From: Paludibacteraceae bacterium
GTDB taxonomy: Bacteria; Bacteroidota; Bacteroidia; Bacteroidales; Paludibacteraceae
Length of the DNA: 64,000 nt
Assembly (NCBI GenBank): GCA_017439235.1
Contig: JAFSJN010000001.1
Location: 1 to 64,000 of the forward strand
Reading direction: 5' to 3'
The notes beneath the pieces are model-generated. The model was given only the letters and a program-made list of their open reading frames with translations, searched no databases and was not told the origin of the DNA. Made by a program: the position numbers and the translations under genes. Positions within the stretch are counted from its first letter, which is position 1; each line of letters begins with the position of its first letter. Positions 1 through 64,000 of the stretch are shown here, piece after piece.

Positions 1-194
1 AACAACAAGAGCAACAGCAGCAAGAACAACAACAAGAGCAACAGCAACAAGAACAACAGGAACAGCAAGAGAACAAAATGGATCAACAGACAGCCGAACA
101 ACTCTTGCAAGCCTTAGAGCAAGATGAACAAGAGACGCAAGAAAAACTCAAGCGTCAGCAGGGCGGTAAACGTCGTGTAGAAAAAGACTGGTAA
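1..194 (+). CDS. batC: BatC, TPR protein of the Bat operon (C-terminal end only)
   Basis: Only the last 63 codons are in the window; the frame is open at base 3 and stops with TAA at 192-194. The visible part is a Gln/Glu-rich stretch of about 25 residues, then a charged tail ending in KRRVEKDW. Low-complexity Gln/Glu linkers and a short basic tail are what I know from the TPR protein BatC of Bacteroidetes Bat (aerotolerance) operons. The identification rests mainly on position: batD begins 3 nt downstream and batE follows. The TPR repeats themselves lie outside the window. The CAA/CAG/GAA runs make this a likely site of length variation between strains. Confidence 0.7.
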   Translation, partial: QQEQQQQEQQQEQQQQEQQEQQENKMDQQTAEQLLQALEQDEQETQEKLKRQQGGKRRVEKDW

Positions 195-197
195 TCA

Positions 198-2072
198 ATG
201 AGCACAATGGTACATACATCTTTCCGCAGGCTTTGGGTAATAAGCCTATTTGCCTGCCTTATCATGGGTCTTCACGCCGAAGAACTCAGTTTTCGGGCTT
301 CCGCGCCCTCGCAAGTCATTGCCGGACGTCCGTTTCAGGTGACCTATACTGTCAATCAGCGGGTACGCGAGATGCAACCGCCAGAGTTCACTAACTTCGA
401 TTACTTGGCCGGCCCATACACCTCGCAATCCTCGTCCACATCGTTTGTCAACGGCAAGCGCACGTCAACGTTTACGCTCACCTACACCTACACTTTAATG
501 GGCAACACACCGGGCACTTATTCAGTAGCGCCCGGTACGATTGTGGTAGATGGAGAGAAACACGCCTCTAACGGGCTAAAGATCACCGTCTTGCCACCGG
601 ATGAGGGAACAACAGCCCCCACTCAGTCTCAAGCCGGCAACGCGCGACAACAGGCTGCAACCTCTACGAATGCGTCTACCAACGCCAATGACAACGACAT
701 CTTTGTGCGCACTTTAGTGACTAAGACTCATGTTTACGAGCAAGAAGCACTACAGGTAACCTATCGCTTATACGTGGCCGGTGTAGACTTCTCGCAGATG
801 ACCAACAATATCAAACTACCGGAGTTTACAGGTTTCTTGAAACAAGAGTTAGACTTAGGTGATCGTCAGTTTGAGTTAGAGCATTACAATGGCCGCAACT
901 ATCAGGTAGCCAACCTCTTCTCCTATCTACTCTACCCTCAGCATGGAGGAGATATAACCATTGATCCGGCTCGTTTTGAGGCCATCATCCGCGTAGCCAC
1001 CCGCTCGCAGGTGCGCAGCATCTTTGACGACTTCTTCGGTTCCTATTCGAATGTCAGCAAGACACTAACTGCCCCCGGAGTCACTATTCATGTGCGCTCC
1101 CTTCCTGCGGGCAAACCCGCTGGATTCAGTGGGGCAGTAGGACGTTTTACGATGGACCCGTCTATCTCAACACGCCAACTCAAAGCCAACGAGGCTATTA
1201 CTCTCAAAATAGATATTCGCGGTACAGGCAACATGAAACTCATCAAGACGCCGGCTATCGATTGGCCGGAAGGTTTTGAGGCTTATGACCCGAAAGTAAG
1301 TAATAATTTCAAAACTACCGCATCCGGTATCAGCGGAACCAAATCGGTGGAGTACCTGGCTATTCCTCGTGCAGCAGGACAATATACTGTTCCACCCGTC
1401 ACCTTCTCGTACTTCGATATCGAGTCTGAACAATACCGCACCCTGTCATCCGAAGCGTATACGATAGATGTCCTCCGTGCAGCTGGTGAAGCAGAAGCCA
1501 CTTCGTCTGTACAACAATATACGGCCGCCAAAGAGGACATCAAACAACTGGGCACCGACATTCGCTATATCGATACTAAACCGCTGAGCCTACGGCCTAT
1601 CGATGCGGCAGACAAACCTATTTTCAAACGTCAATGGTTATGGCTGTGGTATGTGATTCCACTCCTGCTAACCCTAATCGTTTTTGTTCTCTTCCGCCGT
1701 CGCATTCGTGAGAATGCCGACCTCACTCGTATGCGTTATAAACGCGCCAACAAAGTAGCTCAGAAGCGTCTTAAACAGGCTGGCAAATTATTGCAAGCGC
1801 AACAAAAAGAAGCGTTCTACGCCGAGATTGAGCGTGCTGCCGTTTTATATCTAAGTGACCGCTTATCTATTCCGACAGCCGACCTGAACAAAGATACCAT
1901 TGCCGACGTGCTGCGCAGCAAAGGAGTAGACGAGGCCCTCATTAAGCGCGTTAACGATGTGCTTTCTACCGCCGAATTTGCGCGTTATGCACCCTCAACC
2001 GGCGAGGAGATGCAATCCTTGTTTGACAACACTGCTAACCTTATTAACGACTTAGAAAATCAAAAACTATGA
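198..2072 (+). CDS. batD: BatD, membrane-anchored periplasmic protein of the Bat aerotolerance operon
   Basis: A 624-residue protein with a signal peptide (about residues 1-27, ending GLHA), a long periplasmic region that begins with the family-typical beta-rich segment (SFRASAPSQVIAGRPF), one membrane helix at about 480-499 (WYVIPLLLTLIVFVLF), and a basic cytoplasmic helical tail of about 120 residues. This is the usual BatD (oxygen-tolerance protein) layout. Bat proteins are linked to stress and oxygen tolerance in Bacteroides and to von Willebrand-type partners BatA/BatB, which should lie upstream of this window. The start ATG lies 3 nt after the batC stop, and the stop overlaps the batE start (ATGA at 2069-2072), so translation is probably coupled. 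The exact biochemical role of BatD is not known. Confidence 0.9.
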   Translation: MSTMVHTSFRRLWVISLFACLIMGLHAEELSFRASAPSQVIAGRPFQVTYTVNQRVREMQPPEFTNFDYLAGPYTSQSSSTSFVNGKRTSTFTLTYTYTLMGNTPGTYSVAPGTIVVDGEKHASNGLKITVLPPDEGTTAPTQSQAGNARQQAATSTNASTNANDNDIFVRTLVTKTHVYEQEALQVTYRLYVAGVDFSQMTNNIKLPEFTGFLKQELDLGDRQFELEHYNGRNYQVANLFSYLLYPQHGGDITIDPARFEAIIRVATRSQVRSIFDDFFGSYSNVSKTLTAPGVTIHVRSLPAGKPAGFSGAVGRFTMDPSISTRQLKANEAITLKIDIRGTGNMKLIKTPAIDWPEGFEAYDPKVSNNFKTTASGISGTKSVEYLAIPRAAGQYTVPPVTFSYFDIESEQYRTLSSEAYTIDVLRAAGEAEATSSVQQYTAAKEDIKQLGTDIRYIDTKPLSLRPIDAADKPIFKRQWLWLWYVIPLLLTLIVFVLFRRRIRENADLTRMRYKRANKVAQKRLKQAGKLLQAQQKEAFYAEIERAAVLYLSDRLSIPTADLNKDTIADVLRSKGVDEALIKRVNDVLSTAEFARYAPSTGEEMQSLFDNTANLINDLENQKL

Positions 2073-2824
2073 ACCTGCGTCACGTCTTATTTATTATCGT
2101 TTTAGCACTGGCCGGAGGACTGCATGCCCAATCCTTCGAAGAGGCTAACAACCTATATTCCAACGGACAATATTCCGAAGCAGCAGCCATATATCAAGCT
2201 ATAATCGATAGCAATGACCCTGCGCAAAAAAATATGGCTGCCGTATATTACAACTTAGGCAATGCCTATTTTAAGATGGGCGAGTTGTCGCAATCCATCT
2301 TAGCTTACGAGCGTTGTCTGCGTATCAATCCTAATCATCGTGATGCGCAATACAATCTGCAGTTTGCGGAGTCACGCATTACGGATAACATTATCGATAA
2401 CCGCACTTTTTTCCTGAGTAATCTTTTAGCGCGTGTACGCAATCAATTACGCGAGCCGGTATGGATGTGGATGAGTATTATCAGTTTTACGCTCACTCTT
2501 GCTCTACTCCTCATCTTCCTGCTATCCGCCCATTCGGGGATACGTAAGGCGGCTTTCTATATAGGTCTATGTTGTTTAGTCATCAGCATATGCGCATTGG
2601 CCAACTCTTCCAGTCTGCATCAACGCGACACCGAACGTGCCGAAGCCATTATCACACAGGGGATTGTTAATGCCAAAGCAGCACCGGACAGAAGCGGAAC
2701 AGAATTGTTTACCCTGCACGAAGGTACAAAAGTATATATCGAAGAGACGATAGGCGAATGGTGCAATGTACGCGTGGGAAATAATGAAGGTTGGATACCC
2801 GCTCGTACCCTGGAACGCATATAA
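2069..2824 (+). CDS. batE: BatE, TPR and SH3-domain membrane protein
   Basis: 251 residues: signal peptide (1-20), TPR repeats at about 22-100 (YYNLGNAYFKMGELSQSILAYERCLRINP), two membrane helices (131-153 and 159-179), and a bacterial SH3-type domain at about 196-251 containing EWCNVRVGNNEGWIPA. This order (TPR, two helices, SH3) is that of BatE, the last gene of Bacteroidetes bat operons. SH3 domains of this type often bind peptidoglycan or proteins, so a periplasmic scaffold role is an inference. A strong terminator follows 20 nt after the stop, confirming that this is the operon end. Confidence 0.88.
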   Translation: MNLRHVLFIIVLALAGGLHAQSFEEANNLYSNGQYSEAAAIYQAIIDSNDPAQKNMAAVYYNLGNAYFKMGELSQSILAYERCLRINPNHRDAQYNLQFAESRITDNIIDNRTFFLSNLLARVRNQLREPVWMWMSIISFTLTLALLLIFLLSAHSGIRKAAFYIGLCCLVISICALANSSSLHQRDTERAEAIITQGIVNAKAAPDRSGTELFTLHEGTKVYIEETIGEWCNVRVGNNEGWIPARTLERI

Positions 2825-2843
2825 ATAGTCGTCCTCATTTGAT

Positions 2844-2870
2844 AAACGCAGCTCTCGGGCTGCGTTTTTT
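2844..2870 (+). terminator. Rho-independent terminator of the bat operon
   Basis: AAACGCAGC (2844-2852) pairs perfectly with GCTGCGTTT (2859-2867) around a 6-nt loop, followed by T residues to 2870. Confidence 0.9.
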
Positions 2871-2899
2871 GTGCATTCGTATGAAAAAACACAAAAAAT

Positions 2900-2931
2900 T
2901 TTGTGTATGTTCAAAAATTTTAGTAACTTTG
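2900..2931 (+). promoter_or_regulatory. Bacteroidetes-type promoter for nusB
   Basis: TTTG at 2900-2903 and TAACTTTG at 2924-2931 with a 20-nt gap match the primary sigma consensus of Bacteroidetes. The start of nusB lies about 12 nt after the predicted transcription start, so the leader is very short. Confidence 0.8.
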
Positions 2932-2949
2932 CCGCGTAATTTTTTGAAT

Positions 2950-3903
2950 ATGATTAATAGAACTATGGTGCGAACGCGGGTTATCCAATCCCTGTTCGCG
3001 TACTACGAAAACGGAGACATCACCCCTACTAAGGCTTGCAAGGAACTGGTTAATAGTTTCTCTTCGACCTATAGTTTGTATATGATGATGTTAGCCTTTG
3101 CGGATGAGTTTGCTACGTTTGCAGAGCAGCAGATAAGCGAGAACATCGCACGCGCTCGCGCTACTCATCGTCCCTATACGCCTAATCGTAAGTTTGTGGA
3201 GAACGCGTTCTCCAAACAAATCTTCTCCAATCGCGCCTTACGGCACTATATGACGGATCACAACCTGAGTTGGGACGGAGGATTGGACGCTTTCCCCACT
3301 CTGCTCCGTCAGTTGCAAGAGCAACCGTACTACCAGGATTATATGTCCTCGCCGGATTCTTCTTATGAAGAGGACAAGGCCTTGTGGCGTAAGATTTACA
3401 CAGACCTGTTACCCGGCAACGAAGCTTTGAATAGCGCTTTGGAAGAGTTGGAGGTAGTTTTGGATATGACCAATTGGACTACCGATATAGATATCATTCT
3501 CAGTTATATATTCAAAACCATCAAGCGTTTCCAAGAGGATAACGGGGCCGATCAGGAACTGCTACCTATCTTTGACAGCGAGGATGAGCTGCAATTTGGT
3601 CAAACTCTCTTGCGTGAAGCTATCGCCCACAAGGAGGAATACGATGAATTGATAGCAGCTCATCTTAAGAATTGGGATCCCACACGTATCGCCTTTATGG
3701 ATCGAATCATCCTCTATGTATCATTGGCTGAGATTGCCACCTTTGACGAAATCGCCTTAGAGGTCTCACTCAACGAGTACATCGAACTGGCTAAGGAGTA
3801 TTCCGGCGAGAAGAGTTACCTGTTTATCAACGGCATATTAGACGAAATACTTCGTGAACTGAAAGAGAAAAACAAATTAGTTAAATCATCCAATCGCAAA
3901 TAA
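2950..3903 (+). CDS. nusB: Transcription antitermination factor NusB
   Basis: 317 residues, the length I expect for the Bacteroidetes form of NusB, which carries a long N-terminal extension before the conserved RNA-binding helical domain (about residues 215-310, with DRIILYVSLAEI and VSLNEYIELAKEYS). NusB binds boxA RNA with NusE/S10 and supports rRNA antitermination. The frame stays open further upstream, but the ATG at 2950 was chosen because the promoter lies at 2900-2931 and because MINRTMVRTRVIQSLFAYYENG matches the family's N-terminus. It is the first gene of the long forward operon, and yajC follows 19 nt later, a common pairing in this phylum. Confidence 0.93.
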   Translation: MINRTMVRTRVIQSLFAYYENGDITPTKACKELVNSFSSTYSLYMMMLAFADEFATFAEQQISENIARARATHRPYTPNRKFVENAFSKQIFSNRALRHYMTDHNLSWDGGLDAFPTLLRQLQEQPYYQDYMSSPDSSYEEDKALWRKIYTDLLPGNEALNSALEELEVVLDMTNWTTDIDIILSYIFKTIKRFQEDNGADQELLPIFDSEDELQFGQTLLREAIAHKEEYDELIAAHLKNWDPTRIAFMDRIILYVSLAEIATFDEIALEVSLNEYIELAKEYSGEKSYLFINGILDEILRELKEKNKLVKSSNRK

Positions 3904-3922
3904 CTATTAAAACAATATTACT

Positions 3923-4258
3923 ATGTTGAATTTCATTTTATTACAAGCCGAAACGGCAACCAAAGGTCAAGGTAATAGTTGGTCTTTCTGGGTAATGATG
4001 ATCCTTATCTTTGTAGTCTTCTATTTCTTTATGATTCGTCCGCAATCCAAGAAGCAGAAAGAGTTGCAAAAGCAACGCGATGCCATGCAGAAGGGTGACA
4101 AAGTGGTCACCGCCGGTGGTATCTACGGCGTGATTAAGGAAGTTAAAGAGACTACTTTTATTATCGAGATTGCCAAAGACATTACCATTAAAGTGGACAA
4201 AGGTAGCGTATATGCCGATGCATCCGATGCGCAACCTGGTCCGAAAGATGAACGATGA
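3923..4258 (+). CDS. yajC: Preprotein translocase subunit YajC
   Basis: A 111-residue protein with one membrane helix (about 20-38, SFWVMMILIFVVFYFFMIRPQ) followed by the family's basic stretch and the small beta domain GDKVVTAGGIYGVIKEV. The RPQ-x-K-K-Q-K motif directly after the helix is diagnostic for YajC, an accessory subunit of the SecDF-YajC complex in the inner membrane. Its stop overlaps the start of the next gene (ATGA, 4255-4258). Confidence 0.95.
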   Translation: MLNFILLQAETATKGQGNSWSFWVMMILIFVVFYFFMIRPQSKKQKELQKQRDAMQKGDKVVTAGGIYGVIKEVKETTFIIEIAKDITIKVDKGSVYADASDAQPGPKDER

Positions 4259-5373
4259 GACCTATTCAAATGGTCGATCTACAGACGCAGTATCAAAAGA
4301 TTAAAGCGGATGTAGATCGCGGCATAGAAGAAGTAATCGCCTCGGCCCAGTTTATCAAAGGGCCTAAGGTCAATGATTTTCGTCAGCACCTGGAACAATA
4401 CACTGGGGCTCGTCACGTCATACCCGTTGGTAATGGCACCGATGCCTTACAGATTGCGCTGATGGCGTTGGGTCTTAAACCCGGCGATGAAGTTATTACT
4501 CCTACCTTCACCTTTATTGCTACAGCTGAAGTCGTAGCTCTCTTAGGGCTGACGCCTGTCGTAGTAGATGTTGAATGGGAGACGATGAATATCTCGGTAG
4601 AGGCTGTTCGTCGTGCCATCACCCCTCGTACCAAAGCCATCGTGCCGGTTCACCTGTTTGGTCAGTGTGCAGATATGGAGCCGCTCTTAGCTGTAGCAAA
4701 AGAGCATCATCTGTATGTAGTTGAAGATGCGTGTCAGGCCATTGGAGCACAATACACCTTCTCAGACGGAACGGTACGTCAAGCCGGCACCATGGGCGAC
4801 ATAGGTTGCACCAGTTTCTTCCCTTCCAAAAACTTAGGATGTTACGGCGATGGAGGAGCCATCTTCACCAATGATGATGCTCTGGCAGACCATATGCAAG
4901 CCATAGCCAATCACGGTATGCGCGTGCGCTATCATCATGACGAGATCGGAGTCAACAGTCGTTTGGATAGCCTTCAAGCCGCCATACTGGACGCCAAATT
5001 GCCGCATCTGGACGAATACATCGCTGCTCGCCAAGCAGCAGCCGACTTCTACGATAAGGCCTTTAGCGAACGTGAAGACATACTTATTCCGGGACGCTTA
5101 GCGGCCTCTACGCACGTCTTCCACCAATATACCCTGCGCCTTGTCAGCACCGATCGCGATGCTATGCGGGAACGCTTAGCAGCCAACAACATCCCTGCGA
5201 TGGTATACTATCCTATACCTCTGCATATGCAGAAAGCGTACCGCAATCCGCGCTACCGCGAAGGCGACTTCCCCGTTGCCGAACGCTTAGCTGGATGCGT
5301 GTTGTCGCTACCGATGCATACCGAGTTAGATAACCAACAATTGGAATATATCGTCCGTAGTGTCCTCGCTTAG
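4255..5373 (+). CDS. DegT/DnrJ/EryC1/StrS-family sugar aminotransferase
   Basis: A 372-residue PLP-dependent aminotransferase of the DegT family. The PLP lysine is K192 in the motif FFPSKNLGCYGDGG, D158 in VVEDACQ should contact the pyridine nitrogen, and GNGTDAL (60-65) binds the phosphate. The N-terminus MVDLQTQYQ and the HPT-like region VPVHLFGQ are typical of WecE/WbpE-like enzymes that transaminate a nucleotide-linked keto-sugar for LPS or surface polysaccharide. No other sugar-nucleotide gene is nearby, so the substrate cannot be named. Its place between yajC and rpoN probably reflects operon drift rather than function. The stop lies 14 nt inside the next gene. Confidence 0.9.
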   Translation: MRPIQMVDLQTQYQKIKADVDRGIEEVIASAQFIKGPKVNDFRQHLEQYTGARHVIPVGNGTDALQIALMALGLKPGDEVITPTFTFIATAEVVALLGLTPVVVDVEWETMNISVEAVRRAITPRTKAIVPVHLFGQCADMEPLLAVAKEHHLYVVEDACQAIGAQYTFSDGTVRQAGTMGDIGCTSFFPSKNLGCYGDGGAIFTNDDALADHMQAIANHGMRVRYHHDEIGVNSRLDSLQAAILDAKLPHLDEYIAARQAAADFYDKAFSEREDILIPGRLAASTHVFHQYTLRLVSTDRDAMRERLAANNIPAMVYYPIPLHMQKAYRNPRYREGDFPVAERLAGCVLSLPMHTELDNQQLEYIVRSVLA

Positions 5374-6856
5374 TCTCATACAGCAACAGCGCTTGCAGCA
5401 AAAACTCTCGCCAAGCCAGATTCAGGTAATCCGCATGTTGGAATTACCTGCTTGCGATTTGTTGCAACGCGTCAATGAGGAACTGCAGGAGAATCCGGCT
5501 TTAGACGAAGGACGTGACCCGCTGGCGGAGACAGAAGAGACGATCTTTGATGAGACCGCTCAAGAGGAGGAATACAACAATCCGCTGCAAAACGAGGACT
5601 TCAACTACGATGATTATGTCCAAGACGATGAGATACCGGACTATCGCACACGTGCCTACATGGGTTCGTCAGATGATGACGATTCGGTACGCGACATCCC
5701 TATGTCTGCCGGCATTAGTTTTGGTGAGCATCTAAAGAGCCAGATATACCTGACTAAGATGGACAAACCGGATCGCCATATTGCTAAGTTTATTGTCGGT
5801 AATATAGACGATGACGGTTATCTGAGGCGCACGCCGGAGGAGATAGTGGATGACTTAAGTTTCCGCGAGGGGCTGATGGTTACGGAAGAACATATCAGCG
5901 ATATAATCCGTCAAATACAGCAATTCGACCCTCCCGGAGTAGGAGCCAAAGACCTACAAGAGTGTCTGCTCATCCAACTGCGTCAAAAGAACTCAACACC
6001 CGCTATCGAAGTAGCTATTCGCATATTAGACAAGTGTTTCAATGCATTCTCCAAACGCCATTTTGATGTCATCAAGGAGCGCCTGAACCTTACGGAAGAT
6101 GAGTTACGCGATGCTATTGACGAGATTACTCGCCTCAATCCCAAACCCGGCAGTGCGTGGGTTGGTACGGTCTACGACCGTCATCAAACGACCATCATTC
6201 CCGACTTCTACGTTGAACAGCGCGATGGTGAGTTGATTCTTACGCTCAATCAAGGTGACATACCGGAATTGCACATCAGTCGCGAATACCGCGATATGAT
6301 GCAGGACATGTCTGCCGCGGGGCATAAGCAATCTAAAGAAACCCGTCAGGCTGCACGATTTGTTAAAGCTAAGATTGATGCGGCGCGGAGTTTTATTGAT
6401 GCCATCAAGCAGCGCAACGAGACACTCACCCGTACGATGCAGGCTATCATGAAGGTGCAACATGACTTCTTCATCGAAGGCGATGAGACCTATCTTAAGC
6501 CTATGGTACTGCAGGATATAGCCGACATTACCGGTTATGACGCCAGTACCATATCCCGCGTCAGCAACTCCAAATATGTGCAAACCGAATTCGGTATCTA
6601 CCCGCTGAAGTTTTTCTTCTCCGAGAGTATCGTCAATGCCGAAGGCGAAGAGATATCTACACGCGAGGTCAAAAAGATATTGTCTGAGATGATTGCCGGT
6701 GAAGATAAGCAAGAACCGCTTACGGACGAGATGATGGTTACCGAATTAGCCAAACAAGGTTATATACTCGCTCGCCGAACGATTGCTAAATATAGAGAAC
6801 AATTGGGTATCCCCGTAGCACGTCTTAGACGGGACTTCCACATCAAAGAATCATGA
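5360..6856 (+). CDS. rpoN: RNA polymerase sigma-54 factor RpoN
   Basis: 498 residues with the three RpoN parts. The N-terminal activator-interacting region is Q/L-rich (LSLIQQQRLQQKLSPSQIQVIRMLELP). An acidic region lies at about 50-105. The core-binding and DNA-binding domains end in the invariant RpoN box ARRTIAKYRE at 471-480. The start is a GTG at 5360 that lies inside the aminotransferase gene; no ATG is available before the conserved LSPSQ segment, so GTG is the best choice. Sigma-54 needs a AAA+ activator, and none is encoded in this window. The stop overlaps the next start (ATGA). Confidence 0.95.
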   Translation: MSSLSLIQQQRLQQKLSPSQIQVIRMLELPACDLLQRVNEELQENPALDEGRDPLAETEETIFDETAQEEEYNNPLQNEDFNYDDYVQDDEIPDYRTRAYMGSSDDDDSVRDIPMSAGISFGEHLKSQIYLTKMDKPDRHIAKFIVGNIDDDGYLRRTPEEIVDDLSFREGLMVTEEHISDIIRQIQQFDPPGVGAKDLQECLLIQLRQKNSTPAIEVAIRILDKCFNAFSKRHFDVIKERLNLTEDELRDAIDEITRLNPKPGSAWVGTVYDRHQTTIIPDFYVEQRDGELILTLNQGDIPELHISREYRDMMQDMSAAGHKQSKETRQAARFVKAKIDAARSFIDAIKQRNETLTRTMQAIMKVQHDFFIEGDETYLKPMVLQDIADITGYDASTISRVSNSKYVQTEFGIYPLKFFFSESIVNAEGEEISTREVKKILSEMIAGEDKQEPLTDEMMVTELAKQGYILARRTIAKYREQLGIPVARLRRDFHIKES

Positions 6857-7479
6857 AGCGCATTCTCCACATAGTAGCCCAATCCGTCAGCATAGTATGC
6901 TATCCACTGCTCATTCCTGCCTATGGAATACTCTTATGGTGCATTGCGATGCATCATAGGATGGCGCTGCCGGAGGCCTACTGGTGGGTGAGTATAGGAG
7001 GAACATTATTTTTAACGTGCTTACTGCCGCTGTCGCTCATCCTGATGATGATTCGCCGCGGACAAGTGGACAACCTGTATATCGACAATCCTCGTCAGCG
7101 CACCACACCTTATCTCTACTCTATCGCTGGGTTCGGTTTCTGGTGTTATCTGTTGGCCTCTATCCTACATGTACCCGGCTGGTTGACTGGTAGTGCTATC
7201 GGTGCCACGCTGGCATTGGGAATAGTTACCCTTATTAACCTGCGTTGGAAGATTTCCGCTCATCTTGCAGCTATGGGCGGACTGCTGGGCGGTATATGTA
7301 CCTATGCGCTCAAAGCGGGACTGACATCGCTGACGCCTATCTATATTCTCCTAACCCTATCGCTGTTATTGATGTGGGCACGATTGTATGTAGATGCTCA
7401 TAACTCATGGCAAGTGGTAGCCGGATACGGATTAGGATTCATTAGTACCCTTATACCGGCCTTCTTCGTATATGCGTAA
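6853..7479 (+). CDS. PAP2-like integral membrane protein
   Basis: A 208-residue protein with about six membrane helices and few charged residues. The segment RWKISAHLAAMGGLLG and the later segment RLYVDAHNSWQVVAGYGLGF resemble the second and third motifs of membrane PAP2 phosphatases (S-x-H then R-x4-H-x3-D). The final Asp is replaced by Gln or Trp and the first KX6RP motif is not clear, so activity is uncertain. In Bacteroidetes a gene like this often follows rpoN. A role in lipid phosphate or undecaprenyl phosphate metabolism is possible, and a non-catalytic membrane protein is equally possible. Confidence 0.6.
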   Translation: MKRILHIVAQSVSIVCYPLLIPAYGILLWCIAMHHRMALPEAYWWVSIGGTLFLTCLLPLSLILMMIRRGQVDNLYIDNPRQRTTPYLYSIAGFGFWCYLLASILHVPGWLTGSAIGATLALGIVTLINLRWKISAHLAAMGGLLGGICTYALKAGLTSLTPIYILLTLSLLLMWARLYVDAHNSWQVVAGYGLGFISTLIPAFFVYA

Positions 7480-8458
7480 ATTATTGTTAACCATACTATG
7501 TAGCATCAGTCTCCTGCCGGGCATGGCAGGTACACTCCTGAGCGACGAGGCCTATATCAGTTTACTCTCCTGCTCACCGGGTAACGACTTGTACGCACAC
7601 TACGGTCATACAGCCATACGCGTATTTGATCCTGAGAAGCACATCGACTTGGTCTTCAACTATGGGCTCTTCTCCTTCAATGACTCTCACTTCTACCTCC
7701 ATTTTATCCAAGGACAGACCTGGTACGAATTAGGAGTAGAGTCCATGCGGGAGTTTATGTACGAATATATTCTAGAGCACAGACCCGTCAGCGAACAGGT
7801 GCTCAACCTGACGCCCGACCAACGCGAGTCATACTTCCGTGCTCTACTTAAAAATAGCGAACCGCAGAATCGTAAGTACCTGTATAACTTCGTCTTTGAC
7901 AATTGCGCTACTCGTCCCATCGTTCTCTTGGAGCAGGTATTGGGTGACACCATTATCAGTCCCTACTCCGGTCATGACGGCATGACTTATCGTCGCACCC
8001 TGCAATATTACAATCGCCGCGGCAGTTGGGCCGACTTTGGCATCAATCTTATCTTTGGACGCCGTTCCGATATAGTGATGCATGGTCGCGATTGTATTTT
8101 CTTGCCCGAACCCTTAATGCGTTATCTCGAGCATGCTACCTATGCTGATGGTCGTCCCGTAGTATGTCAGCAACAGTGCATTCCTTTTGATGTACGTCCT
8201 GTACCTTGGTACGCCACATGGTACTTCGGGTTAACCATCTTAGCCTTAGTCCTCATCGGATTGAATATCTACGATCGCCGCCGCGGTAAACGCTCTCGGT
8301 GGGCAGATATAGTGTTATATATCGGATATGCCGCTATATTGATATTGGTGGTATTCCTCACCTTTTTCTCCATCCATCCGCTTGTCGGATTCAGTTGGTA
8401 TCTATTGATTATTCCTGCTATCCATCTATGCACAAGACTTATTTACATATTGCGCTGA
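7472..8458 (+). CDS. DUF4105 (Lnb-like) membrane protein
   Basis: 328 residues: signal peptide (about 1-20), a soluble domain with the DUF4105 motifs SCSPGNDLYAHYGHTAIRV and NFVFDNCATRPI, then three membrane helices in the C-terminal third (about 246-262, 276-295 and 300-320). The conserved Cys-His and Asn-Cys-Ala-Thr motifs give the look of an NlpC/P60-like or Lnb-type hydrolase fold, but the substrate is not known. It begins inside the previous gene (8-nt overlap) and overlaps the next by 31 nt, which ties it to the operon. Confidence 0.82.
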   Translation: MRKLLLTILCSISLLPGMAGTLLSDEAYISLLSCSPGNDLYAHYGHTAIRVFDPEKHIDLVFNYGLFSFNDSHFYLHFIQGQTWYELGVESMREFMYEYILEHRPVSEQVLNLTPDQRESYFRALLKNSEPQNRKYLYNFVFDNCATRPIVLLEQVLGDTIISPYSGHDGMTYRRTLQYYNRRGSWADFGINLIFGRRSDIVMHGRDCIFLPEPLMRYLEHATYADGRPVVCQQQCIPFDVRPVPWYATWYFGLTILALVLIGLNIYDRRRGKRSRWADIVLYIGYAAILILVVFLTFFSIHPLVGFSWYLLIIPAIHLCTRLIYILR

Positions 8459-9912
8459 CATTGGTGTTCCTTCTTTCGTCTATGTATGTCGCTGCTGCCG
8501 CTCGTTTGACGGTGGTGGTTGTTGTAGACGGATTGAATGAACAAAACCTCACCCAGATGCGCGAATACTGGCCTGAGGGAGGTTTGCGTTTACTGAGCGA
8601 AGAGGCCTATCAGACCTCGGTGACCTTCCCTCATCTGGTATACGGAGGCGATGAGTGTACGGCTACGCTCCTGACCGGTGTTACGCCGGCCGAACATGGG
8701 ATTACGATGAACACCCGCTTTGTGCGTCAAGACCGTCGTATCCACGATGTTATGGAGGACACACGCGAGAAGGGCATCGGCACTTGGCAGCAATTGTCGC
8801 CACGCGCACTCACTACCGTCACCCTCAGCGATGCCTTACGCCTGCAATATGGCGATAAGGCTAAGATATACGCTATCGGCATCCATCCTACTACCACCCT
8901 GCTGCTGGCCGGACATAGTGCCAATGCCTGTTGCTGGATAGGTACAGCCAGTCCACGCGATACAGAGCTCAGATGGGTTACATCTTCTTTCTATAAAGAA
9001 GGACTGCCCTCACAAGCTGATGCCATGAATATCGATGGTCGTTTCGACACCTGGCTGGCACGTCAGTGGACACCACGTATGGACATAGCCCTCTATACCA
9101 AGCCTACGGAACGCGAAAGCAAGCACGCCTTCAACTACCTGAGCTCCAAATACATGCCCACAGTGCCGGTAGCCAACTCGATGGTTGTAGACCTGGCTTT
9201 ACAAATCCAGAAAGACCAACAACTCGGTACTGACCTCACTCCGGATATGCTCCTGCTGGAACTCACCACCGAGACCCCTCAGTCCTCTTCTGACCGTTTT
9301 CAAACGGCCGAGCAAGAAGACTTATACCTTTGGCTCAATCAAGACCTCGGATATCTCATCGAACAACTCACACGCCGCATCGGCCGACAATACTTGGATA
9401 TCTTAGTCATGGGACGTCCCTTACGCGGCATTAGTGACGACGAGATGGAACAGGCCGGATTGAGTGTACAGCGCTTCAATGTGGAACGTGCAGCGGCTTT
9501 ATGCTCCACCTACCTGATGGCACTATATGGCCATGAACGCTGGGTAGATGGCGGTTACGGACAGAGTATATACCTCAACCGCACTCTCATCGAACAAAAA
9601 CGCATGTCCATGGAGACTATGCAGCGGCAGGTAGCCAACTTCCTGATGGAATTGGAGGGCATACAGATGGCCTACCCGGCTCATGAAGCCGTCATCGACC
9701 GTAACCTGGCCCCTTCGCTCAACAAGAATACTACGGGCGATGTAGTCTTCACCCTTCAGAGCGGGTGGCGCTTGAGTTACAATGACAATGAATTATTAGA
9801 CCACGTCATCGACCCTACTCCTTCCGCTCCTATACTATATTGGTCGGGCAGCGGGAAAGCCTACCCGGGGGAGCCCATTGACGCTCTATCCATTCGTACC
9901 CTTTTGCAATAA
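8428..9912 (+). CDS. Alkaline-phosphatase-superfamily protein, exported
   Basis: 494 residues from the ATG at 8428, which gives a clean signal peptide (MHKTYLHIALTLVFLLSSMYVAAAA). The frame is open further upstream but would lack an export signal. VVVVDGLNEQNL and the nucleophile region ECTATLLTGVTPAEHGI match the PafA / type I phosphodiesterase group, where the Thr nucleophile lies in a T-x-x-x-T-G-x-x-P-x-x-H-G-I motif. The usual downstream metal ligands (D-x-x-x-H and G-D-H) are not obvious, so this may be a divergent or inactive member. A phosphatase or pyrophosphatase role in the periplasm is an inference. Confidence 0.7.
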   Translation: MHKTYLHIALTLVFLLSSMYVAAAARLTVVVVVDGLNEQNLTQMREYWPEGGLRLLSEEAYQTSVTFPHLVYGGDECTATLLTGVTPAEHGITMNTRFVRQDRRIHDVMEDTREKGIGTWQQLSPRALTTVTLSDALRLQYGDKAKIYAIGIHPTTTLLLAGHSANACCWIGTASPRDTELRWVTSSFYKEGLPSQADAMNIDGRFDTWLARQWTPRMDIALYTKPTERESKHAFNYLSSKYMPTVPVANSMVVDLALQIQKDQQLGTDLTPDMLLLELTTETPQSSSDRFQTAEQEDLYLWLNQDLGYLIEQLTRRIGRQYLDILVMGRPLRGISDDEMEQAGLSVQRFNVERAAALCSTYLMALYGHERWVDGGYGQSIYLNRTLIEQKRMSMETMQRQVANFLMELEGIQMAYPAHEAVIDRNLAPSLNKNTTGDVVFTLQSGWRLSYNDNELLDHVIDPTPSAPILYWSGSGKAYPGEPIDALSIRTLLQ

Positions 9913-9931
9913 CGATTAAAAATACGACAAT

Positions 9932-10348
9932 ATGATATTTTACGAAATCAAAGTTCATTACGAACGCCAAACCGGAGAAGATAATCCGGGCAAAGTAAAA
10001 GAGACTTATCTGGTCGAAGGACTCACCTGCGCCGATGTAGAGAATCGCCTCATGCAGGAAATAAAACCCCTCATCTTCGGTGATTGCGAAGTGCCCAGCT
10101 GCAAGAAAGTGCAGTTCTACGACCTTATCCCCAATGCCGAAGGCGATAAATGGTATAAGGCTCGTGTAGAACTCATCACCTTAGAAGACAACGGCAAAGA
10201 GACCCGTAAGGCCGTCTCCATACTCGTTGAGGCTCCTACTATGGCTCATGCCCTCAAAAACCTTACCCAACATATCAGCGGTTTGGATTGCGAAATTATC
10301 AGCCTCACTAAATCTCCCATATTGGAAGTTTATCGGGCTATTAACTGA
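9932..10348 (+). CDS. DUF4494 family protein
   Basis: A 138-residue cytoplasmic protein without signal or membrane segments. Its N-terminus MIFYEIKVHYERQTGEDNPGKVKETYLVEGLTCADVE (split here only by the reader's eye into a beta-strand pair and a helix) fits DUF4494, a small family confined to Bacteroidetes. Function unknown. The gene sits 19 nt after the phosphatase-like gene and 8 nt before the acyltransferase gene. Confidence 0.78.
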   Translation: MIFYEIKVHYERQTGEDNPGKVKETYLVEGLTCADVENRLMQEIKPLIFGDCEVPSCKKVQFYDLIPNAEGDKWYKARVELITLEDNGKETRKAVSILVEAPTMAHALKNLTQHISGLDCEIISLTKSPILEVYRAIN

Positions 10349-10356
10349 TTACTATT

Positions 10357-11157
10357 GTGCTACACGTCAACGTTCGAGAAGTATTAGAGCAGAAGGCCAA
10401 AGGACGCCACGTCCCTGACTTCGTAGTCCGCTACTTGGAGCGGATAGTTCATCAGGACGAGATGAACGAGTTTCTGCGTACGTATGGTGAAGAAACCGAC
10501 TACGATTTCTTGCGCGACTATATCCATGTCGGTCTCCAATGCGATGCTGAAATAAAGGGTATTGAAAATCTTCCCGCCACCTCCGATCCGGTGCTCTTTG
10601 TCAGCAACCATCCTTTAGGTGGACTCGATGGTATGATTATCGCCCTTATGCTGCACGACCATGGTCGCGATGCTAAGGTTATTGTCAACGATATCCTCAT
10701 GTATCTCACGCCTATCGCCAACCTCTTCGTGCCGGTCAATAAGGTCGGCAGTCAGAGTCGGCAGTACGCTGAGCGCATGCGTCAGATGTGGGAGAGCGGT
10801 ACCGATGTACTCAGTTTCCCTGCAGGAGCTTGCTCCCGCAAACAGAAAGGCGGCATACGCGACCTGGAATGGAAGAAGAGTTTTATTCGCAATGCGGTGC
10901 AATATCGCCGCAATATCGTTCCCTTACGTTTCGAGGGCGAGAACTCGCGCTTCTTCTACAACCTCGCGTGGTGGCGCAAACTATTGGGTATCAAACTCAA
11001 TATTGAAATGCTCTACTTAGCCGATGAGATGTATAAAGCCAAAGGCAAACATTTCATCGTACACGTTGGCAAACCTATACCTTACACTACTTTTGACAAC
11101 TCGCGCACTCCCCAAGAGTGGGCCGAATATGTAAAACAAATTACCTACAGCCTATGA
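10357..11157 (+). CDS. glsA: PlsC-type O-acyltransferase, GlsA-like (glycine lipid synthesis)
   Basis: 266 residues. The acyltransferase motif is NHPLGGLDG (H85 to D91) with five residues between His and Asp, one more than the classical H-x4-D. This is typical, as far as I recall, of the hemolysin-like lysophospholipid acyltransferases that O-acylate N-acyl amino acids. FPAGACSRK is the third motif (FPEG-like). The gene overlaps a GNAT-type acyltransferase by ATGA; such a pair matches GlsA/GlsB of Bacteroides thetaiotaomicron, which make N-acyl-3-acyloxy-acyl glycine (glycine lipids). The start is GTG at 10357; no closer ATG precedes the conserved region. The assignment to glycine rather than another amino acid is by analogy. 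Confidence 0.75.
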   Translation: MLHVNVREVLEQKAKGRHVPDFVVRYLERIVHQDEMNEFLRTYGEETDYDFLRDYIHVGLQCDAEIKGIENLPATSDPVLFVSNHPLGGLDGMIIALMLHDHGRDAKVIVNDILMYLTPIANLFVPVNKVGSQSRQYAERMRQMWESGTDVLSFPAGACSRKQKGGIRDLEWKKSFIRNAVQYRRNIVPLRFEGENSRFFYNLAWWRKLLGIKLNIEMLYLADEMYKAKGKHFIVHVGKPIPYTTFDNSRTPQEWAEYVKQITYSL

Positions 11158-12116
11158 AAGAGATTATTCCGGCAGTAGAACGCGACCTTATTAAGCAGGA
11201 ACTGACTAAAAAAGCCTTCCTGCGCCCTACTAACAAGGCCGACAACGAGATTTATGACGTTACGGCGCATGAGGCTCCTAATATCATGCGCGAGATAGCC
11301 CGTCTGCGCGAAATCAGTTATCGCGCCAGCGGCGGTAGTACAGGCGAAGAGATGGATATGGATGATATGGATATCATGGAACATCCGTACCACCAACTCA
11401 TTGTATGGGACCCCATCAACGAAGAGATTATCGGCGGTTATCGCTATTTATGCTGTAACGAGTGTACATTTACTGAGAACGGACAACCGTATATCACCTC
11501 GGCTCACTTGTTCCACTATACGGACTATTTTATCCGCAACTACCTGCCTCATACTATCGAACTCGGACGCGCCTTTGTCCAACCCATGTACCAAAATAGG
11601 GATATGGGTGTCAAAGCCCTCTTTGCGTTGGATAATATATGGGACGGTATAGGTGCCGTATTGTATAACCATCCTGACGTTCACTATCTGATCGGTAAAG
11701 TGACGATGTATCCATCTTACGATGCTGTGTCCCGCGACCTCATCTATGCCTACCTGCGCCGCTATCATATGGACCGCAAGGGACTCTTTGCACCCTATCA
11801 TCCGGTAGAGATATCGTGCGAGGCACAAGAATTAGCGGATGACCTGTTTATGGGTGAAGATCCCACCCTCAATTACCAGATCCTCCAGCGTGCCATCCGT
11901 GCCCGCGGAACGGTTATCCCGCCCATGTTTTCGGCCTACCTGAATGTGACCGGCACCCTCGAGAGTTTTGGTAATGCCATTAACGATGAGTTATCCGATG
12001 TATTCGAGACCGGTATATTGGTTAAAGTAGACGATATCAACGAAGATAAATACGACCGCTATATCGGTGTCTATCTGGAATACTTGAAGAATCTGCTCAA
12101 CAACCGTAAGAGATGA
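11154..12116 (+). CDS. glsB: GNAT-type N-acyltransferase, GlsB-like (glycine lipid synthesis)
   Basis: 320 residues from the ATG at 11154, which overlaps the stop of the preceding gene. The segment LREISYRASGGSTGEEMD and IIGGYRYLCCNECTF are the hallmarks of the OlsB/hemolysin-like acyl-ACP N-acyltransferases, and HTIELGRAFVQPMYQ is the conserved E-L-x-R-x-x-V motif. In Bacteroides the homologous enzyme N-acylates glycine with a 3-hydroxy fatty acid, after which GlsA adds the second acyl group. Both genes lie in the nusB-rlmH operon, so the lipid is probably made constitutively. Confidence 0.8.
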   Translation: MKEIIPAVERDLIKQELTKKAFLRPTNKADNEIYDVTAHEAPNIMREIARLREISYRASGGSTGEEMDMDDMDIMEHPYHQLIVWDPINEEIIGGYRYLCCNECTFTENGQPYITSAHLFHYTDYFIRNYLPHTIELGRAFVQPMYQNRDMGVKALFALDNIWDGIGAVLYNHPDVHYLIGKVTMYPSYDAVSRDLIYAYLRRYHMDRKGLFAPYHPVEISCEAQELADDLFMGEDPTLNYQILQRAIRARGTVIPPMFSAYLNVTGTLESFGNAINDELSDVFETGILVKVDDINEDKYDRYIGVYLEYLKNLLNNRKR

Positions 12117-12757
12117 CGGAACAAACGCCACATATCGCTCCTATTCGTCATGCACTCCCCCAAGGAGTAACTCTGGTATGCGTCAGTAAGTTTCATCCCG
12201 AGTCGGCCATTATGACGGCCTACGAAGCCGGCGAGCGCGACTTCGGCGAGAGCCATGTGCAGGAATTGGTTCGTAAGTATGAAGCCCTGCCCAAAGATAT
12301 CCGATGGCATATGATCGGGCATCTGCAAACTAATAAAGTGCGCGCTATCGTCCCCTTCGTACATCTTATCCAGAGTGTGGATAGCCTGCACCTGCTTCAG
12401 ACCATCAATGCCGAAGCGGCCCGTATTCATCGGATAATAGATGTCCTGCTGGAGGTACATGTAGCCCGCGAGACTACTAAGACGGGCCTCACACCCGAGG
12501 AAGCGGAGCAGATAATATCCCAATCCGGTGACTTTCCTTTTGTCCGCATCCGCGGGCTGATGGGGATGGCTACCCTCACCGATGATCAGTCTGAGATTCA
12601 ACGTTGCTTTACCCTACTCCATTCTCTTTTCCTCCGTCACCGTTCCGACCTCTTTGATACCCTGTCCATGGGTATGAGTGACGATTGGCCTTTGGCCGTA
12701 GCGGAAGGCAGTACGATGATACGCATCGGCAGTGCTATTTTCGGTAGTAGGAACTAA
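12113..12757 (+). CDS. YggS-family PLP homeostasis protein
   Basis: A 214-residue alanine-racemase-fold protein. The PLP lysine is K26 in LVCVSKFHP. FGESHVQEL, WHMIGHLQTNK and LSMGMSDDW are the family signature segments. YggS/PLPBP proteins bind pyridoxal phosphate and balance B6 vitamers and amino-acid pools without a known catalytic reaction. The gene overlaps glsB by ATGA and lies 12 nt before rlmH. Confidence 0.93.
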   Translation: MTEQTPHIAPIRHALPQGVTLVCVSKFHPESAIMTAYEAGERDFGESHVQELVRKYEALPKDIRWHMIGHLQTNKVRAIVPFVHLIQSVDSLHLLQTINAEAARIHRIIDVLLEVHVARETTKTGLTPEEAEQIISQSGDFPFVRIRGLMGMATLTDDQSEIQRCFTLLHSLFLRHRSDLFDTLSMGMSDDWPLAVAEGSTMIRIGSAIFGSRN

Positions 12758-12769
12758 TACATCGCCCCT

Positions 12770-13240
12770 ATGAAGATTACCCTGCTCGTTGTCGGCAAGA
12801 CCACTGACGCTCATCTGGAAGCCCTTCTGCAAGAATATACGCAGCGCTTAACCCATTATGTCTCGTTTGCGTGGAAAGTCATTCCCGAATTACGTAATGC
12901 TTCCTCCCTCAGTCTGACCGAACAGAAGCAACAGGAGGGACAACTCATCCTGCGTGCCGTACCGGAGTCGGCGGAGATGATTCTGCTGGACGAACATGGT
13001 AAGGAGATGCGCAGCATCGATTTTGCAACGTATATACAGAAGAAAATGGCCGCCTCACGCGATATTTTCTTCGTCGTGGGCGGACCATTCGGTTTTAGCG
13101 AAACCGTCTATGAGCGCGCTAACGGGATGGTGAGTATCAGTCAGATGACCTTCTCTCACCAAATGATTAGGCTCTTATTTACAGAACAACTCTACAGGGC
13201 ACTGACAATACTCAGGGGCGAAAAATACCACCACGAGTAA
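12770..13240 (+). CDS. rlmH: 23S rRNA (pseudouridine1915-N3)-methyltransferase RlmH
   Basis: 156 residues, the normal length of this SPOUT-class enzyme. The SAM-binding knot is marked by VVGGPFGFS (GGPFGF at 104-109), and the C-terminus EQLYRALTILRGEKYHHE is the conserved tail. It methylates m3-pseudouridine 1915 in helix 69 of 23S rRNA. It is the last gene of the forward operon. Its final 66 nt, which encode the conserved tail, are also the antisense of the end of the reverse gene at 13175-14818. No terminator is visible, so read-through or collision is possible here. Confidence 0.96.
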   Translation: MKITLLVVGKTTDAHLEALLQEYTQRLTHYVSFAWKVIPELRNASSLSLTEQKQQEGQLILRAVPESAEMILLDEHGKEMRSIDFATYIQKKMAASRDIFFVVGGPFGFSETVYERANGMVSISQMTFSHQMIRLLFTEQLYRALTILRGEKYHHE

Positions 13241-14818
13241 GGCCGCTATAGCTACTACGATAACCGTCAGCGCAATAGCCCATTTAGCCCCGAGGCTCAG
13301 TCCTTTCTTGGGCAATTTGAGCAGCGGGAAGGATACTTGTTCCGTCAGCGTTGCGCCAAATGGGATATTCACCTTCGAATCAGCATTCACTGCCCATCCG
13401 TTGGCATTCAATATTGGAGCCAGATTGCGGCGACGCAACTTGATAGCCGCCAATATCATAGCCGGACCGGAGATAATCAGCAATATAGCTGCTATTACCA
13501 ATATATCCTGCCACCAGGTCAGCGTGCGGAATCCGCCGGCTACTGATACCAATGCGGAACCTATCATGCCTAAGGCCATGCCAATAGCGGCAAATATACC
13601 GGCAAACTTAGCTATATCGAACGCTTGTTTCTTCTCCGCAGCCGCAGCATCTATCGGCTTATTAGCCGCCTCTTCTGCTTTAGCCGTCATATCCGAGAAC
13701 GCCTTGGAGTCTTTTTCCGCTGCGCGTTTGTTAATCATATCCTCCACCCATTGTGCCATCCTGCGATACGGGCTCCAGAAAGCTTGACGGATAGATATCG
13801 GGTTGTCGATAATCTTATATACCGTAGCATCCCAGTCGTTGCCTTGACGGTCATAGAACAGCGCATTCTTACCTACCGTCACGTTCTTCACCTCACCCAA
13901 TGTCAGGGCGGCTACTATCTTCATCGTCTTGCCCAACTTCTTGCTGGTGCAGTCGCAATAGACTAAGAACATTCCGCTGGCAGGAGCCTGTGCTTCCTGC
14001 TTAGCCATATCGTTGGCGCGGATACACAACTGACATGCACGCTGGTCGATGACCAATGTACCGGCTTGGAAGATAGCCTTGGTGTCGCGGTTGTAGAAAT
14101 CCTCTAAGGTTACATAGTTGCGGAGCAGTAATACGAAGTCGCGACTGAGCAGCAACAACTTACGCAGCGGTTGGTATACACCTTTCGCGGCAGCTAAGGC
14201 CGCATTATTAGCCTCGGTAGCCGCAGCCGCAGCTGCTTCCCAATCGGCGATAGCCTTACCCATGGCGACAAAGTCCTTCTCCTTCATCGGAGGCATCTTA
14301 TCCTCTTCCGTCAGGGTCTCTAATCCCAACTTAGCCAATTTTGCCTTTTGGAAATAGGCTGCATAGGCCTCTTGGCACGCCTTATAAGCTGCAATCACAT
14401 CGGCTGCATACGGAGCTTCCGGCACCGGCTGCTCGTCTATCGTCACCGCGGCTACTACAGCATCTACGGCCTCTAAACTTATCTTTTCTGCATCTATACC
14501 TTTGGCTACAGCGGCTATCTCTTCGTCAGCTATATTGCTGATGGCCTGTTCGGCCGAACCAAGGAACAGGGTGTCGGTATCTTTCAATACCTGGCTGAGC
14601 CAATCGGCAGCCTGCTTTACTTCGTTGACGTGCAGTTGTCCGTCGCCGTCAGCATCCATCATTTGCAGACTCTCGTCAGCTATCTCCAATCCGGATGTCG
14701 GGCACGAGAGTACGGTCCACATCTTATCGTCTAACTCATTCAGATGGCGTATATCTTCGCCGTTCTGAATCTTCACACGTGTAGCACCTCCTACCGAGGT
14801 AAAAGAGAATTTATACAT
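13175..14818 (-). CDS. EF-hand protein with three C-terminal membrane helices, unknown function
   Basis: 547 residues with no signal peptide. A canonical EF-hand loop is visible at 55-66 (DADGDGQLHVNE, with acidic residues at 1, 3, 5 and 12), so calcium binding is likely; no second EF-hand is apparent. Residues 80-230 are Ala/Glu-rich and helical, the middle (about 230-380) is mixed, and three membrane helices follow at about 405-428, 435-459 and 511-534. The last helix ends with FFAPEYCQCPVELFCK, which lies opposite the end of rlmH. It is the last gene of the five-gene reverse operon, 8 nt behind a T9SS-type protein gene. I do not recognise the family. An inner-membrane regulator or scaffold for the surface proteins is only a guess. 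Confidence 0.7.
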   Translation of the reverse strand: MYKFSFTSVGGATRVKIQNGEDIRHLNELDDKMWTVLSCPTSGLEIADESLQMMDADGDGQLHVNEVKQAADWLSQVLKDTDTLFLGSAEQAISNIADEEIAAVAKGIDAEKISLEAVDAVVAAVTIDEQPVPEAPYAADVIAAYKACQEAYAAYFQKAKLAKLGLETLTEEDKMPPMKEKDFVAMGKAIADWEAAAAAATEANNAALAAAKGVYQPLRKLLLLSRDFVLLLRNYVTLEDFYNRDTKAIFQAGTLVIDQRACQLCIRANDMAKQEAQAPASGMFLVYCDCTSKKLGKTMKIVAALTLGEVKNVTVGKNALFYDRQGNDWDATVYKIIDNPISIRQAFWSPYRRMAQWVEDMINKRAAEKDSKAFSDMTAKAEEAANKPIDAAAAEKKQAFDIAKFAGIFAAIGMALGMIGSALVSVAGGFRTLTWWQDILVIAAILLIISGPAMILAAIKLRRRNLAPILNANGWAVNADSKVNIPFGATLTEQVSFPLLKLPKKGLSLGAKWAIALTVIVVAIAALLVVVFFAPEYCQCPVELFCK

Positions 14819-14826
14819 GGTATCAA

Positions 14827-17800
14827 TTATTGAATAATCATTCGTTGTACACGCTTGCCGCTCTCGGTATGAAGGATAAGTACATACATACCGCTGATCT
14901 GGGGCGTAGTTATCGGCGAGTTGTCGTAATGCTCGCTGTATACTGTATTACCCAATGTCGTTACCCAGTCGGCCCTACCTTTCCCGTTCATACGCATCGG
15001 CGCATTCTTCGGTGCCAGGGTCGGCAGGTCTTCGTCTTTGGTCAACAGCACAGGCACAAGACTGCATGACAGTAGGGCTACACCATCCGAAGCACGCGTC
15101 AGCAATACCTGATATTCGGCCGTTACATCCAGCGGTTGATACAAATACGAACCGGTCTCGCCTTCCAACTTTACGCCATTCTTGAACCATTGGTATTCCG
15201 AGAACTCATAACCGCCGTTATAAGCACTGTTACGTACTGCCAACACATCGTTCCAGCGTTGTGCCATTACCGTATTGGCATAGCGTACCGTCAGCGTGAA
15301 CGGAATAGTCAGATTCCACTTGGGTATCGAATCATCCAATGTCAGCGATCCTCGATATACATTGGGATAAGGTGTTGGATTAAGGGGCACGTCTAAGGTG
15401 TATTGTCCTTTCTTCTGCACCTCCGGATACCGCAGTACCGACGGTAATGAGGGATCATCAAAACCATACGAATAGCGCAGACTGCGTCCGCGAGTAATGT
15501 TATATACTAATTGCAGGATAGAGTCGCCGTCGCATAATATATAATTGGTATCGGGCATGTGCGCACGCACGGATTCATATACCTCCAGATTCAGTATCCA
15601 CGTTGTATCGCAATTAGTAGCCGAAATAGGTATCGTATCTACACCCGTTGCATTGTACGAACGACCGTGGTACTCAAAGGGCAGATAATCCGGTAGCACC
15701 AACGTATCATGCGTTATACGTACCGGCTCCGTCAGGAGCAAGTAGATAATACTATCGCATGACGTTGCCTCGTTGAATAGCACTACCGAATCCAATCCGT
15801 AATCATAATATGTCGTATCCGGTTTCTCCGGCCATACATAGCCTTGCTTCTTAACATCGTCGCACAAAGCCATCTGTATCGTATCACGCACCTCTGACAG
15901 GCTATCCAGATGTAGGGTATAATAGATGGTCGAATCGCATATACCGCACGATGTCGTCAAGCTGATAGTCCATGTTCCACCTTTACTGGGGAAATCGAAC
16001 GTTGGAGCCACCTCATCGGACCATCCGCCAGCCAAACCGTCTACATTCCATTCATAGCGGTCAATGCTATAAACGCGGCTAGGCATCGTGTCGCCCGTTA
16101 CGTGGTCTATCTCTTGTACCCAGGAATCCGAAGCATCCAAATGTACGGTATATTTTCCTTTCGTACAGTTCTTTTGGATATTCATCTTCATCTTAGCTAT
16201 CGGGTTGGTTGCTAAGGTAGAAGCGTATAGCGAGAAGAAGCAACTGCTGTCTTGTACGAACATACAATCCACCACATATACGCTGTCGTCTCTCAATCCG
16301 GCCTCATAGGTTTGCTCGTGGCCCAATACATATTGTTCCGGCAGCGAGCCATCAGGCAAACGATACCGCTCATTGTACTTATATGCCCAACGATAGACGA
16401 ATCCGTCCGGAGCCTCAAATATCGGATTTATCTCGCCGCACTTCATTCCTTTCAAATTACCATCCGAGCAACCGAGGGTGAAGTACGCATAACCGTAGTG
16501 GGCGTTATAAATACAGTCATATGTAGCCAAACGCACCGTCAGTTTCTTTCCTTGATAGGCCGGGTTCTTAAGGTTCACACCTACCGTAGTCCAGTCTTTC
16601 CATACTACAGGCGTATTACCACCTCCGGCTACTGATCCAGGCGGCACGAGATGCCATCCTTGTTCGGCGGCACCGGGTAGCAACACACCGGCATTCTTAT
16701 CATAGGCATCATTGGCGTTGAAGTCGGCCTTTCCACACTCGCCGATAGAAGAGTTTCCAATAAGGATATCCAGCGTGAAGCGCGAGTTTTCATAAGGCTC
16801 ATGCCTCGGTGCTTCAATGATTGGTAGATACTTAAGCAGCAGCACCGGATAGTTGATGGTATCTACCTCAAAGGAGAACTCAATCTGCTCTGCTCCTTCG
16901 CCGTCTTCATGTTCCCAGTTGCCCAAACGAACGGATGCTAACTCACCATCCGGAATCGTTGTTGCCACACCACCCGTTCGCGGATCCCGTTCTCTTCGGT
17001 CGAAGTGAATAGTATGTCGACTATTGGACTTCGTAGGTCCATTATCCACAGCAGGTACCTTCATAAAATCTTTGAATGTACCTGTATTAGTCGGTTGAGT
17101 TCTAGCTACATAGCACTTAGCATTCTCTAAGTTGAGGTAATCCACACACATCTGATCGGGATAGTATACCAACTTCGATATACTGGTCTTCAGGCTATAC
17201 AAATCTTCCGCACATTTGGAGCGAACCACAAAGTCCGTCTGTCCGATAGGTAGATTGGCAAACGAGGTTGTAGTTCCCCGTACAATCTTCGGACCATACC
17301 AGGTCTTCTCTTCGTACGAATAGGCACTCACCTCGTACTCTGCCGTTGAGCCGGTCCATGTCAAAATAGACGTCGTGCCTTGGATAGTCTGTTCCAAATC
17401 GGTCGGCTCATCGCACGGACGGGTGTCCATAATGACAATATTATCAATCATACCACCGGGCTCTTGTACCTGCTGACTTCCATTCGCCCATAGGAAAGCA
17501 AGATAGTGAGGCGTACCGTCACAATTCTCATTGGGAATCTTGACAATACACTGCTTCCATGTCTGTGTTCCGCCTACATAATCAATTTTGGCTTTCGGTT
17601 GCAAGGGAAGAAGATAGTTTTCATACACCACAGGAATAGTTCCGCTGGAGGTAGCATTCGACATTACTTTGGTAGAGTCACCGGTTTCCGGATCAATCAT
17701 CGGAATCCAGAAAACATATATACCGTCAAATTCACTGGCTACATTACCCATACCGCAGTAGTCGAAACATAACGTATAATCATCATCGGTAGTTGCCAAA

Positions 17801-18117
17801 TGATCCAAAGCTATCGTATCGTAGGCAAAAACCAGACATCCGTTATTGGAATAATGGGCATTCTGACCGTTATCGTCCGAAATAAACAAACCGTAACTGC
17901 CACCTTTACCGTTATTACCCGGAGCACCGATATACCATTTGTTGGTCAATAACTCGTATTGTTTCGGGTTGGCTACAGGATTCAGTATCCAGCGTTCCCT
18001 ATCGGTCACCGACTCAAAATCGCAGGAGTAGTTATTGACTGCCTGCAACGGAGCAGCTAATAGCAGAGCCGCCCACAGAGCTATGTAATTCAACTTCTTC
18101 ATATTCATCGTATTCAT
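14827..18117 (-). CDS. Large exported protein with T9SS-type C-terminal sorting domain (paralogue B)
   Basis: 1,096 residues with a signal peptide (about 6-27, ending PLQA). The N-terminal domain (about 30-230) is a jelly-roll of the MAM / choice-of-anchor-J type, followed by an FN3-like stretch (about 240-320), a second jelly-roll with VWKDWTTVGVNL and HYGYAYFTLGC, a PKD-like segment ending in FDFPSKGGTWTISLTTSCG, Ig-like repeats, and a tail ISGMYVLILHTESGKRVQRMIIQ that matches the type A sorting domain of the T9SS. It should be exported through the outer membrane and anchored there. It is a clear paralogue of the gene upstream. The start could also be the ATG at 18102 (MKKLNY). Function beyond surface display is unknown. 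Confidence 0.8.
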   Translation of the reverse strand: MNTMNMKKLNYIALWAALLLAAPLQAVNNYSCDFESVTDRERWILNPVANPKQYELLTNKWYIGAPGNNGKGGSYGLFISDDNGQNAHYSNNGCLVFAYDTIALDHLATTDDDYTLCFDYCGMGNVASEFDGIYVFWIPMIDPETGDSTKVMSNATSSGTIPVVYENYLLPLQPKAKIDYVGGTQTWKQCIVKIPNENCDGTPHYLAFLWANGSQQVQEPGGMIDNIVIMDTRPCDEPTDLEQTIQGTTSILTWTGSTAEYEVSAYSYEEKTWYGPKIVRGTTTSFANLPIGQTDFVVRSKCAEDLYSLKTSISKLVYYPDQMCVDYLNLENAKCYVARTQPTNTGTFKDFMKVPAVDNGPTKSNSRHTIHFDRRERDPRTGGVATTIPDGELASVRLGNWEHEDGEGAEQIEFSFEVDTINYPVLLLKYLPIIEAPRHEPYENSRFTLDILIGNSSIGECGKADFNANDAYDKNAGVLLPGAAEQGWHLVPPGSVAGGGNTPVVWKDWTTVGVNLKNPAYQGKKLTVRLATYDCIYNAHYGYAYFTLGCSDGNLKGMKCGEINPIFEAPDGFVYRWAYKYNERYRLPDGSLPEQYVLGHEQTYEAGLRDDSVYVVDCMFVQDSSCFFSLYASTLATNPIAKMKMNIQKNCTKGKYTVHLDASDSWVQEIDHVTGDTMPSRVYSIDRYEWNVDGLAGGWSDEVAPTFDFPSKGGTWTISLTTSCGICDSTIYYTLHLDSLSEVRDTIQMALCDDVKKQGYVWPEKPDTTYYDYGLDSVVLFNEATSCDSIIYLLLTEPVRITHDTLVLPDYLPFEYHGRSYNATGVDTIPISATNCDTTWILNLEVYESVRAHMPDTNYILCDGDSILQLVYNITRGRSLRYSYGFDDPSLPSVLRYPEVQKKGQYTLDVPLNPTPYPNVYRGSLTLDDSIPKWNLTIPFTLTVRYANTVMAQRWNDVLAVRNSAYNGGYEFSEYQWFKNGVKLEGETGSYLYQPLDVTAEYQVLLTRASDGVALLSCSLVPVLLTKDEDLPTLAPKNAPMRMNGKGRADWVTTLGNTVYSEHYDNSPITTPQISGMYVLILHTESGKRVQRMIIQ

Positions 18118-18129
18118 AGTGTTGTCTGT

Positions 18130-21100
18130 TTATTGTCCTACAATCATATATTGCGTTCTTGACGCGCCGTCTTCATAGGTAGTCTTAACTACATAGATAC
18201 CGCTGGTTTCTGGTACCGGCAGCGATATATCTCCCTCGCTAAACGTATAGGTCGAATATACCGTACCCGTCATCGTATAGAATCGTACTGTCATCTTCTT
18301 CTCCGCACGCGCAGCAATACGTTGACCTATCTTGACTATCGTCGGATAACCATCCGCTACACTCCTTGCTTCTGGTTGTATCGGACAAGTAGCTATCATT
18401 ACTCCGTCCGGACGGGTCAACTCTACATAGTACGTAGAATTCGGGTCCAAAGGTTGATACAGGTACGAACCTGTCTCACCCGGGATTTGTACGTTATCCT
18501 TATACCATTGGTATCTAGTGAAGGTGTATCCGCCGTTGTACTTACTATTCGTTACCGCCAATACATCGTTCCACTTCTGCTCCACTATACTGCTGCGATA
18601 TCGGATATCTACAGCGCGTTCTATGCGGTAAATACCACAGCAGAATTGATAGAACTCCAGCGTAGCCGTATAGTGTCCCGGCAGGATAGTAGCCGGATAA
18701 GGTATAGCCACAGAGGTCTCACTCGGGTTATAAATCGTAGTATCCCGCAACTCGGGCGTAGAGAAATGTATACACAGGCTGTCGTATTGCCCCTCATGTA
18801 CATCGTACGTTAGATAGAATACATTACCATCTGCACATTGGTACGGCAACTCGTCTACATCGGTGCGAATACGCTGATTAACCGTCAAAGTCAGATACAG
18901 GGCGCTATCGCAGCCATGTTCCGATTTCATCACGATTAATTTATTCTCAAACGGAGTATTGTACCTCAATCCGTTCACTACAATGCTGCTATCCGAGCAT
19001 ATCGAATCGTGGCGATAGGTATCGGGTATCTCCGGCCATACTTTCAGGTACAGAGTTGACGTAGAGTCGCAACCGGCAAAGTTGGGATATACGCCTATGT
19101 ACGTTGTATCCTCATTGAACCATTCGCCGCCGAAGTTAATCGGCATTTCCGGGCAGGTGGTCATATTGAATACCGAATGCTCAGGAAGAATATTCACCGC
19201 TACAATAGTATCGGTACGCACACTATCACATGCGTTGTTAATACCGATATAGGTCGTCAGTGTTACTACTATCGTATCGCCTTCAGACGGACAGGTATAT
19301 ACAGGATTCCAGTTGTACGACTCCGTCGTCAATCCATCCGATAGACGGGTGAAAGACCAATGGCACTCTTCGGTTGCTTCGTGCGTATGATTCTCATACC
19401 CCTCGTACATATTCATAATATGCGAAGTATTGTGGAATCTCAGTTTACTCAAGCATTGGTCATAAATCGGCTCTATTGTGTATTCCGGTACCGGGAAACG
19501 AGGTGCCGATAACGTGCTGACCTCAAAATAGCATTCAGGGTCTTCGATAAAGCTTACACGGCAGGTATAGGTCTGACGTCCCGGATCAACTACCAACTCA
19601 CGATCAGTGCCAACCACTACTCCGGCCTCATTATACCATTCATAAGCAAACCCTTCGGGGGCGAAACACTCAATCTTTGAGTCATTACCGCAGTTCTCCG
19701 TCTCTAAGTGAGCCGAAGCACAATCTAAGGTAAAGTATGCGTAACCAAAGTGTCCGCCACCACCGCAGTCTTCGGTAGTTAACCTTACGCGAACTGTTTG
19801 ACCGTTGTAGGGCTGCAGGTTAACACCTACCGTAGTCCAGTCTTTCCATACTACACTTCCATCCTTCGTCTCATTCCAGTCGGCTGCTACGGCAGAAGTG
19901 TAGGTATACTCGGCTTTACCGCAGGTCTCATCTATTTCGTTACCCTGCTCATCCAGCACTACCATCTTGAATCCCGGGTCACCACAACTCTCATTCGGTT
20001 TGTTCAAAACAACGGCATAGCGAATAATCAATACACCCTGATTGGCAGAATCCACCACAAAACTGTAGGTCATACTCTCTGCCTCGTAACTGGTTTTCCA
20101 GTTACCCAAGCGTACTGATGCCAAAGCACCCTTAGGTACGGTACGTAAACAGTCTTCCGTTCTGGGGTCAGTCTCTGTAGGATCGACATGGATAGTATGA
20201 CGACTCTCGGCGGCATCCGGACCATAATCGATTACACCTATATGGTCGTAGGGAGTTTCATTAGGTCGGATAGAACCGTATGTACATACCAAATTGGGAT
20301 TGTACAAATCAATATAATTAACGCAGTGGTTATCTGGACAATAAACCAACGTTTGATTCTTATATGAATAGTTCGACTGGATATCACCTGCTTTACCGAG
20401 TACACGCACGTCATAGGTACCCTCGGATATACGCTGTAGACGATACGAGCATTGCAATCCGTCGCGGGTAAATCCGTCTACGTCGTCTGTTATACCGTCT
20501 TGACGACGCCATGTATCGGTACCAATCTTACGGTATTGCACTTCAAACTCGCTCAATCCGCTCTCCCAACTAACAAGCAGGGTCGAGTCCTCGCAATGGG
20601 CTTCTACCTGAACCTTCTGCGGTTTTTTGATTTGCGCCGTACCAATCTGCAGGTTATCAATACAAATACTCGTTTGATGAATGCTCTCGTCGGTGTTATT
20701 GTTTACCCATATAAATACGATCGCAAACGGCACTTTTGAGTTATTGGAACTTACTTTTACCTCATTCGTCAATGCCACATTCTCCCATTGCTCTTTACCG
20801 CATAGGAAACGGTCGCCGTTAGCGCCCAATTGCTGACAAGCCGTATTCACCACATTGGTCGAGATTAAGCCGCTGGTCTCCGAAATAATTCTATCTAAAT
20901 TATAGGGATTATTATTCGCCGTATTGGTCAGCATTACCTCCGGACAAACCATCACATACAGACGCGATGAAGCGGGGTCACCTATACCCTTCCAGTCAAA
21001 ACTGATATCGTAGTTTTGCTGCTTGGGTGCCTCCGGGAATTTGAATCGCAGGTACGTTGCTACAACATTCGGTTTGCAGCCGTATTGCGGATCTCTACGA

Positions 21101-21318
21101 TTGGTCGAGATATACATACTGCGCTGTCCCTCACTGTGAACAGCCGTACCTATCATCCATTTATCGGTCGCCAGAGGTGTATTGTAGTTCATCACCCACT
21201 GCGACAAGTCCTCATCCTCCTCAAAACTGCACGCAAAGGGCACAGCTTGAGCAGCAAGTCTCGGACCGGACAGCACGCCGATGACGATGAATGCTATGAT
21301 ATATACTAACTTTTTCAT
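18130..21318 (-). CDS. Large exported protein with T9SS-type C-terminal sorting domain (paralogue A)
   Basis: 1,062 residues from the ATG at 21318 (MKKLVYIIAFIVIG), chosen because it gives a proper signal peptide and a 25-nt gap to the upstream gene; an in-frame ATG at 21360 would run into the OmpA gene. Domain order is the same as in paralogue B: jelly-roll, FN3-like (ESGLSEFEVQYRKIG), second jelly-roll (VWKDWTTVGVNLQPYNGQ, GHFGYAYFTLDC), Ig/PKD-like repeats (CDSTSTLYLKVWP), and a tail SGIYVVKTTYEDGASRTQYMIVG that is a type A T9SS sorting signal. Cys-rich spacing in the middle suggests disulphides outside the cell. Both paralogues share EYQWFKNGVKLEGETGSYLYQPLD-like text near their ends. Confidence 0.8.
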   Translation of the reverse strand: MKKLVYIIAFIVIGVLSGPRLAAQAVPFACSFEEDEDLSQWVMNYNTPLATDKWMIGTAVHSEGQRSMYISTNRRDPQYGCKPNVVATYLRFKFPEAPKQQNYDISFDWKGIGDPASSRLYVMVCPEVMLTNTANNNPYNLDRIISETSGLISTNVVNTACQQLGANGDRFLCGKEQWENVALTNEVKVSSNNSKVPFAIVFIWVNNNTDESIHQTSICIDNLQIGTAQIKKPQKVQVEAHCEDSTLLVSWESGLSEFEVQYRKIGTDTWRRQDGITDDVDGFTRDGLQCSYRLQRISEGTYDVRVLGKAGDIQSNYSYKNQTLVYCPDNHCVNYIDLYNPNLVCTYGSIRPNETPYDHIGVIDYGPDAAESRHTIHVDPTETDPRTEDCLRTVPKGALASVRLGNWKTSYEAESMTYSFVVDSANQGVLIIRYAVVLNKPNESCGDPGFKMVVLDEQGNEIDETCGKAEYTYTSAVAADWNETKDGSVVWKDWTTVGVNLQPYNGQTVRVRLTTEDCGGGGHFGYAYFTLDCASAHLETENCGNDSKIECFAPEGFAYEWYNEAGVVVGTDRELVVDPGRQTYTCRVSFIEDPECYFEVSTLSAPRFPVPEYTIEPIYDQCLSKLRFHNTSHIMNMYEGYENHTHEATEECHWSFTRLSDGLTTESYNWNPVYTCPSEGDTIVVTLTTYIGINNACDSVRTDTIVAVNILPEHSVFNMTTCPEMPINFGGEWFNEDTTYIGVYPNFAGCDSTSTLYLKVWPEIPDTYRHDSICSDSSIVVNGLRYNTPFENKLIVMKSEHGCDSALYLTLTVNQRIRTDVDELPYQCADGNVFYLTYDVHEGQYDSLCIHFSTPELRDTTIYNPSETSVAIPYPATILPGHYTATLEFYQFCCGIYRIERAVDIRYRSSIVEQKWNDVLAVTNSKYNGGYTFTRYQWYKDNVQIPGETGSYLYQPLDPNSTYYVELTRPDGVMIATCPIQPEARSVADGYPTIVKIGQRIAARAEKKMTVRFYTMTGTVYSTYTFSEGDISLPVPETSGIYVVKTTYEDGASRTQYMIVGQ

Positions 21319-21343
21319 AGTTCTTTCTTCCTTGAGATTGACC

Positions 21344-23776
21344 TTAGAACACTTGTTCAATGTCCTCGCCGCCAGTAGTGGTAATCGTAAATTCTACACG
21401 ACGGTTGTTCTGACGACCTTCCTCGGTCGAGTTGGTATCAACCGGCTCACTCTCGCCCTTACCGATAGCCTCGATACGGGCTGCATCTACGCCACGCTTA
21501 ATCAAATCGCGACGTACACTGTTGGCACGACCTTCCGACAATATCTGGTTAGCTCTGTCGCTACCTATCGAATCGGTATGACCGACAATGCGAATCTCTA
21601 CCGTCGGGTTATCCAACATAAACTGCGCTAAGTCCTCCATCGCAGCCTCTGACTGCGGCAGGATATAGGTCTTGTTCGTTGCAAAGAACAAGTTATTGAT
21701 CTTCACCTTGATACCCTCCTTAATCTTAGTCAGGTAGAAGGCTAAAGTATCTTGTACAAATTCAGTAGTATCATCCAGCGGCATATAACCCGGATAACGC
21801 AGGTGCGTGAAGTACTGACCTGCCGTCAACTCCGTTACAAACAATCCGTCATCAGCCGTCATACCTACATACAGAGTCGTCGTGTCGCTCGGTGTATCGA
21901 TACGTACATTGGCCTCAACAGGCATTCCCGTATCGCCGGCATAGACGCGGGCACAATAGGTATATACTATCGGCTTGGGCTCTGGAAGCAATGCTATCTG
22001 CAGCGTATCCTTCAAATCGCCTTCCATAGCGTACATCACGCTGTCGGAGAAGAAGCCCATCTTGTCAGCACGTACCTGATACTGTCCCTTGCGGAAACGA
22101 CCGGTTATGTAACCCTGACTGTTCGTCGTCTTATTAGCAACCTTGCCGCTCTGCATATCCTTGATAGCCACCATAGCTCCGGCCAATGCGCCTCGGGTAT
22201 CCGCATTCGTTACGCGGGCCATCATACGCGGCGTCGGCTCGGTGGGCAAGGCCTTCGGCTTCAGGTTCTTACGAGGCAACTCGTACCAGAAACTCAACTT
22301 AACACCTACTAAGAACGGATGCAACTGCGCATCCTTAGCGCTGGCTGTATTGAGCGACGACACTAACTTAACATCGCTCGGCACGGTCGGCAACGCTCTC
22401 ATATCAGCGGGTATCTCGTGTGTCGTATTCGCATTGCTCGACTTCTGCACATTCAGTACACCATATTCGGCAAACAATGCGATACGCGTTCTCAGGTTCC
22501 GGGCAAAACGCTGACCGGCTGTCGGCTTCTTACCGGCGGCCACCTTCGGCTGCATATACTTGTCCAGACTCATACCTATCTCAGCGGCCAAAGCCAAGTT
22601 CAATCCGAAGTCCACCTTCGTCTTGGGGCTCTCTGCCTTGCGCGAATCGAAGCCGTGGTTGGTCATACCCTCCAGCGGATCTATCAACTCTTTATCTATA
22701 CCGCGGGTATGAATGGTGCTGCTCAGCTGCGAACTGCCGATTACACCCAATCCCACCTTGGGACCGGCTAAGAAATAGCCCTGCTTATCCGCAAACTCCA
22801 TACCGAACAATACCGGTATCTGTACAAAGCCGGCTCGGTACATATCCTGCATCTTCTCGAATCGGTATTCATAACGCATCGGATAGCCTAATGTCGGATA
22901 GGTGGCATCATAAGCGCGCTCCAATAGCGGATTGCTCTTATTGCCGTCGTAGATACTGTTCAGCGAGTTGTAAATCTCTATCTCTACACCCGTGGTGAAC
23001 AACATACGGCGATAACGCAACTGATAACCCAATCCGGCGCCTCCGCCTACCCATCCTTTGGCTGCCGACTGGAAGCCTAAGGCATTGATACCGTTAGCCT
23101 TGTCGCCGGCTTTATAGCTGAAGCCCGAGGGGAAGATTGCCGAGTAACCAAACTGACCCCATACGCCGATGCGATGACTGATGTCGCGGGTCATATAACG
23201 GGCTACATGTTCGTTATATTTGGTTACCTCTTTCAATCGCTGTGCATAAACCTCTTCTTGTGAGGGTTTAGCCGGAGTCTTCTTGGCTGCAGCCTTCTTA
23301 GCCTGAGCCTTTTTAGCGGCTGCTTTCTTGGCAGCAGCTTTCTTATTATCCGCCTTCTTAGTCTCTGCCTTCTTCGGTTCGGCCTTCGTAGCTTCTTTTG
23401 CCGCTACAGCAGTCGGAGCAGCCTTCTCTGCCTTCTCCGCCTTTTCGGCTTGCGCAGCCTCTTTCTGACGTTGTGCCTCAGCCTTCTGCGCTTCTTTCTG
23501 ACGCTGCGCTTCCGCTTTCTCTGCTGCCTTCTGACGCTCAGCCGCAGCTTTCTCTCTCTCCTTAGCGCGCTTCTCTGCCTCTTTAGCCCTTGCAGCCTTC
23601 GCTTTCTCGCGTTCTTTAGCCTTCTTAGCCTGCTCTTTGGCCTTAGCGGCTTTTGCCTTGTCGGTCTGCGTAGCGGGCGCAGCCTCAGCGCGCTGCATCA
23701 TGGCACCGCCTGACAATATATTTAAGCTAAAACTGATGACTACTATCCACAATAGGTTACGCATCGTCGTTTTCAT
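21344..23776 (-). CDS. OmpA-family outer-membrane barrel protein with a Lys/Ala-rich segment
   Basis: 810 residues. A signal peptide (about 1-33) is followed by a highly charged K/A/E-rich stretch at about 35-170 (repeats such as EKAEAQRQKEAQ, AAAKKAAAKK), likely a long helix or coiled coil. Then come a beta-barrel at about 190-510, two carboxypeptidase-regulatory-like modules (about 515-685), and an OmpA peptidoglycan-binding domain at about 690-805 with the motif IRIVGHTDSIGSDRANQILSEGRANSV and NNRRVEF. The OmpA part tethers the outer membrane to peptidoglycan. Its barrel is a paralogue of the smaller protein encoded just upstream. The start may be ATG 23776 or 23764. Confidence 0.85.
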   Translation of the reverse strand: MKTTMRNLLWIVVISFSLNILSGGAMMQRAEAAPATQTDKAKAAKAKEQAKKAKEREKAKAARAKEAEKRAKEREKAAAERQKAAEKAEAQRQKEAQKAEAQRQKEAAQAEKAEKAEKAAPTAVAAKEATKAEPKKAETKKADNKKAAAKKAAAKKAQAKKAAAKKTPAKPSQEEVYAQRLKEVTKYNEHVARYMTRDISHRIGVWGQFGYSAIFPSGFSYKAGDKANGINALGFQSAAKGWVGGGAGLGYQLRYRRMLFTTGVEIEIYNSLNSIYDGNKSNPLLERAYDATYPTLGYPMRYEYRFEKMQDMYRAGFVQIPVLFGMEFADKQGYFLAGPKVGLGVIGSSQLSSTIHTRGIDKELIDPLEGMTNHGFDSRKAESPKTKVDFGLNLALAAEIGMSLDKYMQPKVAAGKKPTAGQRFARNLRTRIALFAEYGVLNVQKSSNANTTHEIPADMRALPTVPSDVKLVSSLNTASAKDAQLHPFLVGVKLSFWYELPRKNLKPKALPTEPTPRMMARVTNADTRGALAGAMVAIKDMQSGKVANKTTNSQGYITGRFRKGQYQVRADKMGFFSDSVMYAMEGDLKDTLQIALLPEPKPIVYTYCARVYAGDTGMPVEANVRIDTPSDTTTLYVGMTADDGLFVTELTAGQYFTHLRYPGYMPLDDTTEFVQDTLAFYLTKIKEGIKVKINNLFFATNKTYILPQSEAAMEDLAQFMLDNPTVEIRIVGHTDSIGSDRANQILSEGRANSVRRDLIKRGVDAARIEAIGKGESEPVDTNSTEEGRQNNRRVEFTITTTGGEDIEQVF

Positions 23777-23806
23777 ATCTTTTTCCTTTCTCGTTTTTCG
23801 TTATAC

Positions 23807-24718
23807 TTAATTCTCGCGGCACATCAGGCATACCTTCGGCTTCGGCAACTCAAACAGCACCGTAAACTTTACACCTATAGTCAGCGGAGTAACACGCTTG
23901 TTATACAGTTGCGAACTAACCATCGCAGGTACTACATAAAACTGCAATCCCTCTGAAGTCTCATTATAACTCAGAGCCTGGCCGTAGTCTTTGTTCTTAT
24001 GTACATTCAGTATGCCATAGTCGGCAAAAGCCGCTACATACATACGGTATTTATGCTTTGGCACATCTGCGCCTTTTTCCTTATAGAATCGATCCACACG
24101 GGCACCAATCTCGGCATGCAGCATCAGGTTCAGATTCATCTGCACATCGTATTTTTTGCTATCCACACTCTTACCGCGCGTAAAGCCGTGATTGGGCATA
24201 TCTACAAACGGATCGATAAAGCGCTCGTAATCGCCCATAGTCGTTACCGACGAATGCGATGATGTCTGCGCCCATACATTCAATCCTGCGCCCACACCGG
24301 CCAGGAAATAGATTCGATGGTACTCATAACCAAACAGTATCGGTATATTGACATTTATCGCATGCATCCGGTCCTTACTCTCGTTTACCGATGCCTTCAT
24401 CGAGAATACGTCTCCCTCAGTATCGCGCATATTCATCGTCAGCGACGAGGTATTCAGTTTGTTGGTCCACAACGCATACTGTCCCTCTACGCCTAACTGC
24501 ATAATAAAACCTGTGTGATAGTAACGATAACCAACACCTATCGACGGTGCAAAACCCGGACCGGCTTTTATCTCGCTGCTATTGTGCAGCAATGTACTAT
24601 ACCCCGCGCTTCCCCATAAGCTGATGAAGTGATACTCATCGGGGAACAATTTCGAGGCCGATAACGACCCTATAGCCGTCATCAAAACACATAATATGAT
24701 GGTCGCGCGTCTACGCAT
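23807..24718 (-). CDS. Outer-membrane beta-barrel protein
   Basis: 303 residues from the ATG at 24718, which starts a basic signal peptide (MRRRATIILCVLMTAIGSLSA) and lies about 40 nt after the predicted promoter. The rest is a barrel of alternating strands (ISLWGSAGYSTLLH, PSIGVGYRYYHTGF) ending in an aromatic-poor tail with two Cys. NHGFTRGKSVDSKKYDVQMNLNLMLHAEIG aligns with NHGFDSRKAESPKTKVDFGLNLALAAEIG in the OmpA protein downstream (read here as short motifs: NHGF and L-x-AEIG), so the two are paralogues. It is the first gene of the reverse five-gene operon, 30 nt ahead of the OmpA gene. Confidence 0.8.
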   Translation of the reverse strand: MRRRATIILCVLMTAIGSLSASKLFPDEYHFISLWGSAGYSTLLHNSSEIKAGPGFAPSIGVGYRYYHTGFIMQLGVEGQYALWTNKLNTSSLTMNMRDTEGDVFSMKASVNESKDRMHAINVNIPILFGYEYHRIYFLAGVGAGLNVWAQTSSHSSVTTMGDYERFIDPFVDMPNHGFTRGKSVDSKKYDVQMNLNLMLHAEIGARVDRFYKEKGADVPKHKYRMYVAAFADYGILNVHKNKDYGQALSYNETSEGLQFYVVPAMVSSQLYNKRVTPLTIGVKFTVLFELPKPKVCLMCREN

Positions 24719-24758
24719 ATGTATACACATGTATGTACTATAATCCAAATTTAGCGTG

Positions 24759-24790
24759 CAAAGATACTAAAAATATTTGATATACACAAA
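24759..24790 (-). promoter_or_regulatory. Promoter for the reverse surface-protein operon
   Basis: On the reverse strand TTTG (24787-24790) and TATCTTTG (24759-24766) with a 20-nt gap. It lies 41 nt ahead of the barrel gene start and just behind the terminator of the giant gene. Confidence 0.8.
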
Positions 24791-24821
24791 TTTTTGTTAC
24801 TTTTTTTTGTATATTCTGTAT

Positions 24822-24856
24822 AAAAACCAAGAAAGGCCGCCCGAAGGCAGCCTTTC
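24822..24856 (-). terminator. Terminator of the 3,428-residue gene
   Basis: On the reverse strand GAAAGGCTGCC and GGCGGCCTTTC (24846-24856 with 24831-24841) enclose a TTCG tetraloop and are followed by TTGGTTTTT. It begins 27 nt after the stop codon and separates the giant gene from the next operon. Confidence 0.9.
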
Positions 24857-24882
24857 AAGGAACTATAGTCGTACGACTAATT

Positions 24883-27800
24883 TTACTTCTTCATACGTAC
24901 TCGACGACCGGTTGCATCGGTCCAAACACCCTCACGGATGATGTATAGATTGTCGCGGTAGATAATCTTCTGCGTACCGTTCTTGGAAGCCTCATCTAAG
25001 ATTTCCTCCAAGCTGCTGCCCGAACTCTGGTTGATAACCAAAGTATGAACGAGCACGGCGGCGCAGTTAGTACCTTGTACATAAACGGTGTCCATGTACG
25101 TACCGGCAGCGGTACCTGCGGCATACGAAATCGGATCTTGACCTGCTATATACGGATGGTTGATATCCATATAGGTGTAAGGCAGATCGTTGGTCTCGAT
25201 AGTCGTATTAACTAACAAGGTATCCTCATCGCTGTAGTACGACAATACCAAGGTCTCGATACTATCGCAACTGTACATCGATATCAATGTATCGCGGTAG
25301 ATACCGGCGCGGTTGTATTGTTTACCGTTCCATGTGTAGGCCTCACCCGGGCAGATAGTCTGCTCCTGAGCATCCGTACGGATAATCGGGGCTACATTCA
25401 GGTACAGCGTAATCAAACTATCGCAACTCTCTACCGATTGCAGTTTACGACGATATACACCGGCGCGAGTCTTAGCCGTGAAGTTCACGTCAGAATAGCT
25501 CTCGCCTTCGCAGATAGTATCCGTTACGATAGTCTCCGCTACCTCAATATACTCAACGTTGAGCGTGTAGATACTATCGTGATAGCCATTATTGGCAGCA
25601 TAGTAGTTATCTGCTTTCTCAATACGTTTGTATACCTTAGCTCCGGCCTCAGCCTTATCGCCATCGATATAGAATCCGAGTTCGTCAATATCTTGGTATT
25701 GGCAAGCTTGAGCATCACTCTCGACATTGTCGTAGTAGTTAACACGGATGTTGTCGAAGTGAACGGCGCAAGAGTACGGTGTGGCGCTCTTATAAGTATC
25801 AGCTTCACGGTAGAACGCTATACGGATGTTCTTACCTGCAAACTTGCTCAAGTCGTAACGCAGATTCATTCCGGCGAACGGAATATCGCGCAACTGGTGA
25901 CCTGCAGCCAAGGTATTGTTCCATATACCGATGATATTCTCCTTCTTATAGGTCTTACCGCCGTCATCGGAGATAACGATCATGAAGGTGTAATCATCAG
26001 CCATACTTCCCTCTACAGCAGGAATGTTAGATATCGTGGTCGTACCCGAGCATCCTGTCAACGCCAAATCGAGCGACAGGTGAGCTGCAGTTGTCGTATC
26101 CAAGCTGATTACCGGCGACATCATCCAGTAGTAGTTATAATCCAAGGTCGTTGCCGACGAGCTGGAATAGAACAATACTGCATAGTGTCCGGCAGCCAGA
26201 CCCTGAGCACTCGTAACGCGGCGATAGCCGTACGTGGTACTGTTAGTTCCGCTGAACTCAACATTCGTGCTGTCGATTACCTTCGCAGCCGGATTGGTAG
26301 CAAACGTCCAATCTGCATCGAGGTTCGTTGCACCGAAGTTCTCAATGAAGAACGGCTGACGAGCTGTTGTGAACGCAGCGTTCTGCGAGAACTCACTTTC
26401 GCCGAGGTCTTCAGCACAGATGGTACGTACACGCCATACATATTGAGTATATGCGCTCAGACTGTCTACAACGAACGAGTTCTGATATACGGTATCGTTG
26501 AATACGAATGCCGTATCCTCTGTGAACGTATAATCGGTAGATACTTGAACGATGTACTTGTCTGCACCTTCCGGAGCCTTCCAAGTCAACGTTGCATTGG
26601 TAGCGCTGATATCGCTTGCCTCCATCTCTTCAGGAGCCTCACAATGCTGGATAGCCGAGAACGATACATCATCAATCCATACATAATCGTAGGTCGACTT
26701 GTTCTCTGCACCCTTTGCCCAAAGTGTTGCCATAAAGGCCACATACTTACCTTGTGCACCCGTCAGAGCCACTTTCTTCTGTTGGAAGAGGTATTCGTTA
26801 CCCTCGTTCACAACATCGGTCGTAGCCAACGTACCTTTGTAGGTAACGGTATCAATAGGCACGAAGGTCGAAGCATCCATCGGGTCAGTCATCGTACCAA
26901 CGATAACCGACTTCGAGTAGTAGTACTCCTTCGTCGCTGCCGTGCTTCCTAATGTGTACTGCGTCGAAATCTTACCTGTCGACGAGCTGGCATAACCGGG
27001 ACGCATCCAGAAGTTAACCTGCAACGTATCGTATGCAGATATATCTTCAATAGCCGGCATAGCAGCATATGTCTGATAGGTGGTGCCGTTAGCATAGAGA
27101 CGGACTGCATAGTCACCCTTGTGCGAGTAAACATAAGTAGCGTTTACATAGTTGTAAGTATAGGTACTTACTGCACTGGAGCCGGCGTTCTCATACGTCC
27201 AGCAGAGCGTCTGTTTGTATGTCTCCGATGTCTGTGCGGGAAGAATTCTCCAACCGTCAGCCAACTCGAAGCCGTTCTTGTAATCCGGAGCTATTGCTAC
27301 ACACTCGGTGTAGAACATCTGACCACCGGCAGACAAGGTATTAACCGTACCGTTGGTCTGATATACATACCATTGGTATGCCGAAGCAGGATTCAAGTTC
27401 TCGGCCGTGTAGGTCATTACGCCACCCGCAACAGTATCACGGAGAACTTCCGTCTTACCGTCTTGTTCGGTAACAACAACTACCGTCTGAATCGACGGAT
27501 GTTTAGCCGTCCAAGATAAGGTAGCGGAGTTAGCAGTTACGTTACTGGTCATTGTTCCCGAAGGAGCGAACAGGTTGTCGCCTACAGGAGCAATCTTCAG
27601 GTTATCTACGAAGAACAGACCGTATGCCGGCTGGAACAATACAATATACTTACCGCTCGTTCCGGCCAACGGTAACTGGAACTTCTGCCAGTAGCGGTTA
27701 CCGGTCGGATCGGAGCTAACCAATGTAGAAGTCGTCAAACCGGCAGCAGGAACATATGTAACCGTATCAATTACCTCGAGGGTCGAGAAATCGTGCGGGT

Positions 27801-30800
27801 CAGTCAATGTACCTACAACCAACTTCGTACTATAGTTTCCGGACAGATAAGTTGTACTGATAATCTTACCTGCGTTGGTCGAAGCAGTTTCATCCTGGTT
27901 AGCCAAGCAGCGTCCCCAGAACTCAATCATCATCGTATCCAAATCACAATTCAATTCCGGCAATGCAATCCATGTCTTAACAGTTTCCGATACATAAGTA
28001 CTTGTGGACCAAATACGCAGCGAACCGTAACTGTCTGCATAACCGATCTCACGGTGGTTATAAGCATCAGTCGGGTTACCCAGCGTGCTGTAATAGTCGT
28101 GACCCTTCGATTGCCATAACCACTGATAACCGTTCGAGTATGCACCGGTATAGTTGGTTGCGGTGGTGAAGCAACTCGGCTTCAAGTAAGCAGTATCCGT
28201 AGCAGCACCGGCCAAGATGTCGTTCGGCTCGGTATCGTTAGGATCATCGAAACTCCAGAAGAACTCACCGTAAGCATCCGGCTCCATCGGCAGACACGGA
28301 GTGCGGAAGTCTCGGCTGTCATTCACCTTGAATTTTGTATCCGACGGTGCATTAACAGCGACGAGAACAGCCGTGTACTTACTCTGTGGTGAGAGACCAG
28401 TTACCTCTTGCGAAGTAGCGGTGAGATTCAAGTAAGAAGCAATGGTATCTGTCTTCTTGCCATTCTCTTTGGTGATATACAAGTTCCACGGACCACCAAG
28501 ATCATCCCAAGAGACGTTAGCCTTTGTTGCTTCCATCTCTACCTTGCTGATAGCTACCAGGCCATAGCCCTTCGGTGCGCCCAAAGTGACATCATCGAAG
28601 TGTATATAACGAGTGCTAGTATCAGCCGGTTTCGGCATACGGAGAACCATCTGCTTGTTCGCTACCGTAGTGGAGTCAAGATCCAATGTGATTTGAGTCC
28701 AGAACCAATCATTTGCAGCGGTCAAACCACCTTTCACCTTCGGTATAACTGGAAGGTTAACGGTAGACAGTACCTGATACGTCTCAAAGCCTTTGTTCTT
28801 ATCAATCATACCGACTTCTATGTCGCATGCATAGTTAGTACTGATGCCGATAGTATCTTTTGTGGAATTGTAGCTACCATATCCACAACGTACCTTAAAC
28901 TCGAACGAACGGTCGTGAGCCTCATCTACACCCGGGAATACAGCATAACCACCCCAATACGAGGAACTTGCTTGCCAACGAAGAGCAGCATTTACCGGAT
29001 CTGACGCTTCTCTTGGACCATAAGCGTAAACAGAGCTTGTGGTATTAGCCATACAATACGGGTAGTAAGAAGTGTAAGAAGTAGTAGCCGAACCACCTTC
29101 GTAACCAACCTCTATTGCAGGATTAACCCAATAGGTAGTAGAAGTCGAACCCTGACAGTAGTCCCAGCCTTCGCTCTTTTGGAATCCGAAGTAATAACTA
29201 TCTTTGAAATAGTACTTCGTACGTATCGAAACAGCGAGGTCAGTCCAAGCACTGTTGCCATCTTCGCCACCGCAAACGGTGCGAGCATAGAGCCAGTACA
29301 ACGTACCCGGAGTCAAACCGGAAATTACGAAGTTAGCCGAGTCTGCATCTACGATACGTACGGTGTCGCTTGCGAGATGGCCAGCTGCATCGTATCCAGC
29401 CTTCGAGTAAATGGAATCAGGCACAACAGCTATTTGCCACTTATCATTCCAAGCCTTAGCGGGAACGATGTTCACGTCAGCAGTATAGAGCGACGTATTG
29501 CCCAGTTCCAGTGTTGGCGGGAAGCAACTCGGCGGCATACCGATTTTGAAGTTATCCAAATAGAAGTATGCGTAGAACGACTTGGTGGCTGTTAATGCGG
29601 TAGTATCAAATCCTTGTTTAGTCCAGTCGGCCTTCAAAGCCAAACGAGCACCATCCGGAAGTGAAGTGACATAATCTCCCAGAATAACCTGATATGGAGA
29701 CTGTGTTGCCGTTGTAATTTCTACATCCGTAATCTTCACGAATGTCGAATCCATACCCTTTTGTGTAGCATCAGTTACATAACCAAGCAATAACTTTTCA
29801 CCATACAAATCGGTAGTTCCGGTCTTCTTTGCGTAGAAGCTAACCATGTATTCAGCAAGATTACCTTTTACCTTTGGAGCGACGGCAATCGATTTGGTAT
29901 TTGTTGTGAACTTCTTGCTTGTATTGTTCCAATATCCGTAGGAGTACATGTACAATACATACGGTTCTGATACAGAGGAAGCCTTGATACTATATACGTA
30001 CGGATACGACTGCGTTGTTCCGACTGTATCGAAGGTCAGTTGTACACCATCCCAGCAATCCGGACGTTTACCGGTACCTGTAGCGGAATTGTGGTCGAAG
30101 TCAGTGAAGTAAGGAACATCAAATCCTTTAACAAACGGGCAGTCAGTAAGGATATGTGCATAAGCCATAGATATCGCACTGCTGTCACCACCATCGCAGA
30201 GAGCTTGTGCATAAATGTAATAATGAGTATTCGGTTTCAAGCCCTCAATGAGAATCGAATCCGTCTTGGTGAGAACAGAATCAATCAGCCATTTATCGTA
30301 GGTAGCCTTATCTTTTTCAGCCACCTCCTCGTCCGACATCATCATGCGATAGCTGTCACTGTATTGTTTCCAGCTGATCATAGCCATGTCTTCAGCGACG
30401 CTGTCCACTTTGAACTCTGTTACAGGACGGCAAGTAGGAATTTTCGTTACGGAAATCTCAGACATATATGCATAGCCATATGCGGTAGCGCCACTAACAC
30501 CAGTCTCAGTCATGAACATGATATAACGTCCCTTATTGCCCATGTAGTCGCCCTGATAATCTTCGAGAGAAACCGTAAACGGTTCGTATGCCGTATGACT
30601 CAACTTCAAGGTATCCACTACCACAAAGGTGTTCAGGTCTGACGGGTCGGTTACTACACCGACAATCAAATTGTCATGATAAGTGGCAGCCGTGCTCGTG
30701 GAAGTACGCGCCCAGAAGTTAACCTGATACTTGCTGATATCATCTACATTCAACTCCGGCATAATAGCATAAGCACCATCATACGACGTACTTGACGAAA

Positions 30801-33800
30801 CATTCGAATAGACGTATAGGTAGTTGAGACCATTGTGCATATAAGACGAAGACGTGCCTATATACGGGATATAGGATGCAGAACTACTATTTGTCTTATT
30901 GCCGGTTGTCCAACACGGAAGTTTTTTACCCGAACCGGTCTCATAGCCTTCGGCCTTGGAGAACGTGATAGTACCCATAGCCTCCGGAGTAACAGCAAGA
31001 CACGGAGTTTTGAAGGTAATAACCTGCCACGGAGATATACCACCCTCACATACAGTAGCAACTGCTACATAGTAGTCGGTCTGCTCCTTCAAACCGGTTA
31101 TCAACTTCGAGCGTACATCAATTGTGTCGTAGAAGACCACATGAGCCTGCCACAGACTGTCGTTCTTAACCAACGAATCCACATCCAGTAATGCTAACTG
31201 GTCTGCACTAAAGGCTGCGGTATCAACGGCTAACAACAACCATTCATTATCCGTGCGCAAACCGCTGCTAACACGTACCTGGCTGGCCGTCAAACCGGAA
31301 TAACTCGGTTTCGGCAGCGGGCAAGTAATCTTAATAATCGATACATCATCCAGATAGAAGTAGTCCGTTGCACCATAGCGTGTACGCCAAGCGAAGTATT
31401 TTGCATTTGCAGGAATCTTGCTCGCATACTGTTCTTCACTGAGGTCATAGGTATATTGCACACTTGTAGCCACACCTTTCACAGAGTCAAGAACGACGAA
31501 AGTGCTAAGATCTTCCGGATCAGTCATGACACCGCAAATCCACCAATATGATGTGCCTGCATACATATTAAATGTCACAGCCAGATCTTTCATGCTCTCG
31601 CAATCTATTTCCGGTGCCACTATATATGCCGGGTTATAGTCAGCGGATGTGGTATGGTAACCGTAAGCGCGATAGCAATTGTTACCCGAGCTGGAGTATG
31701 TAGTGCTCTTATATACGTACGGCAAATAACTTGTCGAAGTAGATTTGGCATTACCGGTGGTCCAACAAAGAATCTGGCTGGTAGCCTTATAGCTGGTAGT
31801 AGCATCCGTAATGCTCTCAAAGTCCTCTTTGTTCGGCTTGGTTGGATCCAACTTAACGCAACCGGTGATATACTCTGCGCTTGTCCATATGCTGTCGCAA
31901 TTCGGACGAATCGAGATAGTATACTTGGTCATCGGATTCAATCCGATAGCAGTAAATGCCTTACCGATAACGGTCGAGTCTGCTACAATGGTATCCGTGC
32001 CTTGCACTACATTAACATACCATTCGTCGTTGTCTGCCTTACCTTTCCATACTACGCTGATTGAGTTAGTAGTAATATCCGTAGCCTCGATGTTCCAAGC
32101 CTCGATACAACTATTCGGCTTAATGGAAACATTATCGATATAGATATCACTATTCATCTCCAGATTGTCACCCAAACCGGAAGTGAAGACGATATTGTTG
32201 TAAGCCAGCGTATAATTAGCCAGATCATAACGACGGGTGGTGAACACATTACCACCGTCCATATAGATGGTATCGAATGCTACGAAAGACGTCCAATCCT
32301 GAATGTCACCCATCGAGCCCACATACAATACACTCTTTGTAGATACACCGTACGAACGGGCGTCGAACGACAGAACCACTTTCGTCATATCCGCATCCAC
32401 ACCCGGCAGCATAGCCAAGTTAAGGTGCGTAGTCGATGTGGACCACAGCTCCAGCATGTTACCATCCTGTGCGCCGGTAGACGGCTTCAGAATCTTCGGA
32501 TAGCCGGTTGCACCGGAGATATAGTCAACTACTTGCCAGCAGTTGAAACCATCTTCATACGCACCGGTCGCATACGACTCGAAGTTCTCTACGAGCGGAA
32601 TCGGGAAGTTCTCCGGACACGGAGTCTTGAATGCACCCTCTACCCACCATGTTACTTCGGTGCCGCACATCGTACGAACGTACAAACTATAGGAAGTGTT
32701 GAAATCCAACTTACCGAAACCGAAGGTCGGATTTGTAGTAGCGTCGGTCCATGTCAAGGTATCAGCTACCAGAACCTTCTCCAGCTGTGCAATAATGTAC
32801 AGACTGTCTTCCAATTCACTAGTCGACAACGAGCCTTTAACAAGGGCAAATTCCCAAGTATTGGCATCCGACTTATTCCAACTGATTACTACAGAATCCG
32901 AAGTAGCCTCCGTCAGAATATTTACTGGCGGCAGACATTGTTCGATAGTCTCTACGGTCAAATCATCAATATAGTTAATGGTCGCTTTACCGTTTACATC
33001 ACCCCAAACGATAGCAATATAGCCTTCCGGACCGGTGTAGTTCAGGAAGTTAGCATAGCAAAGCGTATAGCCGGCCGATGCCAACGTGAAATCGCTCACG
33101 GGATTAAAGGTATTGATATCCATCGGGTTGGTCATCACACCCAGTATAGCATGTGCCTGAGCCGGAGTAGACGAACCGCTCAAATAGAACTTCACTTGCT
33201 TCGTCTCCAACGAATCGATAGGAGGCAACGTGATCCAGCTGTCGTTACCGTTAGCCTTCGATGCCATAGTCAAGGACGAACTACCGGAGTGAGCGTTGCT
33301 CGTTACTAAGTGCGGATATTCAGGATCGTTCGAGAATATACCGATAGTAGTCGGATAAGCAATAGTACCCTCACCGATGGTATACATCTGACCTGGCTTC
33401 TGCTCAAAGTCATAGGTCAACGGAACAGTCTTCTTTGAAGCTGTCGTTACAAACGGATAACGATACGACCATCCGGACTTGTTTTCGCCGTTCACAGCTT
33501 GAACGTATACATAGTACGGTTGGTTCCAATTGTGATCAGCCTCTAAAGCCTCAGTCTTATAGTAATTGGTCGTAACCGTCGTCTGGTCTACTATCTGAGT
33601 AGCAAGAGCCTTAGCGGGATCTACTTCCTCATTGGTAATCATGATGTTGTAGCTCGGAGCATCACCCTTCCAGGTAATCTCGGCCGAAACGTCGCGAGGA
33701 TTAACATAAACCTCGCTCGGCATCATTGCACCATTCTTGTACTCAACACTAATGTCGTCCAGATAGAAGATGTTCTTCTTATCAAAAGCGCTGGCAAAAG

Positions 33801-35169
33801 CCACAAAGTTGCCTTCACCCTTATACGAACTCAAATCTACTACATTCTCTACAAATGTCGAGGTACCCCATACGCTAACCGTATCAACGGGCACGAAGGT
33901 GGTAACATCCTCAGGATCAGTCATTACACCTACGATCAGACTGTGCGCATAGCTGCGACCTGTCGATTGATAAACTGTGCTCCAGAAACGTACTACACAT
34001 TGATTCAATGCAAAGTTCGCATTTGCTGCATCTGCCAAAGCGGGAGTAGCTACATATGCATACTTGTCGGCAGGAACGGGCTCAGTCATGTTGTTGGCCC
34101 CCGTAAATACGATACAGGTGGTACCGTCATGCGAATACTTGGCGCGGTCTTCCGCAGCAGTTTGGACATTGATAAACGGATTGAAATGACCCGTATTGTT
34201 GCCCCACGTCCACTCCGGATCACGACGAACCGTACCGGCCTCGTAAGGCATATCCGCTGCATAGTAGTACGGAATGTTCTTCGTAGCCTTTACACGGAAG
34301 CGGAACTGACCACCCTGCCCGGGGTCTTCGCTGTTCCACATACTGGTCTCGGCCTCACAGAGCGAACGCAGATAAGCGTAGTAATATTCACCCGAAACGA
34401 GTTCTACGTCTACGTTCTGCTGTAAACCGTCAACCAACTTATGGTAAACAACCATACCCGTCGAATCGGGCACTAAGTTCACCGTGTCAGGGTTGATGAT
34501 GCTCTTCGTCACGATTAACTCGTACTCGTTGGCATCCCAACTGGCCATCCAGGCAATGTTAACAATACCTGCACCCTTGTTGGTAATTACGATGTCATGC
34601 GGTACGGTACAAACCGGCGCCGAACGCAACTTAACGCTGTCCAGTACGATACCACGACCCAGATTATCCGTTCCCTCGAACGCAATCTGATACGTGGCGT
34701 TAACCTCAGGCAGTTCCAATTTTACCTTCTGCCAGTTGGCCATTGCATCACTGAACTCAGCCAATGTTTTCCAGTCGGCTTTCTGGTTCGTGCGATACAG
34801 CACACGAAGAGTGTCGCGGTCTGCCGTCCATTTGGGATTGGCGTACCAGAATGTCAATTCCGGCTGGTACACAATCTCAGGACGAAGGTCCATTACCTTA
34901 CTTACCAAGCGGGTAACATAACCTTGGGTCTCGCCCGAAGTGTTGCGCAAATACGCACGCTTCGAACCTTGCCAAATGGAAGCCGGCCATTGAGGTGTGT
35001 CCTCAATGCTCTCCACTGCCCACGGGTGTTCGCCATAGACAAACTCCTGCGTCCAGACAGTGTCCTGAATGCCATTCTCAAAGCCGTCATCAATAAGGAT
35101 AACCTGAGCCTTGAGACTTACTGTCACAGCCATCACGGCTGCCAGCAAACAGAGAATAGTTCTTCTCAT
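24883..35169 (-). CDS. Giant modular surface protein, repeated jelly-roll and FN3 modules
   Basis: 3,428 residues (about 370 kDa) with a signal peptide (about 1-21, ending SLKA). The body is a chain of about eleven similar modules of roughly 280-330 residues. Each has a MAM/choice-of-anchor-J-like jelly-roll with a core motif such as GVMTDPEDLSTFVVLDSV, YFYLDDVSI-type strand ends, and a following FN3-like stretch with Y-x-V-x-W and Y-x-L/V-Y-V-R-T. The core motif G-x-M/V-T-D-P recurs at least nine times. The C-terminus is a short tail (YIIREGVWTDATGRRVRMKK) rather than the longer type A domain. The likely role is a surface adhesin or glycan-binding fibre. A predicted promoter lies at 35277-35308 and a terminator follows. 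Internal repeats make assembly and length in this region worth checking. Confidence 0.85.
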   Translation of the reverse strand: MRRTILCLLAAVMAVTVSLKAQVILIDDGFENGIQDTVWTQEFVYGEHPWAVESIEDTPQWPASIWQGSKRAYLRNTSGETQGYVTRLVSKVMDLRPEIVYQPELTFWYANPKWTADRDTLRVLYRTNQKADWKTLAEFSDAMANWQKVKLELPEVNATYQIAFEGTDNLGRGIVLDSVKLRSAPVCTVPHDIVITNKGAGIVNIAWMASWDANEYELIVTKSIINPDTVNLVPDSTGMVVYHKLVDGLQQNVDVELVSGEYYYAYLRSLCEAETSMWNSEDPGQGGQFRFRVKATKNIPYYYAADMPYEAGTVRRDPEWTWGNNTGHFNPFINVQTAAEDRAKYSHDGTTCIVFTGANNMTEPVPADKYAYVATPALADAANANFALNQCVVRFWSTVYQSTGRSYAHSLIVGVMTDPEDVTTFVPVDTVSVWGTSTFVENVVDLSSYKGEGNFVAFASAFDKKNIFYLDDISVEYKNGAMMPSEVYVNPRDVSAEITWKGDAPSYNIMITNEEVDPAKALATQIVDQTTVTTNYYKTEALEADHNWNQPYYVYVQAVNGENKSGWSYRYPFVTTASKKTVPLTYDFEQKPGQMYTIGEGTIAYPTTIGIFSNDPEYPHLVTSNAHSGSSSLTMASKANGNDSWITLPPIDSLETKQVKFYLSGSSTPAQAHAILGVMTNPMDINTFNPVSDFTLASAGYTLCYANFLNYTGPEGYIAIVWGDVNGKATINYIDDLTVETIEQCLPPVNILTEATSDSVVISWNKSDANTWEFALVKGSLSTSELEDSLYIIAQLEKVLVADTLTWTDATTNPTFGFGKLDFNTSYSLYVRTMCGTEVTWWVEGAFKTPCPENFPIPLVENFESYATGAYEDGFNCWQVVDYISGATGYPKILKPSTGAQDGNMLELWSTSTTHLNLAMLPGVDADMTKVVLSFDARSYGVSTKSVLYVGSMGDIQDWTSFVAFDTIYMDGGNVFTTRRYDLANYTLAYNNIVFTSGLGDNLEMNSDIYIDNVSIKPNSCIEAWNIEATDITTNSISVVWKGKADNDEWYVNVVQGTDTIVADSTVIGKAFTAIGLNPMTKYTISIRPNCDSIWTSAEYITGCVKLDPTKPNKEDFESITDATTSYKATSQILCWTTGNAKSTSTSYLPYVYKSTTYSSSGNNCYRAYGYHTTSADYNPAYIVAPEIDCESMKDLAVTFNMYAGTSYWWICGVMTDPEDLSTFVVLDSVKGVATSVQYTYDLSEEQYASKIPANAKYFAWRTRYGATDYFYLDDVSIIKITCPLPKPSYSGLTASQVRVSSGLRTDNEWLLLAVDTAAFSADQLALLDVDSLVKNDSLWQAHVVFYDTIDVRSKLITGLKEQTDYYVAVATVCEGGISPWQVITFKTPCLAVTPEAMGTITFSKAEGYETGSGKKLPCWTTGNKTNSSSASYIPYIGTSSSYMHNGLNYLYVYSNVSSSTSYDGAYAIMPELNVDDISKYQVNFWARTSTSTAATYHDNLIVGVVTDPSDLNTFVVVDTLKLSHTAYEPFTVSLEDYQGDYMGNKGRYIMFMTETGVSGATAYGYAYMSEISVTKIPTCRPVTEFKVDSVAEDMAMISWKQYSDSYRMMMSDEEVAEKDKATYDKWLIDSVLTKTDSILIEGLKPNTHYYIYAQALCDGGDSSAISMAYAHILTDCPFVKGFDVPYFTDFDHNSATGTGKRPDCWDGVQLTFDTVGTTQSYPYVYSIKASSVSEPYVLYMYSYGYWNNTSKKFTTNTKSIAVAPKVKGNLAEYMVSFYAKKTGTTDLYGEKLLLGYVTDATQKGMDSTFVKITDVEITTATQSPYQVILGDYVTSLPDGARLALKADWTKQGFDTTALTATKSFYAYFYLDNFKIGMPPSCFPPTLELGNTSLYTADVNIVPAKAWNDKWQIAVVPDSIYSKAGYDAAGHLASDTVRIVDADSANFVISGLTPGTLYWLYARTVCGGEDGNSAWTDLAVSIRTKYYFKDSYYFGFQKSEGWDYCQGSTSTTYWVNPAIEVGYEGGSATTSYTSYYPYCMANTTSSVYAYGPREASDPVNAALRWQASSSYWGGYAVFPGVDEAHDRSFEFKVRCGYGSYNSTKDTIGISTNYACDIEVGMIDKNKGFETYQVLSTVNLPVIPKVKGGLTAANDWFWTQITLDLDSTTVANKQMVLRMPKPADTSTRYIHFDDVTLGAPKGYGLVAISKVEMEATKANVSWDDLGGPWNLYITKENGKKTDTIASYLNLTATSQEVTGLSPQSKYTAVLVAVNAPSDTKFKVNDSRDFRTPCLPMEPDAYGEFFWSFDDPNDTEPNDILAGAATDTAYLKPSCFTTATNYTGAYSNGYQWLWQSKGHDYYSTLGNPTDAYNHREIGYADSYGSLRIWSTSTYVSETVKTWIALPELNCDLDTMMIEFWGRCLANQDETASTNAGKIISTTYLSGNYSTKLVVGTLTDPHDFSTLEVIDTVTYVPAAGLTTSTLVSSDPTGNRYWQKFQLPLAGTSGKYIVLFQPAYGLFFVDNLKIAPVGDNLFAPSGTMTSNVTANSATLSWTAKHPSIQTVVVVTEQDGKTEVLRDTVAGGVMTYTAENLNPASAYQWYVYQTNGTVNTLSAGGQMFYTECVAIAPDYKNGFELADGWRILPAQTSETYKQTLCWTYENAGSSAVSTYTYNYVNATYVYSHKGDYAVRLYANGTTYQTYAAMPAIEDISAYDTLQVNFWMRPGYASSSTGKISTQYTLGSTAATKEYYYSKSVIVGTMTDPMDASTFVPIDTVTYKGTLATTDVVNEGNEYLFQQKKVALTGAQGKYVAFMATLWAKGAENKSTYDYVWIDDVSFSAIQHCEAPEEMEASDISATNATLTWKAPEGADKYIVQVSTDYTFTEDTAFVFNDTVYQNSFVVDSLSAYTQYVWRVRTICAEDLGESEFSQNAAFTTARQPFFIENFGATNLDADWTFATNPAAKVIDSTNVEFSGTNSTTYGYRRVTSAQGLAAGHYAVLFYSSSSATTLDYNYYWMMSPVISLDTTTAAHLSLDLALTGCSGTTTISNIPAVEGSMADDYTFMIVISDDGGKTYKKENIIGIWNNTLAAGHQLRDIPFAGMNLRYDLSKFAGKNIRIAFYREADTYKSATPYSCAVHFDNIRVNYYDNVESDAQACQYQDIDELGFYIDGDKAEAGAKVYKRIEKADNYYAANNGYHDSIYTLNVEYIEVAETIVTDTICEGESYSDVNFTAKTRAGVYRRKLQSVESCDSLITLYLNVAPIIRTDAQEQTICPGEAYTWNGKQYNRAGIYRDTLISMYSCDSIETLVLSYYSDEDTLLVNTTIETNDLPYTYMDINHPYIAGQDPISYAAGTAAGTYMDTVYVQGTNCAAVLVHTLVINQSSGSSLEEILDEASKNGTQKIIYRDNLYIIREGVWTDATGRRVRMKK

Positions 35170-35276
35170 AAGCTTGTTGTTTTTGGTTAATAATTAAGTT
35201 GATTGAGTTTCTCGATTAGTTTCATTTTTTGTACCTTACTTCACGCGAACTATGCGTATAAAAATAATCGTGGCTA

Positions 35277-35308
35277 CAAAAGTACAACTTTTCCCGCATA
35301 TATGCAAA
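35277..35308 (-). promoter_or_regulatory. Promoter of the giant modular protein gene
   Basis: Reverse strand TTTG (35305-35308), 20-nt gap, TACTTTTG (35277-35284). The 5' untranslated leader would be about 100 nt, A/T-rich, with no strong hairpin that I can see. Confidence 0.75.
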
Positions 35309-35454
35309 TATTTATACTCAAAAAGTATGTTTTGTAACATCTATTTTGCATTTTTTCTGCATATTCCTGATATTTATACAGTATAACAATTCCAACGAAA
35401 CGGCTGAATCGGAAAGGGGCATATACAAGCGACCAACAAAGGAAGGACACTTCA

Positions 35455-35498
35455 ACGAGGGATGAACGAGACATTAACGAGTCATTTACGAGAGCATT
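35455..35498. repeat. Four 11-bp direct repeats beginning ACGAG
   Basis: ACGAG occurs at 35455, 35466, 35477 and 35488, exactly 11 bp apart; the units are ACGAGGGATGA, ACGAGACATTA, ACGAGTCATTT and ACGAGAGCATT. ACAAG/ACAAA at 35425 and 35436 keep the same spacing further upstream. The stretch 35170-35938 otherwise contains no convincing gene: it holds the giant gene's promoter, this array, the inverted-repeat element at 35632-35755 and an A/T-rich run before htpG. Confidence 0.75.
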
Positions 35499-35631
35499 CT
35501 CTAACCAGTTGATTTGCAGCTACATACAATGCGCGCTCCTTATAATTCCCTGAAAAATACATTATTATACAATAATTTACGAATCTATTACGATTTATTG
35601 ATTTGAATAAAAATGTTTTTTATGTTTAAGT

Positions 35632-35755
35632 CCTTTGAAAGATTTGTACTCGAAGAGTTGTGGTGTTTGATGGTAAAAAGGTTCTTAAAGTTTACTTTTG
35701 AGGACTTTTTAGCAGCAAATGACTCAAGAAATGAAATTTCTAAATCTTTCAAAGG
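35632..35755. repeat. 124-bp element with perfect 14-bp inverted ends
   Basis: CCTTTGAAAGATTT at 35632-35645 is the exact reverse complement of 35742-35755. The size and terminal inverted repeats resemble a MITE or other small mobile element. No clear target-site duplication is visible. A 63-codon open frame crosses it but has no coding hallmarks. Confidence 0.55.
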
Positions 35756-35938
35756 TGTTTTGTGTGTTTTTTTCTATAATTATCGCAACAGTACTAATTC
35801 TTAATTCTTAATTTTTAATTCCAAATGGCCTCTGCCATTTTGTCAGTCCCTCCCCTTTGGCACGGTTTTCGTACTCCCCTCCACGAAGGGCAAAATGCGC
35901 CCCAAACCAACAAACGCAAAATTTAAAACATCAATCAT

Positions 35939-37903
35939 ATGAAAGGTAATATTCATGTAACCTCGGAAAACATCTTTCCGGTCATCAAAAAATTCCTCTA
36001 CAGCGACCACGAGATCTTCCTCCGTGAACTCATCTCCAACGCCGTAGACGCCACACAAAAACTCAAAACCCTCGCCTCCGTCGGCGATGCCAAAGGCGAC
36101 CTGGGCGACCTGCGCGTACGCGTCACTATTGATAAGAGTAAGAAAACGCTCACCGTCTCCGACCACGGCGTAGGCATGACCTCCGATGAGGTCGACCGCT
36201 ACATCAACCAGATAGCTTTCTCCGGCGCCGAAGAGTTCGTCAATAAGTACAAAGACAAAGCAGAAGCCATCATCGGCCATTTCGGACTGGGCTTCTACAG
36301 CGCCTTCATGGTAGCCGATAAAGTGGAGATTTTCTCCCTCAGCTATCTGCCCGATGCTAAGGCCGTTCACTGGTCCTGCTCCGGCGAGACAGAGTTCGCT
36401 ATGGAGGACACCGTTAAAGCCGAACGAGGCACCGACATCGTCCTGCATATCAACGACGAGTTCAGCCAATACCTCGAGGACGCTACCGTCGAGTCCTTGC
36501 TCAAGAAATACTGCAAGTTCCTGCCTGTGGAGATAGCTTTCGGTATGAAGAAAGAATGGAAAGACGGCAAACAGGTGGAGACCGGCGAGGAGAACATCAT
36601 CAATAATGTCAATCCCGCATGGACACGCAAACCGGCAGACCTGACCGAGGAGGATTATAAGACCTTCTACCACGAGCTCTACCCCACCCAGATGGACGAG
36701 CCGCTCTTCCATATCCACCTCAATGTCGACTATCCTTTCCATCTGACCGGTATACTCTATTTCCCGCGTATCAAGAACAACCTCGACATCCATCGCAATA
36801 AGATACAACTCTATTGCAATCAGGTCTTTGTCACCGACGAGGTGGAGAATATCGTGCCCGAGTACCTGACCCTGTTGCACGGCGTCATCGACTCGCCCGA
36901 TATACCGCTTAACGTGTCGCGTTCTTACCTCCAGTCTGACAATAATGTCAAGAAGATTTCCAGCCACATCACCAAGAAGGTGGCTGACAAATTGGCAGAC
37001 ATGTACAAGAACGACCGCGAGGACTTTGAGCATAAATGGGACGACATCAAACTCTTCATCCAGTTCGGTATGCTCAGCGATGAGAAGTTCTACGAACGCG
37101 CTATCGGCTTCGCCCTGCTCAAGAACCTCGAGGGCAAATATGCTACTCTCGACGACTATCGTACGCAGGTCAAAGAGGCGCAGACCGATAAGGACGGCAA
37201 CCTCGTCCTCCTCTACACCCAGGATGCCGATGCTAACTATACTTATATAGAACGCGCACGCGAGAAAGGCTACGATGTCCTGCTTATGGATGGCGAATTG
37301 GATGTACACTTTATGTCTATGCTCGAGCAAAAGAACGAGCACCTGCGCTTCGTTCGCGTAGATAGCGACCTCATCGAAAACCTCATCCGCAAGGAGGATA
37401 AGAAAGACGAACCTACTCTCTCTACCGAGCAACAGGAAGGCTTACGCAAGGCCGTGCAGAACGTGCTCAACGACCCGAACTATTATATCGAGTTCCAGGC
37501 CGCAGCCGCCGATGCCCTGCCTATGTTCCTCACCCAGAATGAGTTTATGCGTCGTATGAAAGAGATGTCGCGCCACCAGCAGGGTATGTCGTTCTACGGC
37601 AATATGCCCGACCAATATACGCTCGTGGTCAACACCGCTCACCCGCTCATCCAAGACCTCGTCGCTAAGATGACGTCCGAGGAAGTAGAAGAAGTGGTCG
37701 AGAAGAAGGAACCTAACACGTCTGGCGAACCAAGTACGTCTGGTACCTCCGAACCCCGGGAGACCGTCACCAAGACCGTCTACAGCCTCGCCGGCGAAGA
37801 CGAACGCTTGCATCAACTCTTGGATATCGCCCTCTTGGCCTCCGGCCGCCTCAAAGGCGAATCCCTCGCCCGCTTCGTCAACCGCAGCGTCAGCCTGCTG
37901 TAA
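35939..37903 (+). CDS. htpG: Molecular chaperone HtpG (Hsp90)
   Basis: 654 residues. The N-terminal GHKL ATPase shows FLRELISNAVDA (E and N of the ATP site), DHGVGMT, and GHFGLGFYSAFMVA; the middle domain contains the catalytic-loop region NVSRSYLQSD. Near the C-terminus there is an unusual Ser/Thr/Gly/Pro-rich insert (about 590-612, NTSGEPSTSGTSEPRE) that is probably a flexible linker. HtpG is an ATP-driven dimeric chaperone for stress-sensitive proteins. The gene stands alone, between two repeat-rich noncoding stretches. No convincing promoter with 20-nt spacing could be found in the 500 nt upstream. Confidence 0.97.
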   Translation: MKGNIHVTSENIFPVIKKFLYSDHEIFLRELISNAVDATQKLKTLASVGDAKGDLGDLRVRVTIDKSKKTLTVSDHGVGMTSDEVDRYINQIAFSGAEEFVNKYKDKAEAIIGHFGLGFYSAFMVADKVEIFSLSYLPDAKAVHWSCSGETEFAMEDTVKAERGTDIVLHINDEFSQYLEDATVESLLKKYCKFLPVEIAFGMKKEWKDGKQVETGEENIINNVNPAWTRKPADLTEEDYKTFYHELYPTQMDEPLFHIHLNVDYPFHLTGILYFPRIKNNLDIHRNKIQLYCNQVFVTDEVENIVPEYLTLLHGVIDSPDIPLNVSRSYLQSDNNVKKISSHITKKVADKLADMYKNDREDFEHKWDDIKLFIQFGMLSDEKFYERAIGFALLKNLEGKYATLDDYRTQVKEAQTDKDGNLVLLYTQDADANYTYIERAREKGYDVLLMDGELDVHFMSMLEQKNEHLRFVRVDSDLIENLIRKEDKKDEPTLSTEQQEGLRKAVQNVLNDPNYYIEFQAAAADALPMFLTQNEFMRRMKEMSRHQQGMSFYGNMPDQYTLVVNTAHPLIQDLVAKMTSEEVEEVVEKKEPNTSGEPSTSGTSEPRETVTKTVYSLAGEDERLHQLLDIALLASGRLKGESLARFVNRSVSLL

Positions 37904-37969
37904 CATCCTTCGGATTAGTATTTAATCGTAAAGGAAAACACGGCAGTAGGACTCTACGAGTCGGAACGT

Positions 37970-38023
37970 AATCGGTTAACCATTCGCTTAAAACAAGTTT
38001 TTTAGACGTATGGTTAATCGATT
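37970..38023. repeat. Long imperfect palindrome downstream of htpG
   Basis: AATCGGTTAACCAT (37970-37983) pairs with ATGGTTAATCGATT (38010-38023) with a single mismatch (a G-T pair in RNA). Inside, AAAAC and GTTTT can extend the hairpin. It may end the htpG transcript or be a dispersed palindrome. It lies in the 1.35-kb stretch 37904-39255 that lacks recognisable protein genes. Confidence 0.55.
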
Positions 38024-38033
38024 TCTTTCTCAT

Positions 38034-38047
38034 ATGATATATATCAT
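38034..38047. repeat. Perfect 14-bp palindrome
   Basis: ATGATATATATCAT is its own reverse complement. It could be a protein-binding site, but A/T-rich palindromes also arise by chance. Confidence 0.4.
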
Positions 38048-38063
38048 CTTACTGCCTTCTTAA

Positions 38064-38099
38064 GAAAACTATTCCGAAAACTGTCTCGAAAACTCTTCC
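38064..38099. repeat. Three 12-bp tandem repeats
   Basis: GAAAACT recurs at 38064, 38076 and 38088, exactly 12 bp apart (units GAAAACTATTCC, GAAAACTGTCTC, GAAAACTCTTCC). Confidence 0.7.
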
Positions 38100-38103
38100 T
38101 CGT

Positions 38104-38138
38104 TCCTTGATCTTTGTTCTTTGCTCCTTGCTCCTTGT
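38104..38138. repeat. Five 7-bp tandem repeats
   Basis: TCCTTGA, TCTTTGT, TCTTTGC, TCCTTGC and TCCTTGT follow each other without gaps, a TCYTTGN heptamer array. Three spaced copies of GTTTTC (38152, 38164 and 38177) follow. Confidence 0.75.
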
Positions 38139-38346
38139 TCAAAATAAAACTGTTTTCTTATTGGTTTTCTTCTCTTGTTTTCGGTTAATTCTTAATTTTT
38201 AATTTATAGCATAAAATTAGTAGTAGAGATTTTCTCTATTTGTGGCATTTGCTACATTTTCAAATGTCTCAGTGCCTTCCGCCCACACCTGTCCGACTCC
38301 GACAAAAAGAGTCAAAAGCATCAGTAGAATAGCCAAAACAGACTGA

Positions 38347-38401
38347 CGAGACACAATCGAGACAGAATCGGGACGAGACTGCCACAAGGGCACCACAAGG
38401 G
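38347..38401. repeat. Five 11-bp units in tandem
   Basis: CGAGACACAAT, CGAGACAGAAT, CGGGACGAGAC, TGCCACAAGGG and CACCACAAGGG are consecutive 11-mers. The first three share CGAGAC-like text and the last two share CCACAAGGG. The unit length and ACGAG-like motif match the array at 35455 on the other side of htpG. Confidence 0.6.
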
Positions 38402-38429
38402 CAATCTGAGAAATTTACTTAGTCCCTTT

Positions 38430-38473
38430 CACTCACTCATTCTTCCACTCATTCATTCACTCAGTCATTCATC
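38430..38473. repeat. Eleven tetranucleotide repeats (CANT type)
   Basis: The run reads CACT, CACT, CATT, CTTC, CACT, CATT, CATT, CACT, CAGT, CATT, CATC, followed by pyrimidine-rich sequence to about 38530. Confidence 0.7.
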
Positions 38474-38565
38474 CCTGCTGTTTTCGGTCTGTTTTCTTAT
38501 CCCATTTTCCTATCCCTTCGTCTCGTTTTCCTTTATATCTAAAACATTTACCCATTTATCACCAT

Positions 38566-38640
38566 TCAAAAAAAGAAACAAAACCGCATCGCGATTCTGT
38601 TCCTTAGCGAGCACCCCACCCCTCCAAGGCTGACTACCAT
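38566..38640 (-). CDS. Possible 24-residue peptide
   Basis: A short reverse frame (MVVSLGGVGC, then SLRNRIAMRFCFFF) begins about 30 nt after the predicted start of transcription from the reverse promoter at 38677-38708. It ends just before a T-rich tract on that strand. It matches no family I know. It could equally be a small noncoding RNA, and its coding status is doubtful. Confidence 0.2.
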   Translation of the reverse strand: MVVSLGGVGCSLRNRIAMRFCFFF

Positions 38641-38676
38641 GAGGTTGTAGGTTGATATAGTGCTGCTTGTTGCATA

Positions 38677-38708
38677 CAAAAGTACCAAAAACTTTTCACT
38701 CCCGCAAA
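38677..38708 (-). promoter_or_regulatory. Reverse-strand promoter in the noncoding stretch
   Basis: TTTG (38705-38708), 20-nt gap and TACTTTTG (38677-38684) on the reverse strand. It fires away from the forward promoter at 38785, so the two form a divergent pair 76 nt apart. Confidence 0.6.
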
Positions 38709-38784
38709 CGTTTTTCCGTTTTGCTAACCCAAGATTGCAAAATCGAGATTTCTTTCCGAAACAAAATTTTTCACCTCTAAAAAC

Positions 38785-38815
38785 TTGCACATGTCAAAAA
38801 AAAGCCGTACCTTTG
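38785..38815 (+). promoter_or_regulatory. Promoter of the structured RNA
   Basis: TTG (38785-38787), 20-nt gap, TACCTTTG (38808-38815). The 31 nt match the promoter at 46950-46980 at all but a few positions. Confidence 0.75.
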
Positions 38816-38821
38816 CACTCG

Positions 38822-39088
38822 ATTTTGATAAGGTCTCCGACAGACGCTCACGAAGCGCGTCTGGTGGAGAGAGCGGAGGCAGAAGTTGTCCGTCAATTTA
38901 ACGGAGTGGTATTGACCATTACAACCTTCTTGCCGAACGCGATAGAAAGTACCAACGGTTAAGACACTACTTTCACTATGACAGGGTCAATCTTTTATAG
39001 TTCATTTGCGACTTGGTCGCCGACTACGGGATTACTCCCTCATGTGCACGCGCTATCTATATCATAAGGTAGTGCGTGTTGCTTTTTT
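38822..39088 (+). ncRNA. Candidate structured RNA or regulatory leader of about 267 nt, unknown class
   Basis: It begins about 7 nt after a good promoter and ends at a hairpin with six T. Helices visible by eye: 38834-38838 with 38866-38870, enclosing 38841-38847 with 38857-38863 (CAGACGC/GCGTCTG); a long branched stem 38873-38889 with 38921-38940 (GGCAGAAGTTGT against ACAACCTTCTTGCC, one bulge on each half), which holds two hairpins 38890-38893/38901-38904 and 38907-38910/38915-38918; 38942-38951 with 38968-38979; GCGAC/GTCGC at 39008-39020; and the terminator. No long open frame fits it. It does not look like tRNA, tmRNA, RNase P RNA or SRP RNA by their conserved motifs. It is either a stand-alone small RNA or a leader that controls read-through into the nuclease and giant-protein genes. 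Confidence 0.6.
39044..39088 (+). terminator. Terminator at the end of the structured RNA
   Basis: ACGCGCTATC (39048-39057) pairs with GGTAGTGCGT (39068-39077) including two G-U pairs, followed by GTTGC and six T (39083-39088). Confidence 0.7.
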
Positions 39089-39101
39089 GTAACCAGCAAA
39101 C

Positions 39102-39211
39102 AAAACTAACTAACAATATTAACTAAAATCACAGTTTTATGAGCAATAATCGTGCCTCGTAGGGGCTAAGACGATTAAAACTATTTTTCGCTTGTTTGCT
39201 GATGGCTGGTG
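39102..39211 (+). repeat. Left copy of a duplicated leader/signal-peptide region
   Basis: The 32-nt untranslated leader (from AAAACTAACTAACAATATT on), the ATG, and the signal-peptide codons are nearly the same as at 40317-40398. The left copy has an in-frame 27-nt insertion after the second codon. Confidence 0.85.
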
Positions 39212-39216
39212 AGGGA
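39139..39216 (+). pseudogene. Relic start of an InlB-repeat-type surface protein gene
   Basis: ATG at 39139 begins MSNNRAS and stops with TAG at 39160-39162. Still in the same frame, 39175-39207 encodes LKLFFACLLMA, the signal peptide of the 2,177-residue protein 1.2 kb downstream, and then a TGA follows. It is therefore a broken 5' fragment of a paralogous gene, not a short gene. It was left when the rest was deleted or replaced by the nuclease gene. Confidence 0.75.
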
Positions 39217-39255
39217 TGAGGGCGAGATGGTTTAAACTCATAACGGATAATAAGA

Positions 39256-40311
39256 ATGGCACAGGAGATATACAAAAATATCGCTATACTACCTGAGAGT
39301 CAGCAGTTATATGCTGACGTGTGCCATATTATTGACGACATACGTACACGCGTTGCGGTCTATGTCAATTCGGAAGTATGTATGACTAATTGGCGTATCG
39401 GAACGCGTATCAAAGAAGATGTGCTTTACAATAAGCGTGCGGAATATGGCAAACAGGTTATTAAGAATCTGGCTGCACAACTGACCGAACGTTATGGTAA
39501 AGGTTGGAGTGAAAAGACATTGAGACATTGTCTCCGCGCTGCAGAGACTTTTACTGAAGCAGACATTGTCTCCGCAGTTCAGAGACAATTTAGTTGGACA
39601 CATCTAAAGTCGGTAATGTATCTAACAGACCCGCTTGCTCGCCAATTCTACATGCAGATGTGCTATTATGAACATTGGGACACACGCACATTGGATGAAA
39701 AGATTGATAGTCAGTTATACGAGCGCACGGCTATCAGCCGCCGACCGGAAGAGGTGATAAAACGGACATTAAATGATACTGCTGAAAAGAACTTACTTGT
39801 GCCGGATTTGGTGTTCCGAAGTAGTTATTTTCTGGATGCATTAGGACTGCCGGATAGTTTCTCCGAAAAGGATTTAGAGAGTGCTATTATTTCGCAGATG
39901 CAAGAGTTTCTGGCAGAAATGGGCAGTGATTTTGCATTCTTGGCTCGTCAAAAACGAATAACAATAGATGCCACCGACTATTATATTGATTTGTTATTTT
40001 ATCATAGAGGATTACGAAGATTAGTAGCAATTGATCTAAAATTAGGTAAGTTTAAACCTGAGCACGAGGGACAAATGCGACTCTATCTGCGTTATCTTAA
40101 TCAAAAGGAGCGACGTGAAGGAGAGGGGTCGCCGATAGGTTTGATTTTATGCAGCGAAGGTAATACGGAGCATATTGAGTACTTGATGTTAGATGAGGAG
40201 AGTCCGATAAAAGTAGCGCAATACTACACCCAACTGCCGAATAAGCGAATGTTGGCAGAGAAACTGCAACGTGCAATAGCTATCGCAAGAGAGCATTACA
40301 CAGAGAAATGA
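39256..40311 (+). CDS. YhcG-type PD-(D/E)xK nuclease domain protein (DUF1016)
   Basis: 351 residues. The N-terminal half is the DUF1016 helical domain (NWRIGTRIKE, YGKQVIKNLAAQLTERYGKGWSEKTLRHC read as short motifs: IGTRI and GWSEKTLR), with FSWTHLKSVM in the middle. The C-terminal half is the nuclease fold: D245 in DYYIDLLFYH and D260-x-K262 in AIDLKLGKF form the PD-(D/E)xK site, so it should be active. Family members are common in accessory regions, near restriction systems or alone, and are thought to act on DNA or in defence; the exact role is not settled. Both sides carry copies of the same leader sequence, so the gene was probably inserted by recombination. No own promoter is visible. 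Confidence 0.88.
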   Translation: MAQEIYKNIAILPESQQLYADVCHIIDDIRTRVAVYVNSEVCMTNWRIGTRIKEDVLYNKRAEYGKQVIKNLAAQLTERYGKGWSEKTLRHCLRAAETFTEADIVSAVQRQFSWTHLKSVMYLTDPLARQFYMQMCYYEHWDTRTLDEKIDSQLYERTAISRRPEEVIKRTLNDTAEKNLLVPDLVFRSSYFLDALGLPDSFSEKDLESAIISQMQEFLAEMGSDFAFLARQKRITIDATDYYIDLLFYHRGLRRLVAIDLKLGKFKPEHEGQMRLYLRYLNQKERREGEGSPIGLILCSEGNTEHIEYLMLDEESPIKVAQYYTQLPNKRMLAEKLQRAIAIAREHYTEK

Positions 40312-40316
40312 AGGTA

Positions 40317-40398
40317 AAAACTAACTAACAATATTAACTAAAATCACAGGTTTTATGAGAAAATTAAAACTATTTTTCGCCTGTCTGCTGATGGCCGT
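40317..40398 (+). repeat. Right copy of the duplicated leader/signal-peptide region
   Basis: Intact partner of 39102-39211. It begins 6 nt after the nuclease stop and runs into the functional start of the 2,177-residue gene. Confidence 0.85.
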
Positions 40399-43300
40399 CC
40401 TCAGCATCGGGCAAGTGTGGGCAGGTGAAACAACGTACACGTTTACAGCTAAAACATGGACAGCAACAAGTGGTGGCTCTAACGCCGACTGGACGAGTGG
40501 ACAAGATGGAGCTGGATTCTCAAATAATGGTATTCAGGTAACCGCAAATAGCACTGGAGCGAATGGTACATCGCCTATTTCGTTCACCAACGTAACAAAG
40601 GTAGAGTGCATTTATAACACGAACAAAAGTGCCGGAGCCGGTTCCTTTGATGTAAAAGTAGGTAATAATAGTGCACAAAATGTAACCTGTGAATATAGCG
40701 GCAGCAGTGATGGTAGAACGGCTAATTTTAAAGCTACCGTAAACTACGCCACGGCACAAACGGGTAATGTGAATATAAAAATTAACACAACCACAAATAG
40801 TATCTATCTTGTAAGTGTTACTATTACCACTTCCGATAGTGGAGACACTCCGAGCAAGCAAGATCTCGGAGCTGATGACCTGAAATGGAGTGCTGATGCA
40901 GCAACAGTTACCATTGGCGGTAACAACAATGTATACCCGACATTAACACTCAAGCAAGGTCTTTCTGTGACTTATGAAAGCACAGCTACCACTGTTGCAG
41001 AAATAGGCGAGACGAGTGGCACTATCACTCTCAAAAAGGCCGGTACAACAACCATTAAAGCTGTCTTTGCGGGTGATGACACTTACAATGCAAAGACTGT
41101 TTCTTACGATTTGACTGTTAATCCGGCTCCGCTGGTTCCGATTGTAGGTGCTGCAGTTGATGTTTTGACAGCAGCAAATTTCACTGCAACGGGTTCTTCA
41201 TATACGGCATTTTCAAATGTTCAAGCGGCGAATGAGGGACATTCAGATGCTGTATATTTAGGTAAAACTGCTAAAAATGGCAACAATATCCAGATTAATA
41301 GTATTTCTTCCGGTAATGCTGGACGTGAAATTGCTACGTCTGAATCAGGAGGTACAATCAAGCGTTTAGAGGTTACATGGGGGAGTGGCAACAATGATAG
41401 TCGTAATGTGATGATATACGGATCTCATAACGCTTATGACGCAACAGAAACCTCAAAGACGGTTACGAATTTAGGGTCGATTACTTATCATACTGGTGAT
41501 GTTTCGGGCTATGTCGATATTGATGACTCAGAAGAAGCATTTGAATATATCCAGATAACGGCAAGCGGCGCAATGTATGTCAGCGAAATGCGCATCAGTT
41601 GGATGCCTGCGGAAAAATATGCAATAAACATAGCTTCTGTAACCAACGGTACACTCGTTGTTAAGGATGGCGATGATGCAATTACCAGTGGTGCAGAATT
41701 TACAGAAGGGAAGACTCTCACAGTTATTGCTACTCCGAATGATGGTTTCAAATTGGATGGTATCAAAGTTATTGAAACCGGTTCTAATCCTGAGAATGAT
41801 GTAACAAGTACAGTTCTTGCCGGCACGACGCTTACTGTTCCCGCATATGCTGTTACCATTTCTGCTGAGTTCTCAGCAAACGTAGCTCCGTTCGCAACTC
41901 TTACATTGAGTGAAATCGGAGAAGAAACTGTTTATTACGATGATGACTCCAAACGCGAAGGCGACATTGTTTCTCTGCCTCTCACAGCAGCATCTTGCAG
42001 TAAGGTATTTGTAGGATGGGATCCTAATGTGGATTGTGCGACTGAGCCGACATATGCTCCAGGTGCAGACTTTACTCTTGGAGCATCAGCTTCCAATAAG
42101 TTGTACGCAGTATATGCAACTCCGATTGTAGATACTGAATCTGAGCCTGTTTTGGCACAAACATTGCAATATGACACATGGACTTATTCTGGAACAACTA
42201 CGAACAAGAGTTCGTATCGTCTGTTCGGTAATGGTGCTTATGTAGAGTCAGCTGAGTTTGATTTGAGCCTCTTGGCAAAAGTAAAAGTGTTTGGTGGTAC
42301 TTTTGGAGGTCAAGACACATACAAAACGGGTACTATTGGTGACGGTACAAATACTTGGAAATCGATTGAGCTTACCGGAAACGGAAATGCAAAAGAACAT
42401 GAATTTATTGAGGGTAATGCGTTGTCTGGGAATGGTAAATTGTATGTAACGAGTACCTGCGGAAATGGTACAGATAATGGTCTCCGTATCTCGAAAGTAG
42501 AGATTTATACTTATCCTGTCACATATGCGAATTATTCCACAGCATGTATGGCTCAAGTAGCTACTCCGACGTTCTCGCCGGCAGCAGGTACTTATACTGC
42601 TGTTCAGAACGTAACGATTTCTTGCGCAACTTCCGGTGCAACAATCTATTACACGACAGATGGCACAACTCCTTCTACAAGTTCGACGTTGTACGGAAGT
42701 GCTATTACCGTTGATGCCAACATGACCATCAAGGCTATTGCTGTTAAGAGCGAAATGGCTAACTCTGCAGTTGCAACAGCAGAATACGAAATCAACCTGC
42801 CGTTGAGTACAGTAGATGCTATCTTTGCAAAAGCAAAAGAAGTTAAGAGCACGGAAACAGATGTAACTGTGACATTTGGTAACTGGGTTGTTTCGGCAAC
42901 AAAGGATGCTAATGCTTATGTAACAGATGGTACAAAGGGCTTCATTATTTATGCAAATAATCATGGTTTCAATGTAGGTGATGTTCTTAGTGGAACAGCT
43001 AATTGCAAGGTGAAGATGTATGCCGGTTCTGCAGAACTGACCACATTGACTTCTGAAACAGCCGGCTTGACTGTTACTCCGAATGGTTCTGTAGATGCAG
43101 CAACTAAGACTATTGCTGATTTGGATAGCATCAATACCGGTGCGCTGGTTGTATTGAACGGTTTGTTCTACAATGGTTCGAAATTGGTAGATGCTTCCGA
43201 GAATGAGATTACTCCTTATAGTACGTTCTACTCTGAAATGGCAAGTAAACTGGAAGAGAATCATGTATATAACATTACAGGTATCTATGTTCAGTACTAC

Positions 43301-46300
43301 GCTACCAAGGAGATTGCGCCGCGTGCAGCTGCTGATATCGTTGATGCAACAGAGTACGTGAAAGTATCGTTTGATGCAAACGCTAATGACGCAACAGGTG
43401 ATCTTCCTGAGGATGTAACAGGTCTCATTGCAGGACATAATACCTATACAATTCCTACCGAGAAACCGCTGACGCGTGATGCCTATCTCCAGATTGGTTG
43501 GAATACCAATAAGGATGCAACCGAGGCATTGGAAGGCAACTTGACCAATATTACCACCAATACCACCCTCTATGCTATCTGGACTGCGAAAGAGACTTGT
43601 GCTATCACGTTCTATGACAGAGGTAATGTACATGCCGAAAAGGCTCCGTATCAGGGTGTTGAATACACCATCGATGTCGCTCCTTCAGAATTACCGAGCG
43701 GATACACGTTCGCTGGTTGGAGTGCTGACCCGATTACAACCGAAGTTACTAGCGCAGAGTTGGTAACCACTATTACTCCCGCTTCTGCAACAATGAGCCT
43801 CTATGCCGTCTATACTCGTTCGGAAGGCGAAGAAGTAATCACTTACAACAAGGTTACTGAGACTCCGACAGATTGGGCAGGCAAGTACCTGATTGTAAGC
43901 GAAGATTTCAATGTTGCTTTCGATGGTTCGTTAGAAACTCTGGATGCAGCAGATGATGTTATTGAAGTTACTATCAACGAAGGTGTTATTGCCGGTTCGG
44001 CTAAAGTTAATGCTGCTGTGTTCACTGTTGCCGCTGCAACAACGAATTACAGCATTCGTTCAGCAAGTGGTTTCTATATTGGTCAGACTGCTAATAGTAA
44101 TGGTTTATTGAGTAGTACAACTACTGTTTACACCAATACACTTGCGATAAGTGAAGGTGATGCCGTTATTACATCCAGTGGTAATCCTACATTGCGTTAC
44201 AATAAAGCATCAGATCAAAACCGCTTCCGTTACTACAAGAGTGGTCAGCAACCTGTTCAACTTTACAAACAACATGTAACACTCCCGACCGTTTATTACA
44301 CTACAGCTCCGGTTAGCCGCTACACTGTTTCGTTCAACCTCGCAGAGGATGAGCAAGGTTCGTTCAGCGACATCTCGGTTGTTCAAGGTGAGGATGCTAC
44401 TCTGCCGGCAGCAGTTCCGACCAAATTGCACTATACATTCAACAAGTGGAAAGATGCCAATAATAATGAATACGCAGCTGAGGCTACTATTGAGAATGTA
44501 ACATCGAACATCGTTCTGAGTGCTACTTGGACGGAAAATAGTAAGGCTAATGTGACATTCGATGCTAATGGCGGATCTGATGTTGCTGCCATCAATGATG
44601 TTTACGAAGGTGAGACTTACACGCTGCCTGACGCTCCGGCGTACGGAACGAATATCTTCGGCGGTTGGAAAGTTGGTGACAATGTATATGCTGCCGGTAC
44701 AGAAATGACGATGAGCACTCCTGCGGATCCTATTGAATATGTAGCTCAATGGACTGTAGTTCCTGAGTTCAACGCCGGTTATTGGTTCAAGGTAACCGAT
44801 GCATCGACTCTGGCTGCAGGTCAATTCGTAATGATTGTTGCCGAAGATGATGATTATGCATTAGGTGCTACTCAGAATAGCAATAACCGTTCTGCAGATG
44901 CCATCAGCAAGACGGCAACTCCCGCTGCAGCATACTACGCAACCGCTCCGGCTATCCTGCTTCTTCAGAATGGTGTAGCAGACGATCAGTTTGGTCTCTA
45001 TGTTACAAATGGCGAGACAAAAGGTTATCTGTATGCAGCAGCATCCGGAAGCAACCACATGAAGACGCAAGAAGCTCTTGATGTCAACGCTTCATGGAAA
45101 ATTGCTATTGAAAATGGTGTGACTACAGTTATTGCGACAGGTTCTGAAAACAGAAATAACTTACTCTACAATAGCGGAAGTGTTATCTTTAGTTGCTATA
45201 CAGGTACAAGCAGTTCTATCAAGAACGTAGCAATCTATCGTTATGAAGAAAGCAACAAACTGCAGGTAAGTTACGCAGGTAAGGGAACCGAGCACGTACA
45301 AGGTGCATTGGTTGACGCAGGCGGAAGCGTAACGCTGGCTGCTGCTCCTGCTGCTCCGGAAGCAGAGGATGTAACGTACTCGTTCGTAAGCTGGGTAGTT
45401 GATAGCGAAGAGTATGCTCCGGCTGCTGAGATCGCGAACATCACCGAAAATAAGGTAGTATATGCTAAGTGGAACGTTGTAACGAATCCTGAGGCAGAGG
45501 AAATCACTATTCCGGTTGAGGATGTAGTAGCAAGCGATATTCACGTTAAAGAGAATCAGACGGTAACGGTTGAGGTGACAGAAGATGTTACCCTGGGTAA
45601 TTTGGATCTGGAGAATGGTGCTATCCTTGAGTTTGAAGTTGCAGCAGGTAAGACGGTTGAGGCTAATGACCTTATCCTCCGTTCAAGTTCGGCTTCCAAC
45701 GGTGTAGAAGGTATGTCCAGCCAAGCTCCTGTGATGCCAGTAGTCAATGGTGTCTTAGCTCTTGAGATTCAACTTCGTCCGGATGAGATGAACGCAGAGA
45801 ACTCCAGCTTGTGGTACTGTATCGCAGCTCCGTTCGATGTAGATATCAATAACGGTTTCGAGTGGGTTCACCCGAATGGAAGCAGAACACCGATGGTTCA
45901 TAATGTGGACTTCCAAATCTTCGCATACGACGGCGCTCGTCGTGCAACAGGTATCAGTGGTTGGCAGCGTACTAGCGGTACGATGAAGGCCGGTGTGGCT
46001 CACTTCATCGGTTTCGACAACGCAAGACCAAACCAGAACACGATTCGTCTGACGGCTAAAACTAATACCGTTGCTCCTGCTACAGAAATCGCTCTGGGTT
46101 CGTATCCTGGTGCTACGGAATACCAGAACTGGAACGGTGTAGCTAACCCGACCCTGCAGTATATCGGCATTAACAAGGATATCGTAGCCTTCGATTATGG
46201 TATCCAGGATTACAACACCTACGCTAATACTGCTTACAACTACTTCGTAGGTTCGCCGTTCTTCATCCAGCAAGACGGTGGCTCGATAGCTGTTGATCAT

Positions 46301-46888
46301 AATGATCGTGGTGGTGCAATTCACGCTCCGAAACGTGTAGAAGATAAATTAGAGTACTGCGTACGTATCAACGCTGCAGGCGCAAAGAGCTTCGAGAGCC
46401 AGATGTATGTTCGCGCTTCCGAGACGGCTTCCAGTGAATACGAAGAAGGTCATGACTTGGCATCGCAGAGCAGCACAACGCCAAAGTACGGTGCACGTAT
46501 CTGGTCTGAGAACTACAACATGCGTCTGGGTATTGAGGAAGCTCAGCTCACTAACGGCAATGCTTCTTACGTTCTCGGTATCGCTACTCCCGCTGCAGGT
46601 GAGTACACAATCAGCGTAGCTGCTCCTAAGGAGAATGCTACTCTCTATCTCACCTACAACGGCAGCATCATCTGGAACTTGAGTAACGGCGCTTACACAA
46701 TCGACCTGCCGAAGGGTATTACTTCCGGCTACGGCCTGGTAATGCAGGCTAAGGCTCCGCAAGTTGGTACCGACATCGAGAGTCAGACCGCTATCGTCAA
46801 CGGCGTAGAGAAAGTTGTCATCAACAACACCATCTACATCCTCCGCGACCAGCAGATGTACGACCTAACCGGTAAGATGGTTAAGTAA
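40355..46888 (+). CDS. Large surface protein with InlB-type and chitobiase-like repeats
   Basis: 2,177 residues; signal peptide 1-23 (KLKLFFACLLMAVLSIGQVWA). Domains in order: a jelly-roll-like N-terminus, an Ig-like segment (about 170-265), another beta domain, 'bacterial repeat' (about 420-510) and InlB B-repeat-like segments at about 515, 1000, 1080, 1320, 1397 and 1634 (motifs V-x-F-x-A-N, L-x-x-A-x-W), a chitobiase/hexosaminidase C-terminal-like repeat at about 730 (TIYYTTDGTTPSTSS), and further beta domains. The tail (IYILRDQQMYDLTGKMVK) matches that of the 3,428-residue protein. It is likely exported and displayed on the surface. It lies 43 nt after the nuclease gene with no promoter of its own. 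Confidence 0.82.
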   Translation: MRKLKLFFACLLMAVLSIGQVWAGETTYTFTAKTWTATSGGSNADWTSGQDGAGFSNNGIQVTANSTGANGTSPISFTNVTKVECIYNTNKSAGAGSFDVKVGNNSAQNVTCEYSGSSDGRTANFKATVNYATAQTGNVNIKINTTTNSIYLVSVTITTSDSGDTPSKQDLGADDLKWSADAATVTIGGNNNVYPTLTLKQGLSVTYESTATTVAEIGETSGTITLKKAGTTTIKAVFAGDDTYNAKTVSYDLTVNPAPLVPIVGAAVDVLTAANFTATGSSYTAFSNVQAANEGHSDAVYLGKTAKNGNNIQINSISSGNAGREIATSESGGTIKRLEVTWGSGNNDSRNVMIYGSHNAYDATETSKTVTNLGSITYHTGDVSGYVDIDDSEEAFEYIQITASGAMYVSEMRISWMPAEKYAINIASVTNGTLVVKDGDDAITSGAEFTEGKTLTVIATPNDGFKLDGIKVIETGSNPENDVTSTVLAGTTLTVPAYAVTISAEFSANVAPFATLTLSEIGEETVYYDDDSKREGDIVSLPLTAASCSKVFVGWDPNVDCATEPTYAPGADFTLGASASNKLYAVYATPIVDTESEPVLAQTLQYDTWTYSGTTTNKSSYRLFGNGAYVESAEFDLSLLAKVKVFGGTFGGQDTYKTGTIGDGTNTWKSIELTGNGNAKEHEFIEGNALSGNGKLYVTSTCGNGTDNGLRISKVEIYTYPVTYANYSTACMAQVATPTFSPAAGTYTAVQNVTISCATSGATIYYTTDGTTPSTSSTLYGSAITVDANMTIKAIAVKSEMANSAVATAEYEINLPLSTVDAIFAKAKEVKSTETDVTVTFGNWVVSATKDANAYVTDGTKGFIIYANNHGFNVGDVLSGTANCKVKMYAGSAELTTLTSETAGLTVTPNGSVDAATKTIADLDSINTGALVVLNGLFYNGSKLVDASENEITPYSTFYSEMASKLEENHVYNITGIYVQYYATKEIAPRAAADIVDATEYVKVSFDANANDATGDLPEDVTGLIAGHNTYTIPTEKPLTRDAYLQIGWNTNKDATEALEGNLTNITTNTTLYAIWTAKETCAITFYDRGNVHAEKAPYQGVEYTIDVAPSELPSGYTFAGWSADPITTEVTSAELVTTITPASATMSLYAVYTRSEGEEVITYNKVTETPTDWAGKYLIVSEDFNVAFDGSLETLDAADDVIEVTINEGVIAGSAKVNAAVFTVAAATTNYSIRSASGFYIGQTANSNGLLSSTTTVYTNTLAISEGDAVITSSGNPTLRYNKASDQNRFRYYKSGQQPVQLYKQHVTLPTVYYTTAPVSRYTVSFNLAEDEQGSFSDISVVQGEDATLPAAVPTKLHYTFNKWKDANNNEYAAEATIENVTSNIVLSATWTENSKANVTFDANGGSDVAAINDVYEGETYTLPDAPAYGTNIFGGWKVGDNVYAAGTEMTMSTPADPIEYVAQWTVVPEFNAGYWFKVTDASTLAAGQFVMIVAEDDDYALGATQNSNNRSADAISKTATPAAAYYATAPAILLLQNGVADDQFGLYVTNGETKGYLYAAASGSNHMKTQEALDVNASWKIAIENGVTTVIATGSENRNNLLYNSGSVIFSCYTGTSSSIKNVAIYRYEESNKLQVSYAGKGTEHVQGALVDAGGSVTLAAAPAAPEAEDVTYSFVSWVVDSEEYAPAAEIANITENKVVYAKWNVVTNPEAEEITIPVEDVVASDIHVKENQTVTVEVTEDVTLGNLDLENGAILEFEVAAGKTVEANDLILRSSSASNGVEGMSSQAPVMPVVNGVLALEIQLRPDEMNAENSSLWYCIAAPFDVDINNGFEWVHPNGSRTPMVHNVDFQIFAYDGARRATGISGWQRTSGTMKAGVAHFIGFDNARPNQNTIRLTAKTNTVAPATEIALGSYPGATEYQNWNGVANPTLQYIGINKDIVAFDYGIQDYNTYANTAYNYFVGSPFFIQQDGGSIAVDHNDRGGAIHAPKRVEDKLEYCVRINAAGAKSFESQMYVRASETASSEYEEGHDLASQSSTTPKYGARIWSENYNMRLGIEEAQLTNGNASYVLGIATPAAGEYTISVAAPKENATLYLTYNGSIIWNLSNGAYTIDLPKGITSGYGLVMQAKAPQVGTDIESQTAIVNGVEKVVINNTIYILRDQQMYDLTGKMVK

Positions 46889-46936
46889 CGCATTAACAAA
46901 TGAAAGAGTTAATGAATTAACGAAAAGATGCAAAAA

Positions 46937-46975
46937 GTACGGCAAAGATTTGCATATGTCAAAAATTTGCCGTAC
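46937..46975. promoter_or_regulatory. Inverted repeat over the small-peptide promoter (possible operator)
   Basis: GTACGGCAAA (46937-46946) and TTTGCCGTAC (46966-46975) are perfect inverted repeats with 19 nt between. The right arm overlaps the start of the TACCTTTG box and the left arm ends just before TTTG, as expected of a repressor site. Confidence 0.45.
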
Positions 46976-46980
46976 CTTTG
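46949..46980 (+). promoter_or_regulatory. Promoter for the 47-residue peptide (and perhaps the que operon)
   Basis: TTTG (46949-46952), 20-nt gap, TACCTTTG (46973-46980). Transcription would start about 46987, 14 nt before the ATG. Confidence 0.8.
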
Positions 46981-47000
46981 CAGCCGAATTTCAGAAGATT

Positions 47001-47144
47001 ATGAAAAAGATGCAATACATACAACCGAAAATGGACACCGTTGTCATGCCGGAGCGAGCAATGATGGAATTCCAGTCATCTCCTAACCTCGATCCGCACG
47101 CTCCTACCCGCGGAGGCTACTCCCCCGTACCCGGTAACGAGTAA
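47001..47144 (+). CDS. Small 47-residue protein, unknown function
   Basis: [20 protein letters not shown] is its first part; the rest is rich in Pro, Ser and Gly and ends PVPGNE. Short proteins that begin M-K-K-x-Y-x-x-P-x-x-x-x-V and end in a flexible Gly/Pro-rich tail are widespread in Bacteroidales; their role is unknown. The start at 47001 was chosen because the promoter overlaps any longer frame. It has its own promoter and an operator-like inverted repeat, which supports real expression. There is no signal peptide or transmembrane helix. It could be a peptide precursor, but there is no maturation gene nearby. Confidence 0.65.
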
Positions 47145-47172
47145 ACATCTTGCCTCACGGCATCGAAATTCC

Positions 47173-47202
47173 ATCAAGGCGGCCCACACGGGTCGCCTTG
47201 AT
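47173..47202 (+). promoter_or_regulatory. Strong hairpin ahead of queF
   Basis: ATCAAGGCG pairs with CGCCTTGAT, continued by a G-U pair and CCC/GGG, with loop ACAC. No T-run follows, so it is not a clear terminator; an attenuating or RNA-stabilising structure or a leader element is possible. It does not match the preQ1 class I core that I can recognise. Confidence 0.5.
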
Positions 47203-47224
47203 AGGTGCAATAAAAACCAACACT

Positions 47225-47716
47225 ATGCGTAACGAACACGACCTACAAGGTGTAACCCTACTGGGCGACCATAAGGTACCCTACCCAACCGACTATGACC
47301 CCAACATATTGGAGGCCTTCGTCAATATGCACCCGGACAACGAGTACTTAGTTACCTTCGATTGCCCCGAGTTCTCTTCCCTCTGCCCTAAGACCGGACA
47401 ACCCGACTTCGGACATATATTTATCTCCTATATTCCCCGCGAGAAAATGGTGGAGAGTAAGTCTCTCAAGCTGTACCTCTTCTCCTTCCGTAACCATGGC
47501 GACTTCCATGAGGATTGCATCAATATCATCATGAAAGACCTCATCCGCCTTATGGACCCGCGATATATAGAGGTAACCGGCTATTTCATGCCCCGCGGAG
47601 GAATAAGCATCTACCCGTTCGCCAACTGGGGAGACGCCGAACATCAAGACCTGTGTAAGGCACGCCTGCAAGCTAAGATGACGGACAACCTACATCGCCA
47701 AAAACCGCAACTGTAA
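47225..47716 (+). CDS. queF: NADPH-dependent 7-cyano-7-deazaguanine reductase QueF
   Basis: 163 residues from the ATG at 47225. The catalytic Cys is C54 in [12 protein letters not shown], with D61 as general acid; this is the short (QueF type I, FolE-like) form. It reduces the nitrile of preQ0 to the aminomethyl of preQ1. It is the first of four consecutive queuosine-precursor genes and overlaps queC by a single base (TAATG). Confidence 0.96.
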
Positions 47717-48363
47717 TGGCAAAAGACAGCATCATCGTCCTGTCCGGAGGCTTGGACTCTACTACCCTGCTCTATGAGTATCGCGACCGCATCGCGCTGG
47801 CTCTGTCGTTCCATTATGGCAGCAACCACAACGACCGCGAGTTGGCCTTTGCACGACTGCATTGCCAGCGATTAGGTATACGGCATATTATTATTCCCCT
47901 GGAGTTCATTAAGACCTATTTCCGCTCCTCACTCCTGGCAGGAGCAGAAGCTGTCCCCGCAGGCAACTACGATGATGACAACATGCGCTCCACAGTAGTG
48001 CCCTTCCGCAACGGTATCATGCTGTCCATCGCTGCAGGCATGGCCGAGAATGAGCAACTCAGTTATATCATGCTGGCTAACCACAGCGGCGACCATACTA
48101 TCTATCCCGACTGCCGACCGGACTTTGTCTCCGCTATGAACGACGCTGTCCATGCCGGCACGTGGAACGGTGTACACCTGCTCACACCGTATACCCACCT
48201 CACCAAAACAGATATCGTCCGTCACGGTATGCAACTGGGCATCAACTACGATGAGACCTGGAGCTGCTACAAAGGCGGCGAGACACCCTGCGGAGAATGC
48301 GGCACCTGCCGAGAACGCGAACAAGCACTCCGCGAAGCCGGCTACTACATCCCTAAACCCTAA
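47716..48363 (+). CDS. queC: 7-cyano-7-deazaguanine synthase QueC
   Basis: 215 residues. The PP-loop is SGGLDST (10-16) for ATP, and the zinc site is C184, C192, C195 and C198 in SCYKGGETPCGECGTC. It converts 7-carboxy-7-deazaguanine with ammonia and ATP to preQ0. The last codons (IPKP) and the spacer after it are built of heptamer repeats of the CCCTAA type. Confidence 0.96.
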   Translation: MAKDSIIVLSGGLDSTTLLYEYRDRIALALSFHYGSNHNDRELAFARLHCQRLGIRHIIIPLEFIKTYFRSSLLAGAEAVPAGNYDDDNMRSTVVPFRNGIMLSIAAGMAENEQLSYIMLANHSGDHTIYPDCRPDFVSAMNDAVHAGTWNGVHLLTPYTHLTKTDIVRHGMQLGINYDETWSCYKGGETPCGECGTCREREQALREAGYYIPKP

Positions 48364-48391
48364 TCCCTAATCGAAAATCCCTAATCCTAAA
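48350..48391. repeat. Six heptamers bridging queC and queD
   Basis: TCCCTAA, ACCCTAA, TCCCTAA, TCGAAAA, TCCCTAA and TCCTAAA are consecutive 7-mers, ending exactly at the queD start codon; the first two encode the end of queC. Confidence 0.75.
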
Positions 48392-48754
48392 ATGTATTAC
48401 GTCCAAAAAACCATAGAGATTTCCGCAGCGCATAACCTGTCGCTGTCCTACGAGAGTAAATGCGAAGCCCTGCACGGGCATAACTGGATAATAGTGGTCT
48501 ACTGCCGAGCCAAAGAGCTGAACCGCGATGGTATCGTGACCGACTTCACCCATATCAAACGCGTAGTCAAAGAGACCTTCGATCATCAGTACATCAACGA
48601 AGTACTCAATCCCGGACTCACACCCGGCGATGAAGGCTACATCAATCCCTCGGCTGAGAATATCGCCCGCTGGATTTGCGACCATGTGGACAACTGCTAC
48701 AAAGTAAGCGTACAGGAGAGCGAAGGAAATATCGCTATCTATGAGCGTGATTAA
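48392..48754 (+). CDS. queD: 6-carboxy-5,6,7,8-tetrahydropterin synthase QueD
   Basis: 120 residues of the PTPS fold. Zinc ligands are H14, H28 and H30 (SAAHNLSLSY, LHGHNW), the catalytic Cys is C24, and D51 lies in IVTDFTH. It turns dihydroneopterin triphosphate into 6-carboxytetrahydropterin, the first dedicated step toward preQ0. The start lies directly after the heptamer array, with no Shine-Dalgarno sequence. Confidence 0.95.
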   Translation: MYYVQKTIEISAAHNLSLSYESKCEALHGHNWIIVVYCRAKELNRDGIVTDFTHIKRVVKETFDHQYINEVLNPGLTPGDEGYINPSAENIARWICDHVDNCYKVSVQESEGNIAIYERD

Positions 48755-49327
48755 ATGTATCGGATAAACGAAATATTTTATAGTCTGCAGGGCGAAGGCA
48801 TGCATAGCGGTCGTCCTACCGTCTTTATCCGAACCAGCGGGTGCAACCTGGCATGCCCGTGGTGCGATACCGACTTCTCCCGCAGCACCGAGATGACGGC
48901 CGAACAAATTATCGATGCTATCCGTCTATGCCTGCCTGAAGGCGAGAAACCGGAATTTGTAGTCCTGACTGGAGGAGAGCCGGCCCTGCAAGTTGATGAA
49001 CCACTCGTAGAGGCGCTGCACCAAGCCGGCTACCGCGTACATATCGAAACCAACGGCACACGCCCTCTGCCCCAAGGCATCGACTGGATAACCTGCTCGC
49101 CCAAAGAAGGCAGCCGACTAGCGTTGACCGAGGCAGACGAGGTAAAAGTAGTATACACCGGCGTCAACCCGGAGCATTGGCGCAACGACATCCGAACAAA
49201 CTATTGGCTCCTGCAACCCTTAGACAGAAAAGATAACAACAACATAACCGAAACGGCACAATATATATTGGCTCACCCCAACTGGAAACTGAGCCTGCAG
49301 ATACATAAGATACTACGCATGCGATGA
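48755..49327 (+). CDS. queE: 7-carboxy-7-deazaguanine synthase QueE
   Basis: 190 residues of the radical SAM class. The iron-sulphur cluster cysteines are C30, C34 and C37 (SGCNLACPWCDTD), and LTGGEPALQ binds SAM. The gene begins right at the end of queD with no gap. The product carries out the ring contraction to 7-carboxy-7-deazaguanine. With queF, queC and queD it supplies most of the preQ1 pathway; folE, tgt and queA must lie elsewhere. Confidence 0.96.
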   Translation: MYRINEIFYSLQGEGMHSGRPTVFIRTSGCNLACPWCDTDFSRSTEMTAEQIIDAIRLCLPEGEKPEFVVLTGGEPALQVDEPLVEALHQAGYRVHIETNGTRPLPQGIDWITCSPKEGSRLALTEADEVKVVYTGVNPEHWRNDIRTNYWLLQPLDRKDNNNITETAQYILAHPNWKLSLQIHKILRMR

Positions 49328-49635
49328 ATGAGTTTTTGGAAATAGAGGAACAAGTGCTCAAGATGCTCAAGACCGTCTTCGACCCGGAGATACCGGTCAA
49401 CATCTATGACCTGGGATTGATATACAAAGTAGATATTGACGGCACTACCTGCAATATCGATATGACGCTTACCGCCCCCAGTTGTCCCGCAGCGGACTTT
49501 CTGGTAGAAGATATACGCCAAAAAGTGAGTTCCGTCGACGGCATAGACACCGTCAATGTCAATATCGTCTTCGAACCCGAATGGACGAAAGATATGATGT
49601 CTGAGGAGGCGAAGTTGGAATTAGGATTTATGTAA
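49324..49635 (+). CDS. DUF59/MIP18-type Fe-S assembly protein (SufT-like)
   Basis: 103 residues with the family signature VFDPEIPVNIYDLGLIY and the conserved Cys at 54 (LTAPSCPAADFL). These proteins help mature Fe-S clusters and are linked to SUF systems. It overlaps queE by ATGA; QueE is itself an Fe-S enzyme, so a link is possible but the gene is common in other settings too. Confidence 0.9.
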   Translation: MNEFLEIEEQVLKMLKTVFDPEIPVNIYDLGLIYKVDIDGTTCNIDMTLTAPSCPAADFLVEDIRQKVSSVDGIDTVNVNIVFEPEWTKDMMSEEAKLELGFM

Positions 49636-49637
49636 TT

Positions 49638-50477
49638 ATGGTATACTTTTTGAGTGATGCACATTTAGGTTCGCTGGTTATTCAAGATCCGGATGCCCAC
49701 CAGCAGCGCGTAGTAGACCTGCTGCACACGATGGGCAAGGACGCCACCGCTATCTATCTGCTGGGCGACATGTTCGACTTCTGGTACGAATATGTATGGC
49801 ATCGCCGCGAGAGTTTGGACGACTACGAACGCCGCACCCAAGGCAAGACTTCCTTTGCGCCGTTCCTGCGTTGCCTACGCGAACTGACCAACCAAGGCAT
49901 AGAGGTGCATTACTTTATCGGCAACCACGATATCTGGACCTTCGGATGGCTGACACGCGTCACCGGTGTACAGGTGCACCGCGGCCCCTTAGATACCACT
50001 ATCAACGGCAAGCGCATCATCATGGCCCACGGAGACGGATTAGTGCCCGACTCATTTATGCGAGCGCTGAAAGGACAAGAGCCCAGCACACTGACTCCCG
50101 CCGACAAACGACGCATCCGCGCCTTTATATGGCTCCGACACTTCTTCCATAGCCGCGTTCCGCAATATATGTTCCGCCTTATGCCGCCTGCTTGGGGCGA
50201 CGGAATAGGTTACACTTGGGCTAAGAATAGCCGACAGAAAGAGCTGGACCATCCGTATCCCTACAAAGGAGAAGAAAAAGAAGAACTGGTGCGCTACGCC
50301 AAAGAGAAAGAACAACAAACCCACCACGACTACTATATATTCGGACACCGACATATCGAACTCGACCTCCAAATCACGCGCGACGCGCGCATATTGATAT
50401 TAGGTGATATGTTTAAACTCTGGACCTACGCCCGAATGGACGGAAAAGGGAATTTGGAACTATTAAATTGTGACTAA
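49638..50477 (+). CDS. lpxH: UDP-2,3-diacylglucosamine diphosphatase LpxH
   Basis: 279 residues of the calcineurin-like phosphoesterase class. The metal ligands are visible as D7-x-H9 (FLSDAHLG), D44 (LLGDMFDFW), N96-H97 (IGNHD), H131 (AHGDG) and a late GHRH motif. It hydrolyses UDP-diacylglucosamine to lipid X in lipid A synthesis, at the inner membrane. It lies 2 nt after the DUF59 gene. Confidence 0.94.
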   Translation: MVYFLSDAHLGSLVIQDPDAHQQRVVDLLHTMGKDATAIYLLGDMFDFWYEYVWHRRESLDDYERRTQGKTSFAPFLRCLRELTNQGIEVHYFIGNHDIWTFGWLTRVTGVQVHRGPLDTTINGKRIIMAHGDGLVPDSFMRALKGQEPSTLTPADKRRIRAFIWLRHFFHSRVPQYMFRLMPPAWGDGIGYTWAKNSRQKELDHPYPYKGEEKEELVRYAKEKEQQTHHDYYIFGHRHIELDLQITRDARILILGDMFKLWTYARMDGKGNLELLNCD

Positions 50478-50479
50478 TA

Positions 50480-51292
50480 ATGCACACACGTGAGGAACAA
50501 TTAGCGGCTTTCAACCGACTGCTGACTATCATGGACGAGCTGCGGGAGAAATGCCCTTGGGACAGAAAACAGACCTTTGAGAGTCTGCGCCAAAACACCA
50601 TCGAAGAGACCTACGAATTAGCTTCCGCTATTATCAAAAAAGATATGAACGAAGTCGCCAAAGAGTTGGGCGATGTACTGCTCCACGTCATCTTCTACGC
50701 TAAGATGGGCTCGGAACAGGGCGATTTCGACATAGCCGACGTTTGCAACCGACTATGCGATAAACTTATCTTTCGCCATCCGCATGTTTACGGCGCCGAA
50801 GCGGCACAAAATGCCGAAGAGGTAAGCAAATTGTGGGAGCAGGTAAAACTGAAAGAGAAAGGTGGCAACAAAACCGTATTGGAAGGTATACCGGATAGCC
50901 TGCCGGCTTTGGTCAAGGCTTATCGAATACAAGATAAAGTGGCCAACGTGGGCTTCGATTGGGAGAAGCGGGAAGATGTATGGGACAAGGTAAAAGAGGA
51001 AATAGGCGAGTTTGAAGAGGAACTAACCGCTGCCGACCGCGATACGGACGGAGCACAGAATACAGCAAGAGTAAGCGAAGAATTTGGCGACCTGCTCTTC
51101 TCGCTCATCAATGTAGCACGACTGTACAAGATTAAGCCGGACAACGCCCTGGAGCAGACCAACCTGAAATTCATGCGGCGCTTCAACTATATCGAACAAA
51201 AAGCGACCGAACAAGGTCGATCGCTTAAAGATATGAGTTTGGACGAGATGGAGCAACTGTGGCAGGAAGCCAAGAGCGCCACACAAGCCTAA
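50480..51292 (+). CDS. mazG: Nucleoside triphosphate pyrophosphohydrolase MazG
   Basis: 270 residues, close to the E. coli length. It carries CPWDRKQTFESL and the metal motif E-E-x-x-E (TIEETYELASAI), with a second MazG half (LFSLINVARLYKIKPDNAL). It hydrolyses non-canonical NTPs to NMP and pyrophosphate. It ends the que-lpxH-mazG transcript. The reverse lipoprotein gene ends only 1 nt away with no terminator in between. Confidence 0.95.
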   Translation: MHTREEQLAAFNRLLTIMDELREKCPWDRKQTFESLRQNTIEETYELASAIIKKDMNEVAKELGDVLLHVIFYAKMGSEQGDFDIADVCNRLCDKLIFRHPHVYGAEAAQNAEEVSKLWEQVKLKEKGGNKTVLEGIPDSLPALVKAYRIQDKVANVGFDWEKREDVWDKVKEEIGEFEEELTAADRDTDGAQNTARVSEEFGDLLFSLINVARLYKIKPDNALEQTNLKFMRRFNYIEQKATEQGRSLKDMSLDEMEQLWQEAKSATQA

Positions 51293-51293
51293 G

Positions 51294-51815
51294 CTAACGT
51301 ACCGGTTGCAGGAAGATGTACGAGTTGGGCGAGTACTTAGAATCCGACTCTACCTTAAACTCCACACGGTGAGTACCTGACTTCAATATCTTACACCCTG
51401 CCGGGAAAGCCAAATAGTTGTAACCCGATTGGAGTTCCAGATTCACACCGCTACCGTCGACTTGCTCGCTCACTAACACCGAACGAATAGCCTCGTTCAA
51501 AAGCACAGAGTACCGCATACCCGTAGAATCGGCTACCAGGATACGCGCAGCCTGCAGGTCATTGGCATACGAACCGTAACCAACGGCAAAAACAATAGTA
51601 TCGCCTACCTCAACGGTATCCAATACAAACTGGTCATCCTCATTGATGGTAATGTTTAAGGTGTCCTCTGCCCAAACAAGCGTATCACCGTGATAAACCG
51701 GATTGAGGATAAAATGCGAGAAACTGATATAAGGTGTATACTCGGCTTTGTTTTTTAAACACGACGGTAACACCATCACCATCACTAAAGCCAAAGGAAT
51801 GAATAACCGTTTCAT
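51294..51815 (-). CDS. Small lipoprotein, unknown function
   Basis: 173 residues with a lipoprotein signal (MKRLFIPLALVMVMVLPSCLKNK, Cys at 19), so the protein should be anchored in a membrane. The body is beta-rich and reads like the small NigD-like or beta-sandwich lipoproteins of Bacteroidetes, but no specific motif allows a name. It lies 22 nt behind the tRNA-Leu gene on the same strand and may be expressed from the tRNA promoter. Confidence 0.7.
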   Translation of the reverse strand: MKRLFIPLALVMVMVLPSCLKNKAEYTPYISFSHFILNPVYHGDTLVWAEDTLNITINEDDQFVLDTVEVGDTIVFAVGYGSYANDLQAARILVADSTGMRYSVLLNEAIRSVLVSEQVDGSGVNLELQSGYNYLAFPAGCKILKSGTHRVEFKVESDSKYSPNSYIFLQPVR

Positions 51816-51837
51816 AGATAATAATTATTATAGTTAT

Positions 51838-51920
51838 TGGTGCGGCATATAGGACTCGAACCTACACTCGTGAGAACCAGATCCTAAGTCTGGCGCGTCT
51901 ACCAATTCCGCCAATGCCGC
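51838..51920 (-). tRNA. tRNA-Leu, anticodon UAG
   Basis: On the reverse strand the sequence begins GCGGCATTGGCGGAATTGG and ends TATGCCGCACCA; the acceptor stem GCGGCAT pairs with ATGCCGC. The anticodon loop has CTTAGGA (anticodon at 51884-51886). A long variable arm (class II) fits leucine. The CCA end is encoded (51838-51840). Confidence 0.96.
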
Positions 51921-51956
51921 GGAAATCGTGGATTTCGGACCACGAAATCTAGAATT

Positions 51957-51973
51957 CCATCGGTTGCCGATGG
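51957..51973 (-). other. Hairpin in the 5' leader of tRNA-Leu
   Basis: On the reverse strand CCATCGG pairs with CCGATGG over a 3-nt loop. It starts right after the predicted transcription start. A second hairpin (TCGTGG/CCACGA) lies between it and the tRNA. The leader of about 55 nt must be removed by RNase P. Confidence 0.5.
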
Positions 51974-51983
51974 ATTCAGGCTG

Positions 51984-52015
51984 CAAAGGTACTATTTTTT
52001 TTTGAAACACGCAAA
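51984..52015 (-). promoter_or_regulatory. Promoter of tRNA-Leu
   Basis: TTTG (52012-52015), 20-nt gap and TACCTTTG (51984-51991) on the reverse strand. It overlaps the 5' end of the forward M16 peptidase region. Confidence 0.8.
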
Positions 52016-52016
52016 T

Positions 52017-53288
52017 ATGGACGAAACTTTTTATCATATTTTACCCAATGGAGTGAAAATTGTCCACCGAGCAACTGAAACTGAGGTGGCTTACGTGGGC
52101 GTAATGGTCGGTGCCGGTACACGCGATGAACACGAAGAAGAGAACGGCTTGGCACATTATATAGAGCATTGCGTATTTAAGGGGGCTGCTACACGCGGCA
52201 AGACGACTCAGCACCTCCATTCGCGCGATATAATTAATCGAATAGAAGATATAGGTGGCGAGATAAATGCTTATACTACCAAAGAGGAGACCGTCTTCTA
52301 CGCCGCCACACCTACAGGTCACTTTACCCGCACGCTCCGCCTACTGGCCGACATCGTCCTGCGGCCCACCTTCCCCAAGAAAGAGACCGACAAAGAAGTA
52401 GAAGTTATCTTAGACGAGATAGACAGCTATCAGGACTCACCCAGCGAATTGATCTACGATGACTTCGAGAATCTGGTCTTTGCTGGTCATTCGTTAGCCA
52501 TGCCTATCTTAGGAACCCGCAAGAGCCTGCGCCATATCAGCCGCAGCGCCCGTTATGCCAACGAATGGATGGCACACACCTACCGACCGGAACGCATAGT
52601 CGTATTCTCCCAGGGCAAGTTATCCCCAAAGACCGTCTTCCAAGCCGTGGCACGCGAGTTCGACGACGAAGCCTTCGCCTATCTTGCCCCACAAGCCGCA
52701 GAACGCATCGGATGGCAAGAACACGAGCCTGTCCACCCCTATCCTACCGCCTTATACCGCAAGCATACCCACCAGATGCACGTCATGCTCGGCAGACGCG
52801 CCTATCCTATCGGACACGAGAAACAACTGGCGCTATACCTGCTCAACAATATACTCGGCGGAGGAGCGATGTCCTCACGCCTAAATATGGCGCTGCGCGA
52901 ACAGAAAGGATTGGTCTACACTATCGAATCGCAATACACACCCCTTAGCGACACCGGCTATTGGAGTATTTACTTCGCCGCAGATAGCGCTGACAAAGAA
53001 CAGTGCATGGACCTTATCCGCAAGCAGTTGGAACAACTGCGCGAACGTCCGCTCACTGCCTCACAACTGCAACGCGCACTCACCCGACTCCACGGCCAGA
53101 TGGCCATATCTGCCGAGAATAGAGAGAATAACGCCTTAGCCATGGGCAAACTGATGCTCTATCATAACCAGGCACCTACATGGCAAGAGACATTCCGACA
53201 CATTGAGGAACTCACTGCCAATCAGTTATGGGATACGGCGCAGGAAATGTACGATCCGGACAAATTGTTCGTACTCAGTTACGAATAA
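52017..53288 (+). CDS. M16 (insulinase-type) zinc peptidase
   Basis: 423 residues from the ATG at 52017. The inverted zinc motif H-x-x-E-H is H47-Y-I-E50-H51 (GLAHYIEHCVF), and a later Glu should complete the site (EVEVILDEIDSY). The second half contains the usual LYLLNNILGGGAMSSRLN segment and is the non-catalytic half of the clamshell. There is no signal peptide, so it probably acts in the cytoplasm on peptides. Such single-chain M16 proteins often pair as homodimers. It has no clear promoter of its own. Confidence 0.9.
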   Translation: MDETFYHILPNGVKIVHRATETEVAYVGVMVGAGTRDEHEEENGLAHYIEHCVFKGAATRGKTTQHLHSRDIINRIEDIGGEINAYTTKEETVFYAATPTGHFTRTLRLLADIVLRPTFPKKETDKEVEVILDEIDSYQDSPSELIYDDFENLVFAGHSLAMPILGTRKSLRHISRSARYANEWMAHTYRPERIVVFSQGKLSPKTVFQAVAREFDDEAFAYLAPQAAERIGWQEHEPVHPYPTALYRKHTHQMHVMLGRRAYPIGHEKQLALYLLNNILGGGAMSSRLNMALREQKGLVYTIESQYTPLSDTGYWSIYFAADSADKEQCMDLIRKQLEQLRERPLTASQLQRALTRLHGQMAISAENRENNALAMGKLMLYHNQAPTWQETFRHIEELTANQLWDTAQEMYDPDKLFVLSYE

Positions 53289-53362
53289 ACACTGCATAAA
53301 CTTTCATTTTATACACAAAATAAGGTCTTTTATGGGGAAAAAGTGTTTTTCTCCATTAAATA

Positions 53363-53394
53363 TTTGCATATTTCAATTCTTTTTTGTAATTTTG
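53363..53394 (+). promoter_or_regulatory. Promoter of the SusC-SusD operon
   Basis: TTTG (53363-53366), 20-nt gap, TAATTTTG (53387-53394). The leader to susC is about 55 nt and has no obvious hairpin. Confidence 0.75.
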
Positions 53395-53455
53395 CGGGCT
53401 AATTCCGTAATGTACCCTTTTTGGAACGGAAAAAATATTAACACAAAATACAAGA

Positions 53456-56400
53456 ATGATGAAAAGATTATGCATGTTTATGGTACTCTGCCTAACCACT
53501 CTGGGCATGTTCGCTGCAGAACGGTTAATTAAGGGTATTATTAAAGATGAGAAAGGCGAACCCGTCATCGGAGCCAGCATTCAAGTGAAAGGCACCACTA
53601 TTGGTACCATTTCCGGCTATGACGGAGATTTCGAGCTGAGTGTGCCCGAGGATGCTAAGACATTAGTCATCACCTATGTGGGCATGAAGCCGATGGAAGT
53701 AGCCATCAAAGACAATTTGCAAATCACGTTGAAGGAAGACAGTGAGGTGCTGAAAGATGTAGTAGTAACCGGTTACGGTAACGTATCGAAAGGTAGTTTT
53801 GCCGGATCGGCGCAAACCGTTAAAGCTGAGACGATTGAGAAGAAAGCTCCGTCTGAGATATCTAAGGCCTTGGCTAACGAGGTTGCCGGTGTACAAGTTA
53901 TCCAAACTACAGGTCAGCCCGGTTCGAATGCTACCATCCGTATCCGTGGTATCGGCTCTATCAATGCCAGCCGTGCTCCGCTGTACGTAGTAGACGGTGT
54001 GGCTTACGATGGCGATATCTCGTCTATCGACCCTGCCGACATTGCTAGCACCACCATCTTGAAGGATGCTACTGCTACCTCATTGTACGGTAGCCGCGGT
54101 GCCAACGGTGTTATCGTGATTACTACTAAAAAAGGTAACGCCAACGAGGAAGCCAAGATTACCGTAGAAGCCAACTATGGTGCCAATATGCGCTTGCTGC
54201 CCATGTACGAGGTTATCAGCGACCCGCAAGAGTACGTGGAGATGGCTTGGCAGAGCTTGTATAACTCATCCGGTGCATCTTCGCTCGAAGGACGTATCAA
54301 AGATGCCAACACCCGTCTGTTCAGTAAGAGCGGTCTGCCCGAGGCATACAACCTGTGGAACGCCAAAGGTAACGAGCTGATTAACGGTTATACCGGCAAG
54401 TTCTACGACGATATTACGATGAAGGAATGCTACAAGGGTATGCAGAGTTGGAAAAACGCCATCTTCCGCATCGGCCAGAAGGCGGAAGCTAAAGTCAGCA
54501 TCTCCGGTGGTAAAGATAAGACGACCTACTATACCAGTTTCGGTTACCTCAAGGACGAAGGTTACTATATCGGTTCTGACTTCGACCGTTTCTCGGTACG
54601 TAGCAATATCGAACACCAGGCTAAGAAATGGCTGAAGGGAAGTTTGAATATGTCGTATGCCTATACGTCTATCAACAATCCCGGTCAAGGCAGCAACATG
54701 AACAACGGTTTCGCCTATGTCAACGGTATTCCGCCTATCTATCCCGTTTACGAATACAACGAGGATGGTACGATTAAGCGTGACCCGAAGACAGGAGGAA
54801 AGATGTACGACTACGGTATGCACGAAGGTTACGGACGTGGTTTCGGTAGCGGTATCAACCCTGCCGGTGCCCTGCGTTTGGACAAACAGCGCACCGAGGC
54901 ACACAATGTCATGGGTGTGGCTATGTTGGAGGCAAAGCTCTACAAGGGATTGACCCTGAGCGCTACTGCCAGCGTACAATACTTAGGCTATCAGGGCTCG
55001 CGTCTGACCAATAAATACTATGGTGATGCTGCCGGTATCGGACGTATCTACAAGGAACAAGTCAACATGCTCAACTTTGTCGCTCAACAGATGTTGGAAT
55101 ATAAGAACACCTTTGGTGAGCACGATGTAGATGTATTAGCCGGTCACGAAACCACCTACCAAAAGGTCGGACAGATGTTCGGTTCGAAAGATTACATTGC
55201 CGATCCCGGAAGTCTCGAATGGGGTAATGCGGTTAAGAACAGTTACATGTCCTCGGGTACTGCTACGGAGACCTTGGAGAGCTACTTTGCCAAGGCCAGC
55301 TACTGGTACAACGAGCGTTACGGTATTACCGCCAACTATCGTGCCGATGGTTCCAGTAAGTTTGCTAAGGGTCACCGCTGGGGACACTTCGGTAGTGTAG
55401 GTATCGCATGGAAACTGACCAACGAAGAGTTCATGGCTCCTGCTAAGGACATTTTGAAAGATGCTAAGCTGCACTTCAGTTGGGGTATGCTGGGTAACAA
55501 GGAAATCGGTTCCGACCGTTTCCACGATATGTACTCTATTGAGTATTCTGACGGCCGCGTAGGTTATGTATGGAGTTCGAAAGGTAGTCCTACCTTGACT
55601 TGGGAGAAGACCTCTATGTTCGACTTAGGTCTGGAATTCACGATCAGCAAGTATTTGGATATGGAGTTAACATACTTCCATAAGACGACTACCGACTGCT
55701 TGATGCCGCAATATATGCCGCCTTCAATCGGTTACTCGTCCGTTTGGATTAACGGTGGCGAGATGGTCAACCAAGGTTTTGAGTTCCAAGGTGAACTACA
55801 CGCAGTAGATATGCGTAATATCAAACTGAATTTCCGCTTCAATGGTGGTTTCTATCGCAATAAGATTACCAAATTGCCCAAGTCGATTGACGAAACCAAC
55901 GAGGATATGGACACCAACGGAGGCTTAGTGGTAGGCCACAGTATGTATGACTACAACATGCGTAAATATGCCGGCGTAGACTACAATACCGGTGAAGCCA
56001 TGTACGTAGGTTACTACGATAGCGATAAGGGTGGTTTTGGCCGCAAAGACGCCAGCTTGGTAGACGATGGCGACAACTACATCAGCGATGTAGACCTCTA
56101 TCGTCGTCAGCACCCGAATGCTCATATCGACACCGTACACACCACCAATGCCGCATACTGCGGTTCCGACTTCAACGGCAAATCGGCTATCCCCGATTTG
56201 GAAGGTGGTTTCGGTATCAACTTCGAGGTATATGGTGTTACTTTGGATATCACCTGCGGTTACCGTATCGGTGGTTATGGTTACGACAACTCGTACGCCA
56301 TGTTGATGGCCAACGAGAAAGTAGGTAACTACAACTGGCACGTGGATATGCGTAACGCATGGACTGAGGAGAACCGCAATACCAATATTCCTCGTCTGAA

Positions 56401-56680
56401 TAATGGTGGCGATGCCTACTCCAACGCCGTATCCGATCGCTTCTTGACCAGCAACTCGTACCTGAGCCTGAACAACGTTCGCTTAGGTTATAAGTTCCAA
56501 AAGAAGTTGATTGAGAAGATCAAACTGAGCAAACTGGAGTTGTATGTACAGGGCGACAACTTAGCTATCGTAACCGCTCGCAAGGGTTACAACCCGATTG
56601 TAAGTGCTACCGGTAGTTCCAATGCATATCAATACACTCCGCTGTCCACGATTATGGGTGGTATCAAGATTCAATTCTAA
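53456..56680 (+). CDS. SusC/RagA-type TonB-dependent outer-membrane transporter
   Basis: 1,074 residues. Signal peptide (about 1-20), a carboxypeptidase-like domain (about 22-95, GIIKDEKGEPVIGASIQV), a TonB box near DVVVTGYGN, the plug (ATIRIRGIGSINASRAPLYVVDGV), and a C-terminal barrel. SusC-like proteins import oligosaccharides or peptides with the lipoprotein SusD as lid. The genes downstream (two secreted proteases) and the absence of glycoside hydrolases point to peptides, as in the RagAB system of Porphyromonas. The gene has its own promoter and lies first in the operon. Confidence 0.93.
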   Translation: MMKRLCMFMVLCLTTLGMFAAERLIKGIIKDEKGEPVIGASIQVKGTTIGTISGYDGDFELSVPEDAKTLVITYVGMKPMEVAIKDNLQITLKEDSEVLKDVVVTGYGNVSKGSFAGSAQTVKAETIEKKAPSEISKALANEVAGVQVIQTTGQPGSNATIRIRGIGSINASRAPLYVVDGVAYDGDISSIDPADIASTTILKDATATSLYGSRGANGVIVITTKKGNANEEAKITVEANYGANMRLLPMYEVISDPQEYVEMAWQSLYNSSGASSLEGRIKDANTRLFSKSGLPEAYNLWNAKGNELINGYTGKFYDDITMKECYKGMQSWKNAIFRIGQKAEAKVSISGGKDKTTYYTSFGYLKDEGYYIGSDFDRFSVRSNIEHQAKKWLKGSLNMSYAYTSINNPGQGSNMNNGFAYVNGIPPIYPVYEYNEDGTIKRDPKTGGKMYDYGMHEGYGRGFGSGINPAGALRLDKQRTEAHNVMGVAMLEAKLYKGLTLSATASVQYLGYQGSRLTNKYYGDAAGIGRIYKEQVNMLNFVAQQMLEYKNTFGEHDVDVLAGHETTYQKVGQMFGSKDYIADPGSLEWGNAVKNSYMSSGTATETLESYFAKASYWYNERYGITANYRADGSSKFAKGHRWGHFGSVGIAWKLTNEEFMAPAKDILKDAKLHFSWGMLGNKEIGSDRFHDMYSIEYSDGRVGYVWSSKGSPTLTWEKTSMFDLGLEFTISKYLDMELTYFHKTTTDCLMPQYMPPSIGYSSVWINGGEMVNQGFEFQGELHAVDMRNIKLNFRFNGGFYRNKITKLPKSIDETNEDMDTNGGLVVGHSMYDYNMRKYAGVDYNTGEAMYVGYYDSDKGGFGRKDASLVDDGDNYISDVDLYRRQHPNAHIDTVHTTNAAYCGSDFNGKSAIPDLEGGFGINFEVYGVTLDITCGYRIGGYGYDNSYAMLMANEKVGNYNWHVDMRNAWTEENRNTNIPRLNNGGDAYSNAVSDRFLTSNSYLSLNNVRLGYKFQKKLIEKIKLSKLELYVQGDNLAIVTARKGYNPIVSATGSSNAYQYTPLSTIMGGIKIQF

Positions 56681-56715
56681 TGAATGACCGGTACAAACGA
56701 TAAATGAGAATGATT

Positions 56716-58416
56716 ATGAAAAAGAGTATTATATTAGCAGCTATCGCAGCTGTAGTGCTGACGGGTTGCAAAGATAGTTTCTTAGACCGCCAATACGAAG
56801 GTGAAGCTATCAGCCAGGAGAAATTCGAGAGACTCGGAAGCGAGACCTTGGAAGGTACCCTGCTGGGCTTGTACACGATGATTTATTCGGACGGCAGCAG
56901 TAGCCACGATGTATTCGGCCAACGCAGTATCGACCTGTGGGGTGATATCTTGTGCGGCGATATAGCCGTTACCAACAAAACCTACGGATGGTTATACCGC
57001 GATGAGCAGATGTTGACCGCTACAGGACGTACCGGCTACGTATGGGGTTTCTACTACGACCTGATTCACAACGCTAACGCAGTGATTGAGACCATTTACA
57101 ACAATAAGGAGTTCACCGGACGCATCGAGCAATACGGACTGCCGTCGGCTAACGATACCGCCTATAAGTATTTCGAGGCCAACGACACCACGTATGCCGT
57201 TTATCTGGCTCAAGCTTTGTCGCTGCGTGCATACTGCTATGCCAACATCTTCCGTTGGTATACGCCGGTTAACTACTATCCGGTGGGTACCTCCAGCTTC
57301 ATGACCGGTCAAGACATCACTACCTATCAGTGTGCACCGGTGTATAACGAGACCAACTACACCAAGCCGCAAGCCCTTTCGACCTCGGAACAAGTATTCC
57401 AACAGGTGTATAAGGACTTCAGCGATGCTATTATGTACTTCGATGCCTTTGGTGGTTATGATCGTACCAGTAAGTTGCAGATTGATGAGTACGTAGCTCG
57501 TGGATTATTCGCTTATGCGCTGATTAACGCTGTTCCTTACTACAGAGAGTTGGACAATGCTAAATACACTGCCTACAATACCTTAGCCCTGCAATTGGCT
57601 GACTCTGTTATTACAAGCGGTGAATTCCAGATGATTAATCGCCAGAACTTAACAGAGACCGGTTTCAACGATGCCAGCAATCCCAGCTGGATGTGGGGAC
57701 AAACGGTCGTAACCGAGACCGCCGGCGGCCTCAAGAGCTGGTTCGGTCAGGTGGATATCCACTCCTATAGTTACGCGTGGGCAGGTGATACTAAGGTTAT
57801 CGATGAAAACCTACTCGGATCACTCAAAGACGGTCACCCCTGGGATGCACGTGTCCTGTGGTTTAACGATGGCGAGACCAAGTCGGCCTTCAAGGATTGC
57901 CCTGACGGTAAGTTCTTCTCCAATAAGAACCGTTACTCCACCGCTGCTGAGGATATTGACCGCGAATGGTTGAGCGACAACGTGCTGATGCGTTTTGAGA
58001 GCATGTACCTCATTGCTGCCGAAGCAGCTATGAACTTGGACCAAATAGCTAAAGCCAAAGAGTACTTAACCACGCTTACCGCTGAGCGCGTCCTCGATGA
58101 CGACAGCGAGACCATCAACGAATACAATGATTTTGTCAATTCGTTGAGCAGTGCCGATAAGTTCCGCACCGAGCTGACCTACAACTGGCGTGTAGAGATG
58201 TGGGGCGAAGGCTTTGGCTTGCAGACCTTCCGTCGTCTAACCGGTACGACCAAACGTGGCGGTAACCACGACTACGCCGGTGGACAGGAAGTAAACGCTA
58301 CCGATGCCAGCTTCAACATGCAGATTCCGACATCGGAGGCCACCTACAATCCTTACGTAGGCGATGATAATCGCAACAAAATTGTCAAATTTACCAAATT
58401 GACAAAAGCATACTAA
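56716..58416 (+). CDS. SusD/RagB-type surface lipoprotein
   Basis: 566 residues from the ATG at 56716 (alternatives at 56704 and 56710). The lipoprotein signal ends VLTGCKDSF. LSLRAYCYANIFRWYTPVNYYP is the TPR-like helical core of the SusD fold, and the C-terminal region ends in NPYVGDDNRNK. It caps the transporter and binds the substrate at the surface. It lies 35 nt after susC. Confidence 0.92.
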   Translation: MKKSIILAAIAAVVLTGCKDSFLDRQYEGEAISQEKFERLGSETLEGTLLGLYTMIYSDGSSSHDVFGQRSIDLWGDILCGDIAVTNKTYGWLYRDEQMLTATGRTGYVWGFYYDLIHNANAVIETIYNNKEFTGRIEQYGLPSANDTAYKYFEANDTTYAVYLAQALSLRAYCYANIFRWYTPVNYYPVGTSSFMTGQDITTYQCAPVYNETNYTKPQALSTSEQVFQQVYKDFSDAIMYFDAFGGYDRTSKLQIDEYVARGLFAYALINAVPYYRELDNAKYTAYNTLALQLADSVITSGEFQMINRQNLTETGFNDASNPSWMWGQTVVTETAGGLKSWFGQVDIHSYSYAWAGDTKVIDENLLGSLKDGHPWDARVLWFNDGETKSAFKDCPDGKFFSNKNRYSTAAEDIDREWLSDNVLMRFESMYLIAAEAAMNLDQIAKAKEYLTTLTAERVLDDDSETINEYNDFVNSLSSADKFRTELTYNWRVEMWGEGFGLQTFRRLTGTTKRGGNHDYAGGQEVNATDASFNMQIPTSEATYNPYVGDDNRNKIVKFTKLTKAY

Positions 58417-58458
58417 AATAATCAACTGTTTAATTTTTAAATCAATTCATTAAAGCGT

Positions 58459-59682
58459 ATGAAAAAGATTTTATTCGGAGTATTACTCCTCAGCGTGGCA
58501 ATGATTTTTGCCGCCTGCAAAAAAGACAGCAAGAGCGGTAGTGGCTCGAGTCTGAATTCTCTCGCTATTAAGCCCGCTACGGCTACTCTTACCCCGGGTG
58601 AGACCCTGCGTTTGACCGCAGACTATGCTCCTAAGGGTGCTAAGGTTAACCTGAGTTGGGAGTCCAGCAACGAGGACGTTGTTGTAGTTAGCGAAAACGG
58701 TACCCTCACCGCCGGTGAAGAAGGTGAAGCCGTTATTACGTTATACGAAGCCAACAGCGGTAAGTCTGCTGTTTGCAACGTAACCGTTACCTCGTTCGTT
58801 AAGTCGTTGGTATTTACTCAGGCTTGCCTCTACATGTATGACATTGACAGTACTGAGTTGGTTACCTACCACCACTCTCGTCTCGGTGACCTGAAAGCCT
58901 TCAAGGCAGAGCAAGACCTGATGCTCTTCTCGGATGGTTTCTACTACAACGCCAGCGGTAAACTGGATGGCCCCGAAGATGCAGCTATCGCTATCTGGCC
59001 CAACACCATTTACGTAGCTCCTATCATGGAGAATCCTGCTTTGATTGAGATTTACGGTGAGAAAGTAGGCAACGTAGGCTTCACCCTTGGTGCATACTAT
59101 GTTGGCGGTCCTGACACACTGCTCACTCACAATGCTAAGCCCGGTAACATCACCGATGAGGCTGCTTATATTCAAGACGTAGTTGATGCTTTGAATGCAG
59201 GTTCCGCATCTTACTTCCAGGAGGCAGCTAAACTGCAAGAGGGTGCATGGGTTTCTATCTTCTTCACCCAGACGGATGATCAGGGTGAAGCTCATCGTTA
59301 TAGCAACTACATCAAGGATGGTAAGGTGCTCAAAGGTAGTGTCGTTGATATCGAAGGTACCCAAGGTTCTTCCGAATATATGGATAAGATTGACTACATC
59401 GCAATGGGTGTTCAATATCTTACCGATAAGAGCATTGACAACTATAGCGCTTATATGTTTGGTTGCAACCTCGCTGCTGACACGGTTAAAGATGTTATCT
59501 ACGCTGTAGACAATGAGGTTCACTTCGACGAGACCATCGTTTATACCTATGGCGAACTGCCCCAGGGTATCTCTGCTGAACCCAAGGCTGTGCTGCTGCC
59601 GGCTAAGCAACCCGCTGCTACTCGTATGAACCTGTTGAAGACCAACTACAGCAAAGTTGCCTTTGCTAAGTTTATGTTCTAA
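58459..59682 (+). CDS. BIG2-type lipoprotein of the SusCD operon
   Basis: 407 residues with lipoprotein signal (IFAACKKDSK). Residues 33-115 form a bacterial Ig-like (BIG2) domain (LAIKPATATLTPGETLRL, VVSENGTLTAGEEGEAVI). The rest (about 120-407) is unknown. It follows SusD by 42 nt and ends just before the terminator. A surface-exposed accessory binding protein of the uptake system is the likely role (inference). Confidence 0.8.
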   Translation: MKKILFGVLLLSVAMIFAACKKDSKSGSGSSLNSLAIKPATATLTPGETLRLTADYAPKGAKVNLSWESSNEDVVVVSENGTLTAGEEGEAVITLYEANSGKSAVCNVTVTSFVKSLVFTQACLYMYDIDSTELVTYHHSRLGDLKAFKAEQDLMLFSDGFYYNASGKLDGPEDAAIAIWPNTIYVAPIMENPALIEIYGEKVGNVGFTLGAYYVGGPDTLLTHNAKPGNITDEAAYIQDVVDALNAGSASYFQEAAKLQEGAWVSIFFTQTDDQGEAHRYSNYIKDGKVLKGSVVDIEGTQGSSEYMDKIDYIAMGVQYLTDKSIDNYSAYMFGCNLAADTVKDVIYAVDNEVHFDETIVYTYGELPQGISAEPKAVLLPAKQPAATRMNLLKTNYSKVAFAKFMF

Positions 59683-59702
59683 TTCCAACAAGGGTCAAAA
59701 AG

Positions 59703-59736
59703 AAAATGGTCGCTCCAGCGAGCGGCCATTTTTTTT
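59703..59736. terminator. Bidirectional terminator between the SusCD operon and the C10 protease
   Basis: AAAATGGTCGCT pairs with AGCGGCCATTTT (one G-T pair). It has T8 on the forward side and an A-run on the left that gives a T-run on the reverse strand, so it can serve both convergent genes. Confidence 0.85.
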
Positions 59737-59753
59737 GTTATCATATAGCTCTT

Positions 59754-60863
59754 TTAGCGAGCCATAAACTTACGTCCGTTGCGGATATATATTTGTCCGG
59801 GCGTCAACTCCGATACACGGCGACCAAGAATATCAAATACCGGAGCGTTCATATCTTCGCTCATAACGATTTGCGGGTCGGCCGTATAACCGGCAGGATA
59901 GATTTGTATAATCACACTCTGGTTGTACGATAAATCCATCTCATCGGTTTTAGGCGTTTGATACCAACCATTGGAAACGCCGCCCCACCCCCAGTCGTAG
60001 TGATAATAATAACGTGTACGTGTCGATGTCTTAGACATCTGGCAACCATCTAATACATAGGCGTGACCACTACCAGATTGTTGCTTAGAGGCCGCAAAAA
60101 GCGGACGATTGGCCTGTAATTCAGTCTTAATAAGATTAAACCACTGAGAATCGGTATAGTCAGCCTTATACACCATCTGGGCATCAATACTGAAATCAAA
60201 ATTAGTGAACAACGCATCAGGAACTAATTCCGACTGCGTGCCGCTACCATCTGTATCGTAATCCATCTTTACCGATACGCCGCAATAGTATACCAATTGC
60301 GCAATGGCGTTTCCCTGCTCTTCAGTATATTGTTGGTTGTAGTTGTGCAGGATATTGTTCCAATCCGGTTCATAGCCTTCGAAGGACTCAGTGATAGTAC
60401 GACCGGCATCTGTCTTATAAGACATCGAGCCATGACAAGTCTTAGGATGCTGCCAATATGTCATAATAGTTGCCATAGCCGTAGCTACACATCCGGTAAC
60501 ACAATGTTTTCCGGCCACCACGGGCGTCATATTATAGTACGGAGCATACTGGTGCTGGCGGATATCGCCCAACAGCGGACCGACAGAGTCAATAATCTCT
60601 GCTACCACTTGCTGCAGACGAGCAGGAGCCTGCTGATGAGTCAGTTGCGGATCAAAACCGATAGAACGCCAGGCAGAACGCATCTCGTCAGAGATAGCGG
60701 ACAACGTACCTTGCTCGGAATAGGCTACTACTTCGCCCGTTTCATCAATAGCGATAAATCCGCCATTCGGACGGTCGTAAATCTGCACCTTAGACGGTGC
60801 TGCTGCCCATAGCGTAGCACTTATCGCCAGGGACAAAAAGAAGAACAATTTTTTCATACGCAT
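59754..60863 (-). CDS. C10 (streptopain-type) cysteine protease, exported
   Basis: 369 residues; signal peptide 1-21. The catalytic Cys is C125 in CVTGCVATAMATIM and the catalytic His is H267 in SGSGHAYVLDG, so the site is intact. The N-terminal propeptide (about 25-105) resembles the SpeB/Prevotella interpain prodomain. The C-terminus (VFDILGRRV, then GQIYIRNGRKFMAR) is a short T9SS-like tail. It should be a secreted or surface protease. The promoter lies at 60878-60909, divergent from that of the M6 protease. The ATG at 60857 is an alternative start. Confidence 0.9.
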   Translation of the reverse strand: MRMKKLFFFLSLAISATLWAAAPSKVQIYDRPNGGFIAIDETGEVVAYSEQGTLSAISDEMRSAWRSIGFDPQLTHQQAPARLQQVVAEIIDSVGPLLGDIRQHQYAPYYNMTPVVAGKHCVTGCVATAMATIMTYWQHPKTCHGSMSYKTDAGRTITESFEGYEPDWNNILHNYNQQYTEEQGNAIAQLVYYCGVSVKMDYDTDGSGTQSELVPDALFTNFDFSIDAQMVYKADYTDSQWFNLIKTELQANRPLFAASKQQSGSGHAYVLDGCQMSKTSTRTRYYYHYDWGWGGVSNGWYQTPKTDEMDLSYNQSVIIQIYPAGYTADPQIVMSEDMNAPVFDILGRRVSELTPGQIYIRNGRKFMAR

Positions 60864-60877
60864 AATACTTTACGGCG

Positions 60878-60909
60878 CAAAGGTACAAAAAAATTCAGAA
60901 TAGCACAAA
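60878..60909 (-). promoter_or_regulatory. Promoter of the C10 protease gene
   Basis: Reverse-strand TTTG (60906-60909), 20-nt gap, TACCTTTG (60878-60885). Divergent from the M6 promoter. Confidence 0.75.
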
Positions 60910-60936
60910 TAATTTCGCCTTTTTCTGGCAATAAAG

Positions 60937-60967
60937 TTGCATAAATGCATCTTTTTTTGTACCTTTG
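60937..60967 (+). promoter_or_regulatory. Promoter of the M6 metalloprotease gene
   Basis: TTG (60937-60939), 20-nt gap, TACCTTTG (60960-60967). The leader is about 25 nt. Confidence 0.75.
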
Positions 60968-60998
60968 CACACTTTTTTGACCTCAATATGCCTAAAAG

Positions 60999-63785
60999 AT
61001 GAACTGGAGAAACAATACATACGGCCTGCTGATAACGATAGCGCTGATGCTTTTCACCGCTCCTTCAGCGTGGGCTGTCATCGCCCGTCCCGGGAGCGGA
61101 TTGGTAGGTGACGAATGGTTTAGTTATAACGAGAACGACCCTATCGCCCACAATCCGCAAGCATTGATGCAGCGCCGCATGGCTGCCGAGCAGATACGCC
61201 CGCGTCAAAAGATGTCTTCCACCTTCCCTAAATTCGGTAAGGTGCGCAGTATCGCCATATTGGTCAACTTCACCGACGTGCAGTTTACTATCCCCAATGC
61301 TAAGGAAGCCTTCTACGCTATGCTCAACGAATCAGGCTATAGCGACAATAAGGGTACCGGTTCGGCACGCGACTATTTTATTGCCAGTTCAGACAGCCTG
61401 TTCCTGCCTGAGTTTGACGTGGTAGGACCTTATACCCTGGCGCATGAACAGGCGTATTACGGAGCGCATACCGGCGGCAGTTCATTCAACCATGAGCATG
61501 TTATGGAAATGATTCGTCAGGCTTGCGCTTTAGCCGAAGCGGATGGCGTTGACTTTCGCAATTATGACGAAAATAACGATGGACAAATAGACAATGTCTT
61601 TGTCTACTACGCCGGATACAACGAAGCTGACGGAGGCGGTTCCAACACCGTTTGGCCACACCGATCGGTCGTATACCCCACCTCCACATTCAATGGCAAA
61701 GAGTTGTTCGACTATGCTTGTTCATCGGAACTGAAAACCACCAGCGGTCGCCTGCGTGGCGAAATGACCGGCATAGGTGCTTTCTGTCACGAGTTCGGGC
61801 ATGTATTAGGCTTACCCGATATGTACAATACCGCCAGCAGCAATGCCTATACGGTCGGCACATGGGATATTATGTGCTCCGGCAGTTATAGCAACGACAG
61901 CCGCACACCGCCTATGTACACAGCCTTTGAGCGCTATATGTTAGGATGGGCTATCCCCACCCAACTGACCAATGCGGGCGATTATCTGCTCAAGCCATTG
62001 GAAGAAGGTGGAGAGGCTTATTTGATTGCTACTAAGAATCACAACCTCACTCCGGGCAATCCCAATCCCGCTGAGTTCTGGTTGGTCGAGAATCGTCAAC
62101 ATGTAGGATGGGACACCCCCGAAGGAGCCTTGCCCGGCACGGGCTTATTAATATCACACATCACCCATAAGAGTGCCAATTGGAACAGCAACACCTATAA
62201 TAACTCCGTTCCCCTGGGATTTGATGTCTGCGAGGCCTACAATCCCTCCCCCACCTATTCGACGGAAAGCGACACCTACCCCGGCGCAATGAATATCACC
62301 TCCTTCCTGCCGCAAGCCAACAACGGCACCAAACTGTCCCATATGCAAGTGAGCAAGATACGCCTGACGGGCGAGGGACTGGTTGCCTTCCATTTTGGTA
62401 CAGCGGATAGTGTGGGACTATACGTATTCCCGGAAGAGATTCCCGCCATACTGGCAGAGATAGTAGACGGAGAGCGTACAGGAGGAAGCATAGAGAAAAT
62501 AGAGATTAGCGGAAAGAAACTGTTAGATAGCATTCTCTACATTTCTCTCTCGCCCAACACCTTCCAAATGAGTTGGGATAGCGTCACGTGGTATCGCAAC
62601 CAGATTACCGATGCTATCGCAGCGGATAGTACGTACCAACGGGCGCTATACGTGCGTTATTCCCCCACCAAATCCTGCGTCAGCCAATCCGGTTCCTTAC
62701 AGATAGAGACCGGCAACTATAAACAATCAACGCAAGCAGTATTGCAAGGCGAAGCTACGCGCCCCATACAGATTACGCCGGTGATTCCCCAGCCGGCAGA
62801 CGACATAACGCCTTATTCGTTCCTCGCACAATGGGAAGAGCAAGACGATGCCGACATCTACTACCTGACGCTTTTCCGCCTATTGGATAAGGAACAGGAG
62901 ATGGTACAGAGTTTCGACCGCTTCGACAGCCAGGCTCATATTCGCGAGGCAGGCTGGAAAGCTAACTTTGTCAACCTCACTACTGTCACTCATAGCGAAG
63001 GTAAGGCAGCCGTATTGTTTGAAGAGACCGGCGACACATTGGTCAGCGAGACCTTTGTAATGCCCGTTACTAAGATGAGCGTGTGGACAGGACAGAGTTT
63101 TGTCGGTACTATGGATACAGACAACGGAGGCAGCATCACTATAGAAGGCTTTGGCAACGATAATCAATGGCACACCATTGAAGTCATCACTATGCGTTCC
63201 ACCTCTAAAGCACAAACGCGCACCTATACGTTCGATGAACAGGATAGTATACGTATCTTCCGCTTCAGTTATAACCATATAGGCGGATTAGGTGGTATTG
63301 CTGTGGACGATTTCCATGCCGTAATGAACAAGACTCCGGAATATATTTACTCTGGTACCGATTATATCCTATACGCTCCGGTAGGCGAGACTACCCTGGA
63401 CGCATTAAAACCCGCTACGGACTATTACTATCAATTGCAAGCTTACGAAGATAAGGGCTGTGAACCGCACCTGACGGACTTAGGTCCCATCATGCACGTG
63501 ACTACACGTCAAGGCACCGCTAAGACCGGCAAACAGTTTACTATCCATTGCTACAACTCCCAAGAAGTGTATGCCTACCTGCCCGACTGGACAAGCACCG
63601 ACTACCGACTCTATGTCTACGATACTGCAGGTCGACTGGTTAAGACCGTTCCTATCCTCGAAAGCGGACACACCGTGCAGATTCCTACTGAAGGCTTCGT
63701 ACCCAATACGTTGTACCTGGTTAAGTACGCAACCGACTCAGGAATCCAACGCAAGAATCTCTGGTCCAAATTCCTATACAGATAA
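60999..63785 (+). CDS. M6-family metalloprotease with T9SS-like C-terminal tail
   Basis: 928 residues; signal peptide (about 1-26). The catalytic domain has H264-E-F-G-H268 and D274 (CHEFGHVLGLPDMYN), a complete zinc site of the immune-inhibitor-A (M6) type. Residues 480-880 hold FN3-like and jelly-roll segments with choice-of-anchor features (IRIFRFSYNHIGGLGGIAVDDF). The tail (YRLYVYDTAGRLVKT ... VKYATDSG) looks like a type A sorting signal. It should be a secreted protease at the cell surface. It shares the promoter region with the C10 protease; both probably feed peptides to the SusC/D system. Confidence 0.9.
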   Translation: MNWRNNTYGLLITIALMLFTAPSAWAVIARPGSGLVGDEWFSYNENDPIAHNPQALMQRRMAAEQIRPRQKMSSTFPKFGKVRSIAILVNFTDVQFTIPNAKEAFYAMLNESGYSDNKGTGSARDYFIASSDSLFLPEFDVVGPYTLAHEQAYYGAHTGGSSFNHEHVMEMIRQACALAEADGVDFRNYDENNDGQIDNVFVYYAGYNEADGGGSNTVWPHRSVVYPTSTFNGKELFDYACSSELKTTSGRLRGEMTGIGAFCHEFGHVLGLPDMYNTASSNAYTVGTWDIMCSGSYSNDSRTPPMYTAFERYMLGWAIPTQLTNAGDYLLKPLEEGGEAYLIATKNHNLTPGNPNPAEFWLVENRQHVGWDTPEGALPGTGLLISHITHKSANWNSNTYNNSVPLGFDVCEAYNPSPTYSTESDTYPGAMNITSFLPQANNGTKLSHMQVSKIRLTGEGLVAFHFGTADSVGLYVFPEEIPAILAEIVDGERTGGSIEKIEISGKKLLDSILYISLSPNTFQMSWDSVTWYRNQITDAIAADSTYQRALYVRYSPTKSCVSQSGSLQIETGNYKQSTQAVLQGEATRPIQITPVIPQPADDITPYSFLAQWEEQDDADIYYLTLFRLLDKEQEMVQSFDRFDSQAHIREAGWKANFVNLTTVTHSEGKAAVLFEETGDTLVSETFVMPVTKMSVWTGQSFVGTMDTDNGGSITIEGFGNDNQWHTIEVITMRSTSKAQTRTYTFDEQDSIRIFRFSYNHIGGLGGIAVDDFHAVMNKTPEYIYSGTDYILYAPVGETTLDALKPATDYYYQLQAYEDKGCEPHLTDLGPIMHVTTRQGTAKTGKQFTIHCYNSQEVYAYLPDWTSTDYRLYVYDTAGRLVKTVPILESGHTVQIPTEGFVPNTLYLVKYATDSGIQRKNLWSKFLYR

Positions 63786-63816
63786 CCCACATTTCACCAC
63801 TTTGTTGAAAAATAAT

Positions 63817-63852
63817 ACAACTTGCTGTAAATCACAGCAAGTTGTTTATTTT
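63817..63852 (+). terminator. Terminator of the M6 protease gene
   Basis: ACAACTTGCTGT (63817-63828) pairs perfectly with ACAGCAAGTTGT (63834-63845) and is followed by TTATTTTT. Confidence 0.88.
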
Positions 63853-63896
63853 TAAATGTCGAAAAAACGGTCGAAACAAGTGTTTGAAAATTTTTT

Positions 63897-63916
63897 GTGG
63901 TGAAAAGTGGGGAAAT
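63897..63916 (+). promoter_or_regulatory. Putative MraZ operator
   Basis: GTGGTGAAAA and GTGGGGAAAT are 10-bp direct repeats with TGG at the same position, like the TGGGN-type boxes MraZ binds upstream of its own gene. They overlap the expected upstream promoter box. Confidence 0.6.
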
Positions 63917-63931
63917 ATCAAATATTTTTTG

Positions 63932-63939
63932 TAATTTTG
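63932..63939 (+). promoter_or_regulatory. -7 box of the mraZ promoter
   Basis: TAATTTTG lies 28 nt before the mraZ start. The upstream TTTG box is not conserved at 20-nt spacing (TGGG there), consistent with overlap by the operator. Confidence 0.55.
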
Positions 63940-63967
63940 CAGTCGATTTCATAAAAGACTGTACAAA

Positions 63968-64000
63968 ATGAATACATTCATCGGAAACATTGAGGCACGA
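63968..64000 (+). CDS. mraZ: MraZ, transcriptional regulator of the division/cell-wall cluster (start only)
   Basis: Eleven codons (MNTFIGNIEAR) at the window edge. This matches the Bacteroidetes MraZ N-terminus (FxGNIEA-x-DAKGR in known members). MraZ is the first gene of the dcw cluster and represses it. The identification is supported by the tandem TGG boxes upstream. Confidence 0.8.
   Translation, partial: MNTFIGNIEAR

Follow-up and report, generated by a model that had tools for sequence, protein, structure and literature searches.

A candidate genus-specific family of RNA leaders ahead of variable accessory genes in Paludibacteraceae, split in one member by an inserted dispersed repeat

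Between an Hsp90-type gene (35939–37903) and a gene for a DUF1016/YhcG nuclease of the PDDEXK type (39256–40311, + strand; PADLOC candidate PDC-S02), the genome of a Paludibacteraceae bacterium carries a strongly folding element (38785–39088), which raises the question of what kind of object it is and what it might do for the genes behind it. Positions refer to the window, by which we mean the whole stretch of 64,000 nucleotides analysed (GenBank assembly GCA_017439235.1, contig JAFSJN010000001.1, positions 1 to 64,000), from a genome that is 77% complete at 1.49 Mb and was compared with a set of 178 genomes of its genus. The nuclease gene is followed by a gene for a giant surface protein of 2177 aa (40355–46888, + strand), and both neighbours are as the initial annotation had described them; another large protein, of 3428 aa and with fn3 and MAM domains, is encoded on the opposite strand at 24883–35169. 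That annotation took the element for an undescribed structured RNA of 267 nt, with its own promoter and terminator and no protein frame. Comparison among genomes indicates that a genus-specific family of RNA leaders has one member in the window, and that a dispersed repeat has inserted into this member and split it. An RNA family lacking an Rfam entry is thus present as supposed, but its boundary, its anatomy and its presumed absence of coding had all been drawn wrongly.

The promoter had been recognised correctly: a TTG (−33-like, 38785–38787) and TACCTTTG (−7-like, 38808–38815) make up a promoter of Bacteroidetes type on the + strand (38785–38815). What follows is not a single 267-nt unit but two objects, a repeat inserted at 38832–38942, here called module A, and a leader consisting of the promoter (38785–38815) and 38945–39088. 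When the element alone was used as a query against 101 genomes, 41 matched, all of its own genus, and the matches fell mainly in two separate parts, one within 38832–38950 and the other of about 28 nt at 38946–38973. One structured RNA of 267 nt including 38832–38942, as first drawn, would accord with the fold of the whole of 38822–39088 (MFE −91.2, z −4.53; none of 200 shuffles equally low); the halves also fold alone, with z −4.09 for that of module A and z −3.71 for the other. Against it, module A and the leader hairpin P1 are found apart in relatives and differ in strand bias, and the distance between promoter box and P1, which is 141 nt in the window, is 23–59 nt in the other 54 leader copies and too short there for module A. 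Among the copies read, module A therefore lies inside the leader only in the window, and we consider the single RNA scarcely tenable. The branched stem with two inner hairpins that had been attributed to it does fold strongly, but belongs to the dispersed repeat between promoter and leader.

Module A (38832–38942, + strand) is a dispersed structured repeat in the leader's 5′ UTR, with one further copy in its own genome, up to eight query matches in a relative, and 35 distinct copies in the loci examined, two of which are the window. In an alignment of 24 of the 29 references prepared from these 35 copies, 11 of the 22 predicted pairs show changes on both sides with pairing kept. Base-paired RNA tolerates G.U and not A.C, a distinction that is not expected of an inverted repeat in DNA. 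The aligned copies contain four G.U and three A.C cells, covariation without RNA-strand bias, and because of this, unlike the leader helices, module A is better seen as a DNA-level palindrome, with no sign of RNA-level constraint. An ORF that runs over it (38660–38962) was set aside because copies of module A differ by frame-breaking indels and pair-preserving changes. REP/BIME-type elements are dispersed palindromic repeats with a cognate transposase, RAYT (Y1_Tnp). Module A resembles them in being multi-copy, palindromic, present in both orientations and preserved in structure across copies, and differs in its length of some 110 bp, its two-domain fold and its frequent position beside tRNA genes; no Y1_Tnp (RAYT-type) gene was found in its own genome at 77% completeness. 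Palindromic candidate RNAs of 80–132 bp, mostly or entirely in Bacteroidetes, are described in one published source (PMC8040213). At 9 of 24 scanned loci a copy of module A lies within a few nucleotides of the start or end of a gene for tRNA or tmRNA (L013, L015, L018, L019, L020, L022, L023, L024 with two, including a tmRNA, and L033), and it is the 5′ end of the RNA gene that module A adjoins in all but L022. In the window module A ends directly before P1, and near position 1500 of L175 its end adjoins, by eye, a boxA-like motif.

The leader family was read from 55 distinct copies, fewer than all P1 places; three loci of leader-like appearance (L203, L204 and L206) stand outside this count. 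The usual order is a TAnnTTTG box, P1 with the core GTACCAACGGTTAAGACACTAC, a leader ORF whose ATG comes 3–9 nt behind that core, and lastly a terminator. All 55 copies have a TAnnTTTG box no more than 150 nt before P1, and 54 have the form TTG-N17-23-TAnnTTTG no more than 200 nt before it. P1 is a near-invariant hairpin, in the window with a 7-pair stem and a 16-nt loop, CCAACGGTTAAGACAC (38945–38974, + strand), and the model R1 scores 38939–38982 at 50 bits. The loop may resemble a tRNA D-arm, a likeness that we do not use as evidence. The earlier judgement that known RNA classes do not fit was borne out: at gathering score Rfam gave no family at the element (only a tRNA elsewhere in the window), with two sub-threshold matches at E ≤ 10 in 38600–39300, and release 15 at the gathering threshold gave none at the leader in the window or at six further loci.

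With up to three mismatches allowed, the P1 pattern was found at 65 places, spread over 50 of the genus's 178 genomes; 55 of these places match exactly, and the reversed control matched once. One of these matches (L205 in G019) was discarded as chance, lying inside an open frame of 257 codons, and the gapless pattern misses three genomes (G044, G212 and G033) whose loop is one base longer; with both corrections, 52 of 178 genomes carry P1. Outside the genus the leader was seen on only one contig, from G710 of the sister genus g212, which is the contig of L101 and already among the 55 copies. Three further pattern matches outside the genus (2–3 mismatches, in 393 genomes of the order, where the reversed control gave 14) were rejected, lying in open frames of 276, 548 and 330 codons. 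Among 250 genomes from the family, the model matched weakly in g207 and g219, and these matches were likewise rejected because they lie in open segments of 153–331 codons. Stretches of named contigs that match P1 (n = 58) are all labelled Bacteroidales or Paludibacteraceae, several with rumen, reticulum or gut as the source; viral contigs had no match to the pattern, and plasmid and phage collections had none to the element by blastn. A single genome, G059, has up to four P1 places, successive copies each having their own leader layout. On its contig C13, L203 looks by eye like a divergent copy that follows the point where the upstream gene seems to end; the 90 nt inspected ahead of P1 contain no TAnnTTTG box. 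The closest pair of the 65 places (L086, G190:C9) consists of two divergent leaders about 0.9 kb apart, which enclose a gene of 204 aa whose DNA resembles the Resolvase-type genes of L062 and L102.

The covariation that the initial annotation had proposed looking for among homologues is present, in that pairing survives changes on both sides in P1, in the terminator and, for leader groups 1 and 2, in a second hairpin, P2. In comparisons with shuffles that count sequences rather than events and are inflated by the relatedness of the copies, the covariation score of P1 is 0.189 against 0.111 ± 0.012 (0 of 500 as high), four of its eight pairs have changes on both sides against 2.5 expected (3 of 500 shuffles), its 12 further pair types are not above chance (11.3 in shuffles; 201 of 500), and P1, P2 and terminator of group 1 together have seven pairs with changes on both sides against 2.6 (0 of 500). 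Cells with G.U or U.G outnumber those with A.C or C.A by 19:1 in P1, 11:2 and 8:0 in P2, and 37:3 and 22:1 in terminators, counts of cells and not of independent events, to which base composition contributes; at one pair of P1, G.U is seen in copies of all three groups. Because its helices favour G.U over A.C, unlike module A, the leader looks constrained as RNA, on the + strand. The comparison of G.U with A.C is, more generally, a cheap aid for separating RNA-level from DNA-level covariation. In the window a P2-type hairpin, GCGAC/GTCGC, is predicted to fold inside the leader ORF (39008–39020, + strand). In a test over a fixed 48 nt, which reaches into the terminator in copies with a short ORF, the P2 region came out more stable than the mean of its shuffles in 49 of 53 copies (average z −1.47); a consensus P2 was not obtained within the window's own group, group 3.

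The claim that the element has no protein frame does not hold. An ORF on the + strand at 38978–39067 encodes 29 aa (MTGSIFYSSFATWSPTTGLLPHVHALSIS), with its TAA stop in the terminator loop, and 53 of the 55 copies have a counterpart, an ATG standing at most 12 nt after the P1 core against 16% in nearby stretches; L057 and L061, the two others, lack an ATG at this position and have a loop longer by one base. Leader ORFs of at least 18 codons occur in 51 of these 53 copies against 19.1 expected from shuffles, and span 18–31 codons, leaving short ORFs of 8 and 13 codons in L139 and L082; of the two remaining frames, one stays open over at least 18 codons in 3 of the 53 and the other in 27. In group 1 the pN/pS ratio is 0.44 (14 codons, 18 sequences) and entropy by codon position is 0.57/0.36/0.95, while other sets give pN/pS of 0.16–0.75, one pair being without synonymous change. 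These figures suggest that the leader ORF is probably translated. The group-1 consensus peptide is M-[NK]-Q-T-T-x-Y-Q-[YH]-F-T-[TS]-G-L; neither it nor the peptides inspected by eye contain a run of codons for one amino acid, and four leader peptides had no match in Pfam or NCBIfam. The peptides differ strongly between groups, P1 staying near-invariant.

The annotated terminator stands: it is intrinsic and possibly an attenuator, with a hairpin at 39046–39079 and a T-run to 39088 on the + strand. By script, a terminator was found in 47 of the 53 ORF-bearing copies, and in all 47 the stop codon ends at −18 to +22 nt relative to the first base of the stem, at +2 in 18 of them. A ribosome at the leader stop would thus overlap the terminator stem. 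Pairing between P1 and the 3′ arm of the terminator, which would make an antiterminator and which CACTAC/GTAGTG of the window had suggested, was rejected as not above shuffles over 50 copies (5.16 pairs, compared with 5.33 in shuffled arms).

Genes behind the leader mostly follow its direction. When the same length cut was applied to both strands, the first ORF of at least 90 aa within 1 kb downstream proved co-directional at 46 of 50 loci, the exceptions being L066, L139, L097 and L109; upstream, too, ORFs more often share the leader's strand (38 of 52; 38:14). The kinds of cargo comprise DUF1016/YhcG, BRO-N, ORF6N, RhuM, KilA-N, HepT/MNT, ParE, PIN, AAA, recombinase and giant surface-protein genes. 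A domain scan of 59 of the 78 downstream ORFs, leaving out farther second ORFs and using a lower length cut on the + strand, gave, among the 25 of 45 families listed, DUF1016_N (7), Resolvase (5), BRO-N (4), ORF6N, RhuM, HepT-like, ParE and AAA_14 (3 each), KilA-N and NTP_transf_2 (2 each) and surface domains such as CHB_HEX_C_1 (3). The PADLOC candidates PDC-S02, S13, S05 and S22 match up to 7, 6, 6 and 5 of these 59 ORFs. Resolvase-family genes account for 5 of the 59 downstream ORFs and for 5 of 49 upstream ORFs scanned (from 51, the window and one duplicate left out). Where the next + ORF lies within 600 nt, 13 of 46 loci have a TAnnTTTG box of their own before it (14 with L103, where the box is inside the ORF as called) and 33 have none; in 13 of these 33 the next ORF starts no more than 82 nt from a fixed point, P1+115. 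The window, too, has no TAnnTTTG between P1+115 nt and the ATG of its DUF1016 gene. As separate observations, a boxA-like TCTTTGACA occurs 90–600 nt after P1 in 9 of the 55 loci against 0.76 expected (L081, L066, L096, L069, L075, L077, L099, L105 and L107), and a search for GATCTTTGACATANTG that tolerated one mismatch found it in 28 of 41 genomes, at several loci (read among L161–L187) directly ahead of promoters that belong to AAA, toxin-like or BRO-N genes.

Loci with similar DNA upstream can carry different cargo. Thirteen loci that form one upstream cluster by single linkage fall into several downstream clusters and families, among them DUF1016 (L072, L099, L110), Resolvase (L103), PIN (L105), AAA_14, there encoded on the opposite strand (L066), a member of the BRO-N DNA cluster (L087) and, as judged by its signal peptide, a surface protein (L054); upstream of L103 and L110 lies a protein of about 640 aa with a sub-threshold helix-hairpin-helix match. 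Conversely, DUF1016 genes related in DNA to that of the window have differing upstream genes and stand behind leaders of group 1 (L116), group 2 (L110, L099) and group 3 (the window). From these two patterns together, the same upstream DNA with different cargo and DUF1016 behind three leader groups, it follows that leader and cargo reassort. In the window the surface gene's 5′ UTR, together with the beginning of its signal peptide, is present in a first, degraded copy (39102–39206, + strand; repeats D1, D2 and D6) and a second, intact one (40317–40395, + strand), which flank the DUF1016 gene on both sides, with no further copy in the assembled part of the genome at E ≤ 0.01; in L060, L068 and L142 the leader stands directly before a surface gene. 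The simplest history would be that the leader once fed the surface gene directly and that the nuclease gene was placed between them later.

The stand-alone RNA or leader of the initial annotation is thus better supported in its second half. Comparison establishes the family with its layout, covarying helices, selection on the ORF, contact of stop codon and terminator, a co-directional gene and differing cargo, and on these grounds we favour, at a probability of roughly 0.55, a cis-acting attenuator coupled to the leader ORF and placed ahead of slots for variable accessory genes. Transcription would start behind 38785–38815, and the RNA would fold P1, with the leader ORF starting 3–9 nt after its core, carrying a second hairpin and ending at the intrinsic terminator, ahead of a variable accessory or giant surface-protein gene. 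The terminator would act as the attenuator: a ribosome translating the leader ORF would cover its 5′ arm, so that polymerase reads through, and without a ribosome it would fold and transcription would stop. P1, with its near-invariant loop within reach of an initiating ribosome, could be where a signal is sensed or a factor binds, and so gate translation of the leader; a single signal would then control a regulon of unrelated cargo genes, and the leader may be a shared switch. A bolder form of this reading is tentative, and we regard it as rather unlikely. In it P1 would be the receptor of a ligand or protein and gate translation of the leader peptide at standardised 'cargo slots', chromosomal places at which interchangeable defence-like, toxin-antitoxin, recombinase or giant surface genes answer to a single RNA switch; the slots would form an integron-like expression platform that owes its unity to control by RNA and not to assembly by an integrase.

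The main rival to attenuation is a stand-alone small gene, with a transcript of about 150 nt for a peptide of 20–30 aa or a dual-function sRNA, and an ordinary terminator, the accessory genes merely lying behind it. Its own promoter and strong terminator, the purifying selection on the peptide, the promoter-like box before 13 of 46 downstream genes, the nearest ORF on the other strand in 4 of 50 loci and the multiple P1 places of G059 all accord with such a gene. It fares less well with the divergence of peptides between groups around a near-invariant P1, with the 46:4 orientation, and with the 13 of 46 loci in which an ORF close to P1+115 has no promoter-like box and would therefore depend on readthrough; we judge the small gene unlikely, while taking it more seriously than the other alternatives.

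The remaining rivals concern P1. It could be a processive-antitermination signal of nut, put or ops type, through which polymerase is modified to pass the terminator and very long surface genes. A near-invariant hairpin near the transcription start, with a terminator behind it and at some loci genes several kilobases long, would suit this, as would the boxA-like TCTTTGACA downstream at 9 of 55 loci; yet that motif comes after the terminator and occurs upstream of accessory genes generally, a leader ORF would not be expected, and no NusG paralogue tracks with P1: of the 50 P1-matched genomes, which are incomplete, 31 yielded one copy of PF02357, 3 (G007, G034, G187) two or more, and 16 no copy. 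We think this improbable. Even less probable is a DNA recombination or insertion site, attI-like or for a serine recombinase, by which cargo is exchanged and to which the RNA features would be incidental. The cargo that varies behind similar upstream DNA, the Resolvase-family neighbours on both sides and the inverted ends of P1, about 28 bp in all, speak for such a site, and against it stand the 19:1 ratio of G.U to A.C in P1, counted in cells that are not independent events, the promoter, ORF and terminator that keep their places around P1, and the loci read, where a P1 in the same orientation beyond the cargo is seen only as a further leader.

If the leader is a shared switch, unrelated accessory genes, from phage-defence candidates, toxins and recombinases to giant surface proteins, would obey one signal read by a hairpin. 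This would offer a handle on when such genes turn on, a sequence tag with which to find new ones, and, in the near-invariant RNA loop, a bait for its binding partner. In searches of openly licensed literature we recognised no published account of this leader RNA and found no match to the P1 core as text; sORFs are mentioned in one source (PMC7366714).

An integron expression platform consists of a fixed promoter and site with variable cassettes. The leader is similar in standing at a fixed place with different cargo genes behind it, and differs in that no flanking site surrounds the cargo (65 P1 places, 50 genomes) and that the conserved feature behaves as RNA. Riboswitches and protein-binding leaders, such as those of r-protein genes or of the LoaP/RfaH/UpxY type, share with it a conserved hairpin in the 5′ leader followed by a terminator; here, by contrast, there is no Rfam match, no correlate among NusG paralogues, and a selected ORF is included. 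The closest likeness is to leader-peptide attenuators (Escherichia coli pyrBI; compare trp and tna), in which the translating ribosome prevents formation of the terminator, and which have the same succession of promoter, short leader ORF, terminator stem meeting the stop codon, and gene. The present family differs from them in having neither a run of codons for a single amino acid nor an antiterminator, as sought between P1 and the 3′ arm, in cargo that consists of interchangeable accessory and surface genes rather than one pathway, and in the near-invariant hairpin directly before the start codon of the leader. An attenuator built on a leader ORF is accordingly of a known kind; what is new in this candidate is the near-invariant hairpin ahead of the start codon, together with interchangeable accessory cargo.
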